Positions 1 through 64,000 of a stretch of 64,000 nt of DNA are shown piece after piece (position 1 is the first letter of the stretch; each line of letters starts with the position of its first letter). A program made the position numbers and the translations under genes. Source of the stretch: Lunularia cruciata (taxonomy: Eukaryota; Streptophyta; Marchantiopsida; Lunulariales; Lunulariaceae); the NCBI GenBank assembly GCA_948567375.1, contig OX419757.1, positions 10,120,974 through 10,184,973 on the forward strand, read 5' to 3'. Below the pieces are notes generated by a model, which ran no database searches, was not told where the DNA came from, and saw nothing but the letters and a program-made list of their open reading frames with translations.

Positions 1-25
1 CGAAAAGAGGTCACAGTCCGCCAGT

Positions 26-65
26 GGCGACCAGCCACCAACTATCTCTGACGGAGATGGTCGCC
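26..65. repeat. Inverted repeat (hairpin)
   Basis: GGCGACCA at 26-33 is perfectly complemented by TGGTCGCC at 58-65 around a 24-nt loop, and the arms extend imperfectly outward. It is one instance of the GGCGAC motif that recurs through the first 4 kb. Confidence 0.6.
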
Positions 66-238
66 TGGTCCTACGCAGTATACTTGCCCACAACGTTTTA
101 TTTTATTCAACCGTAGTCAACAGTGGATGGTAGCTCTAACAGAGTCGACCCACATTAATAAAATCTGTACTGGCGACGCCGGAGCTGTCGGTCCCGGTCC
201 TTACCATGCTTATCGTGGAGGAGGATAGGACAACGCAT

Positions 239-361
239 GTAAGGTTTAGTACCACTGAGATAACATCGTGTACGTCTTGATGGGGTTTTTCTATCCTTTC
301 TATTTTCTATGCGGTCGCCTTTCCACTCGGTAAGGTTTAGTATCACTGAGATAACGTCGTG
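239..361 (+). repeat. Pair of 32-bp direct repeats
   Basis: The 32-bp block containing taaggtttagta and cactgagataac occurs at 239-270 and again at 330-361 with two substitutions and a 91-bp period. No function is evident. Confidence 0.75.
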
Positions 362-2479
362 AGCTACCACAACATGGCAGTGCCCAACCCAACTCGTCCG
401 GCAGTGTAACACGTTTGTGATCCGACTATGGAACAAACACAAGGCGACTGCATGTGATTATAAGAATGAAACTAAGCCCCAACAGAGAATCTGCCTTACT
501 ACCCTACAGCACCTGTAGAACTAGACCTTGCCTTGTCCAGTTTACGTGTATGTAGAGGAGTGACTGAAATGTACCTCGAAGGTCAATACCCCTCCATACT
601 CCCATTTTACCTCCGTATATCTTTTCCTTGTAAGGCTTGATGGGGTCTTCCCGTCCTTGTCATCCAACGCGGTCGCCATCCGACCTCTAGGAATACAAGA
701 TGCCATTGAATTGAAAACACGTAGATAATTAGAATCGATGTTGATAGTGCGAATCTGCTCTAAGATGTGCGCGTAGATAACATAAGTCGCCCAGCATAAT
801 GTGAAAGCAAAACGTCCTTATTCCCACGTGTACGCTTGGATTGACTAAGTTGTTCTGTTCTGACTGTCTACGCGCAGATTCTCCGATACTTGTGATGTGC
901 AAGATGTCATTCAGCCTAGCTCACTCGATATGTCCCCGACACACAACAATTCATGTCCAAACTCATTTCCGCAACAAACTCTTCTCAGCGATACTACTGA
1001 CCATGTGGATTCCCTATTTGCTCGATGCAGACTCTCTTATATGTACTGCTCAGAACAAATAGTGGAAAGGAACAGTACATGAAGAACAATTTATTGCAAC
1101 TGCAGTAGTTGTTACTCTCAACGTGTTAAAAATTGAGAGACGAATATATATATATATATATTGTGTCAAAATTTATCAACCACAGCGTTGGAACTGCTGT
1201 CTTGGACAGAACAGAGTTTTGGATTCTTTTAATTGAGCGTTTGGCGGTTTCATCGTGTCCAGGGACTGGAATACAGCGACTGAAAGTCTGTGTTCCCTTT
1301 CTGTGGAGTAGATTTTAAAATAATACTTTGTTCAAAGAGTAATACATGAATGGACTTTGATATTTTACTTAGCAGCGAGCAAGATACACTAAAAACATAA
1401 ACACTGCAGTGGTTATAGGCCATTTTTGGAATGGTAATACAGCAACCAAGATATAATGTGAGTGACTCGTGGAATTGTCTTGCTTCATAATGATCACAAG
1501 CAAAAGTTCCAGTGGGAAAATGTTCTCGTCTTTGGGTGAAAGCTCGATTATGATCTCGGTTGATTACTGTAGTTGTCTACGTTGGCCGGAATCTCGGAAC
1601 CAGATTGCTTCCAGGATTCGTAGACCACTACAGTAACCACCGCATACAACAAAGCCCGTGTCTTCGATTGCATGTCGTGCCACATACTTTTTTCTTTTTT
1701 CTTTTTGTTTCATGTCGTGCCACATACTTCGGTATGGCGAAACCTCCAAAGTTGACGCGCTTACCAGGATTATCCTTGGGGTGGTCGCCTCCTTACGAGA
1801 TCTTCAAAAGTAAAACCTAAAAAGATCGCAACCATCGGAGTACTGATCTGACTGTGTAAGGTTGGACGTTTACGAAGAAGCCATACCTGACCAACAACAT
1901 CTCAAACGAAACATGAACAACATTTCAAATGAGTTCGTCCTCGGAATCCAAGTCTGAACCACTTTTGAGAAATTCTAAGTTTAAAACACTTTTCTCTTCA
2001 CGGTCAGATCATGAACTCCTTACAATTGTCAACCCTTGTTTAGTGGATTTCATGTCTACTAGGGAGTAGCAATCAAAGCAAGTCCTCAGTTACCGTAGCC
2101 TTTCACAATTTCTCAAACGTGAAAAAGTTTCTTTATTTTTCAACAAATCTCAAGAAAGAACGTTATGAATTTCTTTGTTTTAATGGGTGCAATTGATTCT
2201 TATTGTGTTAATCCATCCTCAGTCCAGTGAAGGTCGCACATCATACGAGATAAGATAAGTATTAGAATCCTGAATGTCATGAAACTTAATCCTCGCTTAG
2301 TGTCTATATTACACACATCACAAAGTAAGATACTGTGAAAGAGTGTGAAGGGTGATTCGACATGTATCAGATATACGGATCGTATTCATACTCGTAAAGC
2401 GTGAAACTTAACATGATTTCATGTAGCCAATTGTCAAATTCAATTCTACCAAGTTGTAAAATCAAACTAAGCAAACTGG

Positions 2480-2535
2480 GAAAAATTGAAGGAAAAATTG
2501 AAGGAAAATTGAAGGAAAAATTGAAGGAAAAATTA
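2480..2535 (+). repeat. Short tandem array, unit about 13 bp
   Basis: The unit gaaaaattgaag repeats four to five times head to tail with small length differences. Confidence 0.85.
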
Positions 2536-4090
2536 GAGAATGTTTTGAGAGAACAGATAAACTCCAAGAAATGAAGTTTGCATGTTCGACCTTTTTCGTT
2601 GTCAGCCCTAACCATCCGCAAATAAAGCTTATGGTAATCAATCATCTCGCACGTTAATAACACCATACTTGGGAAATGATTTCTTTTAGCATTTTTGTCG
2701 ACATAACATTGCAAATTCTTTTCAAAACCATCTCAAAACCTGAAATACAGGTCAGGAGAGAACATATAACAACCCAAACTCGGTACAATAAACTAAATAT
2801 TCGAACTGAGACTCTGGCTGAATTGCAGCATTGTTTTACTGGATTCCGCGCATTCGATTCTGTTCCAGAAATGAAAGGCACCTTTCCTACGTAGGGCAAC
2901 TTGAGAGACAAGACAGAAAGAGAAACTAACGATCGACAACATTTTCCACAGACAACATTAACAGGCAAGTAAAGCAGGACCCGTGGGTCTACTATAACGA
3001 ACTTAACTGAACATCCAATTTTAGCTGAAAGGAAAGTTTGCAGTTGCTTTCACAAACAATGCGAGAATCTGAGTTGATAGTGATGAGATGGTCCACGACT
3101 AGAATTTAGATCATTACGCGTATCTGAAAGGATTCTGTGTCGTTTAGTAGTAGATAAAGAATCTGATAGAAGCAAATTCGTAGACAAGTTGAAATTTGTG
3201 CTTATTGTTGTTTTACTGGCTTCTTCTTATGGCTTTCTCGACATTCTTATCCGTATACATCTGTAGAGGACTCTAGTATCGATAAGAAGTAGACTCGAGC
3301 TCACTCCTATCCCCGCTTACGGCCAATAACAGCTTCTTTATCCATTCCGCCGATATATGGAGAAAAGTTGGACGTATCAGGACGAGAGATCACTGACTAG
3401 AAGATCAGAAGAACAAAGCTCAAAAGTAAAAGGTAACCTAGTCGAGCTATGAAATAGCCCACAACTGCAATTGGAAGGTACTCATAGATGGCAGTAGTAC
3501 TGTAGTCGTCATTGGATGGATTAGAATACTATTTACTGAACGAAGGACGACCGCGTAGAAAATTGAAGGATGGGAAGACCTTATCAAGCCGTACAAGGGA
3601 AAGATAAAAAAGGTAAAATGGGGCTAAGCCCCAATAGAGTCTATCTAGAATACTATTTACTGGGAATTGGACAATGTCGAGAAAAAACACCACAACTTCC
3701 GATTTAATATGGTGGATTTGGAATCTCAAAGTACGGTACAAACTTCTAAGCGTGAAGTTTCCTTCGAGCAAGATCATCCTTGAGAAGAGAATGACCACTT
3801 CTACTGTTAGCTCCTTAAATCTTGTAACATTCCAGCAACTGTTCCTCATAAACTTGCCATTACCCTTTGTCCCTGGCGACATCCACATCAACAACGTGAC
3901 GCAAATATAATAACAAGAAGGATGGGAAGCCCCCATCAAGCCCTTTTCCCTGGCGACATTTACATCACCAAACAGAATAAAAAGAATGGTGCGCGATGCA
4001 AATAGAATAACAAGAATGAAATCTCTCTCAAGCAATACAAGGATATCATAAAAGGAGAAAGCCCAATAGCACAAATAAAAATCTACCCTA

Positions 4091-5110
4091 CGGCATCTAA
4101 AGTATAGTAGTTATATAAATCAAATGATTTACATCTCAATGGAGAAGTATACTTAGTGTGATTGCTCTCCTTTGGATTATATAAATTATCCCAAGAACAA
4201 TAGACGACTGTTATCTAGAATAAATTACAGATTAGGAAAGTGAAAGTAGTACATTTTTATCATCTATTGTGGTAAAATTTTGTGTAATCATTCACAAATG
4301 TGTGGAATACCATATCTATAGTTCTATGTAATCCCAAGGCTAAAGGAGTAAAGAGATCACATTGCAGTCGTATCTATAACCACAATATTCAATATAGTCA
4401 CTTTATCATCTTGAATCATATATAACCACAAAATAGGAGAAAAGAAAAGGTGCAAAGAATACAAATTTACCCAAAGATTCTTCTAAAGATTATTTCTTCC
4501 ATAGACAGTACACTTACTTCTCCACATGACATCAGTAAAGGTGTTCATATACCAAGTCTTCTATGGTGTGCATACATACATTGATACATAGCATACATCA
4601 TTGTAAACATCATACACTATGGAAGCACAACTCATGTGAAATCACACATTAACATCCATTGGTGCATGTATGCTCTAGATATCAATTGACATGATACTAA
4701 ATATCTAGATCAATCTAGTTGCCACTAAGTAGTCCTTGAGAAACTATTCATAAGACAGTGACTTCCAACACTATCACTCCAACATACTAGCAAACCAACT
4801 TCAATGCTACAAATGTCATGACAATTGTTATGCATTCTACATTGCTACACAACATACTTCATTGTAAACTCCATATACTATAGAAGCACAACTCATGTAG
4901 AAGTCATACACATATTCCAAAGACTCATACTCACCCTCCTAGTTGACAGTTAAGTCCTTCTAACTCCAAATAACCATTTACTCTAAGTATGTGATATGCC
5001 CTATGGTGAGCAAAGATCAAGAGACTAGGTAATATTGAGTCCCAATGTTAATTGCTTATCTCCCATCTGTATCACATAAGGACTGAACTAGCTAGGTATC
5101 AAGTACATCA
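4091..5110 (-). other. 3' non-coding end of family C copy 1
   Basis: This AT-rich stretch lies downstream of the PHD relic on the minus strand. It contains a diverged repeated block at 4598-4649 and 4859-4913, both around gaagcacaactcatgt. The same block, also doubled, occurs in reverse complement in copy 2 near 56345-56470 and 56890-57000, so the doubling belongs to the family and may mark its LTR region. I could not define LTR ends. The sharp change of composition near 4090 is the best guess for the outer edge of the copy. Confidence 0.45.
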
Positions 5111-5236
5111 AAGATATAGCCAATGCCCTTGAGGGACCACCTTGAGTGGAGGACAACATGCCATATGCTATCCTCTCAAATAGCTATCACACACCAACAT
5201 AATGACAACTCCACCATTAGAAGCGCATAACATACA
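5111..5236 (-). pseudogene. PHD finger relic, C-terminus of family C polyprotein, copy 1
   Basis: In one minus-strand frame of 42 codons the pattern is CMLC, eleven residues, C-x2-Y, four residues, H-x2-C, then a proline-rich stretch (VVPQ) and W-x-Y. This is the Cys4-His-Cys3 spacing of a PHD finger, with Cys4 and Cys7 changed to Tyr (TGT/TGC to TAT, a G-to-A change) and the conserved Trp before His changed to a stop (TGG to TAG type). PHD fingers read histone H3 tails. Here it would have tethered the integration complex to chromatin. Copy 2 (56055-56183) shows the same finger with different losses, which supports a real ancestral domain. It lies directly downstream of the integrase relic. 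Confidence 0.75.
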
Positions 5237-6580
5237 CTATGAGCCTACACATACAATTGCCAAGCTTGGATCCATTGTGCTATCAATGTTGAGAGGTGGC
5301 AGTGCATAATTGCACATATGATCTATCTAGATAACACCATCATATCCTTTCAACATGAGTATCCCAGAAAGTAAAACCTTGTAACACTCTCAAGTTAGTG
5401 CAACCTATTGTCACACCAAGAGTCATTGGTGCAATCTACTATAGATATACATAATCACCAAGATGAAACCAATGGATAAAGGATCTATAATCTCCCCCTC
5501 AAATAATGGCATAACATAATGTATCCTTATGTTGAGCAATTACCAAGTTCTCAAAGGCTATTGCTATCACTTTACAAATGATCTCTACTAGTTGAGAGCA
5601 TACACTCATCCATACATCTCAATCATCCAAGTCCAAGACTACAATAACATCTCGATAAATGGCTATAGGTAAATCTAGATCTCATCCATAGAGTAAGAAG
5701 TAGGGAAAGAAGGAGGCTTGCCAATTCATCCCAATCTCCCAAGTGACCTCTCTACAACCCATACTTATGAAATCTCTCTTCACCATCTAAACAAATCTCT
5801 TTGCTAAACCATTTGCCTCAAGGTGATCTCAAGATGTAGTACAATGATCAATCAAGGCCTTGTCAGACAAGACTTGAAACTCTCCAAAGAACTGTGTACC
5901 TTGATCAACCAAGATGTCAATTGGTGCACCAAAATGGCTAAGAGCTCTACATAGGAATGACTAAGTTCTTCCTTCAACAGACTTGTTGTGAAGTATCACC
6001 AACTCATCTACTTGGAGAAGTACTCCACCATCACCAAAACATATTGGTGATGTCTCATAATCAATGGTAAAGGTCCAATAAAATCCAAGCTCCAATGGTA
6101 ACCTAACCTCATGACAAGTAGTGGGTGTAATTATGGTGTGGGAGCATTGAATGATGCTCTAACTTGGTCACAAACTACACATTTGGCAACAAATTGTTAA
6201 ACATTGGTCTACATACCTATTACCAATAATGACTCTAAAGTAAGTTATATGTCTACTTGTCTCCAAAATTTTCTAGCTCCTCATGAGCATATTGTACCAA
6301 TTATGGTATCTAAGATAGAAAGTGCACTATTTTCACTCTACCATCCTCCCATACCCAAAGAACATGTCTGCCCTCTAATCTGAACTATTTGGCTTGTTGA
6401 AGGACATGGCCTCTCTTGTTGGTACTACTCGTGCCACCTACACCATCAATGCAAAGACAATCCATCATTAAGAAAGATATCATCATGAATATCTTGGTGA
6501 CTTATACCAATATCTCTACTCTTTGGATCTAAGACATTAACAACTTTTCTTGTTGTACTACAAGAGATACCACCAAAGCC
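5237..6580 (-). pseudogene. Integrase relic, family C copy 1
   Basis: The minus-strand translation around 5840-5960 reads as the DDE core of a Ty3-type integrase: a GAPIDILVDQGTQF-like stretch holding the second catalytic Asp, then a segment near ALIDH and an EANGLAKR-like motif holding the catalytic Glu position. The frame is broken by many stops and indels. It follows RNase H and precedes the PHD finger, the expected order. Copy 2 carries the same core at 55251-55600. Inactive. Confidence 0.65.
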
Positions 6581-6997
6581 TCAATTAATATACACAAAGG
6601 TAGATGCATGCCAGCCTAATACCATCTCCTTGTTTATCTCACCATGCTTACATGCTCTAGTCTGATCATGTTGGTTTGTATATGGATTTTTACTCAACCC
6701 ATTTGTCTCATAATTTACCACTCTAGGTCTATGAATAATCATGAAATCACACTCTTGTAAAATCAAAGCTGATCTTGCAACCGTCCTCAAAAGCTTGTCA
6801 AACTCCATCAACCACTTCAATGGTTGATGGTCAATGATGAGAGTGGAAGAGTTCCCAAATAAGTAACATACAAAATGTGAACATTCCTACTAATTATGCC
6901 CTCATATGAACTATAATTTTCCTCCATTGAATTGTTGGAGCAACTAGCGTAGGCCACCACAAACTCCTTCTCCTCATCATCATGTTGGGTGAGCACT
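6581..6997 (-). pseudogene. RNase H end and tether, family C copy 1
   Basis: Minus-strand frames contain VLTQHDDEEKEFVVAYAS and NYSSYEG, typical of Ty3/gypsy RNase H, then KWLMEFDKLL, ALILQECDF and HRPRVVNYETNGLSKNP, the usual RNase H-to-integrase tether. The coding sequence breaks exactly at 6997/6998, where A-old inserted, and resumes on the minus strand at 25569-25565. The uninterrupted homologue at about 49090-49130 confirms the junction. A frameshift separates the two frames. Not functional. Confidence 0.8.
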
Positions 6998-7604
6998 TGT
7001 AATACCAATAGTTCAACATATTATCTAGAGGTGAAATGGACTTGGTAACATCTAGAAGGATGTTTTGTATGACGGGCTAGGTAGATCAGATAGAGTTGTC
7101 ACCAAAAGAGCACTTCTACTAATAGAGCAGAAGTTGAAAATAGATTGAAAACTTTAGAGCCAATTTTGAAGGCCTAAAAGAATAAATTAGGACTCAAAAA
7201 TGAAAAGCATTTCCCTCCTTGGCAGAGGAGGCTTGCCTTCTCCCCCCATGATTTGTCTCATTGAGAGCTTTCCAATGGTACCTCACCCATGTGATTTTGA
7301 GCTTCCTATAAGAATATTCCCTAAAGAGTCCCTAATGATTCCCTTTGATCAAACTTGTTTCACCAACTAGATAGGACAAGGACCAATATGTCACCTATCT
7401 AGGCAACTAATCTAAGGGTGCAGCTCACTGACATATCACCAATCCTTGTATCTGATCCAAGGGTGGAGCTTCTTTTGAGTGGATCCTCTTTGCTATATAA
7501 TAAAGAGAAAGTGCTCCTTTGTGACATTGGAGTATTGAAGGTGAATTTTGTGTTTACTCTCTTGTATCTCTTTTGAAAATTTCTCTTATCCTCAAAGTAT
7601 TACA
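6998..7604 (+). repeat. 5' LTR of A-old
   Basis: It begins TGTAATACC and ends TATTACA, followed by the primer site. A TATATAATAAAG block with TATA-box and AATAAA signals lies at about 7494-7505. It is about 135 bp shorter than A1 LTRs because it lacks the 156-bp U3 duplication. Confidence 0.85.
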
Positions 7605-7605
7605 A

Positions 7606-7617
7606 TGGTATCAAAGT
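7606..7617 (+). promoter_or_regulatory. Primer binding site of A-old (decayed)
   Basis: tggtatcaaagt lies one base after the LTR, against tggtatcagagc in A1 and A2. It is complementary to the 3' end of initiator Met tRNA, with two mutations. Confidence 0.8.
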
Positions 7618-7745
7618 AGGTGTTTTCATCCAAGAGAGTGTATCACCCTTCTTGGAAGAACACATGCTACTGAAATTGAAAAATCTCAAGAGGAGAAAAC
7701 ATAATAAAATTGTTAGACTTGGGGATGTCTTAAAGAGAGGATGGG

Positions 7746-8150
7746 ATGGAGGCGCCAAAAGGAAAATTTCCTACACCTAGCTTTCCATTCTTGAATCCAT
7801 TCCATATCAAGATTATGTATGTTGAGTGTGAGTAAATGAGAGTATCTCTTGTTTATTATTTTGGAGAAAAATTCATGGACATAGTGATGAATTCACCAAA
7901 TCCAATGATTCTACCTATGATGGTATATGACAAAGAGTGGGACTTGACAATCTACATTTTTTATGATGTTATGGATCTGAATGTACCAAATCCTCACCCT
8001 TTCAACATGCAAATAGAAATCCGTTATGTGGTTAGACCAAAAGTGATGTTTAGGGATTTTGTAGTCCATAATTTTGGTGAGGAATATTATCAACAAGTGA
8101 TAGCCTCTAAGATCCCAATAGTAGTTCCAATAATTTTTGATCCCACTTAA
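7746..8150 (+). pseudogene. ORF0 of A-old, conserved small ORF upstream of gag
   Basis: A 134-codon frame starts at ATG 7746 and ends at TAA 8148-8150, with one internal stop at 7833. It aligns with ORF0 of A1 (14036-14465) and A2 (38278-38707). Shared blocks include PTPSFPFLNPFHIKI, FMDIVMNSPNP, DKEWDLTIYI, EIRYVVRPKVMFRDFVV and NFGEEYYQQVIA. In this old copy the second half is in the same frame as the first, whereas both younger copies have one extra base in the middle. I recognise no domain. Its place between primer site and gag is unusual for a chromovirus. It may encode an accessory protein or an N-terminal gag extension. Confidence 0.65.
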
Positions 8151-8215
8151 CCCAAAATTTTAACCCTTTATTGAAGTAGAAAGTAGCAATTAAACATTGG
8201 CAGTGTGTAGGAATC

Positions 8216-8509
8216 ATGGATCCGCAATTGTAGGAGTTGATACAAGGAATGCAAAGGATGTTGACGAGGTTTGAGAGATCAAGATGACCATGGAAGAATT
8301 ATAAAATCAAGTACATACCATCAAGAATGATCAAGTAATGCAAGCAAGAAAGCAGTCCCAACAATCAGCACCAGCAATCAAAGTACTTGGAGAGTTACTC
8401 ATACCGAGGACACCAATCCAAATCAACAACCAAGCCATATTGTTGTTATGAATGGAAAAGACATGCAACATCAAGCCTTACAAGGAACAATGTTCCATGG
8501 GAGTTGTAG
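8216..8509 (+). pseudogene. gag of A-old, first segment
   Basis: The start ATGGATCCGCA matches A1 gag (14499) and A2 gag (38244). The segment runs to the IEPYKGQ-equivalent region, here KPYKEQ-like, and stops where D1 is inserted after 8509. Stops and a one-base loss relative to A1 make it a relic. Gag continues at 12105. Confidence 0.75.
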
Positions 8510-11500
8510 TACCTACATTTTTTTTTGTTATATTTTGAAGAGAAGTGTACAATTAGAGTCGTGTTTAACTCAAATGGCATTAAAAGAAGGAGAATTGTGT
8601 CTTTGGATTGAAGTGACTTTGTGTCAAGATAGAAAGACTTAGATCAAACTTGTCACAAAGAAACCCAAAGTAAGGGAACTTCATCTTGGGGTGATCAACC
8701 CGATGCAAAGATTGCATAACAACTTTCCTTTGGTTTACCAATCAAGAAAGTACCGATCAAAGTTGGTAGAATTATCTTCCAGCTACCATGAGTTAGAGAT
8801 CAGACGATACCAAAGAAGAGCGAGAAGAAGAGTCCCTCACTTCCAATGAGAAATCTTGTGATTTGGAGGTTAGACATGATAGCCAAGATCAAAGTTTTGA
8901 GTAGACTTTGGATCACTTTTCCGGCCTAGAATTGGAACTTGAGTTTTCTAGGGTTCATGGCAGAAGTAGCTTTGAGGGATTGTGAGGAGGGACTAAGAAT
9001 GAAGGGAAAAGAGGCAATTTGGCTTGATGGATAGAGTCAGATTGGAGATTGATTTTGGGAAGAAAGGCTAGTGAGGAAACGTGGGCTACATTCCTCAAGA
9101 AAGGAGAGTCTACAAAGGAGACTAAAGAAATCCGCAATTCCTTCATTGTGCCATGTATGAAGAACAAATATAAGGTCGATACCTATTGAGACCCAATAAG
9201 GCAAAGTATTGTTGGAGTAATGATTGCGCTCTTCAAGCCTGATCAAACCATGGATATGATGAAGCATCAAGCGTAGTTTTTCCATCAGATGTTTGCAAGA
9301 GCACCAATGATTAGGCAAAGTGTTTTCACCAAAGAATATGGCAGATGGTGTGGTGTTGGAGATATTGAGCCCCCTCCCTCCCCCCCCTCCCGCTATTTGG
9401 TGCCAATTGCCACACATTTCTACTTTGGGTTGAACTTGATGAAAGAGGCAAAGCAAAGAAAAATGGGGTCTCACTTTCATTCGGACGTACAAAAAGAAGT
9501 GGATGAGGAAGAGTAGCAATACATCTGACATATCCAAAGTAGTGATAAGCACTATGCCAAAATGGGCCAATATATGAAGGTAGCAATAAATTTCCCAAAG
9601 ATGAAGAAGAGAAGTTGTCATGCGGAGATGGTATCATCTATTCAATCTTGAAAGACAAGAAAGGTGAATCAATGCACAACCTTGTGGTAATCAATGAGTC
9701 ATTGGGAGCAAAAGAATCAGAAAGTGAAGCCGAGTATAAGTCAGAAGACTTGGGAAAAGAAGAAGAACCAAAGCTTACACTATGAAATGAAGTGAAGAGT
9801 CAAGCAGTGGTAGTCAAGATGAGCCGGAAGTTCAGCAATGGGGATGAAACGATGCTAAAGATAAAGATCAAGAGTTCCATGCTACGATGGACTGCATGGA
9901 AGGAGGAGATATTTTGTGTCTAGAATTGCCAAGGAAAGAGATAGAAGAGACTCAAGAGGCTGAGCCAAAGTTGGGGTTCCAAAAAGGTAGGAGGTCAAAG
10001 AGAAGGGTGCCTATTGCCGATGCAGAAATGAGCAAAGCAAGCCCAATAAATAAAGAAGGAGAAAACTCAGATGGGATGCCTCTAAGAGTAAGGAGATTGA
10101 GACTTTGGAGTAAAGCTCCACTAGAAGAAGTGAAGAGTGCAAAACCCAAAGAACCAGAGTCTGTAGGAGTCTTTGATAGGGTAGAGTACTTGTCAAATAT
10201 TTTCTATCCATTATTGTTGCAATTGAAGAAGAAGAGAGAAGAGTTGAGAGGAAGTCATGTAGAGTTGAAAGATGAATTAAACATAGTACAATACATGAGT
10301 GAAGAAATTTTGGAGTTGAGAAAGAAGTTAATCCACGGAGAAAGAGAAGTAGAAGAACTTTGGACTGAAGTAGAGCTTAGAAGGAAGGAGATTGAGAGCT
10401 TGACTAAGGATTTTGTAAAGAGAGGACAAGCAATGATGAAGCAAGAAGAAGATCAAATGCAGTAGATGGCAAAGACTTATACCTTGAGGGTAGAAGTGCA
10501 TGATGCGTAAGTGGAAGATATTCATTTGAAGGCTATGGCAGCAGTCATGGGACAAGAGTTAGAGAGTTTGAAGATGAGTATGGCGGAGGAAGATCAAGCT
10601 TAGCAAAGAGAGTTAATTGCATGAGGTCATGAGGAGGAGAGGTTGATTAGAGGAATAGAAATGCAACTCAAGTAGAATATGAAGGAGAAGGAAGCATTAA
10701 AGGCCAAGTTGGAAGATGAGGTGAAGATGTATAGGGAGGAGTTGCAGGTCGAGAGAGAGAAGATGAAGATACCTAGGCCGGAGACAATTGAGGAAGTAGG
10801 AGTGAGAGTGAAGGTTGTGTTGGCATGGTCTTGAAAGTTTAGTTGGAGGAAGCAAGACTGCATGAACTGAAGTTGCTAGTGCAGGAGACGAGGAAGAAGA
10901 AAGCAAAGGATGTACAATTGAATAAGTTATTGATTAGTTTATAGGAGAGGATAGATATGAAGGTGTTAGAGGTAGGAGAGAATGTTTGTCTTAGATTAAA
11001 TGTAGCAAGAAGGGAGTTAGATGAGATTTGAAATCCAAAGATGAACATTTGATGTAAAGTAAGAGAGGTAGGAATGCAAATTACTTTGGATGAGCTTTAT
11101 GAGTTGTTAGAGAAAAGTGGGTCAAAAGATAAATAAGTAGATAGATTACCCATGAGTGCAATTGTAGTTCATAGTGAAGAAGTAGAAGAAAGTGCAGAAG
11201 ATGTACAGTAGTAGATAGACCTGAAGGAGGAGAAATCCTTGAAGGAACATTAGGGTTTGGAAGCCAAAGTTGAGGTTGATATTGGATCAGAGTAGTAATA
11301 GATTTGAGATTTGAAGAGGCGGATATGAAGAGGTGCATTGTCATTTTGGATTTGCAGGTTGGTAAAGTTGTTAAGAAATGATATATTACTTAGATACTTG
11401 TCAAAGTGCTCAGCCTATTTAAAGGAAGCATTTGCATTGCTGTGGTGTTCATTATTTATCTTTTTGAAGTTAATAAAATGAAGTGCTATAACTCAATGCT

Positions 11501-12099
11501 CGTCATTTCAGCTTAATTCCAAGTATCAATCTTGTGTGTGTATTTGTGAGTGTTTGGAGAATTTGAAGTGCAAGTCACTATGCTTGTTGGATGTTGTATT
11601 CCACAACGTTGACCTTCATTTTATGTGTTTGATCTTGAGTGAAGTGCAATCAAAGCAATGCCTTGACAAATCAATCTCTAAGAAGAATTGTAGTGTTGGT
11701 AGTATTTTGCATTTTTGAGCGGAGTGTGGGGTTGGTGCAGAGCAATTTTGATTGAGGAAGTTGTGCCTTCAATAGAGGGGTGGAACACAATTTTGAGGTA
11801 AGATTTTTTTGCAGCAAAGTAGCCTTCTTTGAGAAAATCTGAATCATCACAATTGAAGGTTGTTTGGAAAAAATTGGAAGTATTGTGATTATGGAGTGTT
11901 AATTCGTGATAAGACTACAAGTCAGTGCTTGTTACTCTATTTTGGGTGTGCTTTCTACCTAAGAGATTAAAGACGCAACCAAGAAGAAATACACTATGAT
12001 TGTTTTACTTTGTATTTGACCACTTTTTACTTGTATCTCTTTGGGAATGAACTTTTACTTATTGATTACCCAAAAGTGATACTTGCCGGGTTGTCACAA
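8510..12099 (+). mobile_element. D1: gene-carrying element of an unrecognised family
   Basis: It is inserted in A-old gag. The left end, tacctacat followed by a T tract, matches the left ends of D2 (40761) and D3 (46546). The right end GGGTTGTCACAA is shared with D2, D3 and, as TTGTCACAA, D4. The uninterrupted A1 gag shows that target bases resume immediately after 12099. Left gagttgtag (8501-8509) and right gaatcatgg (12100-12108) both align to gagtagtgg of A1, suggesting a target duplication of about 9 bp that has since diverged. There is no reverse transcriptase, transposase or matching LTR pair. It contains one coiled-coil gene. Confidence 0.7.
9040..11295 (+). pseudogene. Coiled-coil protein gene of D1 (decayed)
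   Basis: Plus-strand frames match D2 (42323-44479). An N-terminal region has YKVDTY, DPIRQSIVGVMIALFKP, FFHQMF and ATHFYFGLNL. An acidic/basic linker follows with LRVRRLRLWSKAPLEE. Then comes a Glu/Lys/Arg-rich heptad region (REELRGSHVELKDELN and onward, best open part 9887-10465), predicted coiled coil. Several stops and frame changes occur. The end at TAG 11293-11295 corresponds to the D2 end. I do not recognise the N-terminal domain. It could be gag-like, a captured host gene or a DNA-binding accessory protein. Confidence 0.6.
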
Positions 12100-12104
12100 G
12101 AATC

Positions 12105-12292
12105 ATGGAAAATTGGATATCAAGAATGAATTGATACCTTCAATTGTTCACAATGGAGATCATTGATCATTTTGTAGGTGTATTTTGTGTGTGGGTACAT
12201 GGAAAATTGGATTTCAAGAATGAATTGATACCTTTAATTGTTAATAATGGAGATCATGGATTATTTTGTAGGTGTGTTTGTGTGTGAGTACT
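12105..12292 (+). repeat. 94-bp tandem duplication in A-old gag
   Basis: The segment starting atggaaaattgga occurs at 12105-12198 and again at 12199-12292. Both correspond to a single stretch of A1 gag (about 14785-14875), so this is a local duplication immediately beside the D1 insertion. Confidence 0.85.
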
Positions 12293-12647
12293 TGACTGAT
12301 AAAGCTCTCATATAGTATGATGCTTGGGAACAATCATTGTTGGTAGAAGTAAGAGAGGTCACTTGGACAGCTATGCCAAAAGTGCTACTCAAGAATTTCC
12401 AATATGTCGATTCTATGCAAATGGCCCAATCCAAACTCTAGAGGTTGAACTAGAAGAATAGCATACAAGAATTCATGGAGGTGTTTCTTGATCTATAGGA
12501 TGCAGTAACCAATATGAGTCCAACCAAAGCTCTTGACAATTTTAAAAGGGGATTAAAAGAGCGGATTTATCAAGTGGTAATGGTACAAAATCCTTGCATT
12601 GTTTTTGAAGCCATTCCATGTGCTCAAAGAATAATAGGGGCTCTTGG
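12105..12647 (+). pseudogene. gag of A-old, second segment
   Basis: It aligns with A1 gag from the NWISRMNRYF region through DKALTWYDAWE, the MSPAEALDNFKRGLKE region and the RTVLEAIAQRIAGALG region, with stops. It is cut at 12647 by an inverted A solo LTR (duplication cttgg at 12643-12647 and 20694-20698) and resumes at 20694. Confidence 0.8.
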
Positions 12648-13156
12648 TGTATTGTTCTTTAACACCCATTTGTGCATGTGTGTGGTATTGTGATATTTAG
12701 CTTGGTATTACAAGTACTTAAGAGATATTATTTATATAGAGATAAAGGATGGTTCAATATTATTCATGGTTAGCTAAAGTTAGTCATAGCTAAGATAGAG
12801 GGGACCTTACTTTAGAGTAAGTAGAAAAGATAAGCACCACTATTTTGGATTTTAGTGTGTTGACTTGGTATTATTCCAAGGTGTTTGGCTTTGAGGAAAG
12901 AGTTGAGAACTCTTGGGCCTACAAGCCTTTTTTGTTTTGGATTCTTCTTTAGTCCAAGGATAGCCCATGTGAAGGAATCCTTGACTTAGTGATTGGATCA
13001 AGATAAGACCACATGCTTAGGGGAATATGCCCATGTGAATGGATATTCCTTTCTACTTTTTGACTTTACTTGACTTTTAGTCTAGTAACTTGAGTTACTT
13101 TGGTAATCAATAACTTTGGTACGTAACTATTTCACAAGTATATAAACAAGGGGTGA

Positions 13157-13895
13157 TGTAATACCAAGGGTTAGCCATATGATCTAGATGTGAAATTTGG
13201 TTTGGTAACATCTAGAATGATGTTATACATGATGGTCAAAATAGATCAGATAGAAGTATCACCAAAAGAGTACTTCTACTAATAGGGCAGAAACCGAAAT
13301 AGACTTGAGAACCTTAGAACCAATAGCTAGACATATGATTTAAAGGTGAGAATTGGTTTGGTAACATCTGGAAGGATGTTACACATGATGGACTAAATAG
13401 ATCAGAAAGAGGTATCACCAAAAGGGGACTTCTACTAATAGAGTAGGAACCAAAATATGCCTGAAATCTTTGAAGGCAATTTCAGAGGCCTAAACGGATG
13501 AATTAGGCCTCGAAAATGTGCAGATTCCCCCCCCAACAGAGGAAAGATTGGCCTTCCCTCCCCCCTGGTTTGTCTCGTTGAGAGCTTTCCAATGGTACCT
13601 TACTCATGTGATTTTGAGATTCCTACATGAAGATTCCCTAAAAGATTCCCTCCGGTCAAAGCTAGTTTGACCAACCAGATAGGACCTAGACCAGACATGT
13701 CACCCATCCAAGTCAGTAATCCAAGGGTGGAGCTAGCTGACATGTCACCTATCTGTGTCCCTAATCCTATGGTGGAGCTTCCTTGGAGGAGATCCTCTTT
13801 GTCTATATAATAAAGAGAAGGTGCTCCCTTGGGGTATCAAATGTTTGAGTGTGCAATCTGTGTTTTCTCTCTTCTCTTGTCCTCAGAGTATTACA
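13157..13895 (+). repeat. 5' LTR of A1
   Basis: TGTAATACC to TATTACA. U3 holds a 156-bp tandem duplication (units from about 13170 and 13326, each with a ttggtttggtaacatct core and a tagatcaga-accaaaag block) that is single in A-old. Confidence 0.95.
13804..13813 (+). promoter_or_regulatory. LTR TATA box overlapping AATAAA
   Basis: TATATAATAA in U3/R of the A1 5' LTR supplies a TATA box (13804-13810) and an AATAAA polyadenylation signal (13808-13813). The same block occurs in every A LTR in the window. Confidence 0.6.
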
Positions 13896-13896
13896 A

Positions 13897-13908
13897 TGGT
13901 ATCAGAGC
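13897..13908 (+). promoter_or_regulatory. Primer binding site of A1 (initiator Met tRNA type)
   Basis: tggtatcagagc lies one base after the 5' LTR. It is the common plant LTR-retrotransposon primer site complementary to initiator Met tRNA. Confidence 0.95.
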
Positions 13909-14035
13909 GAGTGTTCTAGTCCAAGAGAGTGGATCACCCCTCTTGGAATAGCACGAACTACTGAAACTGAGTAATTTGAGGTGGAGAACATAGAGTAATC
14001 GCTAAACTTAGGAAGGACTTTAGAGAGCGGATGGG

Positions 14036-14465
14036 ATGGATGCACCGGGGGGACAATTTCCCGCACCTAGCTTTCCATTCTCAAACCCATTCCACATCAA
14101 GGTTATGTACATCTAGCGTGAGCAGATGAGAGTATCGCTAGTTTATCACTTCGGTGCTGAATTCATGGACAGAGTGATGAACTCACCAAACCCGGTGATT
14201 CTACCTGTGGTGATATATGACAGAGAGTGGGATTTGATGATCTACATTCTATTATGATAATATGGATATGAATGTCCCAAATCCTCTCCCTTTCAACACT
14301 CAAGTAGAAATCCGTTATGTAGTGAGGCCAAAATTGATGTTTAGAGATTTTGTGGTTAGGAATTTTGGTGAGGAGTATTATCAACGAGTGATAGCTTTTG
14401 AGGTCCCAATGGTAGTTCCGATAGTTCGTGCGCCTTCCAGAGTGATTATATTGACTCTGTATTGA
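14036..14465 (+). pseudogene. ORF0 of A1
   Basis: It begins MDAPGGQFPAPSF at 14036. An in-frame TAG follows in the HIKVMYI region, and one extra base near 14255 divides it into two frames, the second open at 14262-14465 (MDMNVPNPLPFNTQVEIRY to the stop). Same protein as in A2 and A-old. The extra base is shared with A2, so it arose before these two copies inserted, or the family uses two short ORFs. Function unknown. It is transcribed upstream of gag. Confidence 0.6.
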
Positions 14466-14498
14466 AGTAGACGTTAGCAATTGGGTGTTGCAGGCACC

Positions 14499-15578
14499 AT
14501 GGATCCGCAGTTGCAAGAGCTGGTGCAAGGAATGCAAGGGATGTTGAATGAATTTTGAGAGATTAAGATGACCATGGAGACATTGCAAAGTCAAGTGCAG
14601 ATCCTCAGGAACGATCAAGCCATGCAAGAAGAAGAGCCGTCTCAAAACCCAGTACCTACGACTGAAGTACTTGGAGAGGCACCCGTGCCTACGAACCCTA
14701 TCAACGATGAAGCCACATTGCTACTCCGGATGAAGAAGACCTGCAACATCGAGCCTTACAAGGGGCAGCGTACGATGGGAGTAGTGGAGAATTGGATCTC
14801 GAGAATGAATCGATATTTTCGATTGTTCTCAACAAAGATCACAGAGCATGCTGCAGGCGTGTTTGCATGTGGGTACTTGACCGATAAAGCCCTCACATGG
14901 TATGATGCTTGGGAACGATCCATGCTAGCAGAGAGAAGGGAGGTCACATGGACAGCAATGCAAGAAGGACTGCTCAAGAATTTCCAATTGGTGGATTCTA
15001 TGCGGATGGCTCAAACCCGGCTATGGGGATTGAGACAGAAGAATAGCGTACAAGAGTATGTGGAGGCATTTCTGGATCTACAAGTCGCAATTACCGACAT
15101 GAGTCCAGCAGAGGCTCTCGACAATTTCAAACGAGGGTTGAAAGAGCAGATTCGCCAAGAAGTCATGGTGCAAAACCCTCGCACGGTACTTGAAGCCATT
15201 GCGCAGAGAATAGCCGGAGCATTAGGTGGAGCTGAAGGAGTAGTTCCACCTCAACATTATCGGGCAGAAATGCCACACATGGGTGGACCAGTACCGATGG
15301 AATTGAGCAACCTTTGATTCCGGGATCGAGGAGCACGGCCGCTTCAAGGAGAGCGAGGACGGGTAGAAGAACGAAGAGATGGAGTCCCACGAGGAGAAGG
15401 GACTCGAGGAGAACAACAACGTTGTTACAATTGTGGCCGTATTGGGCACATATCTAGCAATTGTCACACTTGTTTCCCTAGAGGCCCTCGGCCTACGTAT
15501 AGGCGATCTTTGAACAACATGGAGAGGCACATTGAAGAGGAGGAGGTAGAAACCACTTCGGAAAACGAAGATCGCTAG
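14499..15578 (+). pseudogene. gag of A1
   Basis: Start ATG 14499 shares its frame with the conserved ATG at 14568, and a TGA at 14556 (also in A2) separates them. The capsid-like region with NIEPYKGQ, DKALTWYDAWE and AEALDNFKRGLKEQI is open until TGA 15315-15317, where A2 has CGA. The frame then continues through a CCHC knuckle CYNCGRIGHISSNC near 15421-15467 to TAG 15576-15578 and TAA 15579-15581. It encodes the capsid and nucleocapsid precursor. Pol lies in the -1 frame. Confidence 0.9.
15560..15566 (+). promoter_or_regulatory. Candidate -1 frameshift site GGAAAAC
   Basis: The heptamer lies in gag register (G GAA AAC), exactly 12 nt before the gag TAA. Pol is open in the -1 frame, and the frames overlap only at about 15536-15578, so a shift must occur here. 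A-old has AAAAAAC and E has GGGAAAC at the same distance. Confidence 0.55.
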
Positions 15579-17471
15579 TAAATGTACCTTGCGGCCTTAC
15601 TAGCTCAATAAGGAAGCAGAGAAGCGAGGGAAGGAAGAAGAATAATGCGCAAAGATCCCGAAAGGCAACCTCACAATTGATTGTTGTGAATGGAATCCTA
15701 GAAGGTAATCAAGTGAGAGTATTAATAGATCCGGGAGCAACAGAGAATTTATTGTCTCGCTCTGTAGCAATCAGATTGGGAATGGATCTAGAGAGAGATG
15801 GAAGTGAAGAAGTAGAGTTACCAAATGGGCAAACTGAGAGGATTGAATCATTACCTAGACGGGTAACCCTCTCTATAGGAGAATATCAGGAAGCAATTGA
15901 GTGGCGAGTGATACAGTTAGCTCGTTATGATGCAATTTTAGGCATGCCATGGATGGAGCAGTACAACCCAATGGTGGATTGGAGGAAGAAAGTAGTGAGA
16001 AACCACCAATGGTCAATCATTGGGGTTAAAGAAAAATCACACAGGCAGAAACTGCCTCTATATGTCGTAGGGACGACAATTGTCTGTAAGACCGATAGAT
16101 GTTTTATGGGTCTAATAAGAGAAGTCCAGAGTGCACAACTCACTGGACAAATTCCTGAGAAATTGAAGGATGTGGTGGATGAGTTTCAAGATGTCTTTCC
16201 CGATGATCTACCCTTAGGATTACCACCTAAAAGGCGAGTAGATCACAAAATAGAGACACTCCCGGGGAAGACACCTCCTTGTAAGGCCCCATATCGCCTA
16301 TCACCTCATGAGTTGGAGGAGTGTAAGACTCAAATTGAGGAGATGCTACAGAAAGGGTTCATCCAACCTAGCGTATCACCATATGGGGCCCCTGTCTTGT
16401 TTGTGAAGAAGAAGGATGGTACAATGCACATGTGCATTGACTATCGGGGTCTCAATCAGCAAACAGTGAAGAACAAATACCCCTTACCTCGCATGGATGA
16501 CCTGTTTGATCAACTCCATGGAGCAAGATACTTCACCAAACTGGACTTGCGGAGCGGTTACAATCAAATCTGAATTACAGAGGAAGATGTGTACAAAACT
16601 GCCTTTCGAACCAGGTATGGCCACTTTGAGTATCTTGTGATGCCTTTTGGCCTCACCAATGCGCCTGCCACTTTCATGAGCCTAATGAATGACATATTTC
16701 GTCCATACTTGGATAAGTCTGTTATCGTCTTCTTGGATGATATCTTAGTATATAGTAGCACGATAACAAAACACAAACAACATCTACGAGAGGTCCTCCA
16801 GATTCTAAGACAGAATCAGTTGTATGCCAAAATCTCAAAGTGTGAGTTTGGCAAGTCTGAAGTAGATTACTTAGGGCATAGAGTAAGTGCAGAGGGCATT
16901 CAAGTATTGACAGATAAAATAGAGGTCATTCAAAAATGGAGTGCCCCAGAAGATCAGACTCAGCTTAAGAGCTTCTTGGGGTTGACGGGATTCTATCGTA
17001 GATTTGTCAAGGACTTCTCCAAGGTTGCACGGCCTTTAACAACACTACTTGGCAAGGGGAAGAAGTGGACATGGGGAACTGCACAAGAGTTGGCCTTTCA
17101 AGAATTGAAGGCCGCCTTGCTACATGCACCAATCTTGAAGTGGTATGACCCAAAATGTCCAATCAAGTTGGCTACGGATGCATCACGCGTAGCAATAGGA
17201 GCAGTCCTACAACAAGAGTGGCATGACGGATGGCATCCAATTGCATATTTCTCTCGAAAGTTGTTACCGGCAGAGTGCAACTACCACACCACAGAATGAG
17301 AAGAGCTGGCCATTGTTCTAGCAACAAAGCATTGGAAGCACTACCTAGGCGAGAAGGCATTTGTAGTAGAGACAGACCACAAACCTCTAGTCTACCTCGA
17401 GACGCAGAAGGATCTATCTCGTCGCCAAATTTGGTGGGCAGAGTGGCAACAACGCTTCAACAATCACCTCC
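15567..17471 (+). pseudogene. pol of A1, protease-RT-RNase H part
   Basis: Protease: [15 protein letters not shown] near 15715-15760 (the D-x-G-A active site appears as DPGAT). [39 protein letters not shown] and the catalytic box [12 protein letters not shown] near 16720-16760. RNase [18 protein letters not shown] and ETDHKPLVY. The frame is cut by TGA 16571-16573 and TGA 17297-17299, and by a small deletion at about 17470 relative to A-old. Upstream of the protease the frame is open back to the frameshift site. It encoded the enzymes of reverse transcription in the virus-like particle. Now inactive. Confidence 0.9.
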
Positions 17472-19001
17472 ATGGAAGGTAAGAAGCAACTTGCAGATGC
17501 GTTCACCCGCATGCCAATGGCCAACAACTTGGCGGCAGAGGTTAAGATTAACCCTGAATTTTGGCAAGAGATTCTAGCTGCTACAAAAACTGACCCACAG
17601 ATTGTAGAAGCACAAGCGTCCAAAGGTGTCACCAGCACCCAAGGACTCACCTTTTGAGAGGGCCGATTGTGGATCCTAAATGTCCCAGAATTACGCACCA
17701 CCATTCTAGCGGAATGTCATGATTCGCCCATTGCAGCTCATGTCGGAGTGGACAAGACCTTAGAGGCAGTCAAGCGCCATTACTATTGGCCCAAGATGAG
17801 CAGCGACGTGATGGACTATGTGCATAGCTGCCTACTTTGTCAACAGAACAAAGCTTCTAATCAAGCTCCTGCAGGGCTCCTTCAACCTCTTCCCACTCCT
17901 ACCCAACGTTGGGAACAAGTGAGTATGGATCTCGTATGTGAATTACCCAAGATCACCTCAGGGTTTGACTCCATTGTGGTCTTTGTGGACCGGCTCAGCA
18001 AAATGATTCATGTACGCCCTACCACCAAGGAGGTGACCGCTCCACAACTAGCTCAACTATACTTAGATGCAGTCTTTGCTCACCATGGCTTGTCTAGAGT
18101 ACTCATCACCGATAGAGGCACCCAATTCACCAGTTTGTTTTGGCGAACACTCTTTGGTTTCTTCAAAACCAAGTTGGCCATGTCTACAGCTTACCACCCA
18201 CAAACAGATGGCCAAACAGAGCGGGCTAATCGCACGATTGAAGACATGTTACGCGGCTTCACCTTAGAAGAGCAAGAGAGGTGGGACACCCTACTACCGT
18301 TGGTGGAATTCGCTTACAACAATTCAGTGAATACCTCCACCCAGGTCACTCCGTTCTTCCTCATGTATGGTGAGCATCCCTTCACACCTTCTAGCTTGAT
18401 GAAGATCCGTCCAGTGACTACCAAGGTTGATGCAGTCAACACATTTGTTTCTAGAATCCAACAAGGTGTGGAGAGCGCCAAGCACAGGTTACAGATTGCG
18501 TAAAATCGACAAAAGCAGTATGCTGATGCACACCGTAGGCACATGGAGTTCAATGTTGGGGATCAAGTGTGGCTATTGACAACCAACCTCACATTAGTTG
18601 GATCTCGTAAGCTTAGACCTCGTTTTATTGGGCCTTTCTCGATTCTTCGTCGCATCGGCGCTGTGGCCTATCACCTTGAGCTACCACCACACATGACGAT
18701 CCATCCAGTGTTCCATGTCTCCCTATTATGCAGATATGCTCCCCGATCAGGCCAAGGTACTTCCACACATGACATTCGACCTTGTCCGACAGTCATTGAT
18801 GGCACAGAGGAATATGAAGTAGAACGGATTCTCCAAAAGCGCATGCGTGGTACTCGCCATCCGCGGGTGGACTATCTAGTACAATAGAAAGGTTACCCTC
18901 TCTATGAAGCAACCTAGGAACCCGCTGCCAATTTGGCACATGCACCGGTGTTGGTGCAAGCATTTGAGCAACAATTGTACAACGAGGACGTTGCGTCTTA
19001 A
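17472..19001 (+). pseudogene. pol of A1, integrase with C-terminal chromodomain
   Basis: It starts in a tether (KKQLADAFTRMPMANNL). A zinc-binding HHCC domain follows (CHDSPIAAHVGV to SCLLCQQNK, about 17715-17850). The DDE core has Asp in SMDLVCEL, Asp in LITDRGTQF and Glu in QTERANR. Then come the C-terminal domain and a chromodomain with YEVERILQKRMRG and KGYPLYEAT, ending at TAA 18999-19001. Stops lie at 17655, 18501, 18885 and 18915. The last two replace chromodomain Trp codons (TGG to TAG). Chromodomains bind methylated histone H3 and direct integration to heterochromatin, which defines the chromovirus group. Confidence 0.9.
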
Positions 19002-19014
19002 AAGGAGGGAGGTC
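19001..19014 (+). promoter_or_regulatory. Polypurine tract of A1
   Basis: aaaggagggaggtc lies immediately before the 3' LTR, overlapping the last base of the pol stop. It primes plus-strand DNA synthesis. Confidence 0.85.
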
Positions 19015-19754
19015 TGTAATACCAAGGGTTAGCCATATGATCTAGATGTGAAATTTGGTTTGGTAACATCTAGAATGATGTTATACATGATGGTCAAAAT
19101 AGATCAGATAGAAGTATCACCAAAAGAGTACTTCTACTAATAGGGTAGAAACCGAAATAGACTTGAGAACCTTAGAACCAATAGCTAGACATATGATTTA
19201 AAGGTGAGAATTGGTTTGGTAACATCTGGAAGGATGTTACACATGATGGACTAAATAGATCAGAAAGAGGTATCACCAAAAGGGGACTTCTACTAATAGA
19301 GTAGGAACCAAAATATGCCTGAAATCTTTGAAGGCAATTTTGAAGGCCTAAACGGATGAATTAGGCCTCGAAAATGTGCAGATTTCCCCCCCCAATAGAG
19401 GAAAGGTTGGCCTTCCCTCCCCCCTGGTTTGTCTCGTCGAGAGCTTTCCAACGGTACCTTACTCATGTGATTTTGAGATTCCTACAGGAAGATTCCCTAA
19501 AAGATTCCCTCCGGTCAAAGCTAGTTTGACCAACCAGATAGGACCTAGACCAGACATGTCACCCATCCAAGTCAGTAATCCAAGGGTGGAGCTTGCTGAC
19601 ATGTCACCTATCTGTGTCCCTAATCCTATGGTGGAGCTTCCTTGGAGGAGATCCTCTTTGTCTATATAATAAAGAGAAGGTGCTCCCTTGGGGTATCGAA
19701 TGTTTGAGTGTGCAATCTGTGTTTTCTCTCTTCTCTTGTCCTTGGAGTATTACA
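19015..19754 (+). repeat. 3' LTR of A1
   Basis: 740 bp, TGTAATACC to TATTACA, followed by duplication ggtga. It contains the doubled U3 module and the TATATAATAAAG block at 19663. Confidence 0.95.
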
Positions 19755-20693
19755 GGTGAGGAGGTACTCATCATCTTTTCATTTGCCACTATCTCTCTCT
19801 CATTGAGTTCTCTAGTGAGCAATGTCTTGAGTCTTGGAGTGTTAGCCTTGGAGGAGTATGATGGAGTTGGGTTTCCTTGCCTTCTTAGTCCATGGTGCGC
19901 TACCATAATAGCCATAAGAGGTTCATCCTGAGTGAGAGACAGGCCGGCTCACATTTCCAAGGATAGCAAAGAAACAAAGAAAAGAAAACACAGGTTTTAC
20001 ACTCAAACTTTGGTGCCCCAAGGGAGCACCTTCTCTTTATTATATAACCAAAGAGGATATCCTATAATGATGCTCCACCATAGGATTAGGTACAAGGGTA
20101 GGTGAGCTGTTAGTGAGCTCCACCCTTAGATTACTTGCTTGGATGGGTGACATGTTGATCCTGGTCCCATGTGGTTGGTCAAATAGACTTTGACCAAAGA
20201 GAATCTTTTAGAGAATATTCTTGTAAGAATCTCAACATCTCGTAGGTGAGGTACCGTTGGAAAGCTCTTGGTGATATGAACAAAGGGGTAAAGATGGCCA
20301 ACCTATCATTTCTTTAGAGGGGGCATGGGCACATTTTTAAGGCCTAATTCATCCGTTTAGGCTTCCAAAATTGCCTCGGAAGTTTTCAAGTTTATTTTGC
20401 TTTCTACTCTATTAGTAGAAGTGCTCCTTTGGTGATACCTCCACCTGATCTACTTCATCCATTATGTGTACCATCCTTTTAGATGTCAACAACCCAAATT
20501 CTACCTTTAGATCATATGTCTAGATACTGATTCTAAAATCTTCAAGCATGTTTTGGATTTTGGCCTATTAGTAGAAGTACTCTTTTGGTGATACCTCTAT
20601 CTGATCTTCTTATTTTATCATGTATAACATCCTACTAGATGTTACCAAACCAAATTTCATCTGTAGATCATATGTCTAACTATTGGTCTTGCA

Positions 20694-21038
20694 CTTGGAG
20701 GAGGTGAAACGATAACATTGATGCAAAACTATCAGGTTGAGAGACACCATTTTGGTGGACATGTTCCTATGGAAAAGGGCAACATTCAGTTTCAAGACCA
20801 AGGAGCAAGATCCTTCAAGGAGAATGGGGATGGATCAAATAAAGAAGAGAAGGAGTTCCACAAGGAGAAGGGGCTTGAGTAGAACAACGATGTTGCTTCA
20901 ATTGTGGCCAAATTGGGCACATAGCCATGCTATGCTTGTCAAACTCCATATAAGCAACCCCTAAACCACATGGAGAGACAAACTAAAAAAATTGAGTAGG
21001 ATGTTGAAATCATATCAAAAAACAAAGATTGCTAGTAA
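20694..21038 (+). pseudogene. gag of A-old, third segment with CCHC knuckle
   Basis: Gag resumes after the inverted solo LTR. An intact knuckle CFNCGQIGHIAMLC lies at 20894-20935 (C-x2-C-x4-H-x4-C). The frame ends at TAG/TAA 21033-21038. Confidence 0.8.
21017..21023 (+). promoter_or_regulatory. Frameshift heptamer AAAAAAC of A-old
   Basis: In gag register this is A AAA AAC, a canonical strong -1 slippery sequence, 12 nt before the gag TAA. Pol homology continues in the -1 frame. Confidence 0.6.
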
Positions 21039-22980
21039 ATGTACCTCATGGCCTTATTGGCTCAATGAAGAAGAGCATAAACGGAGAAAGGAAGTGGACA
21101 AGTGTGCAAAGGTTGAGGAAGACAAACACACAATTAATTGTTTTAAATGTAGTCCTAGAAGGCAATCTGGTGAGAGTGTTAATAGACCCAAGAACAATAA
21201 AGAACTTCCTATCTTTCTCTGTGGCAATAAGGTTGGGGATGGAACTAGAGAAGTAGGAGAATGGCAAAGTAGAGTTACCTAATAGTCAGATAGAGAGGAT
21301 TGAGTCTCTACCTAGAAAGGTAGTACTCTCTATAGGAGAGTATCAAGAAGCCATTGAGTGGCGGATGATATAGCTAGCTCGTTATGATGCAATATTAGGC
21401 ATGTCGTGGATGGAGCACTACAACTCCACGGTGGATTGGAGATGGAAAGTAGTAAGAACTAGTCAATGGAAGGTCTTTGGAGTTAAAGACTTATCACAAA
21501 GGCAAAAGCTACTTCTCTTTGTCATAGGAACCACATCTATTAGAAAGATAGAGAGATGTTTCATGGGTCTAATAAGAGAAGTCTAGAGTGCCTATACAAT
21601 GGAAAATTTCTTGAGAAATTAAAAGATGTGGTCAATGAGTTTCAAGATGTCTTTCGAGATGAATTACCTCTAGGTTTACCACCAAGGAGAGTAGGTCATA
21701 AAATTGAGATACTTCTTGGAAAGATACTTCCTTGTAAAACCCCATATTGACTATCACTTCATGAGTTGGAAGAATGTAAGGCTCAAATTGAGGAGATGTT
21801 GCAGAAGGGGTTTATCCAACTCAACATATTACCATATAAGGCTCTTGTCTTGTTTATGAGAATAAGGACTAGTCAATGCGCATGTGCATTGACTACCAGG
21901 GACTGAATCAACAAATAGTGAAGAATAAGTACCCATTACCTTACTTGATGACTTGTTTGATCAACTCAATGGGGCAAGGCACTTCACCAAACTTGATTTG
22001 TGGAGCGGTTATAACCAAATCAGAATTGTGGAAGAAGACATACACAAATCAGAATTACAGAGGAAGATGTAATCAATAACCAAATCAGAAGTGCGGAGAA
22101 GATGTACACAAAATGGTATTTTGAACAAGGTATGGTCACTTTGAGTACTTGGTGATGCCGTTTGTCCTCACCAACGCTCTAGCCACTTTCATGAGTTTGA
22201 TGAATGATATATTTTGTCCATACGTAGATAATTTTTTTTTATCATTTTCCTTGACAACATCTTAGTCTTTAGCAAGATGATGACAGTGCACAAGCAACAT
22301 CAACAGGAAGTCCTCTAGATTCTATGACAAAATCAATTGTATGCCAAAATCTCAAAGTGTGAGTTTGGCAAATTTGAAGTAGACTACTTAGGGCATAGAG
22401 TAAGTGCAAAAGGTATCCAATGCTAATAGATAAAAAAAAAGTCATTAAAAAATGGGGTGCTCCAAAAGATCTAACTCAACTCAAGAGTTTCTTAGGAGTG
22501 ATGGGGTTTTATTGTCAATTTGTCAAGGACTTCTGTAAGATTGCACAACATCTTATAGGACTATTGTGCAAGAGGAAGAAGTATATGTGGGGAACTGTAC
22601 AAGAATTGCCTTTTAGAAGTTGAAAGATACATTACTACATGCACCAATCTTGAAATGTTATGACCCAAAATGTCCAATCAAGATGACTATAGTTGCATCA
22701 GGCTTAGCAATATGAGTAGTACTACAAAAAGAGTGGCAAGACAAATGGCACTCAATTGCATATTTCTCTCATAAGTTGTTACCGGCAAAATATAACTATC
22801 ATACCACCAAATGGGAAGAGTTTGACATTGTCCTTGCAATCAAGCATTGGAAGCACTATCTTGGTGAGCAAGCATTTGTCGTAGAGACAGACCACAAACC
22901 TCTAGTCTACCTTAAGACACAAAAAGATCTTTCTCATCCATAGATTTGGTGGGCAGAGTGGAAACAACAATTCAACATGA
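21039..22980 (+). pseudogene. pol of A-old, protease-RT-RNase H relic
   Basis: Protease region: NLVRVLIDPRTIKNFLS (active site mutated). The downstream segment WMEHYNSTVDWRWKVV matches A1. RT relics include [19 protein letters not shown], and the catalytic box is degraded (FLDN-type instead of FLDD, near 22245). RNase H relics run to KDKKQLADAF. Around 22003-22105 a short coding stretch is repeated about three times with variations, absent from A1. Many stops. Dead. Confidence 0.8.
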
Positions 22981-24974
22981 CAATCATATGTGTGAAAGAC
23001 AAGAAGCAACTTGCAGATGCATTCACATGGATGTAGATGGCAAACCATTTGGCGGTGGAAGTCAAGATGAACCCTAAATTATGGCCAAGGACTTTGGCTG
23101 CTACAAAAAATAATCCACAAATTGTAGGTGCTCAATCATCCAAAGGCATCATTAACATCCAAGGACTCACCCTTCATGATGGTAAGTTATGGAACCTAGC
23201 TGCCACATATCTCAAAACCACCACCCTAGTAGAATGTCATGATTCCACCATTGCATGTCACTTTGGAATGGACAAGACCTTGGATGTAGTCAAATGCCAT
23301 TACTATTGGCCCAAGATGAGTTGTGATAAAATATGTTTGGAGTTACCTACTCTGTCAGCAAAATAAAGCTTCTAATCAAGCTCACACATGACTCCTTCAA
23401 CCCCTCTCCACTCCTACACAACATTGGTAATATGTAAGCATGGATCTGGTTTGTGAATTACCCAAGACCACCTCAGGGTTTGACTCCATTGTAATCTTTG
23501 TTGACCAACTCAACAAAATGATTCATGTGAGTCCTACCACCAAGGACGTGATTGCCCCGCAACTAGCTCTATTGTACTTAGATGCAATTTTCTCTCACCA
23601 TGGCCTATCTCAAGTGCTCATCATAGATAGATGCACTCAATTCACTGCTTTATTTTGGAGGACACTCTTTGGTGTCTTCAAAACCAAATTTGCCATGTCC
23701 ATAGCTTACCATCCATAGACCAATGGACACAGAGAGAGGGAAAATCACACTATTAAGGACATGCTCCAAGGCTTTACCTTATTCTATGTGTTGGCAACAC
23801 ATAAAATATGATGTTGGAAATCAAGTTTGGTTGTCAACCACCAACCTCATGTTAATTGGCCCTCGTAAGCTCAAAGCTCATTTTATTGGACCTATAACAC
23901 CCATTTGTGCATGTGTGTGTTATTGTGATATTTAGTTTGGTATTACAAGTACTTGAGAGATACTATTTATACAAAGATAAAGGATAGTTCTACCTTAGTC
24001 ATGATTAGCTAAAGTTAGTCATAGCTAAGAAAAAAGGGACCTTACTTTAGAGGAAGTGGAAAAGAAGAGCATCACTATTTTGGATTCTAGTGTGTTGACT
24101 TGGTATTATTCCTAGGTGTTTTGATTTAAAGAAAGAGTTGAGAACTCTTGGACCCACAAGCCTTTTGTTTTGAATTCTTCTATAGTCCAAGGATAGCCCA
24201 TGTGAAGGAATCCTTGACTTAGTGGTTGGGTCAAGATAAGACCACATGCTTAGGAGAATATTCCCATGAGTATGGATATTCCTTTAGCTTTTTGAATTTA
24301 TTTGACTTTTAGCTTAGTAACTTGAGTTACTCCAATAAAAAGTAACTTTGGTGCATAACTATTTCACAAGTATATAAACTAGGGAGGAGGAGGTACTCAT
24401 CATCCTTTCATTTGTAACTATCTCTTTCTCATTGAGTTCTCTAGTGAGCAATGTCTTGAGTATTGGAGTGCTAGCCTTGGAGGAGTATGATAGAGTAGGG
24501 GTTCTTTGCCTTCTTAGTCCATGGTGCACTATCATAATAGCCATCAGAGGTTCATCCTAAGTGAGAGACACGTCGGCTCATAGACCTTTCTCCATTCTCC
24601 ATCAAATTGCCACAATGACCTACCACCTCCAACTACCGCCATATATAAAGATCCATCCAGTCTTCCATGTTTCCTTACTACATAGATATACACCTTGACC
24701 ACCTTGATTTCCCTCCTTCTCTTCCATTCAAGAAATTTGACCTTGCTCAACCCTCATTGATGACACAAAGGAATATGAAGTCCAATGCATTCCTCAAAAA
24801 TGCATCTATAATACTCGCCATCCATGTGTAGAATACCTTGTACATTGGAAAGGGTACCCACTATACAAGGCAACTTGGGAGCCAGTAACCAACTTGACCA
24901 ATGCACCGGTGTTAGTTCAATCTTTTGAGCAACAATTTTGCAATGAGGATGTTGCTTCTTAAAAGGGGGAGGTC
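22981..24974 (+). pseudogene. pol of A-old, integrase-chromodomain relic
   Basis: Open pieces at 23037-23366 and 23440-23718 show the HHCC region and SGFDSIVIFVDQLNKMIH, then RCTQFTALFWRTLFG, where the second catalytic Asp has become Cys (IDRCTQF for ITDRGTQF type). The C-terminal domain is split by a B solo LTR at 23893-24582 and resumes at 24583. The chromodomain is decayed at about 24770-24900. The polypurine tract aaaagggggaggtc is at 24961-24974. Confidence 0.8.
23893..24582 (+). mobile_element. B-type solo LTR in A-old integrase
   Basis: 690 bp, TATAACACCC (from TGTAACACCC) to GGCTCATA (from GGCTCACA). The target copy gacc is on both sides (23889-23892 and 24583-24586; gacct if counted one base further). 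Removing it restores alignment with A1 integrase. It matches the interrupted B LTR at 12658-19953. Confidence 0.85.
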
Positions 24975-25564
24975 TATAATACCAATAGTCAACATATTAT
25001 CTAAAGGTGAAAATGGACTTGGTAACATCTAGAAGGATGTTTTGTATGATGTGCTAGGTAGATCAGATAGAAGTGTCACCAAAAGAGCACTTCTACTAAT
25101 AAGGTAGATGTAAAAAATAGATTGAAAACTTTAAAGCCAATTTTGAAGGCCTAAACGGATGAATTAAGGGTAGACAATGAAAAGATTCACTCCTTTCAAA
25201 ACAAAACTTGCCTTCTCCCCCATGATTTGTCTCATCAAGAGCTTTCCAATAGTACCTCACCCACATGATTTTGAGCTTCTTATAAGAATATTCTCTAAAG
25301 ATTCCCTAGTCAAACTTGTTTGACCAACTGGATAGAACAAGGACCAACACATCACCCATGCAGACAATTATCTAAGGGTGCAGCTTATTGACATGTCAAA
25401 AATCCTTATATATGATCTAATGGTGGAGCTTCCTTTGAGGGGATCCTCTTTGCTATATAATAAAGAGAAAGTGTTCCTTTGTGACATCAAAGTATTGAGT
25501 GTGAAGTTTGTGATTTCTCTCTTGTATCTCTTGTGGAGAGTTCTCTTGTCCTCAAAGTATTAGG
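24975..25564 (+). repeat. 3' LTR of A-old
   Basis: It starts TATAATACC (TG to TA mutation) and ends TATTAGG (CA lost). About 590 bp with a single U3 module. The target copy gcatt follows at 25565. Confidence 0.85.
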
Positions 25565-26640
25565 GCATTGCTCCAAGTTCCAACATACTCCAATTGGGAT
25601 GAACCTAGAATGTGCATCCTTTGATCAATTTCCTAAAAATAAGGATAGATGTAAACCTCTCCTTGAGCTCTATAAAAGCTTTCTCTTACTTGTTTCACCA
25701 ACACCACTTTATGTAAGATTGGTCAACTTTATCAAGGCCCTCGAAATTGCCCTAAATCCTCTAAAATATTGGTGATAGAAGTCTATTAACCCAAGGAATG
25801 ATTGCACTCTCCTCACAATTGTAGGCTAAGAAATATGTTCAATAACCTCCACTTTGGTATGTTGAACACCAAGTCCACCAAGGTAGATAGTGTGATCCAA
25901 ATACTCAATCTTCTCTTTGAAGAGGTTTAATTTCACAAGGTACTTCCCAAGGTATAATTTGAGTCCATGAGATCTCAATCTCTCAAACATCACCAACAAA
26001 TGTCTCTCATACTCCTCCATAAAAGAACTATAGACCAGAATGTCATGGATATAACACAAAAAAAAATCCAATCCAACTAGGACCCTATCCATGATTCGTG
26101 GGAATTTGGCATGAGCACTCTTTAACCCAAATAGTAAGAATTACCATTGATATAATATATCCTTATCATGAGGATTAATAACCCATAATGTTATCTTGGA
26201 CTTCTCTCCTCCTCCTTGACTGGCAATTGATGATATCTTGCTCAAAGATCCAAAGTGCTAAAGACCTTTGCATGCCTAATCACATCAAAGATCTCCTTTA
26301 TGTGGGTATAGCATACCAATCAACCTTACTCTATTGGTTGATATTTTGGTAACATCCATATATCTCCCTGTGCGTGTAGTTTCCATGCATATCTTTTTTG
26401 GCTGACATCCCTATAGCTAAAGCATATTGTTTATGTAAAATATCCACTGAACTAGCCTCAAGAAGATCTCTAATCTAGCTTTGCATAAAGGCTCTCTCCA
26501 TGTCACTATATTTGTAAGGATGTCAAAAAATTGTGTATCACTAGTCAACTCAATCCAAATACTATATCTTTTTAGAGCATACAAATCTAAAGCAAAACAA
26601 CTAGGGTAGCTCACTAAGACTCTAACTCTCCTTCTTTCTT
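25565..26640 (-). pseudogene. Reverse transcriptase relic, family C copy 1
   Basis: The open frame 25826-26092 contains MDRVLVGLDFFLCYIHDILVYSS: the catalytic F-x-D-D box appears as YIHD, so one Asp is lost. It is followed by EEYERHLLVMFERLRSHGL and IEYLDHTIYLGG, typical of Ty3/gypsy RT. Copy 2 has the same region at 48560-48985. Upstream (26100-26640) the frame is fragmentary. It is interrupted downstream by A-old at 25564/25565 and continues as RNase H at 6997. Confidence 0.75.
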
Positions 26641-28440
26641 CTCTTGTAAGCTTAGCTCCAATGTTTGGCTTCCAAGAATCCTTTATAACTACTATAGAGG
26701 TGAAGGATGCACTAATTTTTGCTACACCAAGACCTTTGGAGCAGTACTATCATGCAGTCCATCCCTTGAGTCCCTAACCTTAAAGTGAGAAACTCTCTTG
26801 CTTTAGTTGCAAGCTCCATACATCTTCTAGGTGCATCCCAAGTAGACCTTGCTCACTTGGATGTACCCCAAGTAGACTACTTTCACTAGTTTTGTACCAA
26901 GAATACCATGCTTACTTGGCCTATCACCCCTATAATATGGCTCATTCATTTCAATATGCATGGAGCTCAAAAGTGTCCAAGTGATGATGCATGTAAAGTG
27001 CATCCTTTACTACTTAGCCAATTCAAGGCTCACAATCCAAGTCAACCCTTTCAAGTCCATGGCTTGAACTAACATCTAATGCATAGATGCCTATGATAAT
27101 ACTAAATGAAAATAATAACAATGGGGAGACCAATTGCTTGCTCTCTTTCATTGGTTTTGGACTCCACTAACTACTATAATTGTGAGTCTTAAACAAGTTC
27201 AAGACCTTGTTCTTATAAGCATGGGAGATTAGGAAACTTGTCAATGTGGGTAAAGTGACTCTAAGCTGCCCAACAAGGTTCACCACTACCATAGAAAACC
27301 TATCAACCACTCTTACCATTTGAGATTGGTACCTAATATCCAAGTTGCCATCAACAATCAGGTGTGATGGTTGTTGAATACTATCATAGGCGCACTATAG
27401 AATCTCTTAAGGTACAAGGTTTGTCCACCAAAGACAACAACAATGAGCCCATGATCCAACTTTGGCTACATTTAACAACACAATATGTCCAATCCAAGAC
27501 CAAACCTAATATATAATTTCCACCATTTTTGTGTAAGAATCACCCATCACTATTTCTCCAAATTTTGTATTGGAAAAACTGCTTGATGAACCTAGAGATA
27601 CTGTAATATACATAATATCTCCCAAAACATGCTAGAGTGGGTATCTTTTAGACCTTGACCTTGGCTAACACAAGTATGTCCTTGACATGGCCATCCAAAA
27701 GTCATTAAATGAATAGTACTACATCTTGTGCCCCTCCCTTTTGGCGCAAGGAAATGTTAAATGGTAAGACCTTTTAGTAACCCTTAAATTTTGATATTGA
27801 TAATAACTCAAGATACCAATATGCGCAGTGTGCCACATGATGTAGAGTATAAAAGGAAAATGAGAGAAATAGGAGAATGGAAGACTAGAGTGTAAGACCA
27901 CATTGGGACTCTCAAGTGAAGGAAACTCCAAATGCTTAGCATGAGCTTGGGCTTTGGTAATTATAATGAAGCAATACAAGACTCTTGAGAAGCTTCCAAG
28001 TAAACTTCTTCTAGAAGCCACATACTTAGAATAAAAGCTAAGCTAGTCATTAACTAGATGTGCAAGTTACCCAATCCTTGGAAGGTACCTAGAAGCTTCT
28101 CACTAAGAAGATTCCTAGGTGCTTCTAGAACATGCAACCTCAAAGTTTCCTAGATGCTTCTGAAACATTCTTAGAATTCTTATCTTTTTGCTTATTTTAC
28201 TAACTCATTAGTCTCAACATTCTTAGAATTCCTAACCATTTTTTTTGCTTATTTTACTAACTCATTAGTCTTTGCTAACTTTTCTATTAACTCCATACTA
28301 ATACATAGAGAGACTCATCTAGTAATCTCATACCTCTACACATACAAGTACCTTTGAACATGTATGTCTACCTACAAGAATATAGCTTTTCCAATGCTAA
28401 TCACATCAAAAACATCCAATAGTCATACTCCCTCCACTAG
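26641..28440 (-). pseudogene. C5-cytosine DNA methyltransferase-like domain of family C copy 1
   Basis: On the minus strand, motif I lies at 28391-28435 (LLDVFDVISIG, the F-x-G-x-G SAM site, degraded). Next is a YLYV-R-EITR-VSL stretch. Motif IV is intact as FGWPCQGHT, with catalytic PCQ codons at 27682-27690, followed by GQGLKDTHSSMFWEIL. A later target-recognition-type block has NVAKVGSWAH (27443-27472) and LWWTNLVP. Order and spacing fit a C5 MTase, which methylates cytosine in DNA. It sits between protease and RT of a retrotransposon. An E-type solo LTR (27841-28305) splits it, and stops and frameshifts show it is dead. Copy 2 supports each block. Confidence 0.7.
27841..28305 (-). mobile_element. 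E-type solo LTR (old)
   Basis: About 465 bp aligning with the E LTR end to end: aataggagaatgga near the left, gcttagcatgagcttgggc, several GAAGC/CTTCT palindrome remnants, and ttaactccatac near the right end. It begins tgtagagtat and ends aataca. I could not confirm a target duplication. It interrupts the C copy 1 methyltransferase domain, whose two halves join in alignment with copy 2. Confidence 0.7.
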
Positions 28441-29623
28441 AGACTGCCAAGCCATAAGTGTGGTGTCCAAAGGTGATAAATCTAAAGGATGAATGGGCCA
28501 TAACAATAGTGAGCCAAGATTGTCATTGCTAAATTGCACCATTAAACAACATACACATTCCTCACCTAATTATCAACTTGGCATACAAGATGTTATCTCC
28601 TCCTTATAGTCATGAAACCCATGGATTATAGCACTACTCCTCTTACTAACACATCATTTGACTTTGCTATTGCTACAATTGCTTAAGCTCTCACCATAAA
28701 ACAATCAATCAGATGATCAGGGTGAATGTGGACAATGACTTCCTCACATGTGATGTATGTGAGGAACTACTTCCTAACAATTTTTGAATCTAAAATAAAC
28801 ATCTCTCTAACATTGGTCTTCAATAGCCCAAGACCAAGAGTTGTAGCCTTCCCTAATAGTCAAGACCATGCGTCAAAGTCTGATCATGCACTCTATGGTG
28901 TATAGACTTTCCTTGAGGTCCAAAAAAATTGAAAATCCTACTCAACTTGTCCAATATGACAACTCCAAGTATAAACCTAGCTTGCTCAAATGTAGATCTA
29001 GTAGGCAACTCCTCCGACCTAGCAATTATTGCCTACCACAACCATTAGTAGTAGAATGGATCCCATGCTCCTCAACCAATTTGGATTCTACCATCAACCA
29101 CCTTCATACAAGAAGTAGGAACCACACCATCCCTACCCAATGTGGAAACTAACCAAAACATTGGAGTTGGATCAACTATTAGTGTCAACATGTTGGTGGT
29201 TGAAAACAAAAAGCACATAATTATTATGAGCTACCCTAGCATAATGATAGACTTGATATAAGTAGATGATAAACTAATATATGGTCCATTTTCCACTTCA
29301 TCTCCACATACCATGCTTGCACTAGGATATCTCAAAGCCATAGATGTTGAAGTGACTTTCATGCCTCAAAAAGTGTGAAAGATGGATGAAGTCTAACTTG
29401 TCTACCAACCTCTCTTCTCTAAGAGTCCAATTTCATTGATACTCCTCTAGGCTCAAGAGCAAGTACTACACTCCTAGTAACTATGATGGATGTATCAATA
29501 TATGTTGATTTTCACATGAAATCAAGGACATCTCTATCACCAACATAAGAGGTGGAAGCATCAATATCTAAATCTAATCTTCTTTGAGTAACAGCCATGC
29601 TGGCCCATCTCTATTCCAAGTAT
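28441..29623 (-). pseudogene. Family C copy 1, gag-to-protease region (decayed)
   Basis: By position between the CCHC gag relic (30639) and MTase motif I (28435), this should hold the rest of gag and the protease. I see no convincing active site on the minus strand. Open frames are short. An A-type solo LTR forms its right border. Confidence 0.4.
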
Positions 29624-30373
29624 TGTAATACCAAGAACTAGCCATGTGATCTAAATGTGAAATTTGGTTTGCTAACATCTGGAATGATGTTATACATGAT
29701 GGTCAAAATAGATCAGATAGAAGTATCACAAAAAGAGTACTTCTACTAATAGGGCAAAAATAGAAATAGACTTGAAAACCTTAGAACCAATAGCTAGACA
29801 TATGATTTAAAGGTGAGAATTGGTTTGGTTACATCTGATTGGTTACATCATACATTGGTTTGGTCCATCATGTGTAATAAATAGATCAGAACAAGGTATC
29901 ACCAAAAGAGGACTTCTACTAATAGAGTATGAATTGAAATATACCTGAAATATTTGAAGGCAATTTTGGAGGCCTAAACAGATGAATTAGGCCTCAAAAA
30001 TGTGGGGTCCTTTCCCCCAACAAAGAAAAGGTTGGCCTTCCCTCCCCCTGGTTTGTCTTGTCAAGAGCTTTCCAATGGTACCTCACACACGTGCTTTTGA
30101 AATTCCTACAAGAAGATTCCCTAAAAGATTCCCTCTGGTCAAAGCTTGTTTGACCAGATAGGACTAGGACCGACATGTCATCCATCCAAGTAAGTAATCC
30201 AAGGGTGGAACTTGGTCACATGTCACCTGTATGTGTGCCTAATCCTATGGTGCAGCTTCCTTGGAGGAGATCCTCTTTGTCTATATAATAAAGAGAAGTT
30301 GCTCCTTTGGGGCATCAGAGGATTGAGTGTGAAATTTGTGTTTTCTCTCTTCTCTTGTCCTCGGAGTATTACA
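29624..30373 (+). mobile_element. A-type solo LTR
   Basis: 750 bp from TGTAATACC to TATTACA with the doubled U3 module and TATATAATAAAG. The duplication is agtat (29619-29623) and agtac (30374-30378), one transition apart. Around 29830-29878 the second U3 module contains a rearranged patch with the short segment 29864-29877 inverted relative to all other copies. Confidence 0.9.
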
Positions 30374-31700
30374 AGTACTCAGTCCGAGTAAACATGGTTG
30401 TATGAGAAAGAGAATGTATGGTGCTCCTACCAAGTGGGGGTCCTCCTCTTCCACATCTACTTCCTTGTTGTCCTTGACATGTGGCTCTTCTACCTCCTAT
30501 TGTTGTAGCCCTACCACTCTCTAACTCCATGTGTAAGTCAAATCATTGGTTACTATTATGACCAAATTGGTGATAATTGTCATACTACCTTTGGGTTGGT
30601 TGAGGTTCTCTTGAGGTATTATGCCCTCTACCTTGGGTGCACTCTCTCTTGTGGTGAAGTCCACCACAAGTTCAACAAGGAACACCGCCACTCATTATTG
30701 TTGTTGACCAAAAAATAAGTGTAAGGGTCTATGTGCACAAGGTCATCCATCCACTCCATACCATAAATCTCCAACAAGTGCACCTCCATTAGATACACCA
30801 GTGTTTCTTGAGCTAGAACTTGTGAGTATTTTCAGTCTATCTTTGGAAACCAAGCTTGAAGTGATGTAGATGTAATTTTGAGACCAATATTATCTCTATA
30901 GCTCAATCTCCTTCAACAATACTTTCTTGAACTCATATTAGCCATCCATAGACAAACCTCTAAATTTTAGGACAACCGCTTCTATGCCATGAATGGTGTG
31001 AAAAAAAGTCTAGTTTTGTATCCATTGTAGATGACACCAACTATCAAATCTTCCAACTTTATGGTATCCATTATACCAAGTAGTATTTGCAGCCTTTGGA
31101 GACCCCATAAATCTCCTCCGTCTCATAACAACAATGTGGACACATAATATGCAGTCTCAACTAGATAGCTCTTGTGTCAAACTCCAAATTGGAGTCAATC
31201 TCCTCCTTCATTAGAAACTAAGATAATACCACTCTACATAAACCCACTACATATTATAGCAAATCTCCTCTAAAATCCCCAAAGTACTTTTTTGTGACAA
31301 TATATCTCAAACTACAACCGTATAACCAAGTGCCACAACCAAGAACCACCACCAAGTGCCACCAACAACTTAACACCATTCACTAATGCTACCTAAGTAC
31401 CTCTAAATGTGACAACAATACTATGGGGAAGTGCAACTTGTAGCTTATTGTCACAAACACACATTATCATGGTCTATAGGTCATCACTTTATGCTTCATC
31501 AAAGAGAAACATAATAGTTTGACTATTCAACACTCTAACCTCACTATTGAGAGTACCCTTTTGCACCAATGCTCCAAATATCAAGACAAAAATATGGTAC
31601 ACAAACAAGAAGTAAAGAATAGAGGAGATCCAATCACAAGAATTCCAAATGATAACCTTCCATTTTACAAATCCAATCAAATTGACTCTGCCATTTGGCA
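30374..31700 (-). pseudogene. gag relic with zinc knuckle, family C copy 1
   Basis: On the minus strand a knuckle reads C-stop-TCGGLHHKREC at 30639-30677 (TGG to TGA inside it), equal to CWTCGGPHHKREC of copy 2. It is followed by a degraded second knuckle ending FDLH and a Gly/Arg-rich tail (GGRRATCQGQQGSRCGRGG). Spacing is C-x2-C-x3-H-x4-C. Upstream capsid homology toward 31700 is only suggestive. Confidence 0.65.
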
Positions 31701-31838
31701 TTTGAGATAATATGAACATTTTTCTACTCCTACATTATCATGATCACTAAGGATGGGTTCAATTGTCTTCTCCTTGCCAAAGCTATATAGATATAGATTT
31801 AGATATAGATATGAGTCCACCAATCTCTAAGACAACAA

Positions 31839-31905
31839 GTGATGGTAGACTAGTTGGCTAGGCCATGAGTCTATAAACCAAATATTGAAGGTTCAAACCT
31901 ATTTC
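31839..31905 (+). other. tRNA-derived sequence (SINE-like, degenerate)
   Basis: An A-box-like TAGACTAGTTGG at 31846-31857 and a B-box-like GGTTCAAACC at 31890-31899 are 44 nt apart, as in a tRNA. The acceptor and anticodon stems do not pair properly, so it is not a functional tRNA. A SINE head or old tRNA pseudogene is likely. Confidence 0.4.
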
Positions 31906-31929
31906 ATAGTACTCAAGAGTGAGTTAATT

Positions 31930-32029
31930 TTGCCAAAAGACTATCAAAATATCCTCTTAACTTGCTAGCCATATTGAGAGGTATGCTAATTTGCCAAAAG
32001 ACTACCAAAATATCCTTTAAACTTGCTAG
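31930..32029 (+). repeat. 61-bp period duplication
   Basis: ttgccaaaagacta and the following 25 bases occur at 31930-31968 and 31991-32029 with few differences. Confidence 0.8.
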
Positions 32030-33060
32030 TCTTACCACTTTGGCTTGCTAGCCCTTCTAGGCCTTTGTAGACTCTCAAGCCCATAGCCTTGTGCCTTGGG
32101 AACTTTTTTTTCACTTCAATACCTCTAGAACCAACTCAAGCCCATATAGCCTTTGTAGCCTCTAGCCCATAACCCTAAACCTCACAACCCCAAGCTTCAA
32201 AAGCCAATTGAGGCTTTCTTAGCAATTATGCTAAGCTTGGAGATACCACCAATGCACACTATCTTGTACCCAATTTCTCCCATCACATCTTCTATGTTAT
32301 AAGTCAATCAAAACTCAGATCACATCTCATAAAGTGAGCCAAAGCTCACTTTTTGGAGAAGGGTTTTGAGCATTCAACACTCAACTATCAATAGGCCATG
32401 ATCACATCATCAAGCCATGTCTACTTTATCTAACAGAATATAGGTAATACTTTTTGGTCTTTGTCCTCCATAGCTAAGAGCTCAAAGACTCAACATAAAA
32501 TAAGTGAGCTCTCTAGAGCTATATTTTGAGGTATATTTTGTCTAAAGCAATCAAGAATCCAGCCTTATTGGCACATTTCATGGCCCCTCTGACCATGCAA
32601 ATGGCACCTCAATGGTATGATCAATTGACCTAATACTATATCTAGCCATCACTAAGTGGTGGCCAATTCTTGGTAGTGGCACTTCGTGGTTATAGTTGCC
32701 ATTGGGAGTACATTACAAGCACAAAGTTCTTAAGGGATTTGAGAGTGGACTTTGCTGCAATATGTTATGGGATCACACAAAGTGGCACTTGATAGCATTT
32801 GGTATCTTAGGTCCTAGTGAAAGAGGAGATTGGTTCCAGTTTGAAGTTTGACACAAGAGTTGTTCCAATTGAGAATGCACATTGTGTGTCCACAACATTT
32901 TTGTGGGACATGGAAAAGATTGTGATTGGATTGGAAAAGATTGGTGGTTCCAAATGTCTCATGCGCTATTCTGATATAGTGGTTATCATTTAATTGGATG
33001 ACTTTATCTAAGAGTTTGATAATTGGTGTGTGATCTATATCACATGTAGAACCCAACTTT

Positions 33061-34372
33061 TTTCATACCCTTCATGGCATAGAAGAGGTTTTTCTAGCAC
33101 TTGGAATATCTACTTATAGATGACTAATCCATGTCCAAGAGGCCATACTTGGAGTAGATTGAGCAAACAAGACATAATTTGCCTTCAAACTACATGTCCA
33201 TCAATTTAGGTTTAGTTTTCAAAGGTAGATTGGTAGTACCCACAAGTTCTAGCACTAGTAGCATTGGTGTATCCAATCAAGGTGCACTAGTTGGGGATGG
33301 TGCTACTACAAGTGGAGGTACCATTGCAAGAGGTAGTGTAATATTGGGGCTTAACTCCATGGTAGAATGGTGGAAATCTTCCAATTTTTGAGGAAAAATT
33401 ACCAAAGAGTATAGACTAACAACCTGATGAGCTTGCAAGAGTTCCAATGGAAGGTTGGAGAGAGCATATTTGAGACATACACTTGCATGAGACAACTAAT
33501 CAATTTCACTCACAGAGTCATTGAAGCACAAGTTGTCCAATTTTGATATGGGATATTGGATAGAGTTGTGATGTAGAGTATGTAATGCTACATTATTGAA
33601 TACCTCACCACCTTTGGTTGTGGTCTTTGGTTTAGTAGAGCATATTAAGCTCAACATGGTGGAGGAGAGAGTGGTGATATCTAGATTTAGTAGAGAGATC
33701 TTATCCATAATAATTCCTTATTCTAGATTGCATCATATTATATTGGCTTTTGAGGGCAAAGTGGATAGCTCCAATCTTATGGAGTGAGGCAAAGCCATAG
33801 TGCAAATAGACCTTTACTCTCATTTGTTGGTCAGAAAAAAATGATGAGTGGTGGTGTTACTTGTTGGACTTGTGGTGGACCTCATCATAAGAGAGAGTGC
33901 ATTCAAGGTAGTGTGCATGATACCTCACGAGCATCTAAACCAACCTAAAGATAGTGTGACCATTGCCATAGATCTCATCATACTAGTGACTAATGTTTTG
34001 ACTTACACCCAAAGTTATATTTTGGTTGAGCTACTATGGTAAGAAGTAGAGGAGACACAAGTCATAGAGGACAAGGTCATAGAGAATCTGCACCTAGTAT
34101 GAGCACAATATTCATCTTTAATTTTGATACAACCATGGTTACTTGAATTGAGCAATTGGAGCAAAGATTGGCTAGCATGGTTATAGCTCAAAGAAGATCA
34201 TATACAAGTTTTGAGTCAACCACCTCTTATGTTAGTGATAGAGATGTCCTTGACTTCATGAATTGATAAGCACAAGTAGATACATCCATTGTAGTTATAA
34301 GGAATGTATTACATCCTCTTGAGCCTAGAAGAGCATCAATGGAGTTGGAACCCATAGTGAGGAGAGGCTTAT
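33061..34372 (+). pseudogene. gag with two zinc knuckles, family C copy 2
   Basis: Knuckle 1 CWTCGGPHHKREC is intact at 33862-33900 (C-x2-C-x3-H-x4-C). Knuckle 2 CDHCHRSHHTSD-stop-C lies at 33955-33996, followed by FDLHPK. These are nucleocapsid motifs. Upstream capsid sequence is fragmentary, with open pieces at 33596-33787 and others. A2 interrupts downstream at 34372/34373 and homology continues at 39594. Confidence 0.7.
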
Positions 34373-35116
34373 TGTAATACTCCGAGGACAAGAGAAGAGA
34401 GAAAACACAGATTGCACACTCAAACATTCGATGCCCCAAGGGAGCACCTTCTCTTTATTATATAGACAAAGAGGATCTCCTCCAAGGAAGCTCCACCATA
34501 GGATTAGGAACCCTACAGATAGGTGACATGTCAGCAAGCTCCACCCTTGGATTACTTACTTGGATGGGTGACCTGTCTGGTCTAGGTCCTATCTGGTTGG
34601 TCAAACAAGCTTTGACCAAAGGGAATCTTTTAGGGAATCTTCCTGTAGGAATCTCAGAATCACATGAGTAAGGTACCGTTGGAAAGCTCTCGACGAGACA
34701 AAGCAGGAGGGAGGTAAGGCCAGCCCTTCCTCCGTTGGGGGGGGGGAATCTACACATTTTTGAGGCCTAATTCATCCGTTTAGGCCTCCAAAATTGCCTT
34801 CAAAGATTTCAGGCATATTTTGGTTCCTACTCTATTAGTAGAAGTCCCCTTTTGGTGATACCTCTTTCTGATCTGTTTAGTCCATCATGTGTAACATCCT
34901 TCTAGATGTTACCAAACCAATTCTCACCTTTAAATCATATGTCTAGCTATTGGTTCTAAGGTTCTCAAGTCTATTTTGGTTTCTGCCCTATTAGTAGAAG
35001 TACTCTTTTGGTGATACTTCTATCTGATCTATTTTGACCATCATGTATAACATCATTCTAGATGTTACCAAACCAAATTTCACATCTAGATCATATGGCT
35101 AACCCTTGGTATTATA
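34373..35116 (-). repeat. 3' LTR of A2
   Basis: Reads TATAATACC (TG to TA) to TATTACA on the minus strand, with doubled U3 and a TATATAATAAAG block. A polypurine tract (complement of gaccttcctcctttt) lies just outside at 35117-35131. Confidence 0.9.
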
Positions 35117-36649
35117 GACCTTCCTCCTTTTAAGACGCAACGTCCTAGTTGTGCAATTGTTGCTCAAATGCTTGCACCAACACCGGTGCATGTGCCAAAT
35201 TGGCAGCGGGTTCCCAGGTTGCTTCATAGAGGGGGTAACCTTTCCATTGTACTAGATATTCCACCCACGGATGGCGAGTACCACGCATGCGCTTTTGGAG
35301 AATCCGCTCCACTTCATATTCCTCTGTGCCATCAATGACTGTTGGACAAGGTCAAATGTTCTGTGTGGAAGGACCTTGGCCTGATCGGGGAGCGTATCTG
35401 CATAATAGGGAGACATGGAACACTGGATGGATCTTCATGTGTGGTGGTAGCTCAAGGTGATAGGCACAGCGCCGATGCGATGAAGAATCGAGAAAGGCCC
35501 AATAAAACGAGGTCTGAGCTTACAAGATCCAACTAATGTGAGGTTGGTTGTCGATAGCCACATTTGATCCCCAACATTGAACTCCATGTGCCTACGGTGT
35601 GCATCAGCATACTACTTTTGTCGATTTTGTGCAATCTGTAACCTATGCTTGGCACTCTCCACACCTTGTTGGATTCTAGAAACAAATGTGTTGACTGCAT
35701 CAACCCTGGTAGTCACTGGATGGATCTTCATCAAGCTAGAAGGTGTGAAGGGATGCTCACCATACAGGAGGAAGAACGGAGTGACCCGGGTGGAGGCATT
35801 CACTGAATTGTTGTAAGCGAATTCCACCAACGGTAGTAAGGTGTCCCACCTCTCTTGCTCTTCCAAGGTGAAGCCACGTAACATGTCTTCGATCGTGTGA
35901 TTGGCCCGCTCTATTTGGCCATTTGTTTGTGGGTGGTAAGCTGTAGACATGGCCAACTTGGTTTTGAAGAAACCAAAGAGTGTTCGCCAAAACAAACTGG
36001 TGAATTGGGTGCCTCTATTGGTGATGAGTACTCAAGACAAACCATGGTGAGCAAAGATTGCATCTAAGTATAGTTAAGCTAGTTGTGGAGTGGTCACCTC
36101 CTTGGTGGTAGGGCGTACATGAATCATTTTGCTGAGCCGGTCCACAAAGACCACAATGGAGTCAAACCCTGAGGTGGTCTTGGGTAATTCACAAACGAGA
36201 TCCATACTCACTTGTTCCCAACGTTGGGTAGGAGTGGGGAGAGGTTGAAGGAGCCCTGCAGGAGCTTGATTAGAAGCTTTGTTCTGTTGACAAAGTAGGC
36301 AGCTACGCACATAGTCCATCACGTCGTTGCTCATCTTGGGCCAATAGTAATGGTGCTTGACTGCCTCCAAGGTCTTGTCCACTCCGACATGAGCTGCAAT
36401 GGCCGAATCATGACATTCCGCTAGAATGGTGGTGCATAATTCTAGGACATTTGGGATCCACAATCGGCCCTCCCGAAAGGTGAGTCCTTGGGTGCTGGTG
36501 ACACCTTTGGACGATTGCGCTTCTACAATTTGTGGATCAGTTTTTGTAGCAGCTAGAATCTCTTGCCAGAATTCAGGGTTAATCTTAACCTCTGCCACCA
36601 AGTTGTTGGCCATTGGCATGCGGGTGAATGCATCTGCAAGTTGCTTCTA
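35117..36649 (-). pseudogene. Integrase with chromodomain, A2
   Basis: Tether PMANNLVAEVKINPEFW, HHCC region (CHDSAIAAHVGV to SCLLCQQNK), DDE core with SMDLVCELP, then ITNRGTQF at about 36003-36026, where the second catalytic Asp is Asn (codon 36017-36019), and Glu in QIERANH. The chromodomain at about 35190-35330 keeps both Trp codons (LVQWKGYPLYEATWEP) that are stops in A1. In-frame stops occur in QLA-stop-LYL and LS-stop-VLI, and one lies near the C-terminus. Inactive integrase, but the chromodomain itself is complete. Confidence 0.88.
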
Positions 36650-37155
36650 TGACAGACAATTGTCGTCCCTACGACATATAGAGGCAGTTTCTACCTGTGT
36701 GATTTTTCTTTAACCCCAATGATTGACCATTGGTGGGTTCTCACTACTTTCTTCCTCCAATCCACCATTGGATTGTACTGCTCCATCCATGGCATGCCTA
36801 AAATTGCATCATAACGGGCTAACTGTATCACTCGCCACTCAATTGCTTCCTGATATTCTCCTACAAAGAGGGTTACCCATCTAGGTAATGATTCAATCTT
36901 CTCTGTTTGCCCATTTGGTAACTCTACTTCTTCACTTCCATCTCTCTCTAGATCCATTCCCAAGCTTATTGCAACAGAGCAAGATAAGAAATTCTCTGTT
37001 GCTCTCGGATCTATTAATACTCTCACTTGATTACCTTCTAGGATTCCATTCACGACAATCAATTGTGAGTTTGCCTTTTGGGATCTTTGCGTATTATTCT
37101 TCTTCTCCCTTGTTTCTCTGCTTCCTTATTGAGCCAGTAAGGCCGCAAGGTACAT
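36650..37155 (-). pseudogene. Protease of A2, truncated pol
   Basis: Open frame 36691-37062 has VRVLIDPRATENFLS (DPGAT changed to DPRAT), then [19 protein letters not shown]. After the region equivalent to A1 position 16087 the sequence jumps straight to the integrase tether, with two to three filler bases. One base is missing near 37100 relative to A1, which interrupts the frame leading in from the frameshift site. Confidence 0.85.
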
Positions 37156-38244
37156 TTACTGGCGATCTTTGTTTTCCAAAGTGGTTTCCACCTCCTCCTC
37201 TTCAATGTGCCTCTCCATGTTGTTCAAAGATTGCATGTACAAAGGCCGAGGGCCGCTAGGGAAACGAGTGCGACAATTGGTAGATATGTGCCCAATACGG
37301 CCACAATTGTAACAACGGCGTTGTTCTCCTCAAGTCCCTTCTCCTCGTGGGACTCCATCTCTTTGTTCGTCTACCCGTCCCCGCTCCCCTTGAAGCGGTT
37401 GTGCTCCTCGATCCCGGAATCGAAGGTTGCTCAATTCCATCGGTACTGGTCCACCCATGTGTCGCATTTCTGCCCGATAATGTTGAGGTGGAACTACTCC
37501 TTCACCTCCACCTAATGCTCCTACTATTCTTTGCGCACAAGCAATAGCTTCAAATACCGTGCGAGGGTTTTGCACCATGACTTCTTGGCGAATCCGCTCT
37601 TTCAACCCTTGTTTGAAATTGTCAAGAGCCTCTGCTGGACTCATGTCGGTAATTGCGACTTGTAGATCCAGAAATGCCTCCACATACTCTTGTACACTAT
37701 TCTTCTGTCTCAATCCCCATAGTCGGGTTCGAGCCATCTGCATAGAATCCACCGATTGGAAATTCTTAAGTAGTCCTTCTTGCATTGCTGTCCATGTGAC
37801 CTCTCTTCTCTCTGCCAGCATGGATCGTTCCCAAGCATCATACCATGTGAGGGCTTTATCAATCAAGTACCCACATGCAAACACACCTGCAGCATGCTCT
37901 GTGATCTCTCTTGAGAACAATCGAAAATATTGATTCATTCTCGAGATCCAATTTTCCACTACTCCCATCGTATGTTGCCCCTTGTAAGGCTCAATGTTGT
38001 AGGTCTTCTTCATCCGGAGTAGCAATGTGGCTTCATCGTTGATAGGGTTTGTAGGCACGGGTGCCTCTCCAAGTACTTCAGTCGCAGGTACTGGGTTTTG
38101 AGACGGCTCTTCTTCTTGCATGGCCTGATCGTTCCTGAGGATCTGCACTTGACTTTGTAATGCCTCCATGGTCATCTTAATCTCTCAAAATTCATTCAAC
38201 ATGCATTGCATTCCTTGCACCAACTCTTGCAATTGCGGAACCAT
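37156..38244 (-). pseudogene. gag of A2
   Basis: ATG 38244 corresponds to A1 14499, and a TGA shared with A1 precedes the conserved ATG 38175. The frame is open for 281 codons from 38175 through YNIEPYKGQHTMGVVENW, DKALTWYDAWE and NFKQGLKERI to TGA 37330 (A1 has CGA here), then through the CCHC knuckle to TAA 37156-37158. It retains the Arg codon that is a stop in A1. Confidence 0.9.
37171..37177 (-). promoter_or_regulatory. Candidate -1 frameshift site GGAAAAC of A2
   Basis: Same heptamer and same 12-nt distance to the gag TAA as in A1. Confidence 0.5.
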
Positions 38245-38277
38245 GGTTCCTACGACACTCAATTGCTAATGTCTACT

Positions 38278-38707
38278 TCAATACATAGTCAATATGATCA
38301 CTCTAGAAGGCGCACAAACTATCGGAACTACCATAGGGACCTCCATCGCTATCACTTGTTGATAATACTCCTCACCAAAATTCCTAACCACAAAATCTCT
38401 AAACATCACTTTCGGTCTCATTACATGACGGATTTCTACTTGAGTATTGAAAGGGAGAGGATTTGGAACATTCATATCTATTACATCATAATAGAATGTA
38501 GATTGTCAAATCCCACTCTCTGTCGTATATCACCACAGGTAGAATCACCGGGTTTGGTGAGTTCATCACTCTGTCCATGAATTCCGCACCAAAGTGATAA
38601 ACTAGCAATACCCTCATCTGCTCATGCTGGATGTACATAACCTTGATGTGGAATGGGTTTAAGAATAGAAAGCTAGGTGCGGGAAATTGTCCTCCCGGCG
38701 CATCCAT
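38278..38707 (-). pseudogene. ORF0 of A2
   Basis: The first part, 38707-38486, is open from MDAPGGQFPAPSF through EQMRVLLVYHFGAEF and DREWDLTIYI with no internal stop. The second part, 38475-38278, is MNVPNPLPFNTQVEIRHV through NFGEEYYQQVIAMEV. They are separated by the same extra base as in A1. This is the best preserved copy of the small ORF between primer site and gag. Product unknown. Confidence 0.65.
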
Positions 38708-38834
38708 CCCATCCGCTCTCTAAAGTCCTTCCTAAGTCTCGCGATTACTCTATGTTCTCCACTTCACATTATTCAGTTTCAGTAGTTTGTGCTATTCCAA
38801 GAGGGGTGATCCACTCTCTTGGACTAGAACACTT

Positions 38835-38846
38835 GCTCTGATACCA
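38835..38846 (-). promoter_or_regulatory. Primer binding site of A2
   Basis: tggtatcagagc on the minus strand, one base inside the 5' LTR. Confidence 0.95.
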
Positions 38847-38847
38847 T

Positions 38848-39588
38848 TGTAATACTCCAAGGACAAGAGAAGAGAGAAAACACAGATTGCACACTCAAAC
38901 ATTCGATGCCCCAAGGGAGCACCTTCTCTTTATTATATAGACAAAGAGGATCTCCTCCAAGGAAGCTCCACCATAGGATTAAGGACACAGATAGGTGACA
39001 TGTCAGCAAGCTCCACCCTTGGATTACTTACTTGGATGGGTGACCTGTCTGGTCTAGGTCCTATCTGGTTGGTCAAACAAGCTTTGACCAAAGGGAATCT
39101 TTTAGGGAATCTTCCTGTAGGAATCTCAGAATCACGTGAGTAAGGTACCATTGGAAAGCTCTCGACAAGAAAAAGCAGGGGGGAGGGAAGGCCAGCCTCT
39201 CCTCCGTTTGGGGGGGTGAACCTACACATTTTCAAGGCCTAATTCATCCGTTTAGCCCTCCAAAATTGCCTTCAAAGATTTCAGGCATATTTTGGTTCCT
39301 ACTCTATTAGTAGAAGTCCCCTTTTGGTGATACCTCTTTCTGATCTGTTTAGTCCATCATGTGTAACATCCTTCTAGATGTTACCAAACTAATTCTCACC
39401 TTTAAATCATATGTCTAGCTATTGGTTCTAAGGTTCTCAAGTCTATTTCGGTTTCTGCCCTATTAGTAGAAGTACTCTTTTGGTGATACTTCTATCTGAT
39501 CTATTTTGACCATCATGTATAACATCATTCTAGATGTTACCAAACCAAATTTCACATCTAGATCATATGGCTAACCCTTGGTATTACA
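38848..39588 (-). repeat. 5' LTR of A2
   Basis: 741 bp, full TG...CA ends, doubled U3 module, abutting duplication cttat. Confidence 0.95.
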
Positions 39589-40752
39589 CTTATAGATAGG
39601 TGATGGAGTATAGGATGAACTAGATACTAGTCAACCACCTACTTTTACAAAGATTTTTTGTAGCATAATATTGGAAGCAACTCAATTGATTATGCACTCC
39701 CATTTGTTCTCAGCGAATCATACACTTACATTGGAAGTTCACTCAACTCTAGTATTCTAGTTGGCTGTCATCCTTTATGAGAGTAGGTTCATACTTATAG
39801 TGCAAAGGTGGTTGATGGTGGAGTCAATTTGGTTGAGGAGCATGGGTACATTCTACTACTAGAAGTTTATGGCAAGCAATAGTTGCTAGATTGGATGAGT
39901 TACTTACCAAGCTTGCATTTGAATGAGTTGGGTTTTCATCCAAGGTTGTCCTATTGGATAACAAGTGTGAGATTTTCAATTTGGTGGGACTTTCAAGGAA
40001 GGCTTATATACCACAAAGAGTCTTATTAGACTTTGGTGCATAGGTTTATGTTGAGGAATGTTGTAGTCCTTGTACTTGGGCTTTGGAAGTCCAATGTGGA
40101 GAGGTGTCTATTTCAAATCCAAATATCTCTAGGAGGTGGTTCCACTTGGTACATCACATGTGTGGAGATCACTATCCAGCTTTAAATCGGTCATCTAATT
40201 GATAGTTCTATGATGAATGTCCATGCCATTGCAACAATAGCAAAATCATATCATGTGTTAGTTGGTGAATCATTTTTATACTCCATGGGTCTCAATATTG
40301 ACTATTGGGAGGAGATAACTTCATAGAGGTCAAGTTGGAAGTTAGGTGAGGAACTTGTATATTGCCTACTTGTACGCTTTACTATGCCATGGTCCTTGAT
40401 TCACTATAGTCAAGGACCATGGCATAAATGTTAGCATTTAGTGTTCAACTACTTGTTTTGGTGAGTTATTGGAGTAAAAAAACCATGTAGATGATACTTT
40501 AGTACCATGGCATATCACTCGGATTTGTCCTATCCACCTTGGATGTTCCATTGTGGAGTTTTCATGAGGAATTATAGCATAGTGTAGATAGCTTAGTATA
40601 ATAGGCTTGGAGTGGAGCCTTTGTACTATCAATGGACTACTTTGATGATGATCTTCTAGAGTCAATTACCTTATCACCTTTGGAGACCATACCTATTGTT
40701 GGGCAATATCCAATAGAAGGTGTATGCCTATTGGATTTTTTGGTGAGATCAA
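39589..40752 (+). pseudogene. Protease region and MTase motif I, family C copy 2
   Basis: The stretch NLVGLSRKAYIPQRVLLDFGA near 39990-40040 looks like a retroviral-type protease active site (LLDSGA type, here LLDFGA). Downstream, EGVCLLDF at about 40716-40740 followed by G-E-I-N-T in the next frame is motif I of a C5 MTase (L-x-x-F-x-G-I-x-x-G). A one-base loss in the T run explains the frame change. Copy 1 has the same motif at 28391-28435. D2 then interrupts at 40761. Confidence 0.6.
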
Positions 40753-41372
40753 CACTATGGTGCCCATATTTTTTGTTTTTTTTTGTTTATTAGCATTTGA
40801 AGGAAGAAGTAAGCACGGGAAGCCAAATTGCAAAAGAAGTAATAGATGGAAGTGACTTCAGAGGAAATCCAAAGAAGGCAAGATCAGATCCGATGATGGA
40901 GGTACGTAGAAGAGAGATACAACGGAAAAATTCCAAAGAGCATCATCTTTGGGTCAGAAAGTGCCTCATTAGTCCTCACATGTAATGACGGTGATTGTTA
41001 GTCCTTCTCATTCCTCAAGATACTCACTATTTTAGGAACTCAAATCTATCTTCAAGTGACCGGTTTCCTCTTTCTAATCACCAAGTCAAGCGTACGACGT
41101 GTGTGTATGCATGAACTTTGCGTATGCGGAGAAGATAACATTCAAGTCTCTCTCAGGTGTTAAGAGAGGATTGAAGACTTCACTTCTACTGGTGCCGAGC
41201 GTTTGTTGATTAGAACTTATCTTTGGTTTGTCATGATTCATAAGTTACTGAAGTAGGACTACATACCTCTTGATTCAAAATGAAATACTGAGCCATATAG
41301 TATACCCCAAAGGAAAAAGAATAGGGAATACAAAGCACTGAATGTAAAGAAGAAAGAAGAAGGAGCACAAGG

Positions 41373-41408
41373 CCCGGGGATAAATGCTTTTGCCCTTCTT
41401 TCCCCGGG
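41373..41408. repeat. GC-rich hairpin in D2 leader
   Basis: CCCGGGGA at 41373-41380 pairs with TCCCCGGG at 41401-41408. An outer agcacaa and ttgtgtgct extend the arms imperfectly. Not found in the other D copies. Confidence 0.5.
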
Positions 41409-42322
41409 TTGTAGAAATATTGTGTGCTCTTAGAGCATTATTAGGTATCCAATATTGAGCATAGGGTATCCAAGAGCATTTCTCTGGAACCTGAGAAGGT
41501 GATGAACGATCTGACATCTAGATTATTCTTTACCATTATTGTAATGAAAGGAAGGGGTGTAATAGGTATACAAATTGCATAAAACATGGGGGATAAAACT
41601 TTCCAAACTTTCCAACTGTATGCAAAATCTTCACATAGTAGACCGGTCGCATGCTATGTTCTGCTTCACTTTGTAGGGAGTGACTTACATTTTAGTAAAT
41701 GGTTATTTTATTTTTTTAAATACTTGACTTCCATTGGGTCACAGGCAATACAAAGACCATCTAACAACCTTGGTAAGTGGCAAGAAAGTACACTTCAAGA
41801 AACGGTGGAGGTAGAAGTAGCATGTCTTGACAATGACAGGATAGCAACACACAGAAGAGGGGAAGTCAAATTTGAAATTGACTAAAGAATGACTATAATT
41901 CGGGGTAATATAAAATTGTGATTGCGCAGGGACAAGTTGAATATGCCAAGTAAATTTCCAATTTCTTTGAGTAATTGTCCTGCAATAATGCGTGTTGGGA
42001 AGCCAATTGAGAGTGCAATTTTCCAAAATCCAGAAGGGGTTAGAGTGTCTCCTCCAAGAGAAGGCATAGTCTTTCAGTGCCAAAGAACAAGAGAGCAGAT
42101 CATGGCGAAGAAGGTCACAAATGCTCTGGTGGTGCAAAGTTTTGCAATTTGTATGTTAGATGTGGTAGCCAGAATCTAGGTCTTGAATAGATTTCATATT
42201 ATGTTTTTAGCATGGAACTAGAATTTCAGTTTCCCAAGAGTGATGGGAGAGATAGTTGCTAGTAATTGTGAGGAGCGCCCCGAAGTCGAAGGGAAGAGAG
42301 GGAATCCAGCTTGATGGATTGA

Positions 42323-44479
42323 GTCGATTGGAGGTTAGTGTTGGGGAAGGAAGCAGGAGAACCAACGGGGATCACCTTCTATCAAAAGTGTGATGTTGTA
42401 GAAGAGAGGACGGAAATCCAAAATTCTTTCTTTGCTCCGAGAACAACAAATGGTTACAAGGTGGAGTCCTATCGGGACCCGATTAGAAGAAGTATCGTGG
42501 GGGCAATTATAGACATGTTCAAACCAAAATGGACAACTTATGTGAACATGCAGCAAGCAGTCTTCTTCCACCAGATGTTTGTAGGGGTAAAGGTGAATTG
42601 GGCAAAGTGTTTTCACCACTGAACGAGGCAGATGGTGATCAATTGGAGGACAGGTTTGCCTCCACATTATTTTGATCCATTTGCAGCACATTTCTACTTC
42701 GGGTTGAATTTGCTAACAATAGAGGAGAGGCATTGCATGGTGTTGCATTTCCATCCTGATTTAAGATGGGAAGTGGATGAAGAAGAGCAACAATATATGA
42801 CACACCTACGAGCCAATGATGATCACTTCTTGAAGATGGGACAATGGAAGATAGAAGAAGTCACAAGTCTGACGAAGAAGAAGCGCAATACACCCAAAGA
42901 AGCAAAGTCACCTCCAGCTCAAAGAAAGACTCAAAGACTAGTTGTACAAAGTAAGAAGATGATGAGAGAAGCATCATTGGAATCAGAGTCTGAAGAAGAA
43001 ACAGAGTCGCAAGGAGAGGAATCAGAAGAGGATGAACTCACCTTACAAAGTGAGGAGTCTGGAAGTGAGAGTGAGGGGGAACTTGAGGTTCAGCAAGCAG
43101 TTGGAGTCAGTGAAGCTTGTCATGTGATGATTGACAGAGTACCTGGACCAACGAGTCATTGCGTAGCCCTAGTAGTAGACAAGCAAAGACTAGAGAAAAA
43201 GAAGGAATATCCTACGGGGCCGAGTTCAATCGGTAAAGAAGAAGAGAGCTCAGAAGTGGTGTCTCTAAAGATAAGAAGATTGCGACTTTGGCAGAAGGAG
43301 CCGTTGGAGGAGCCGAAGTATGAAGACGAAGACGGTAATGAAGGGAACTTTGGTGGGATACCGTATCTAACAAAGGTTGTCACACCATTGTTGGAACTAT
43401 TGAAGGAGCATCAAAAAGTAATTCCCCAAGATCGTAGAAAGGTGACAAATGAGTTGTAGGTAGTGAAGCATCTATTGAGTGAAGTGAAGGGGTTGCAGGA
43501 GCGAGAAGTCCAAAGAAATGAAGAAATTGAAGAACTTTGGAGAGATGAAGCCTTGAAGAAGAAGACTTTCGAGATGTTACAAGAGAGTTGTGAGTCAAGA
43601 GGGAAAGAATTGCAGAAGCAAGCGGGGGAATTGAGGGAGCAGATGATGTTGCTGAGCAAAATGAAGGAGGAAGTGAATGATGTGCACATTGAGAATATTC
43701 ATTTGAAGGCAATGGCAGCAATAATGGAGTAGGAATTGGACAGCTTGAAGAAGAGTGCAGCCAGGAAGGATCAAGCATGGTAGGGAGACTTAGCAGTCAG
43801 GCATGAAGAAGAAGAAAGATTGCATGAGTTGGTGAGAAGTGCGGAGCTATGAAGTTCACAGTATGTAGAGGAGAAGAAGATGCTCACTGTTGAGTACGAA
43901 GATGAGCTGAAGATGTATCGTGAGGAGCTGAAGGCAAAGCGATCGCGAGGGTATGAGTCGGAATCGGTGGGAGACGTAGTAGGAAAATTGAGAGCTATGT
44001 TGTGCACTAAGCCTAAAGGGAGATTAGAAGAAGCACGTTTTCATGAGCTAAAGTTGCTTGTATAGGAAACTTGGAAGAGGAGAGTTAAAGATGTAAATAT
44101 GAATACTTTGTTGATCTGATTGAGGGAGAGAGTAGATCCAAAGATGTTAGAAGTAGAGGACAATGTTAGTCTCAGATTAGATTTAGTCAATTCAGAGTTA
44201 GGGAAAATTAGGAGTAGTGTGACAAAGGAGAGGAAGTCCAATGTTGCAGACATTGGAGTACAAGGGTCATCGGAATTATTATTAGAGACATTAGAGAGGA
44301 GTGGGTAAGGAGATAAAGAGTTAGATAAATCACTCCTTAGTGCAATTGTAGTTCCTAGTGAAGAAGTAGTAGAAGTAGTGAAGGAATTGGTAGAAATAGA
44401 TATACCCAAAGAAGGAGAAGTGATAGGAAGATCATCGGGTTTGAAAGCCGATGATGAGGTAGACATCGGATCGGGGTAA
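42323..44479 (+). pseudogene. Long coiled-coil protein gene of D2, one continuous frame
   Basis: A single reading frame can be followed for more than 700 codons to TAA 44477-44479, with stops of CGA/CAG/CAA decay type at 42620, 43457, 43730 and several later points. N-terminal block: YKVESYRDPIRRSIVGAI, FKPKWTTYVNMQQAVFFHQ, PHYFDPFAAHFYFGLNLL, RHCMVLHFHPDLRWEVDEE. Then a Ser/Glu-rich acidic linker with an LKIRRLRLWQKEPLEE motif, then a long Glu/Lys/Leu heptad region (43463-44000) typical of a coiled coil, and a short conserved tail SSGLKADDEVDIGSG. Absence of indels over this length suggests past selection. I do not recognise the family. Confidence 0.65.
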
Positions 44480-45280
44480 GTAACAATTTTGAGATAGGAA
44501 GAGGCAAATATGAAGAGACTGATTTTCAGTTTGGATTTGTAGGTAGGAAGAGATGTTAGGAAGCGGTGCATAAGTAGGAAGAACTACCGTTTGCTTTAGT
44601 ATTTAAGGGGAGCATTCGCAGTACTATGTTGTTCAGTATTCATATTTCTGAAGATAGATAAAGCAAAGTGTTGTTTCCAGTGCTCGTTGCTTGAGCTTAA
44701 TTCCGATTGTCAATTTTGTGTTTGTGTTTGTGAGTGTGTGGAGAATTTTGAAGTGCAAGTTAGTGTGCCTATGGATGTTGGATTATATAGCCTTGATCTT
44801 CATTTTGTGTGTTTGATCCTGAGTGAAGTGCATCGGAGCAATGCCTTGACAGATCTAAGAGGAATTGTAGTGTTGGTAGTATTATGCATTTGTGAGTGCA
44901 GCACGAAGTGGATATGAAGCAATTTCAATCAAGGAAGTTGTGCCTTCCGTGGAGGGGTGGAACACAATTCTGAGGTGAAATTGTTCTTTGCAATGAAGTG
45001 CCATCTTTGGGAGAATCTAAATCATCACAATCAAGAGTTATTTGGACAGAGTTTGCTATGTTGTGATTATGTGTGTGTGTATTCGTGACAAGTTGTCAAG
45101 ATTGTGAGCTTGTTACTCTCTTCTGGGTGTAGTTTCTACCTGAGAGATTAAAGAAGAAATCAAGAAGAACTACAAGTTACTATTTGACTTTGTATTTGAC
45201 CAATTCTGAATCGTATCTCTGCGGGAACAAAATTTACTTACCCAATTACCGCAAAAGTGATATTTTTTGGGTTGTCACAA

Positions 45281-46536
45281 ACAATAGACCAGTAGTAGTA
45301 TTGTAAGTAGGCATGCATGTTTAGAGGTACTTCAATGTGGAGAGGGATGAGATAACTAGACAAGTCTCTCTATACCATATTGCATATTTATGTATTGTAC
45401 ATATAGGTATTGCACATATAAGTATTCTAAGTTATTATAGATGTGAATAGTTAGTGGTAACCAAAAGACCCTATCATCAAACAGTTCTTTACTATGAGCA
45501 TAAGATTTAGAGAGGCATGGTACTATTCATTTGGTGATTTTTCGATAGCTATGTTTGGGACATACATATATTGCCAAGGATAGAGATTATAGAATCTCCA
45601 TTTTGGTATATTTTTTGAGATGTTGCATATACTATGACATATTTAGGTTCATCAAGTAATTACTCCAATATAAATTTTGGAGAACAACCCTTTGATGGGT
45701 GACTCTTGTGCACACAAGTGATGGCAATTACACATCATGTTTGGTCTTGGATTGGCTTTGTAGTATGGGATGCAGCTAGAGTTGGATCTTGGGCCCATTT
45801 TCTTCATATTTGGTGGATAAACTTTGCATAGTGAGGTTTACAATGTGCATATGATGAGATTCAATGATTTGCATACCTTATTGTTGATGATCTTTTGGAT
45901 GTTGAGTGCTAGTTTCAAATGGTGGGAGTAGTTGATAGATAACTTATGGTAGTGGTGAACCTTGTAGGGTAGCCTAGAGCCTCTTTTTCCACACTCATGA
46001 GTTTCTTAGCCTCCCATGCTTATTGGGAGGGAGATCTTGGACTTGTTTAGGACTCACATTTAATGGTAGTTGGTGGGCTCAATGCCAAAGGGAGACAATA
46101 GACACTAAATTTTTGTACCAGTATTACTATTATGTCAGTAGTGTTAGAGGCGTCCAAACATCAAGTGTTAGGTCAAACTATATACTTGAACAATTTCATC
46201 TAGATTGTGAGCCTTGGATTGGTTGAGAAATGTAGGATGTGCTTGATATACATCACTACTCAGACACTTGTGTGCTATGCACTTATTGAGACAATTCCAA
46301 CACATGTTGGGGGTGATGGACCAAGTGGACATGGTATTCTTGGTAAATAACTAGTAATTACTAGTAAGGATGGTTTACTTGGGGTACATCCAAGTGAGCA
46401 TGCTCTACTTGGGATATAGGTAGAGAACATGTGGAGCTTGTAGCTAGAGCAAAGGGAGCTTTTGCTTTGAGTTTGGGCACTCTAGAAATTAGGGGCATGA
46501 CACATACTCCGTAGGTCCTATTTTAGCAAGTATTTA
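45281..46536 (+). pseudogene. C5 methyltransferase-like domain, main part, family C copy 2
   Basis: RYFNVERDEITRQVSLYHI (about 45325-45380) is the motif II region. LERHGTIHLVI precedes a degraded motif IV (C retained, P and Q lost: LCLGHT near 45555-45572). Motif VI appears as ILENNPLMGDS (Glu-Asn at 45680-45685). Then WSWIGFVVWDAARVGSWAH and IHIWW-type residues follow (about 45745-45815), matching NVAKVGSWAH of copy 1. Frames change several times. D3 interrupts downstream at 46546. Confidence 0.7.
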
Positions 46537-46545
46537 GTGCATTTT

Positions 46546-48471
46546 TAACCTCATTTTTTTCTCATTATTTTCATTTTGGATTTGCTGAAACCAAGTTGAA
46601 ACCAAATGCAGAAGAAATGAGTGGAAACTTGTGTTTGATCAAGCTCAAGGAAGTAAACTTTGTGTTAGAGGAAGAAGGGCTTGGATTGGATCAAAACCTG
46701 AAGAAGTTTAATTCATGTCAGAGGAAGAAGGAGGTTAGATGCCGAAGGAGGGTTTCTTTGCATTGGAATGAAGGTTACAAGTTAGGAATACTACGGGGGC
46801 CATATCTCAATGACCACAAATCCAAATCAAGCGTGCTATATCTCATTGGAATCATCTTGTTCATGGCTTTTTGTTGCTACCAAAATTGCAAAGTTTGGAG
46901 GTCTGTAGAAGAAATAAAAGCATTTGAAGTTTTGTGAGTAGATGTATAGAGTAGTTTAGTGTCTTTGGGTTGGTGTCTTTGGGTCAATGTGACTTTGGAC
47001 TTCAGAATTTGGACTTGAGATTTTGGACTTCGGACTTTGGGTTTATACAACTTTGGGTTAGAAGCTTCTTCGCCTCAACACAAAGATGCCTAGATCTGAG
47101 ATAGTTGGACTTCGGAGTGCAGTGAAAGTGACTCGGGAATCTAGCCAGAGGCATTAGAGAGAGTTAGGATAGAGAAAAAAAATAGATAGTTAGGATACCC
47201 ATTACTTCAATTTCAGTTTTGATTGAAGATAAGATAGAATTAGAGAAGAAATAGCAGTAGTGAATGAACCCAAAGTGCAAGATCAGACTATAAGTGTCTT
47301 CGGGTCAGTAACATGATTGATTAGGGGAAAGTGGGTTACAAATTGAAGGTGTAGATAGTGTACCTATGCTTTCAATTACAATTCTTGATGAGGATATAGT
47401 AGAATTAGCAAAGGAATTGATAATAGTTAGACCCAATGTTGCAGAAGTAGGAATTCAGGTGTCTTTGGACTTATTATTTGACACATTAGAGAAGAGTGGG
47501 TGAAAAGATAAAGAAGTAGATGGATTATCCATGACCTCAATTGTAGATTGTAGTGAAGAGATAGTAGAAATAGTGAAGGATTTGGCAGAATCAAGTATAC
47601 CCAAAGAAGGAGAAGTAATAGGAAGATCATCGGGTTTGAAAGCCGATGACAAGGTAGACATCGCATTGGGGTAGAAACAGATTTGAGATTTAAAGAAGCA
47701 GATATGAAGGGTTGCATTGTCAGGTCGGATTTGCAGGTTAGAAGAGTTGTTCTATAATTGTATTTTTGTTAGAACTATCATTTGTTTCACTATTTAAGAG
47801 TGGCATTTGTAGTGAGTTGTTGTTCAATATTCATATTTTTGAAGATAGATAAAGTGAAGTGTTGTTTTTAGTGCTCGTCACTTGAGCTTAATTTTGAGTG
47901 TCAACTTTGTGTCTATGTTTGTGAGTGTTGGGAGAAATTCAAAGTGCAAGTCAATGTGTTTGTTGGATGTTGGATTCTGCAGCCTTGATCTTCATTTTGT
48001 GTGTGTGATCCTAAGTGAAGTGCAATCAAAGCAATGCCTTGACAGATCTGAGAGGAATTGTAGTGTTGGTAGTATTCTGCATTTGTGAGTGCAACGCAAA
48101 GTTGATGTGAAGTAATTTTGGTCGAGGAAGTTGTGCCTTCAGTGGAGGGGTGGAACAAAATTCTCATGAAAAGTCATTTTCATAGTGAAGTGCCGTCTTT
48201 GGGAGAATCTGAATCATCACAATCAAGAATTGTTTGGACAAAATTTGCTATGTTGTGATTAAGGAGTGTGAATTCGTGACAAGTTGTCAAGATTGTGAGC
48301 TTGTTACTCTCTTCTCGATGTAGTTTCTATTTGAGAGATTAAAGATGACATCAAGAAGAACTACATGTTACTATTTGACTTTGTATTTTCCCAATTCTGA
48401 ATCGTATCTCTGCGGGAACGAACCTTACTTACCTGATTACCGCACAAGTGATATTTGCCGGGTTGTCACAA
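46546..48471 (+). mobile_element. D3: internally shortened D element
   Basis: Left end taacctcat plus T tract, right end GGGTTGTCACAA as in D1 and D2. 1.9 kb only: most of the N-terminal domain and coiled coil are missing, while the 3' 800 bp is well conserved. Flanks gtgcatttt (46537-46545) and aggcaattc (48472-48480) align to the same site of C copy 1 (gtgcatcct). Confidence 0.7.
46596..47674 (+). pseudogene. Remnant of the D gene in D3
   Basis: Only the C-terminal part is clear: VGIQVSLDLLFDTLEKSG, EEIVEIVKDLAE, IPKEGEVIGRSSGLKAD, ending at TAG 47672-47674, the same end as D2. An unrelated-looking open piece at 46596-46937 (113 codons) shows no similarity I recognise. Confidence 0.55.
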
Positions 48472-48480
48472 AGGCAATTC

Positions 48481-49604
48481 CAGGATAGCATTTTGGACTA
48501 TTGATCATCATGGCAAGGATGTATATGATCAATCATAATTCTTACCATTTGAGTAAAGGAATGCTCTTGTCAAGTTCCAAAAGGTTATGGATAGGATCCT
48601 AATGGGACTGAATTTTTCTTGATGTTATATTGATGACGTTTTGGTCTATAGCACTATTATGGAGGAGCATGAGAGATATTTATTGGAGGTGTTTTAGAGA
48701 TTGAGATTTCATGGATTTGGATTACATCTTGGGAAGTGTTGATTTTTCCAAGAGTAGGTTGAGTATTTGGATCACATTATCTACCTTGGTGAACTTGGTG
48801 TTAAGCAAACCAAGGTGGAGACTATTGCATGTATTCCTATACCTAAAGATGTGAGTAGAATGCAGCTATTTCTTGGGTTGGTAAACTTCTATCACCAATA
48901 TATTAGAGGATTCAATGCCATTTCTAAGGCCTTGATAAACCTAACCAAGCTTACACAAGAGTGGTGTTGGGAAGATGAATAATAGAAAGCTTTTATAGAG
49001 CTCAAGGAGAGGTTAGCATCTACTCTTATTCTTAGGATACTTATTAGAGGATACTTATTCCAAGTTCATACTGATTGGAGTATGTTGGAGCTTGGAGTAG
49101 TGTTCACCTAGCAAGATGATGAGGAGAAGGAGTTTGTAGGGTCCTATGCTAGTTTTCCAAAAATTTAGCAAGGAAAAGTATAGCTCATATGAGGGAGAGT
49201 GCTTAACAATATTATGGGCAATAGCATATTTTCTATATTAATTGTGAGAGAAGAACCATGTCCTTTAGCAAGCCAAGAGGTTTATATTGGAGGATGTACA
49301 TTTTTGGGTTGTATGGGAGGATGGTAGAGTGCAAGTAGTACCCCTTCCATCACAAGAGCCCCAATTGGTATAATATTTTCATGAGGAGCTAGGATATTTG
49401 GAGTAAGGCAAACATATAGCTTACTTTAGGAGTCATAATTGGTAGCATGGTATTCATACTAATATATAGCAATTTGTTGCAAGATGTGTGATTTTTAATC
49501 AAGTTAAGATCAATCAATGCTCTTAATTCTATATTTATACTCATTAACTACCATAGGGTTGGATTACCATTGGAGTTTAGACTTTGCTAGACCTTTATCA
49601 TTGA
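48481..49604 (+). pseudogene. RT, RNase H and integrase N-terminus, family C copy 2
   Basis: RT: a YIDDVLVYSTIMEEHERYLLEV-like stretch is readable across frames near 48625-48690, followed by DHIIYLGELGVKQTKVE and VSRMQLFLGLVNFYHQYI in the open frame 48767-48982. RNase H: VFT-x-QDDEEKEFVGSYAS and SSYEGE near 49105-49205, then a deletion. The integrase zinc region follows near 49380-49500 (HIAYFRSHNWWHGIH, QFVARCVIF). The frame stops at 49604, where E is inserted. Confidence 0.75.
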
Positions 49605-50027
49605 TGTAAAAGACCAAAACCGAGGAGAGAAATAGGAGAATGGAAACTCACATTGGGACACTTGAATGAGGGAAAACTCCGAATGCCTAGCATGAGCTTC
49701 GGCCTTGGTATTTATAGGTAGCATACAAGACCCTTGAAGCTTCTCAAGAAGCTTCCTTGAGCCACTTTCTTGGAGTGCAAGCCAAGTTAACTAGGAAGCT
49801 TCTCAAGAAGCTTCCTTCTAGAAGCCACCTACTTGGTGTGCAAGCTAAGCTAGTTAGAAGCTTCTAGAAGCTTCCTTCTAGAAGCTACTTGCTTAGGGTG
49901 CAAGTTAACCAGTTGGGAAGCTTCCTAAGAAGCTTCTTAGATGCTTCTAGAATATTCTAGGTTATTTTGTCTTATTCTCTACTTCGTAAGCCTGATTAAC
50001 TTCGTCACTAAACTCCATATTGTTACA
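49605..50027 (-). repeat. 3' LTR of E
   Basis: 423 bp, TGTAACA to TTTTACA on the minus strand. Carries the same GAAGCTTC array as the 5' LTR. Pol coding runs 66 nt into it. Confidence 0.95.
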
Positions 50028-50606
50028 TATTCCCCCGCCGCTAGTTGGTGACGTCCTCGTCGCCAATGAAGCTTCAAATTCCTGGATGGCCATCTGTGCA
50101 TTCTGGAGGTGAGAAAGAGGTTCCCATGTGGCATCATGAAGGGGATACCCTTTCCAAAGGACCTTGTACTCCGTGTGTTGGCGACGGCCTCGTTGAATAT
50201 GGCGACGCGCAAGGATACAATCAACTTCGTACTCCTCATGATCATTGATAGGGATAGGAAGAGGGGGAGGTTGGACTCGAGAGGAAAAGGAAGAAGGGTT
50301 AGGAACAAAGGGTTTCAACTTGGAAACATGAAAGACAGGATGGATACATATGTGACAAGGTAAGGCAAGACGATAAGCAACAGGAGAGATAATGTGGGTG
50401 ATATCAAAGGGTCCTATCCAATTAGGAGCAAGTTTACGAACTTGGGTATCAAGTGGGAGAGGGAGGTTACTAGAGGATAGCATGACTTTATCACCAACTT
50501 CAAAGGTGAGATCACGACAATGATGGTCTGCATATTGTTTTTGGCGATTTTGAGCAACAAGGAGGTGAGATTTGGCTTGTTGGAGAGATTGGGATATAGT
50601 GGTCAA
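49962..50606 (-). pseudogene. Integrase C-terminal domain and intact chromodomain of E
   Basis: Open for 214 codons. FEVGDKVMLSSSNLPL, WIGPFDI and HPVFHVSKL mark the integrase C-terminal domain. A complete chromodomain follows: HEEYEVDCILARR, EYKVLWKGYPLHDATWEP, with the aromatic residues kept. The frame passes through the polypurine tract (50028-50040) and into the 3' LTR, ending at 49962. The first residue given is only the first possible start after an upstream TAG at about 50628. Confidence 0.9.
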
Positions 50607-50609
50607 GAA

Positions 50610-51263
50610 TGTAGAAGTATGAGGAACCTAAGAGGGAGGGGGAGCAAGAAGGGAATCTGGAATAAGCGGATCTTGGCCAAAATTGAGAAAGAAGGGAGAA
50701 AATCCAGTGCTTGCCTGTTTGGAATTGTTGTAGGCAAATTCTGCAGCTGCAAGACATTCATCCCAGTTGGTATGGTGGACATTGACAAAGGCCCGCAACA
50801 TATCCTCCAATGTACGATTGGCGCGTTCGGTTTGTCCATCAGTTTGAGGATGATAGGCCGTGGACAAAGCAAGCTTGGTGCCGAGTATCTGGAAGAGTGC
50901 TTGCCAAAACTTCCCGGTAAATCAAGGATCACGGTTGGAGATGAGTACACGTGGCATCCCATGATGCTTGAAGACATTGTCGAAGTAGATTTGCGCTAAG
51001 GTTGGAGCATCCACGGTATCACAGGTTGGTGCCAAGTGGATTTGCTTACTAAGCTTATCCACAAACACCACAATTGCGGTGTGTCCTTGTTTTGTCTTTG
51101 GCAAAGATGTGATGAGATCCAAGCTCACATGCTCCCAACGAGCGGATGGAATGGCGACTGGTTGAAGGAGTCCACTCGGCTTCTGGTTGCTGGCCTTGTT
51201 CCGTTGGCAACTCTCACATGATCGGACAAAGTCTCGAACATCTTGTGTCATGTTGGGCCACCA
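50610..51263 (-). pseudogene. Integrase core of E
   Basis: Zinc domain end VRSCESCQRNKASNQKPSG, then DDE core: first Asp in HVSLDLITSLPK, second in LISNRDP, where it is Asn (codon 50934-50936), Glu in QTERANR. A TGA follows at 50922 (CGA type). The segment 50628-50867 is STAYHPQTDGQ to SLLAPPPS, ending in TAG. Catalytically dead as sequenced. Confidence 0.9.
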
Positions 51264-52347
51264 TCATTGGCGTTGGAGGGTGCCCAAGGTCTTGTCCACT
51301 CCCATGTGACCAGCTATTGGTAAATCATGGGCTTCTTGAAGGCGCACTTGTCGAAGATCACCTTTGGCTGGAACATAGATCTGGTCTGCATGGAATAAAA
51401 GGCCTTCCTTGAAGGAGAAGGTGTTGAACTCCTTGTCGCATGCTGTCAGACGACCGTGTACCATTTGGAAGAAGGGATCTTGTCGTAGAGCTGATTGAAA
51501 CTCATTGTGGACCTTAGGGTCAATGGACACCGTTGTAATTGCCGCCGTGATAAAAGGAAGATCCTTCAAATCAGGTCGTCGTGATAGAGCATCGGGAATG
51601 ACATGGAACCGACCTGGTTTGTACTCAAGTTTGATGTCAAACAATTGGAGTTGCTCTTCCCATCGATGATGCCGACTCTTCATGTGCTCCAAGTGTAAGG
51701 TCTGCAACAATGGTTTGTGATCAGTTCGCATGATCACTTGTTTCCCCAAGAGATAATGCCTCCATACCTTGGTGGCATATACCATTGCAAGTTGTTCCCG
51801 ATCTCAAGCAGAGTAATTTCTTTCCGCTGTATTTAGTCGGCGAGACACAAAGGCAATCGGATGTAGTCCATCTGGAAATTCTTGTTGCAACACAGCTCCA
51901 ATTGCAAAGTTAGAAGCATCAAAATCAACCACACAAGGTAGTTGAGGACCATATGGTTGAAGAATAGGTCTTGAAGACACCATATGCTTTAACTTCTGGA
52001 ATGCTTCTTCATGCTTGGTGGTCCACTGGAAGCTCGAGTTCTTTCCCAAGAGGTCAGTCAATGGTGCAGCCACGTGAGCATAATAGTGGATGAACCGTCG
52101 GTAAAAACTGGCCAGTCCATTGAATGCTCGTACTTCTGTAGCATCCTTCGGGGTAGGCCAATCAGTAATGGCCTTGATCTTCTCTTCTTCCATCTTGATC
52201 CCTCTGATGAGATCTTATGACCCAAGAAGGTAACCTCCTTCTGCCAAAAAGCACACTTTGACTTCTTGCAGTAAAATTTCCACTGTCGTAGTCGTCTTAG
52301 GACTTCTCGCACATGATTCACATGTTCTGCCTCTGTCCTGCTATAGA
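51264..52347 (-). pseudogene. RT C-terminus, RNase H and integrase zinc start of E
   Basis: 52193-51804: [50 protein letters not shown], ending in TGA. 51785-51264: RHYLLGKQVIMRTDHKPL (RNase H), PDALSRRPDL (tether), DLPIAGHMGVDKTLGTL (first His residues of the integrase zinc domain), ending in TGA. Interrupted by two stops, otherwise collinear with A1. Confidence 0.9.
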
Positions 52348-52980
52348 TTAAGATATCATTAAGAACACCACCACAGACCGATCCAATAGTCCCTCCAACA
52401 CTTGATGCATCTGATCCATGAAGACTGCTGGAGCATTAGTGAGTCCGAAAGGTAGAACTCTCCACTCAAAATGTCCATACCTTGTGCAAAAAGCAGTCTT
52501 TTGCACGTCCTCTCCTTCAATAGGAATTTGCCAATAGCCGCTATGAAGATCCAGCTTGGAAAAGTAGCATGCTCCACTTAGTTGATCAAGCAGGTCATCG
52601 ATCCGAGGCAAGGGATATGCATTCTTCACGGTTTGCTTATTGAGCCCACGGTAATCAATACAGAAACGAAGTCCTCCATCCTTCTTTGGAACAAATAGTA
52701 CCGGTGCTCCCCACGGAGAGGTACTATGTCGTATGAAATCCTTCTCCAACAACTCTATAAGTGTTGTTCACAACTCCTCCAACTCCTTTGGTGAGAGCCG
52801 ATAGATTGGTCTACTCACTGGAGTACTCCCTGGCAATAACTCGATCTTGAAGGGCATACCTCGATCGGAGGGTAATCCCTTTGGCAGATCATCCGGAAAC
52901 ACATCTGCAAACTCCTGAACTATCCGATCAACCATTGCTTGCTACGGCACTTGGCCCTCCTCAGATTTTTCTTGTGCAAT
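52348..52980 (-). pseudogene. RT N-terminal part of E
   Basis: [84 protein letters not shown]. At 52352-52368 the catalytic F-L-D-D box is broken: one base is missing and the first Asp codon now reads as Asn when realigned. Upstream, [14 protein letters not shown] follows a TAG (CAG type), and a TGA lies in the LEEL region near 52770. Confidence 0.9.
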
Positions 52981-53011
52981 CGGCTTGATCCACACCGCGA
53001 ATACAGACTTA

Positions 53012-53191
53012 TCGTCCTCCAAAGCTTGCTCTATGGCTGCTTCATTCACAAACTTCCCTTCTAGGGACTCATCTTTCTTCCAAGCTTGCTCCATGGTTGC
53101 CTTCTTGGCAAACTTCCCATCTTGGGACTCATCTCCCTTCCAGATTCGCTCTATGGCTACCTTCTCGACAAACTTCCCATCTTGGGACTGA
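53012..53191 (-). repeat. Three 60-bp (20-residue) tandem repeats in E pol linker
   Basis: In the protease-to-RT linker a 20-residue unit (DGKFAKKATMEQAWKKDESQ type) occurs three times in frame with substitutions. Repeat boundaries fall on gggact at about 53066, 53126 and 53186. A charged helical spacer is likely. Confidence 0.85.
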
Positions 53192-53232
53192 CTACTCTTA
53201 GGTGTCTTACTCAGAGGTGCCAGACAACCTAA

Positions 53233-53650
53233 TCAGAAATTCCTACCTTGGTGTTGTACTTGAATTTGGTGTTGGGTCCAATCAAATTGAACCTTATGAC
53301 ATTCAAGCCAAGGTAGACCTAGAATGATATCATAATGTAGAGGTGCCACTACAAACCTCATACACTCCAAATACTCCTTCCCAATCTTGAAGGTAATAGG
53401 ATGCAAGGTGCGGAATGCAGAACCCTTTCTACCATCCGCCATCATCAAACTACTTCCAATCACTGGCCTGATAGGAATACCCAATTCCTTTGCCACTTGC
53501 ATAGACATGCAATTCTCTGAACTTCCAGAATCAACCAAAATTCTACAACCCCGATTAGATATCATACCTTGCAAGTGAAGCAAACTTGCATAGGTCGAGC
53601 CTTCAATCCCATTGGAACTAATCAAGCACCCAGTAGGTGGCTCGAAATCT
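53233..53650 (-). pseudogene. Protease of E
   Basis: Open frame 53625-53233: GMISNRGCRILVDSGSSEN holds the active site as VDSGSS (D-S-G), then LHYDIILGLPWLECHKVQFDW, the flap/ILG region typical of Ty3 proteases. It ends in TGA. Upstream the frame is open to the frameshift site. Releases gag and pol products. Confidence 0.9.
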
Positions 53651-53651
53651 C

Positions 53652-54551
53652 TTACTGGGATTCCTTGTTTCCCGGATCATTCCGCTCCACAACCTCCACT
53701 TGGGCAACTTGTCGAGGTCGTCCATTCTTGAGTGGACATTCAGCAATGCGATGCCCCAACTGGCGACAATAAAAGCAACCTCCATTTTGTCGTAATCTTT
53801 CTCTATCTACTGTGCCAAGTGGTCTTCGTTGGATAGCATCAATCTCCATTGGTACCGGTTCTTCCACTCGTGGTACGGGTAGGTTTTGTGTAGGTCGAGG
53901 TCGAGACCAAGTTGTTGCAACTAAGGAATCAAAATGCTTAGCCAATTGCATGGCTTCTTCTACGTTCTGTGGCTCTCGCATGGTCACCTCCAATCTGGTT
54001 TGTGACTTCAATCCTCGCACAAATCGATCCAGAACTTCACCTTCTTGGATATCTGGAATTTGCATGATGATATTCTGAACTTGTGTGATGTAGCTTCTCA
54101 CTGAGCCAATCTGCCTCAACTCCGCCAATTTATCTCGTGCAGCTCGGGTGGCATTTATAGTCTGAAATCGACCAAGTATTGCATCCTTGAATTCTGCCCA
54201 TGTCAAAATCGATGTAACAATTTGTCGTTCAGCTCTTTCTACTCGGAATCGCCACCAAAGTTTTGCCACGCCATCCAATTGGCTAGAAGCCAAGAGAATT
54301 TGTTTCCGCTCGTCTTGAAGATTGGTGGCTTCAAAGTAACGTTCACAGTCAAACACAAAATTCTCCACTATGCCTGGAAGATTCTTGCCTTCAAACACCT
54401 TGGGTTTCGGAAATCGAATGCGATCTTCTCCATCTCGAACTGGTGCTCCGTCTATCTGTTCTCGTCGTTGCTGGTCTCGTTCATCCAACAATCGAGTAAG
54501 ATGCTCGATTTGTTGTTGCATTGCAAGGATAACATCCGGTATTGCCGCCAT
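53652..54551 (-). CDS. gag of E, intact
   Basis: 299 codons without a stop, starting MAAIPDVILAMQQQIEHLT. An N-terminal coiled-coil-like QQIEHLTRLLDERDQQRRE precedes the capsid-type region: PGIVENFVFDCERYF, LDGVAKLWWRF, EFKDAILGRF, YITQVQNIIMQIPD, EVLDRFVRGLKSQTRLEV. Near the end is one CCHC knuckle CFYCRQLGHRIAEC. It ends NKESQ then TAA 53652-53654. It is the structural precursor that assembles the virus-like particle and binds RNA. The only intact element gene in the window. Its initiator is the first ATG after the primer site in this frame. Confidence 0.9.
   Translation of the reverse strand: MAAIPDVILAMQQQIEHLTRLLDERDQQRREQIDGAPVRDGEDRIRFPKPKVFEGKNLPGIVENFVFDCERYFEATNLQDERKQILLASSQLDGVAKLWWRFRVERAERQIVTSILTWAEFKDAILGRFQTINATRAARDKLAELRQIGSVRSYITQVQNIIMQIPDIQEGEVLDRFVRGLKSQTRLEVTMREPQNVEEAMQLAKHFDSLVATTWSRPRPTQNLPVPRVEEPVPMEIDAIQRRPLGTVDRERLRQNGGCFYCRQLGHRIAECPLKNGRPRQVAQVEVVERNDPGNKESQ
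53667..53673 (-). promoter_or_regulatory. Canonical -1 frameshift heptamer GGGAAAC of E
   Basis: In gag register G GGA AAC, 12 nt before the gag TAA. Shifting -1 here gives an open frame through to the protease. Confidence 0.75.
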
Positions 54552-54809
54552 TGCTACTACTCTATTCCACTACTCTCAATTTATCTAGTTGATTAACACA
54601 TAGATACAACACGTCCACCGTTCTCCATAAGTTACAATTGGAAGTATCAAGGGTTCCTCTGACACGGTGATCATATGTAGAAAATCCTGCCCAAAGCGTG
54701 AGGTGATGAATTGTGTGAAACGATGCTTTGGTAATATCTGGACATGAAAGTCCCAATGGTTTGGTGGAAGTGGATTTGGTGGTCCATAAATTCCATCCAT
54801 CCCATTCCT

Positions 54810-54821
54810 GCTCTGATACCA
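54810..54821 (-). promoter_or_regulatory. Primer binding site of E
   Basis: tggtatcagagc on the minus strand, one base from the 5' LTR. Confidence 0.95.
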
Positions 54822-54926
54822 ATGTAAAAGACCAAAACCGAGGAGAGAAATAGGAGAATGGAAACTCACATTGGGACACTTGAATGAGGGAAAACTCCGA
54901 ATGCCTAGCATGAGCTTCGGCCTTGG

Positions 54927-54934
54927 TATTTATA
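54927..54934 (-). promoter_or_regulatory. TATA box of E LTR
   Basis: TATAAATA on the minus strand, about 20 bp downstream of the nearest GAAGCTTC pair. Confidence 0.65.
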
Positions 54935-54953
54935 GGTAGCATACAAGACCCTT

Positions 54954-55175
54954 GAAGCTTCTCAAGAAGCTTCCTTGAGCCACTTTCTTGGAGTGCAAGC
55001 CAAGTTAACTAGGAAGCTTCTCAAGAAGCTTCCTTCTAGAAGCCACCTACTTGGCATGCAAGCTAAGCTAGTTAGAAGCTTCTAGAAGCTTCCTTCTAGA
55101 AGCTACTTGCTTAGGGTGCAAGTTAACCAGTTGGGAAGCTTCCTAAGAAGCTTCTTAGATGCTTCTAGAATATTC
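54954..55175 (-). promoter_or_regulatory. Heat-shock-element-like array in E LTR
   Basis: Eight GAAGCTTC palindromes start at 54954, 54966, 55013, 55025, 55075, 55085, 55135 and 55147. At 55075-55092 two abut with 2-nt spacing to give four alternating units (GAAnnTTCnnGAAnnTTC), a perfect plant-type heat shock element. A further TTCnnGAAnnTTC lies at 55163-55175. All are upstream of the TATA box. Heat shock factors bind this pattern. Activity is inferred only. Confidence 0.65.
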
Positions 55176-55250
55176 TAGGTTATTTTGTCTTATTCTCTAC
55201 TTCGTAAGCCTGATTAACTTCGTCACTAAACTCCATATTGTTACAATTGA

Positions 55251-56054
55251 CTATGAGATATTATTGGTACATTTTGGTTATTGTAGAGCATTTTTCCAAG
55301 TAGATTGAGTTGGTGGTACTTCATGACAAGTCCAATTAAAGGATAGCTTACTCATTCTTAGATCAAGTTCTTGGTTATTTTGGTACATAAGCCAAAGTCT
55401 AGATTGATCAAGGTATAAAGTTTTGGGAGAGTTTTAGGTTTTGGGTGACAAGCCTTAATTGATCATCATATTGCCTCCCAAGATCACCCTAAGGAAAATG
55501 GTCTAGCAAAGAGAGTGGTTCAAAAAATGAAGAGAGGATTGCATATGTATGGTTTGCATATGTATGGTCTTAGTATCCTCCTCTCCTTACTTCTTGCTCT
55601 ATAGACAAGATCCATATTTACTTCTAGCCATTCATCATGATGTGACTATAGTTTTGGACTTGGATGATTCAAATGTATGGTAAACTTATGTTCTTAATAG
55701 GCAAAGATTCATTTGGAGAGTGATTCCAATGGCCTTTTGAGAAGTTAATGATCATTCAACATAATAATAGCTTAAATTATGCCACTATTCAAGGAGGAGG
55801 TTACAAATCCTTGATCCATTGATTCCATCCAAAACATATTATATATATAGCAAATTGCACTAACAACTCTTGATGTGACTACAAGCCATACTATCTTATG
55901 AGCACAAAAAATTTTGCCTTCTAGAGTCCTTATGTTGGAAGGACAAAATGGTACTTTTTGGAAAGATCACTTGCACAATTGTGTGCCATACCACCTTCCA
56001 AGCATTGATGACATGATGGACCCTAGCTTGGGAATTGCACATGCAAACTTGTGG
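55251..56054 (+). pseudogene. Integrase core and C-terminal region, family C copy 2
   Basis: Continues the frame broken by E. It has a KSRLIKV-SF-type stretch, then ALIDHHIASQDHPKENGLAKRVVQKMKRGLHMYG (readable near 55455-55565, with the catalytic Glu position in KENGLAK), then fragments to PSRVLMLEGQNGTFWKDHL and NCVPYHLPSIDDMMDPSLG (55914-56045), a C-terminal domain leading into the PHD finger. Stops throughout. Confidence 0.65.
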
Positions 56055-56183
56055 TATATGTTATGTGACTCTTTGGGTGGAGCTACTACCATATTCCTGA
56101 GTGATAGTTATTTAAGATGATGGCACATGGCATATTTGATCCCTGCACTCTTGATGGTTCCTCAATGATAATACCTATGTCCT
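56055..56183 (+). pseudogene. PHD finger relic, family C copy 2
   Basis: In one frame: YMLC (first Cys changed to Tyr), SDSY (third and fourth Cys lost), H-M-A-Y (His kept, next Cys changed to Tyr), PALLMVPQ, then LCP with the seventh Cys kept. Spacing is the same as in copy 1 (5111-5236), where other Cys residues survive. Together they define a C4HC3 finger. Confidence 0.7.
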
Positions 56184-57200
56184 TGATATACTTGATACTA
56201 TAGTTAGTTCACTCTTTATGTGATAGATTGGAAGCAATTAAAAATAGGCAAGATAGCACCCAACCTCTTGATCCTTACATAATTGGAGTAGATGGTTATC
56301 TAGAGCTAGAGAAACTTAACTACCAACTAGGAAGCAATTATAGGTCTTTGGAGTTCATGTGTTACTTTCTATATGAGTTGAAATTCTATAGTGTATGATG
56401 TTGACAACAATTTATATTATATAGCAATGTGTATATGTATGATAGTTGTCACAACATTTGCATTGCAAAAGCTTGTTTTTTAGGATGTTGGAATGTTAGT
56501 TTTGGCAATCACTTTATTATCATTACTTGATGAAGGACTACTTACTGATAGTTAGATTTTGTATCTGGGCTACGAATCATACCATTAGAGCTCCCATTTG
56601 CACCCTCAAATGGGCTGCCATATGAACAATTAGGGTTGGATTCCTTGTTGCTCCAAAGGAAGTTTACCTCAAAGTGTAGTTCCAAATATCTCACTTCTTC
56701 TATGTGAGACTTCAAGCTCTTGGCTATGGTGGATAGATGTTTGCAATAGAGTTTAGCACGCATCACCTCAATTCTCTTAGCTAGAGTAAGTTAGGCTTGA
56801 TAATGTAATCAAGCCTATTGTTGGCAGATTATTGAGTTAAGTGTTCAGATTTAAAACATGATTTGAGTTGTGAATGACTTATTGTTGTGGGTCTTTAGAG
56901 TTCATGTGTGAGTCTCTATATGAGTTGTACTTCTATAGTTTATCATGTTGATAGTGATATTTATTGTGTAGCAATGTATATATGCAAAAAACATTTCATG
57001 TGTGGAGAGTGATATCTTGCATATTAGGGACCATTATAGAAGAATACTTGGTTAAAAATCAATTGCTAATTGATCATTTTTCACTTTTGCTAATATGTTT
57101 TTATAATAACTTTTCCACATAGTGCTTGCACAATCTTGCTATTTGTAGTTATCAGTCTCTTTGTATTTAAGTTCTCTTGATAGTAATATAGCCAAAGCAA
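56184..57200 (+). other. 3' non-coding region of family C copy 2
   Basis: Aligns in reverse complement with 4091-5110 (tatgagttg-acttctatagt blocks at about 56345-56470 and 56890-57000). An extra segment of about 260 bp (56561-56825) separates the two blocks. It carries a short minus-strand frame with no recognisable product. Outer end not defined. Confidence 0.45.
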
Positions 57201-60141
57201 AGAAAACTATGAGGAATCCTTGAGGTGATCCTTTGATCTTCAAGGATTGACAAATGGGTATTGAGAGCTAGGAGGGATCTACTCCAAAGTAAGCATTTGA
57301 TGTTTCTACTTTCAAATTGGGAATTGCATTCTCTTATGTTCATTCAAGAGATGTGGAGAAGAAATGAAAGATCAATTGGGGGTCTTTGTGTGAATCCATT
57401 ATAATTGGACAAAGGAGCATTAGAGGATGGTAACCAAGGTATCTTTTCTAGTCTATAATGATATTTTTTTACCCAAAACAAACTATCTACATAACTACCA
57501 ATCAGGTAGTTAAGAGAAAACTTATCAACTAGCCATATATGTTCTATTAATAGGCCCGCTCCATGATAAGGAACTTGAGGATGGTGGAGCTACTTACTTG
57601 GCTCCATTTTCAATTCACTTTTACATATGCGTGAATCATTTAAGATGAGAGGAGGAATTTGGCTCTTGATTTGTATCAAAGGAGTACTTCTTGCCTCAAC
57701 CTAAAAGATCAAGAATCATCAAGATGTAGATGCAAGTTTCTCTCATCAAGAGAATTTGTGGAAGTGAAGGAGGTGACAATGTTAGCCACTCCCACAAAGA
57801 AGAAGCAATCCTCTACCAACAAGAATGTAGAGAGACCACCAAAGAGAGAGAGTTGAAATCCTCAACTATTGGTGGTTTCTTCCAATGAAGAAGAAGCAAA
57901 AGGTGAAGACATTGAAGAAGAAACTAAAGACAACATTGTAAAATAACTTACTCTATAGGGATTTGAGTCAAATTTAGAGGAAGAAGGAGACAATCAAGCA
58001 GAAGCAAAGTTATTTCCTCCAAAAGAAGTACAAAGAGAAGAAGATGAAGAAGTAATGGTCAAAGAAAAAGAAGATCAAGAAGAATTTTTACTAAAAGAGA
58101 TTCTGAGTTTAGCTCAAGTAGAATTGAGCCAAGAAATTCAAGATAAAGACCAGGTGGACGTGGAAGGAGAAATAAGGGAGACCTCACTTGCAATGCTCCA
58201 AGAAGAAAGAGGCTAAAGTTTCTTCACATAAATAGTTTTGGCATCACTTGTAGTAGATGGGGCAGACTTCATAATAAATTCAATAGGACCAACTCTTAGG
58301 TTCATGTTAGTGATGATTCTTCTACATAGAGAGGAATGGCTTGACACAATGAACTACACCTCATTAGTAAAGCATATGCACACACAAAAGTAAGAAGCAA
58401 ATGAGAAGGTGACTAAACTATAAGGGGACTTAGGAAGGGTGAGCAATATGTACAAAGATGAATGTACAAAGGAGAACACTCTAGTGTAAGAGAATCAAGA
58501 GCTCAAGAGGCATAACAACTCATTGTTATTAGAATAAGAACTATATGAAGAACATGACCAAAGAATGCAATGAGAATTAAGCACTCTTAAAATAGAAGGG
58601 AATCATAGGCACCAAGACTACAAAGAATAGCTACAAAAAAAAGACAAGGAGAAGACACTCATCTCATTGAGAGATAATTAGCAAATGAAAAGATAACGAT
58701 TGTCACTTTGGAATTGTAGATGGCTAAATACCACAAAGGAGTAACAATCCAATTGGAGGCCTTGCAAAACAAACTATAAGAGGAGAAAGATAACATAGCC
58801 ATTGTTAAAGACAAGATAATGGATGATAATCAGTGGGGCATATAATCATTCAAAGGAAAGAATGGTAAGGATAACTCAAGAGTTAGAAAGGATCACAAAT
58901 CATAGGTTAAAGCTCCATAAATAAGCTGCAAGGATCAGATGCTAGAGCTCTAGAAGGAAATTGTACTAAGTAAACTCATCAATGCAAAGATCCATGAGTT
59001 GAAACGTCAAACTCAAATGCTTAGTGCTCAAGTATATGATGATCCCAAATTAGAGAAAGTATCCTTGAAGTTAAGAGAACATACATGTAGAATGCTTCAA
59101 GAAACTTGCATTAAATTACTACTAGAAATCATAGATTTTGAGAGAACTAAAAGTTCCTTAGACAAGCTACAAGTATAGATAGTTCTTTGTGGTAGAGTAG
59201 TACAAAGTATCCTTCACTACATGAAGATTTGTCACAAATGTACATTTCTTCTTAGTTATGTAATCTTTGGAGTAGAAGTCTAAAGAAAACAACTTAGAGT
59301 TTCTTCATAGAGAACTAAAGCACTTTCCAAGATACATGTTAGTAATTTAATAGTGTATAGATCAGCATATTAGGATAGTAAAATCCTGATTGTATAGTCC
59401 AAATGCATGGTATGCAATTTTGTTAGACCTTTGTACTTCCATAGCCATCAGATTTGTTCAATTAGGAGTAGGACAAGCTACTCAAGGCTTCTATTATTGT
59501 AAATATGCATTTGATCCATGTAAGGGAGTAAAGTGAAAGACCAAGAGCTCTTTGTCACTTTTGCTAAATTCTGAGTATTGGTAGTGATTCTTTGGTGAGT
59601 AGTGGAGTGGTGAGGAACTTCATAGTAGGAACTCAAGTAATTGAGTGTGTGTAATCACTAGTACTTGTGGCTAGAGTCTGGGATCCTTGGTAATTTTGAA
59701 GGAATATAGAAATGCCTTGATGAGTCTAAAGTGAGTTGTAGTGTTGAAAGTACCACAAAATTTAAAGGTAAAGATTAATCACCAATGCAAAAAACGTTTG
59801 TAGTTGTGCCATCTAGGAAGGGTAAAACAATTCCTTTAGAGGTGTGTTCTTTGTAGTGAAGTAACCACTTTGGAGTGACTCGGATCATCACCTTTAGGAA
59901 TTAGTTAGAACTTAGCTTATGTGAAAGTGACTTTTGGATTTTCTTTTTCCCATAGTGCACTGCAATTGCTGATCATACACTCTTTTGGGAGTGATTCTTG
60001 ACCAAGAGGTTGAATACAAAACAATCAAGAACTAAGTTAGTCACTTCTCTTTAAATCTATTCATTTCTAAAACGTATCTATGTTGGAACAAGCTATTTCT
60101 TACCAATTTACTACAAAGTGTATGATATTGTGTTGTCACAA
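57200..60141 (+). mobile_element. D4: diverged D element
   Basis: The right end TTGTCACAA at 60133-60141 and the preceding 600-700 bp align with D1-D3 (gttgtagtgttg-x-aagta, gaccaagaggttg-aatac-like, cgtatctatgttggaac-like blocks). The left end is not certain. Coding homology starts by 57560. Confidence 0.6.
57560..59230 (+). pseudogene. Coiled-coil protein gene of D4 (decayed)
   Basis: YLAPFSIHFYICVNHLR at about 57590-57640 equals HYFDPFAAHFYFGLNLL of D2. A basic/acidic linker follows (NEEEAKGEDIEEETKDN, QREEDEEVMVKEKEDQEE), then a long Glu/Lys-rich heptad region to about 59200 with many stops. More diverged from D1-D3 than they are from one another. Confidence 0.55.
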
Positions 60142-61753
60142 GTTACCTTTGATAAAGCAGCATATTCGAGCTCCCATATTGAATAATAATACTCAATAAA
60201 AAAATTTAATTTCACGTTGCACTAAATGAAATGACATATAGATATTTGGAATCTTAATTACGAACCCAACATTATACAAAATCCACTCAAGTAAAAAGGC
60301 TGATTATAACTTTCATATAGAAATTTTTTCTCTATATCTTCATAACTACAAAATATATGCTTAATGATTTATGGTTTATGATTTACTTGGGTTATGCATA
60401 GAGCTGCAAATGAAGAAACATTATAGATCTGATCAGACACAAATCTCACTTTACATGACAACTAAAATCAATAATTTGATATAGTGTATGTTTAAGTTGT
60501 TTATCTTTATTAAAATTACTATTAATAAGTCTAAAACTAAATTCTATGAAAGTTGCTTGGGTAGTTCACTAATCTCCAGATGGAAAATTCTCAATAGCTC
60601 ATTAGTATTTCATTCATTAATTATTTTGAAATTACCAATAATTGTATCTCTTGTTTTTCCAACCCAAAAATTAGTTATGTGTCCAAGTTTGTGCTAAAAA
60701 TACCTCACTTTATATTCAAAATATATTTTTTCAATGCTTATACATATAGAGTAATCCTCAAGAAAGCAAAAATACACCTAAGTTTCACAAGATAATTTTG
60801 TAATCAACATTATTCTACTTCAGTTCCAATATATCTGTCAAAATTGAATGAATATTTTGATAACCTGTATGATAAATTTGGAAAAATATATTGATTTCCT
60901 AAAAAAAATATTTATCCTTTTTTTCAGTACTTTGCATAGAAACTTCTAAGAAAAGTTATGTTTACATCATTCAATGTATTTCAAAGCCAAGACTTCAATA
61001 ACTAATATATCAGTCTTCACCATTGGCATAAAAACTCCTTTCATATTTTCAAATATTTGAATATAATATTCAATAATAAACCTTGCTTTATATCTACCAA
61101 TTGAACCACATAGATTTAATGTAGTTTTTTAAGTGTAATTACTTGTCACTACAGTTTGTTGGAAAAAGATTCCTTTTTGAAAAAAGTTTTGAAATTATCC
61201 AAATCTCATATTGTTAGAGAAAAACTATGATTGGACATATTTTTCTCAGTTTAATTTTCTGATCTTTGAAGTACCTCAATAAAGGACAGTGAATAATCTA
61301 AACACATACTAAACCGAAAAGAGTAAAGAATTCTCTAGATCATACCTTTAATATGTCAATATTTTCTTTCTCTTTTTGAAAGTTGATAATTGGATATTTT
61401 GAATCCATTATCTTTATTTTCATTTAGAATTTTGTTTTTAGGTCTTGACATATATGAACCATCAATTATTCTTTTGAGATCCAAGTGCATTAGGATAATT
61501 ATCCCAATTTCCGTTTAATAATGATATTGAGTAGAAATGTCATAAAGTAGAAACTTGAGCATTCCACACACACACATTATCTTTACTTTGATTTAGAATT
61601 TTATTTTTAGGTCTTGACATATATGAACCATCAATTATTCTTTTGAGAGCCACATATATTGAGGATAATTATCCCCATTATCTTACATTGTTCCACTCCT
61701 CCATTCCCTAGCTAATTCCCTCTCTATTATTTTTCCTTTACTCTTTACCTAAT
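60142..61753. other. AT-rich tract without a gene
   Basis: Very AT-rich with short frames only. A 100-bp block beginning cattatcttta and holding gacatatatgaaccatc occurs at 61406-61505 and 61575-61674 (period 169). A CA microsatellite is at about 61566-61576. Confidence 0.6.
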
Positions 61754-62177
61754 TCATGGTTTGACTTCTCGTGTGTACCGTGTTCCTAACCAAATCCAAC
61801 CCACAATTTAATTTTCATCATTCACACATTGCTTATTGGTGGTCTATTACATCATGTTTTCTATTTCTTGCCATTGTTTGCATAGCTATTATCAATTTCA
61901 AGTTGTTTACTTGTCCTTTACATATATTTTATTCTCAATTTGTTGCAATTATGCATTTGCCTGATTCATGGTTTACCTTCCATATCTATAGTGTTCCTAC
62001 CTAACTCCAACCCACATTTTTAATTTTCATTATTCATGCACCGCTTACTAGTGGTCTATTACATAACATTTTCTATTTCTCAACGTCTATTTTGCATAGT
62101 TGTTATTGATTTCAAGTTGTTTACTAGTCCTTTAGAATATATGTTCTTCTCAATTTGTCTCAATTATGTCTTTGCTT
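61754..62177 (+). repeat. 212-bp tandem duplication
   Basis: Units 61754-61965 and 61966-62177, both starting tcatggttt and containing gtggtctattaca, with scattered differences. Confidence 0.85.
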
Positions 62178-63418
62178 CATGTTACTTTTGAATGCATTCT
62201 ACCTTATGGATTTATCACTATTTTATCATTGTGCATCATGTACATCTTGGTTACCAATCATTTTCATTTCATGAGTTTTGGATAACCTATTCCCCAAAAT
62301 GGCTTCTACTATCATATACCTATATATACCATATTTTCACTATGAGACTAGAATTTTGGGGTTTGTGTTCAACCACCTCTTTGTTTTATCTTGAAATAGA
62401 TTCTTTTGATTCTTTATAAAAGATTCAAGCCATGCTACAGTAGTTGGTTTAGGATAGGTAAGTTCATGACATATTGCTCCATTCATCATCTAGTGTATTC
62501 TTTCTTTTGAACAGCCTTTTGCTCCTCCCTTCTCTGGTTTCCTTGATTGTTTTATTCTAGTCTTCTCTTCTTCAAATTCACACTCTGTTGATAGTTACTC
62601 CTTCTGGTCTTCACTCCCTTCAGTCCCTTGAGCCTTGCTCTATGTCCAAAATAGTCAGTCCTTTTAGTCCCTCAAGCCCTGCTCTATGTCCACCTTCTGG
62701 TTATCACTCTCTTTAGTCCCTTGAGCCCTACTCCATGTCCACCATAACATGCCATATCCACCTCTTACTATTCCCAGTCTATGGTTCTATCCACCTCATA
62801 TCACATATGACTTTGTTGGGTCTTGGTCTTTGTTCAGTCCTAATTTCAATTCTCACATTGACTCTTCATTTGCTCACCTTGATAACCATGTTCCTTTTAC
62901 ATACCCTTCTTCTCATTTTATTTGTTACCCAATTCCAAGGTCCATACCAGCCTCCTCTGGTCAGCCACTTCCTGTTCATAGCACTGATTTCATCATCTTT
63001 TCTTGTTCCATGCTGACTCACCTTTGTCCATGTCAGACTTACTATTCATGGTCACTATTCTACCCATGTTTGGCATTACTCTTTGACTCACCTCATGGCA
63101 CATCAAGGTGACTACTATTTACTATCTTGAGATTTATAGCTTTACCCATCCCTCTTTTGCCTACACCTTACCTCTTCTATGCGGCACACATAGGGAACTC
63201 TCTGCATGGAAATACCTCTTTTAGATCCATCTTTATACTTCACCTTACGCATACTTTCCCTTTCCCTTTCCCTTTGAGCAGAATTGATTGGCTCATGAAA
63301 AGGACACATTTGCTCACTAATCATTTCTATAGACCCTGATCCCATTCAACAGCATTTAAGGGCTTTCAGATTTTGCCATGCAAAGAATGTTTTGTTTCTT
63401 CACCCCTAAAATGACTTT
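62178..63418. other. Pyrimidine-rich tract with minisatellite, no gene recognised
   Basis: A 44-50-bp unit with agtcccttgagcc and tgctctatgtcca occurs three times at 62600-62742. A 120-codon Pro/Ser/Tyr-rich frame at 62749-63111 has no similarity I recognise and reflects the C/T-rich composition. Confidence 0.5.
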
Positions 63419-63817
63419 GGAGTTATATATATCATTTATTCCTTACATAATGGCTAATGCTATGTGGGCCAAACAATGAGTTTTTCCTTTTGAAGATTCC
63501 AACAACACTGTTGCCTGGGAAATTCTCTCTTGGTTCTTTATTCTTCTACCTTCAAGTTTACTCCCTTGATGGGAATGATGGCCAAATTTTGGTTCCATGG
63601 CTTTAGGCTATTCCTTGTGGTCAAGGTACCTCCAAGTACTCACTTTAGATATTTTGCCAATGCCGAGGAGCTCTTTTGGATCTGTTTCCTCAACTATTGT
63701 GCTCCTCAAGGGTACAATGTTGGTGCAAGAGCATCTCAAAACCACCTTTGGAGACATCAAAGAGAAAAACACCATTTTTCTCTCACCTATCACACCTTTT
63801 GTTTTGTTTGCTCTTGA
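63419..63817 (+). pseudogene. GIY-YIG nuclease-like frame (decayed)
   Basis: One frame contains GVIYIIYSLHNG, stop (63455), CYVGQTM, a stop (63491), RFQQH, then HGFRLFLVV, ANAEELFWICFLNY and APQGYN at 63704-63718. This matches the order of a GIY-YIG domain: the two strand motifs, Arg, His, the Glu region and the terminal P-x-GYN. The stop after NG replaces the usual Lys (AAA/AAG to TAA/TAG). GIY-YIG nucleases occur in Penelope-like elements, homing endonucleases and some viral and host proteins. Nothing nearby settles which. Confidence 0.55.
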
Positions 63818-64000
63818 TCATTCTTCCCTTTCCACACTCCCTATGGCCAACTTTTCCATTTCTAGAAGATCTACATTTCTATACTACCTCCAAAGCATTT
63901 CTCATCTGTTCATGATGCTTGACTTTGATGCCTTCTCTGATTCCTTTCTTGCCCATTTTAGAGTTTGTAATTTGATGTAGATCATACATATCCATAAAAA

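What the first reader, a model, noticed from the sequence alone, without database searches (positions are those of the whole stretch)
26641..46536. Ty3-type retrotransposon with a C5 cytosine methyltransferase domain between protease and RT
Two independently decayed copies in opposite orientation carry the same series: motif I (28391-28435 and 40716-40752), a RYxxVERDEITR block, motif IV with catalytic PCQ intact in copy 1 (27682-27690), motif VI Glu-Asn in copy 2 (45680-45685), and a VGSWAH block in both (27443-27472 and 45769-45800). Reading order and strand match the surrounding gag, RT and integrase relics. Retrotransposon-borne C5 methyltransferases are known from some algal and dinoflagellate lineages. 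In a plant element like this the domain could let the element set its own methylation state.
Basis: partly seen in the sequence, partly recalled or inferred. Interest (0 to 1): 0.82.

Follow-up and report, generated by a model that had tools for sequence, protein, structure and literature searches.

The report
Jumping gene carrying a DNA-methylating enzyme
The window holds worn-out copies of a plant-type jumping gene that carries its own DNA-methylating enzyme, the kind of enzyme hosts use to silence jumping genes, and the same genome holds thousands of matching sites and well-preserved younger copies.

Summary
Two decayed, oppositely oriented Ty3-type elements (copy 1, minus, about 31340-25566; copy 2, plus, about 32697-56183, split by nested insertions) carry a DNMT3-class C5 methyltransferase between protease and RT. 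Pfam on the relics alone is not significant. The proof comes from relatives: Marchantia and Sphagnum proteins, colinear tblastn matches and the window's own 566-Mb genome, where 20 of 20 fetched copies keep PCQ and ENV and a 30-base motif-VI tag has 3,790 matches. New details: the methyltransferase ends the Gag-protease frame; a TAG stands at the same place in 20 of 20 copies, 100 of 100 listed pattern matches and both relics, before RT-RNaseH-integrase-PHD. This suggests readthrough and Gag-level production of the enzyme. The ends are split direct repeats with 4-bp target duplications, as in KnitGypsy-Dnmt3 of Klebsormidium, the closest published relative seen. Best explanation: a retroelement that methylates its own cDNA or insertion site. 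Anatomy is shown; readthrough and self-methylation are inferred.

The parts
29362..31340 (-). copy 1 gag relic (interrupted by a solo LTR of another family at 29624-30374)
   Evidence: tblastn of an intact genomic ORF1; insertion from self-blastn
28507..29350 (-). copy 1 protease-region relic
   Evidence: tblastn
28306..28497 (-). copy 1 linker and methyltransferase N-terminal part with motif I and the RYLYVxRYEITR block
26854..27848 (-). copy 1 methyltransferase, motif IV (PCQ) to motif X region; 457 nt lie between it and the N-terminal part, some of them matching the repeat at 49625-49789
26722..26724 (-). copy 1 TAG at the place of the conserved stop between methyltransferase and RT
25566..26716 (-). 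copy 1 RT and RNase H relic (PF00078 at 25892-26194)
32697..34353 (+). copy 2 gag relic
   Evidence: tblastn
39599..40383 (+). copy 2 protease-region relic, after the inserted element at 34371-39588
40460..40760 (+). copy 2 linker and methyltransferase motif I, cut by an insertion of about 4.5 kb
45298..46434 (+). copy 2 methyltransferase, RYFNVERDEITR block through ENN (motif VI) and VGSWAH to motif X region and C-terminal tail
46524..46526 (+). copy 2 TAG at the place of the conserved stop
48476..49603 (+). copy 2 RT, RNase H and start of integrase (LTR-like repeat at 47433-48472 before it)
55241..56183 (+). copy 2 integrase to PHD region, after the young element at 49604-55240
5102..6996 (-). 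third relic: RNase H, integrase and PHD region; no methyltransferase match beside it

Best explanation
The window holds relics of a Ty3-type retroelement, 9.5-9.8 kb in the 4 genomic copies with both ends located. Its first frame encodes Gag, protease and a DNMT3-class C5 cytosine methyltransferase; an in-frame TAG follows; then come RT, RNase H, a DDE integrase and a PHD finger. Shown: the order, conserved catalytic motifs, constraint on the methyltransferase similar to that on RT, split direct repeats, 4-bp target duplications, thousands of genomic tag matches and young copies. Inferred: occasional readthrough of the TAG makes the Pol part, so the methyltransferase is made in Gag-like amounts and may be packaged in the particle, where it methylates the element's own cDNA (or the insertion site) before or at integration, while the PHD finger helps place integration in chromatin of a given histone state.
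Against: No enzyme activity or readthrough was measured. The published yeast test of KnitGypsy-Dnmt3 showed no methylation, which its authors call inconclusive. No RNA structure stronger than shuffles follows the stop (z +0.82). The six bases after the TAG fit CARYYA in the young copies (CAGCCA) but not in the relics (CAAAAA, CAAGTA). The copies are closely related, so 100 of 100 TAG is largely common descent. In 8 of 20 copies no frame of 300 or more codons opens right after the stop, and in L011 the only later one is in another frame. The 20 copies were chosen for well-kept methyltransferase frames, which biases pN/pS there. P0028 has no stop between methyltransferase and RT, and six gene models run across that place.
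Confidence: 0.6

Rival explanations
1. The methyltransferase domain is kept because it binds nucleic acid or shapes the particle (a structural Gag extension), and methyl transfer is not its role.
For: It sits at the C-terminal end of the Gag-protease frame.
Against: PCQ and ENV are kept in 20 of 20 copies. In the 20-row protein alignment ENV is invariant and the catalytic Cys nearly invariant, 90% or more.
Confidence: 0.15
2. The conserved TAG is not read through; RT-RNaseH-integrase-PHD is made from a spliced or separately initiated RNA.
For: Gene models P0009, P0013, P0015, P0016, P0017 and P0019 join methyltransferase and Pol parts, perhaps as predicted splicing. No structure follows the stop.
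Against: By eye, the stretch between the stop and the first later Met of L012 resembles the Sphagnum P0016 and Marchantia P0013 proteins, so it is probably translated. The TAG is at the same place in 20 of 20 copies.
Confidence: 0.25
3. The domain is an accidental capture in a dead lineage with no lasting role.
For: The window copies are full of stops and frame breaks.
Against: The domain is present in Marchantia, Sphagnum and metagenomic elements and is constrained in this genome. In 17 of 20 fetched copies the paired A repeats were found and are 95.4-99.7% identical.
Confidence: 0.03

Closest known systems
KnitGypsy-Dnmt3 of Klebsormidium nitens (de Mendoza et al. 2018, PMC5890265; sections 9, 10 and 11 read)
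   Same: Gypsy-type domains with an intronless, unrearranged DNMT3 domain in the polyprotein; DIRS-like arrangement of repeats, as the figure legend states; [quoted passage not shown]
   Different: Another host; here 3,790 tag matches, while the paper says K. nitens has fewer copies than Symbiodinium. Here the domain ends the Gag-side frame before a conserved TAG, and Pol ends in a PHD finger; the paper places the DNMT in the Pol ORF. Its sequence was not compared, so the stop and PHD may exist there too.
SymbioDIRS-Dnmt3 of Symbiodinium (same paper)
   Same: Retrotransposon with a DNMT3 domain; shown to methylate CG in yeast.
   Different: DIRS class, an independent acquisition according to the paper.
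Human DNMT3A catalytic domain
   Same: Best sequence match (E=1.3e-8 for P0029) and best fold match (for P0001); same motif order.
   Different: 21-26% identity to P0001; no ADD or PWWP family was reported in ORF1; embedded in a retroelement polyprotein.
RIRE2 of rice, a gypsy-type readthrough candidate (passage in PMC2754532)
   Same: Plant Ty3-type element proposed to use stop-codon readthrough.
   Different: No methyltransferase known to me (recalled, not tested).

Membership tests
DNMT3-type C5 methyltransferase | Catalytic PC (motif IV) and ENV (motif VI) | tested here: met
   20 of 20 fetched genomic copies
DNMT3-type C5 methyltransferase | Nearest known structures by sequence and fold are DNMT3 | tested here: met
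DRM (domains rearranged methyltransferase) | Permuted order of motifs | tested here: not met
   Order I, IV, VI, VIII, X region in P0029 is canonical (motif numbering recalled)
Ty3/gypsy retroelement | RT, RNase H, then DDE integrase | tested here: met
   L028 ORF2; P0028
LTR retrotransposon | The same complete repeat at both ends | tested here: not met
   A1 at the 5' end, B1-A2-B2 at the 3' end
LTR retrotransposon | Short target-site duplication made by integrase | tested here: met
   4-bp duplications in 4 of 5 copies looked at; the 3' end of the fifth, L025, was not located
DIRS | Split direct repeats | tested here: met
   6 of 6 copies examined have the B1-A2-B2 block
DIRS | Tyrosine recombinase instead of integrase | tested here: not met
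   rve integrase found in two of three ORF2 stretches scanned, no recombinase family at E<=0.01
Chromovirus | Chromodomain after integrase | tested here: not met
   PHD finger there; no chromodomain family at E<=0.01
KnitGypsy-Dnmt3 lineage | Descent from the same DNMT3 capture | not tested
   No K. nitens sequence was obtained; two searches listed none by name
Programmed stop-codon readthrough | Measured fusion protein across the stop | not testable with these tools
   Only conservation of the TAG and of the frame is known

The most novel reading that the evidence does not exclude
A family of retroelements spread through early land plants makes a DNMT3 in Gag amounts by placing it before a leaky stop, packages it, methylates its own cDNA in the particle, and pairs this writer with an integrase-borne PHD reader, so that each new copy arrives already marked as silent chromatin and escapes the harm and detection that unmethylated insertions bring.
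Probability: 0.3. Interest if true: 0.88.

Novelty: new variant of a known kind. Interest (0 to 1): 0.68.

Why it matters
DNA methylation is a main defence of plants against transposons (general knowledge), so an element that carries a de novo methyltransferase poses a paradox. The published case in the plant line that I saw is an alga. Here it is a 566-Mb genome with 3,790 tag matches and young copies, and relatives sit in Marchantia polymorpha, a laboratory plant, so the role of a transposon-borne methyltransferase becomes directly testable. The position before a conserved stop gives a concrete hypothesis about dose and packaging.

Tried and rejected
Pfam on relic frames: no PF00145, not taken as refutation because of the frame breaks. 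A long-query search with one relic frame found nothing. Scans of viral contigs gave no relative; genome contigs gave one weak Vibrio match, residues 170-232 at 30%. A PDB search with joined copy 2 found nothing. RNA structure after the stop: none. L013:5855-7543:- was scanned in the wrong orientation and gave nothing; L028, L012 and L014 stretches were scanned rightly. Relation to the host's own DNMT3, a count of RT copies and the nearest genomic kin of the window copies were not obtained: the genome search did not complete. The ordinary-LTR reading was dropped. Host: unnamed; eight contigs of 60-85 Mb would fit a bryophyte, which is a guess.

Full report
Observation. The cited motifs are present at the cited places. 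Self-comparison of the window shows a nest of retroelements. Copy 1 runs on the minus strand and copy 2 on the plus strand; they share 68.7% identity over 26697-27827 against 45411-46552, and further blocks. Copy 2 is cut by an element at 34371-39588, an insertion at about 40750-45297, a repeat at 47433-48472 and a young element at 49604-55245 with 99.5% identical ends.

Relic-only tests are weak. Three-frame Pfam scans of the coding strand of each copy found RT in copy 1 (PF00078, E=2e-7) and no PF00145 at E<=0.1. Joined pieces of copy 1 gave PF00145 at E=0.021, under the curated cut-off; copy 2 gave none. In copy 1 PCQ and VGSWAH lie in different frames.

Relatives settle identity. The joined copy 1 domain found 5 proteins, E from 5e-77 to 4e-49, one named Sphagnum troendelagicum; 5 of 5 pass the PF00145 cut-off. 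A search for longer proteins found 23: 14 Marchantia polymorpha, 1 Sphagnum fallax, 8 unnamed (only the 7,988 candidates sharing most words were scored). Of 6 scanned, P0028 has zinc knuckle, protease, DNA_methylase, RT, RNase H and integrase in this order; P0013 and P0019 have DNA_methylase before RT and RNase H; P0024 has knuckle and protease before DNA_methylase; P0006 has DNA_methylase only; P0016 gave rve but no PF00145. The four whose matches were printed (P0028, P0016, P0013, P0006) align colinearly with the relics.

The window's genome. The window lies in a 566-Mb assembly. Ninety of 14,025 first-look candidates were scored, and all 90 match P0001 at 64-65% identity from residue 1 to 443-446. 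Twenty were fetched with flanks, picked mainly for long open frames. The motif-VI 30-mer with up to 3 mismatches has 3,790 matches, reversed control 0; this counts tags, not full elements.

Anatomy. In oriented coordinates a frame ends at 5851 in 20 of 20 copies and TAG follows. The same frame reopens at once for 300 or more codons in 12 of 20; in 7 others a frame of that size in register begins later, and in L011 the only later one is in another frame. ORF1 of L012 has 1,428 residues: a CCHC knuckle at 443, protease motif LLDSGAQ at 762, methyltransferase at about 1000-1320. Pfam hit neither gag nor protease in ORF1; these are assigned by motif and by alignment with P0028. ORF2 of L028 (1,037 residues) has RT, RNase H, H2C2, rve and a C-terminal PHD finger (E=2e-10). 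The PHD finger's nearest solved sequences include CHD4, KMT2D, KDM5, PHF21A, AIRE and UHRF1 (60 of 110 shown); that several of these read unmodified H3K4 is recalled, not tested. The ends are A1 (449 nt), then B1 (107), A2 (449) and B2 (107) at the 3' end (6 of 6 copies examined). Four-bp target duplications stand in 4 of 5 copies looked at; for L025 the 3' end was not located. Paired A repeats, some cut by the fetched stretch, were found in 17 of 20 copies at 95.4-99.7% identity.

The stop. A pattern with the stop codon left free had 122 whole-genome matches; 100 are listed and all read TAG. Both relics keep TAG-CAA there, and Marchantia P0006, P0007, P0010, P0011 and P0014 end shortly after the methyltransferase (the last three are labelled partial). 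Against this, P0009, P0013, P0015, P0016, P0017 and P0019 run on into Pol, perhaps as predicted splicing, and P0028 has no stop there. Young copies read TAG CAG CCA, which fits CARYYA (motif name recalled); the type I context in a passage seen is UAG CAA UYA (PMC2754532). No stable fold follows.

Selection and decay. pN/pS among copies: MTase 0.29 (20 copies), gag 0.33 (18), PR 0.48 (20), RT 0.38 (18), RNase H 0.18 (16), IN 0.56 (15), PHD 0.57 (15); copies at or under 93% identity to L012 in a domain were dropped. Relic versus intact, copies 1 and 2: MTase 0.54 and 0.48, RT 0.47 and 0.62, gag 0.66 and 0.61; neutral decay of the relics dilutes these. Of 1,183 singleton changes, 518 are C>T or G>A: 105 in CG, 185 in CHG, 228 in CHH, against a background of 10.5, 20.2 and 69.3%. 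Of 47 in-frame stops counted outside the conserved one, 43 are CAG>TAG or CGA>TGA (blocks under 93% identity left out). Both suggest methylation of the copies at CG and CHG, by host or element.

Literature. Sections 9, 10 and 11 of PMC5890265 were read: KnitGypsy-Dnmt3 is the closest published element seen. Passages of PMC6453930, PMC6317226, PMC10508981, PMC12344493 and PMC2754532 were seen. In PMC12344493 the retrotransposon DNMT3s are put in Copia and DIRS families. Ten searches (five of them listed only part of their matches) showed no title or abstract start that describes such elements in bryophytes, a conserved stop after the methyltransferase, or the PHD finger. Subscription journals are mostly not held.

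Mechanism. Shown: domain order, stop, repeats, conservation. Inferred: readthrough, packaging, methylation of own cDNA, PHD targeting. The self-methylation idea is already proposed for such elements in PMC5890265; the Gag-side dose idea comes from the stop position here.

Noticed in passing
window 13157-19754 and 34371-39588: Two near-full members of another LTR family with ends of about 740 nt (98.1% and 97.0% identical pairs); RT and integrase matches in the first, integrase in the second, no methyltransferase match.
   Followed up: partly
window 49604-55245: Young element with 424-nt ends 99.5% identical, inserted in copy 2; minus-strand protease-like to integrase matches by tblastn.
   Followed up: no
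window 40750-45300 and 8861-12099: Related sequences with no Pfam match on the minus strand of the first; the plus-strand scan gave only a sub-threshold hit. Perhaps a non-autonomous element.
   Followed up: partly
L010-L029: In-frame stops and transitions in the copies bear a CG and CHG deamination signature.
   Followed up: partly
L024: A 134-nt segment of the 5' internal region is repeated near the 3' end, and the 3' end is shifted by 224 nt.
   Followed up: no
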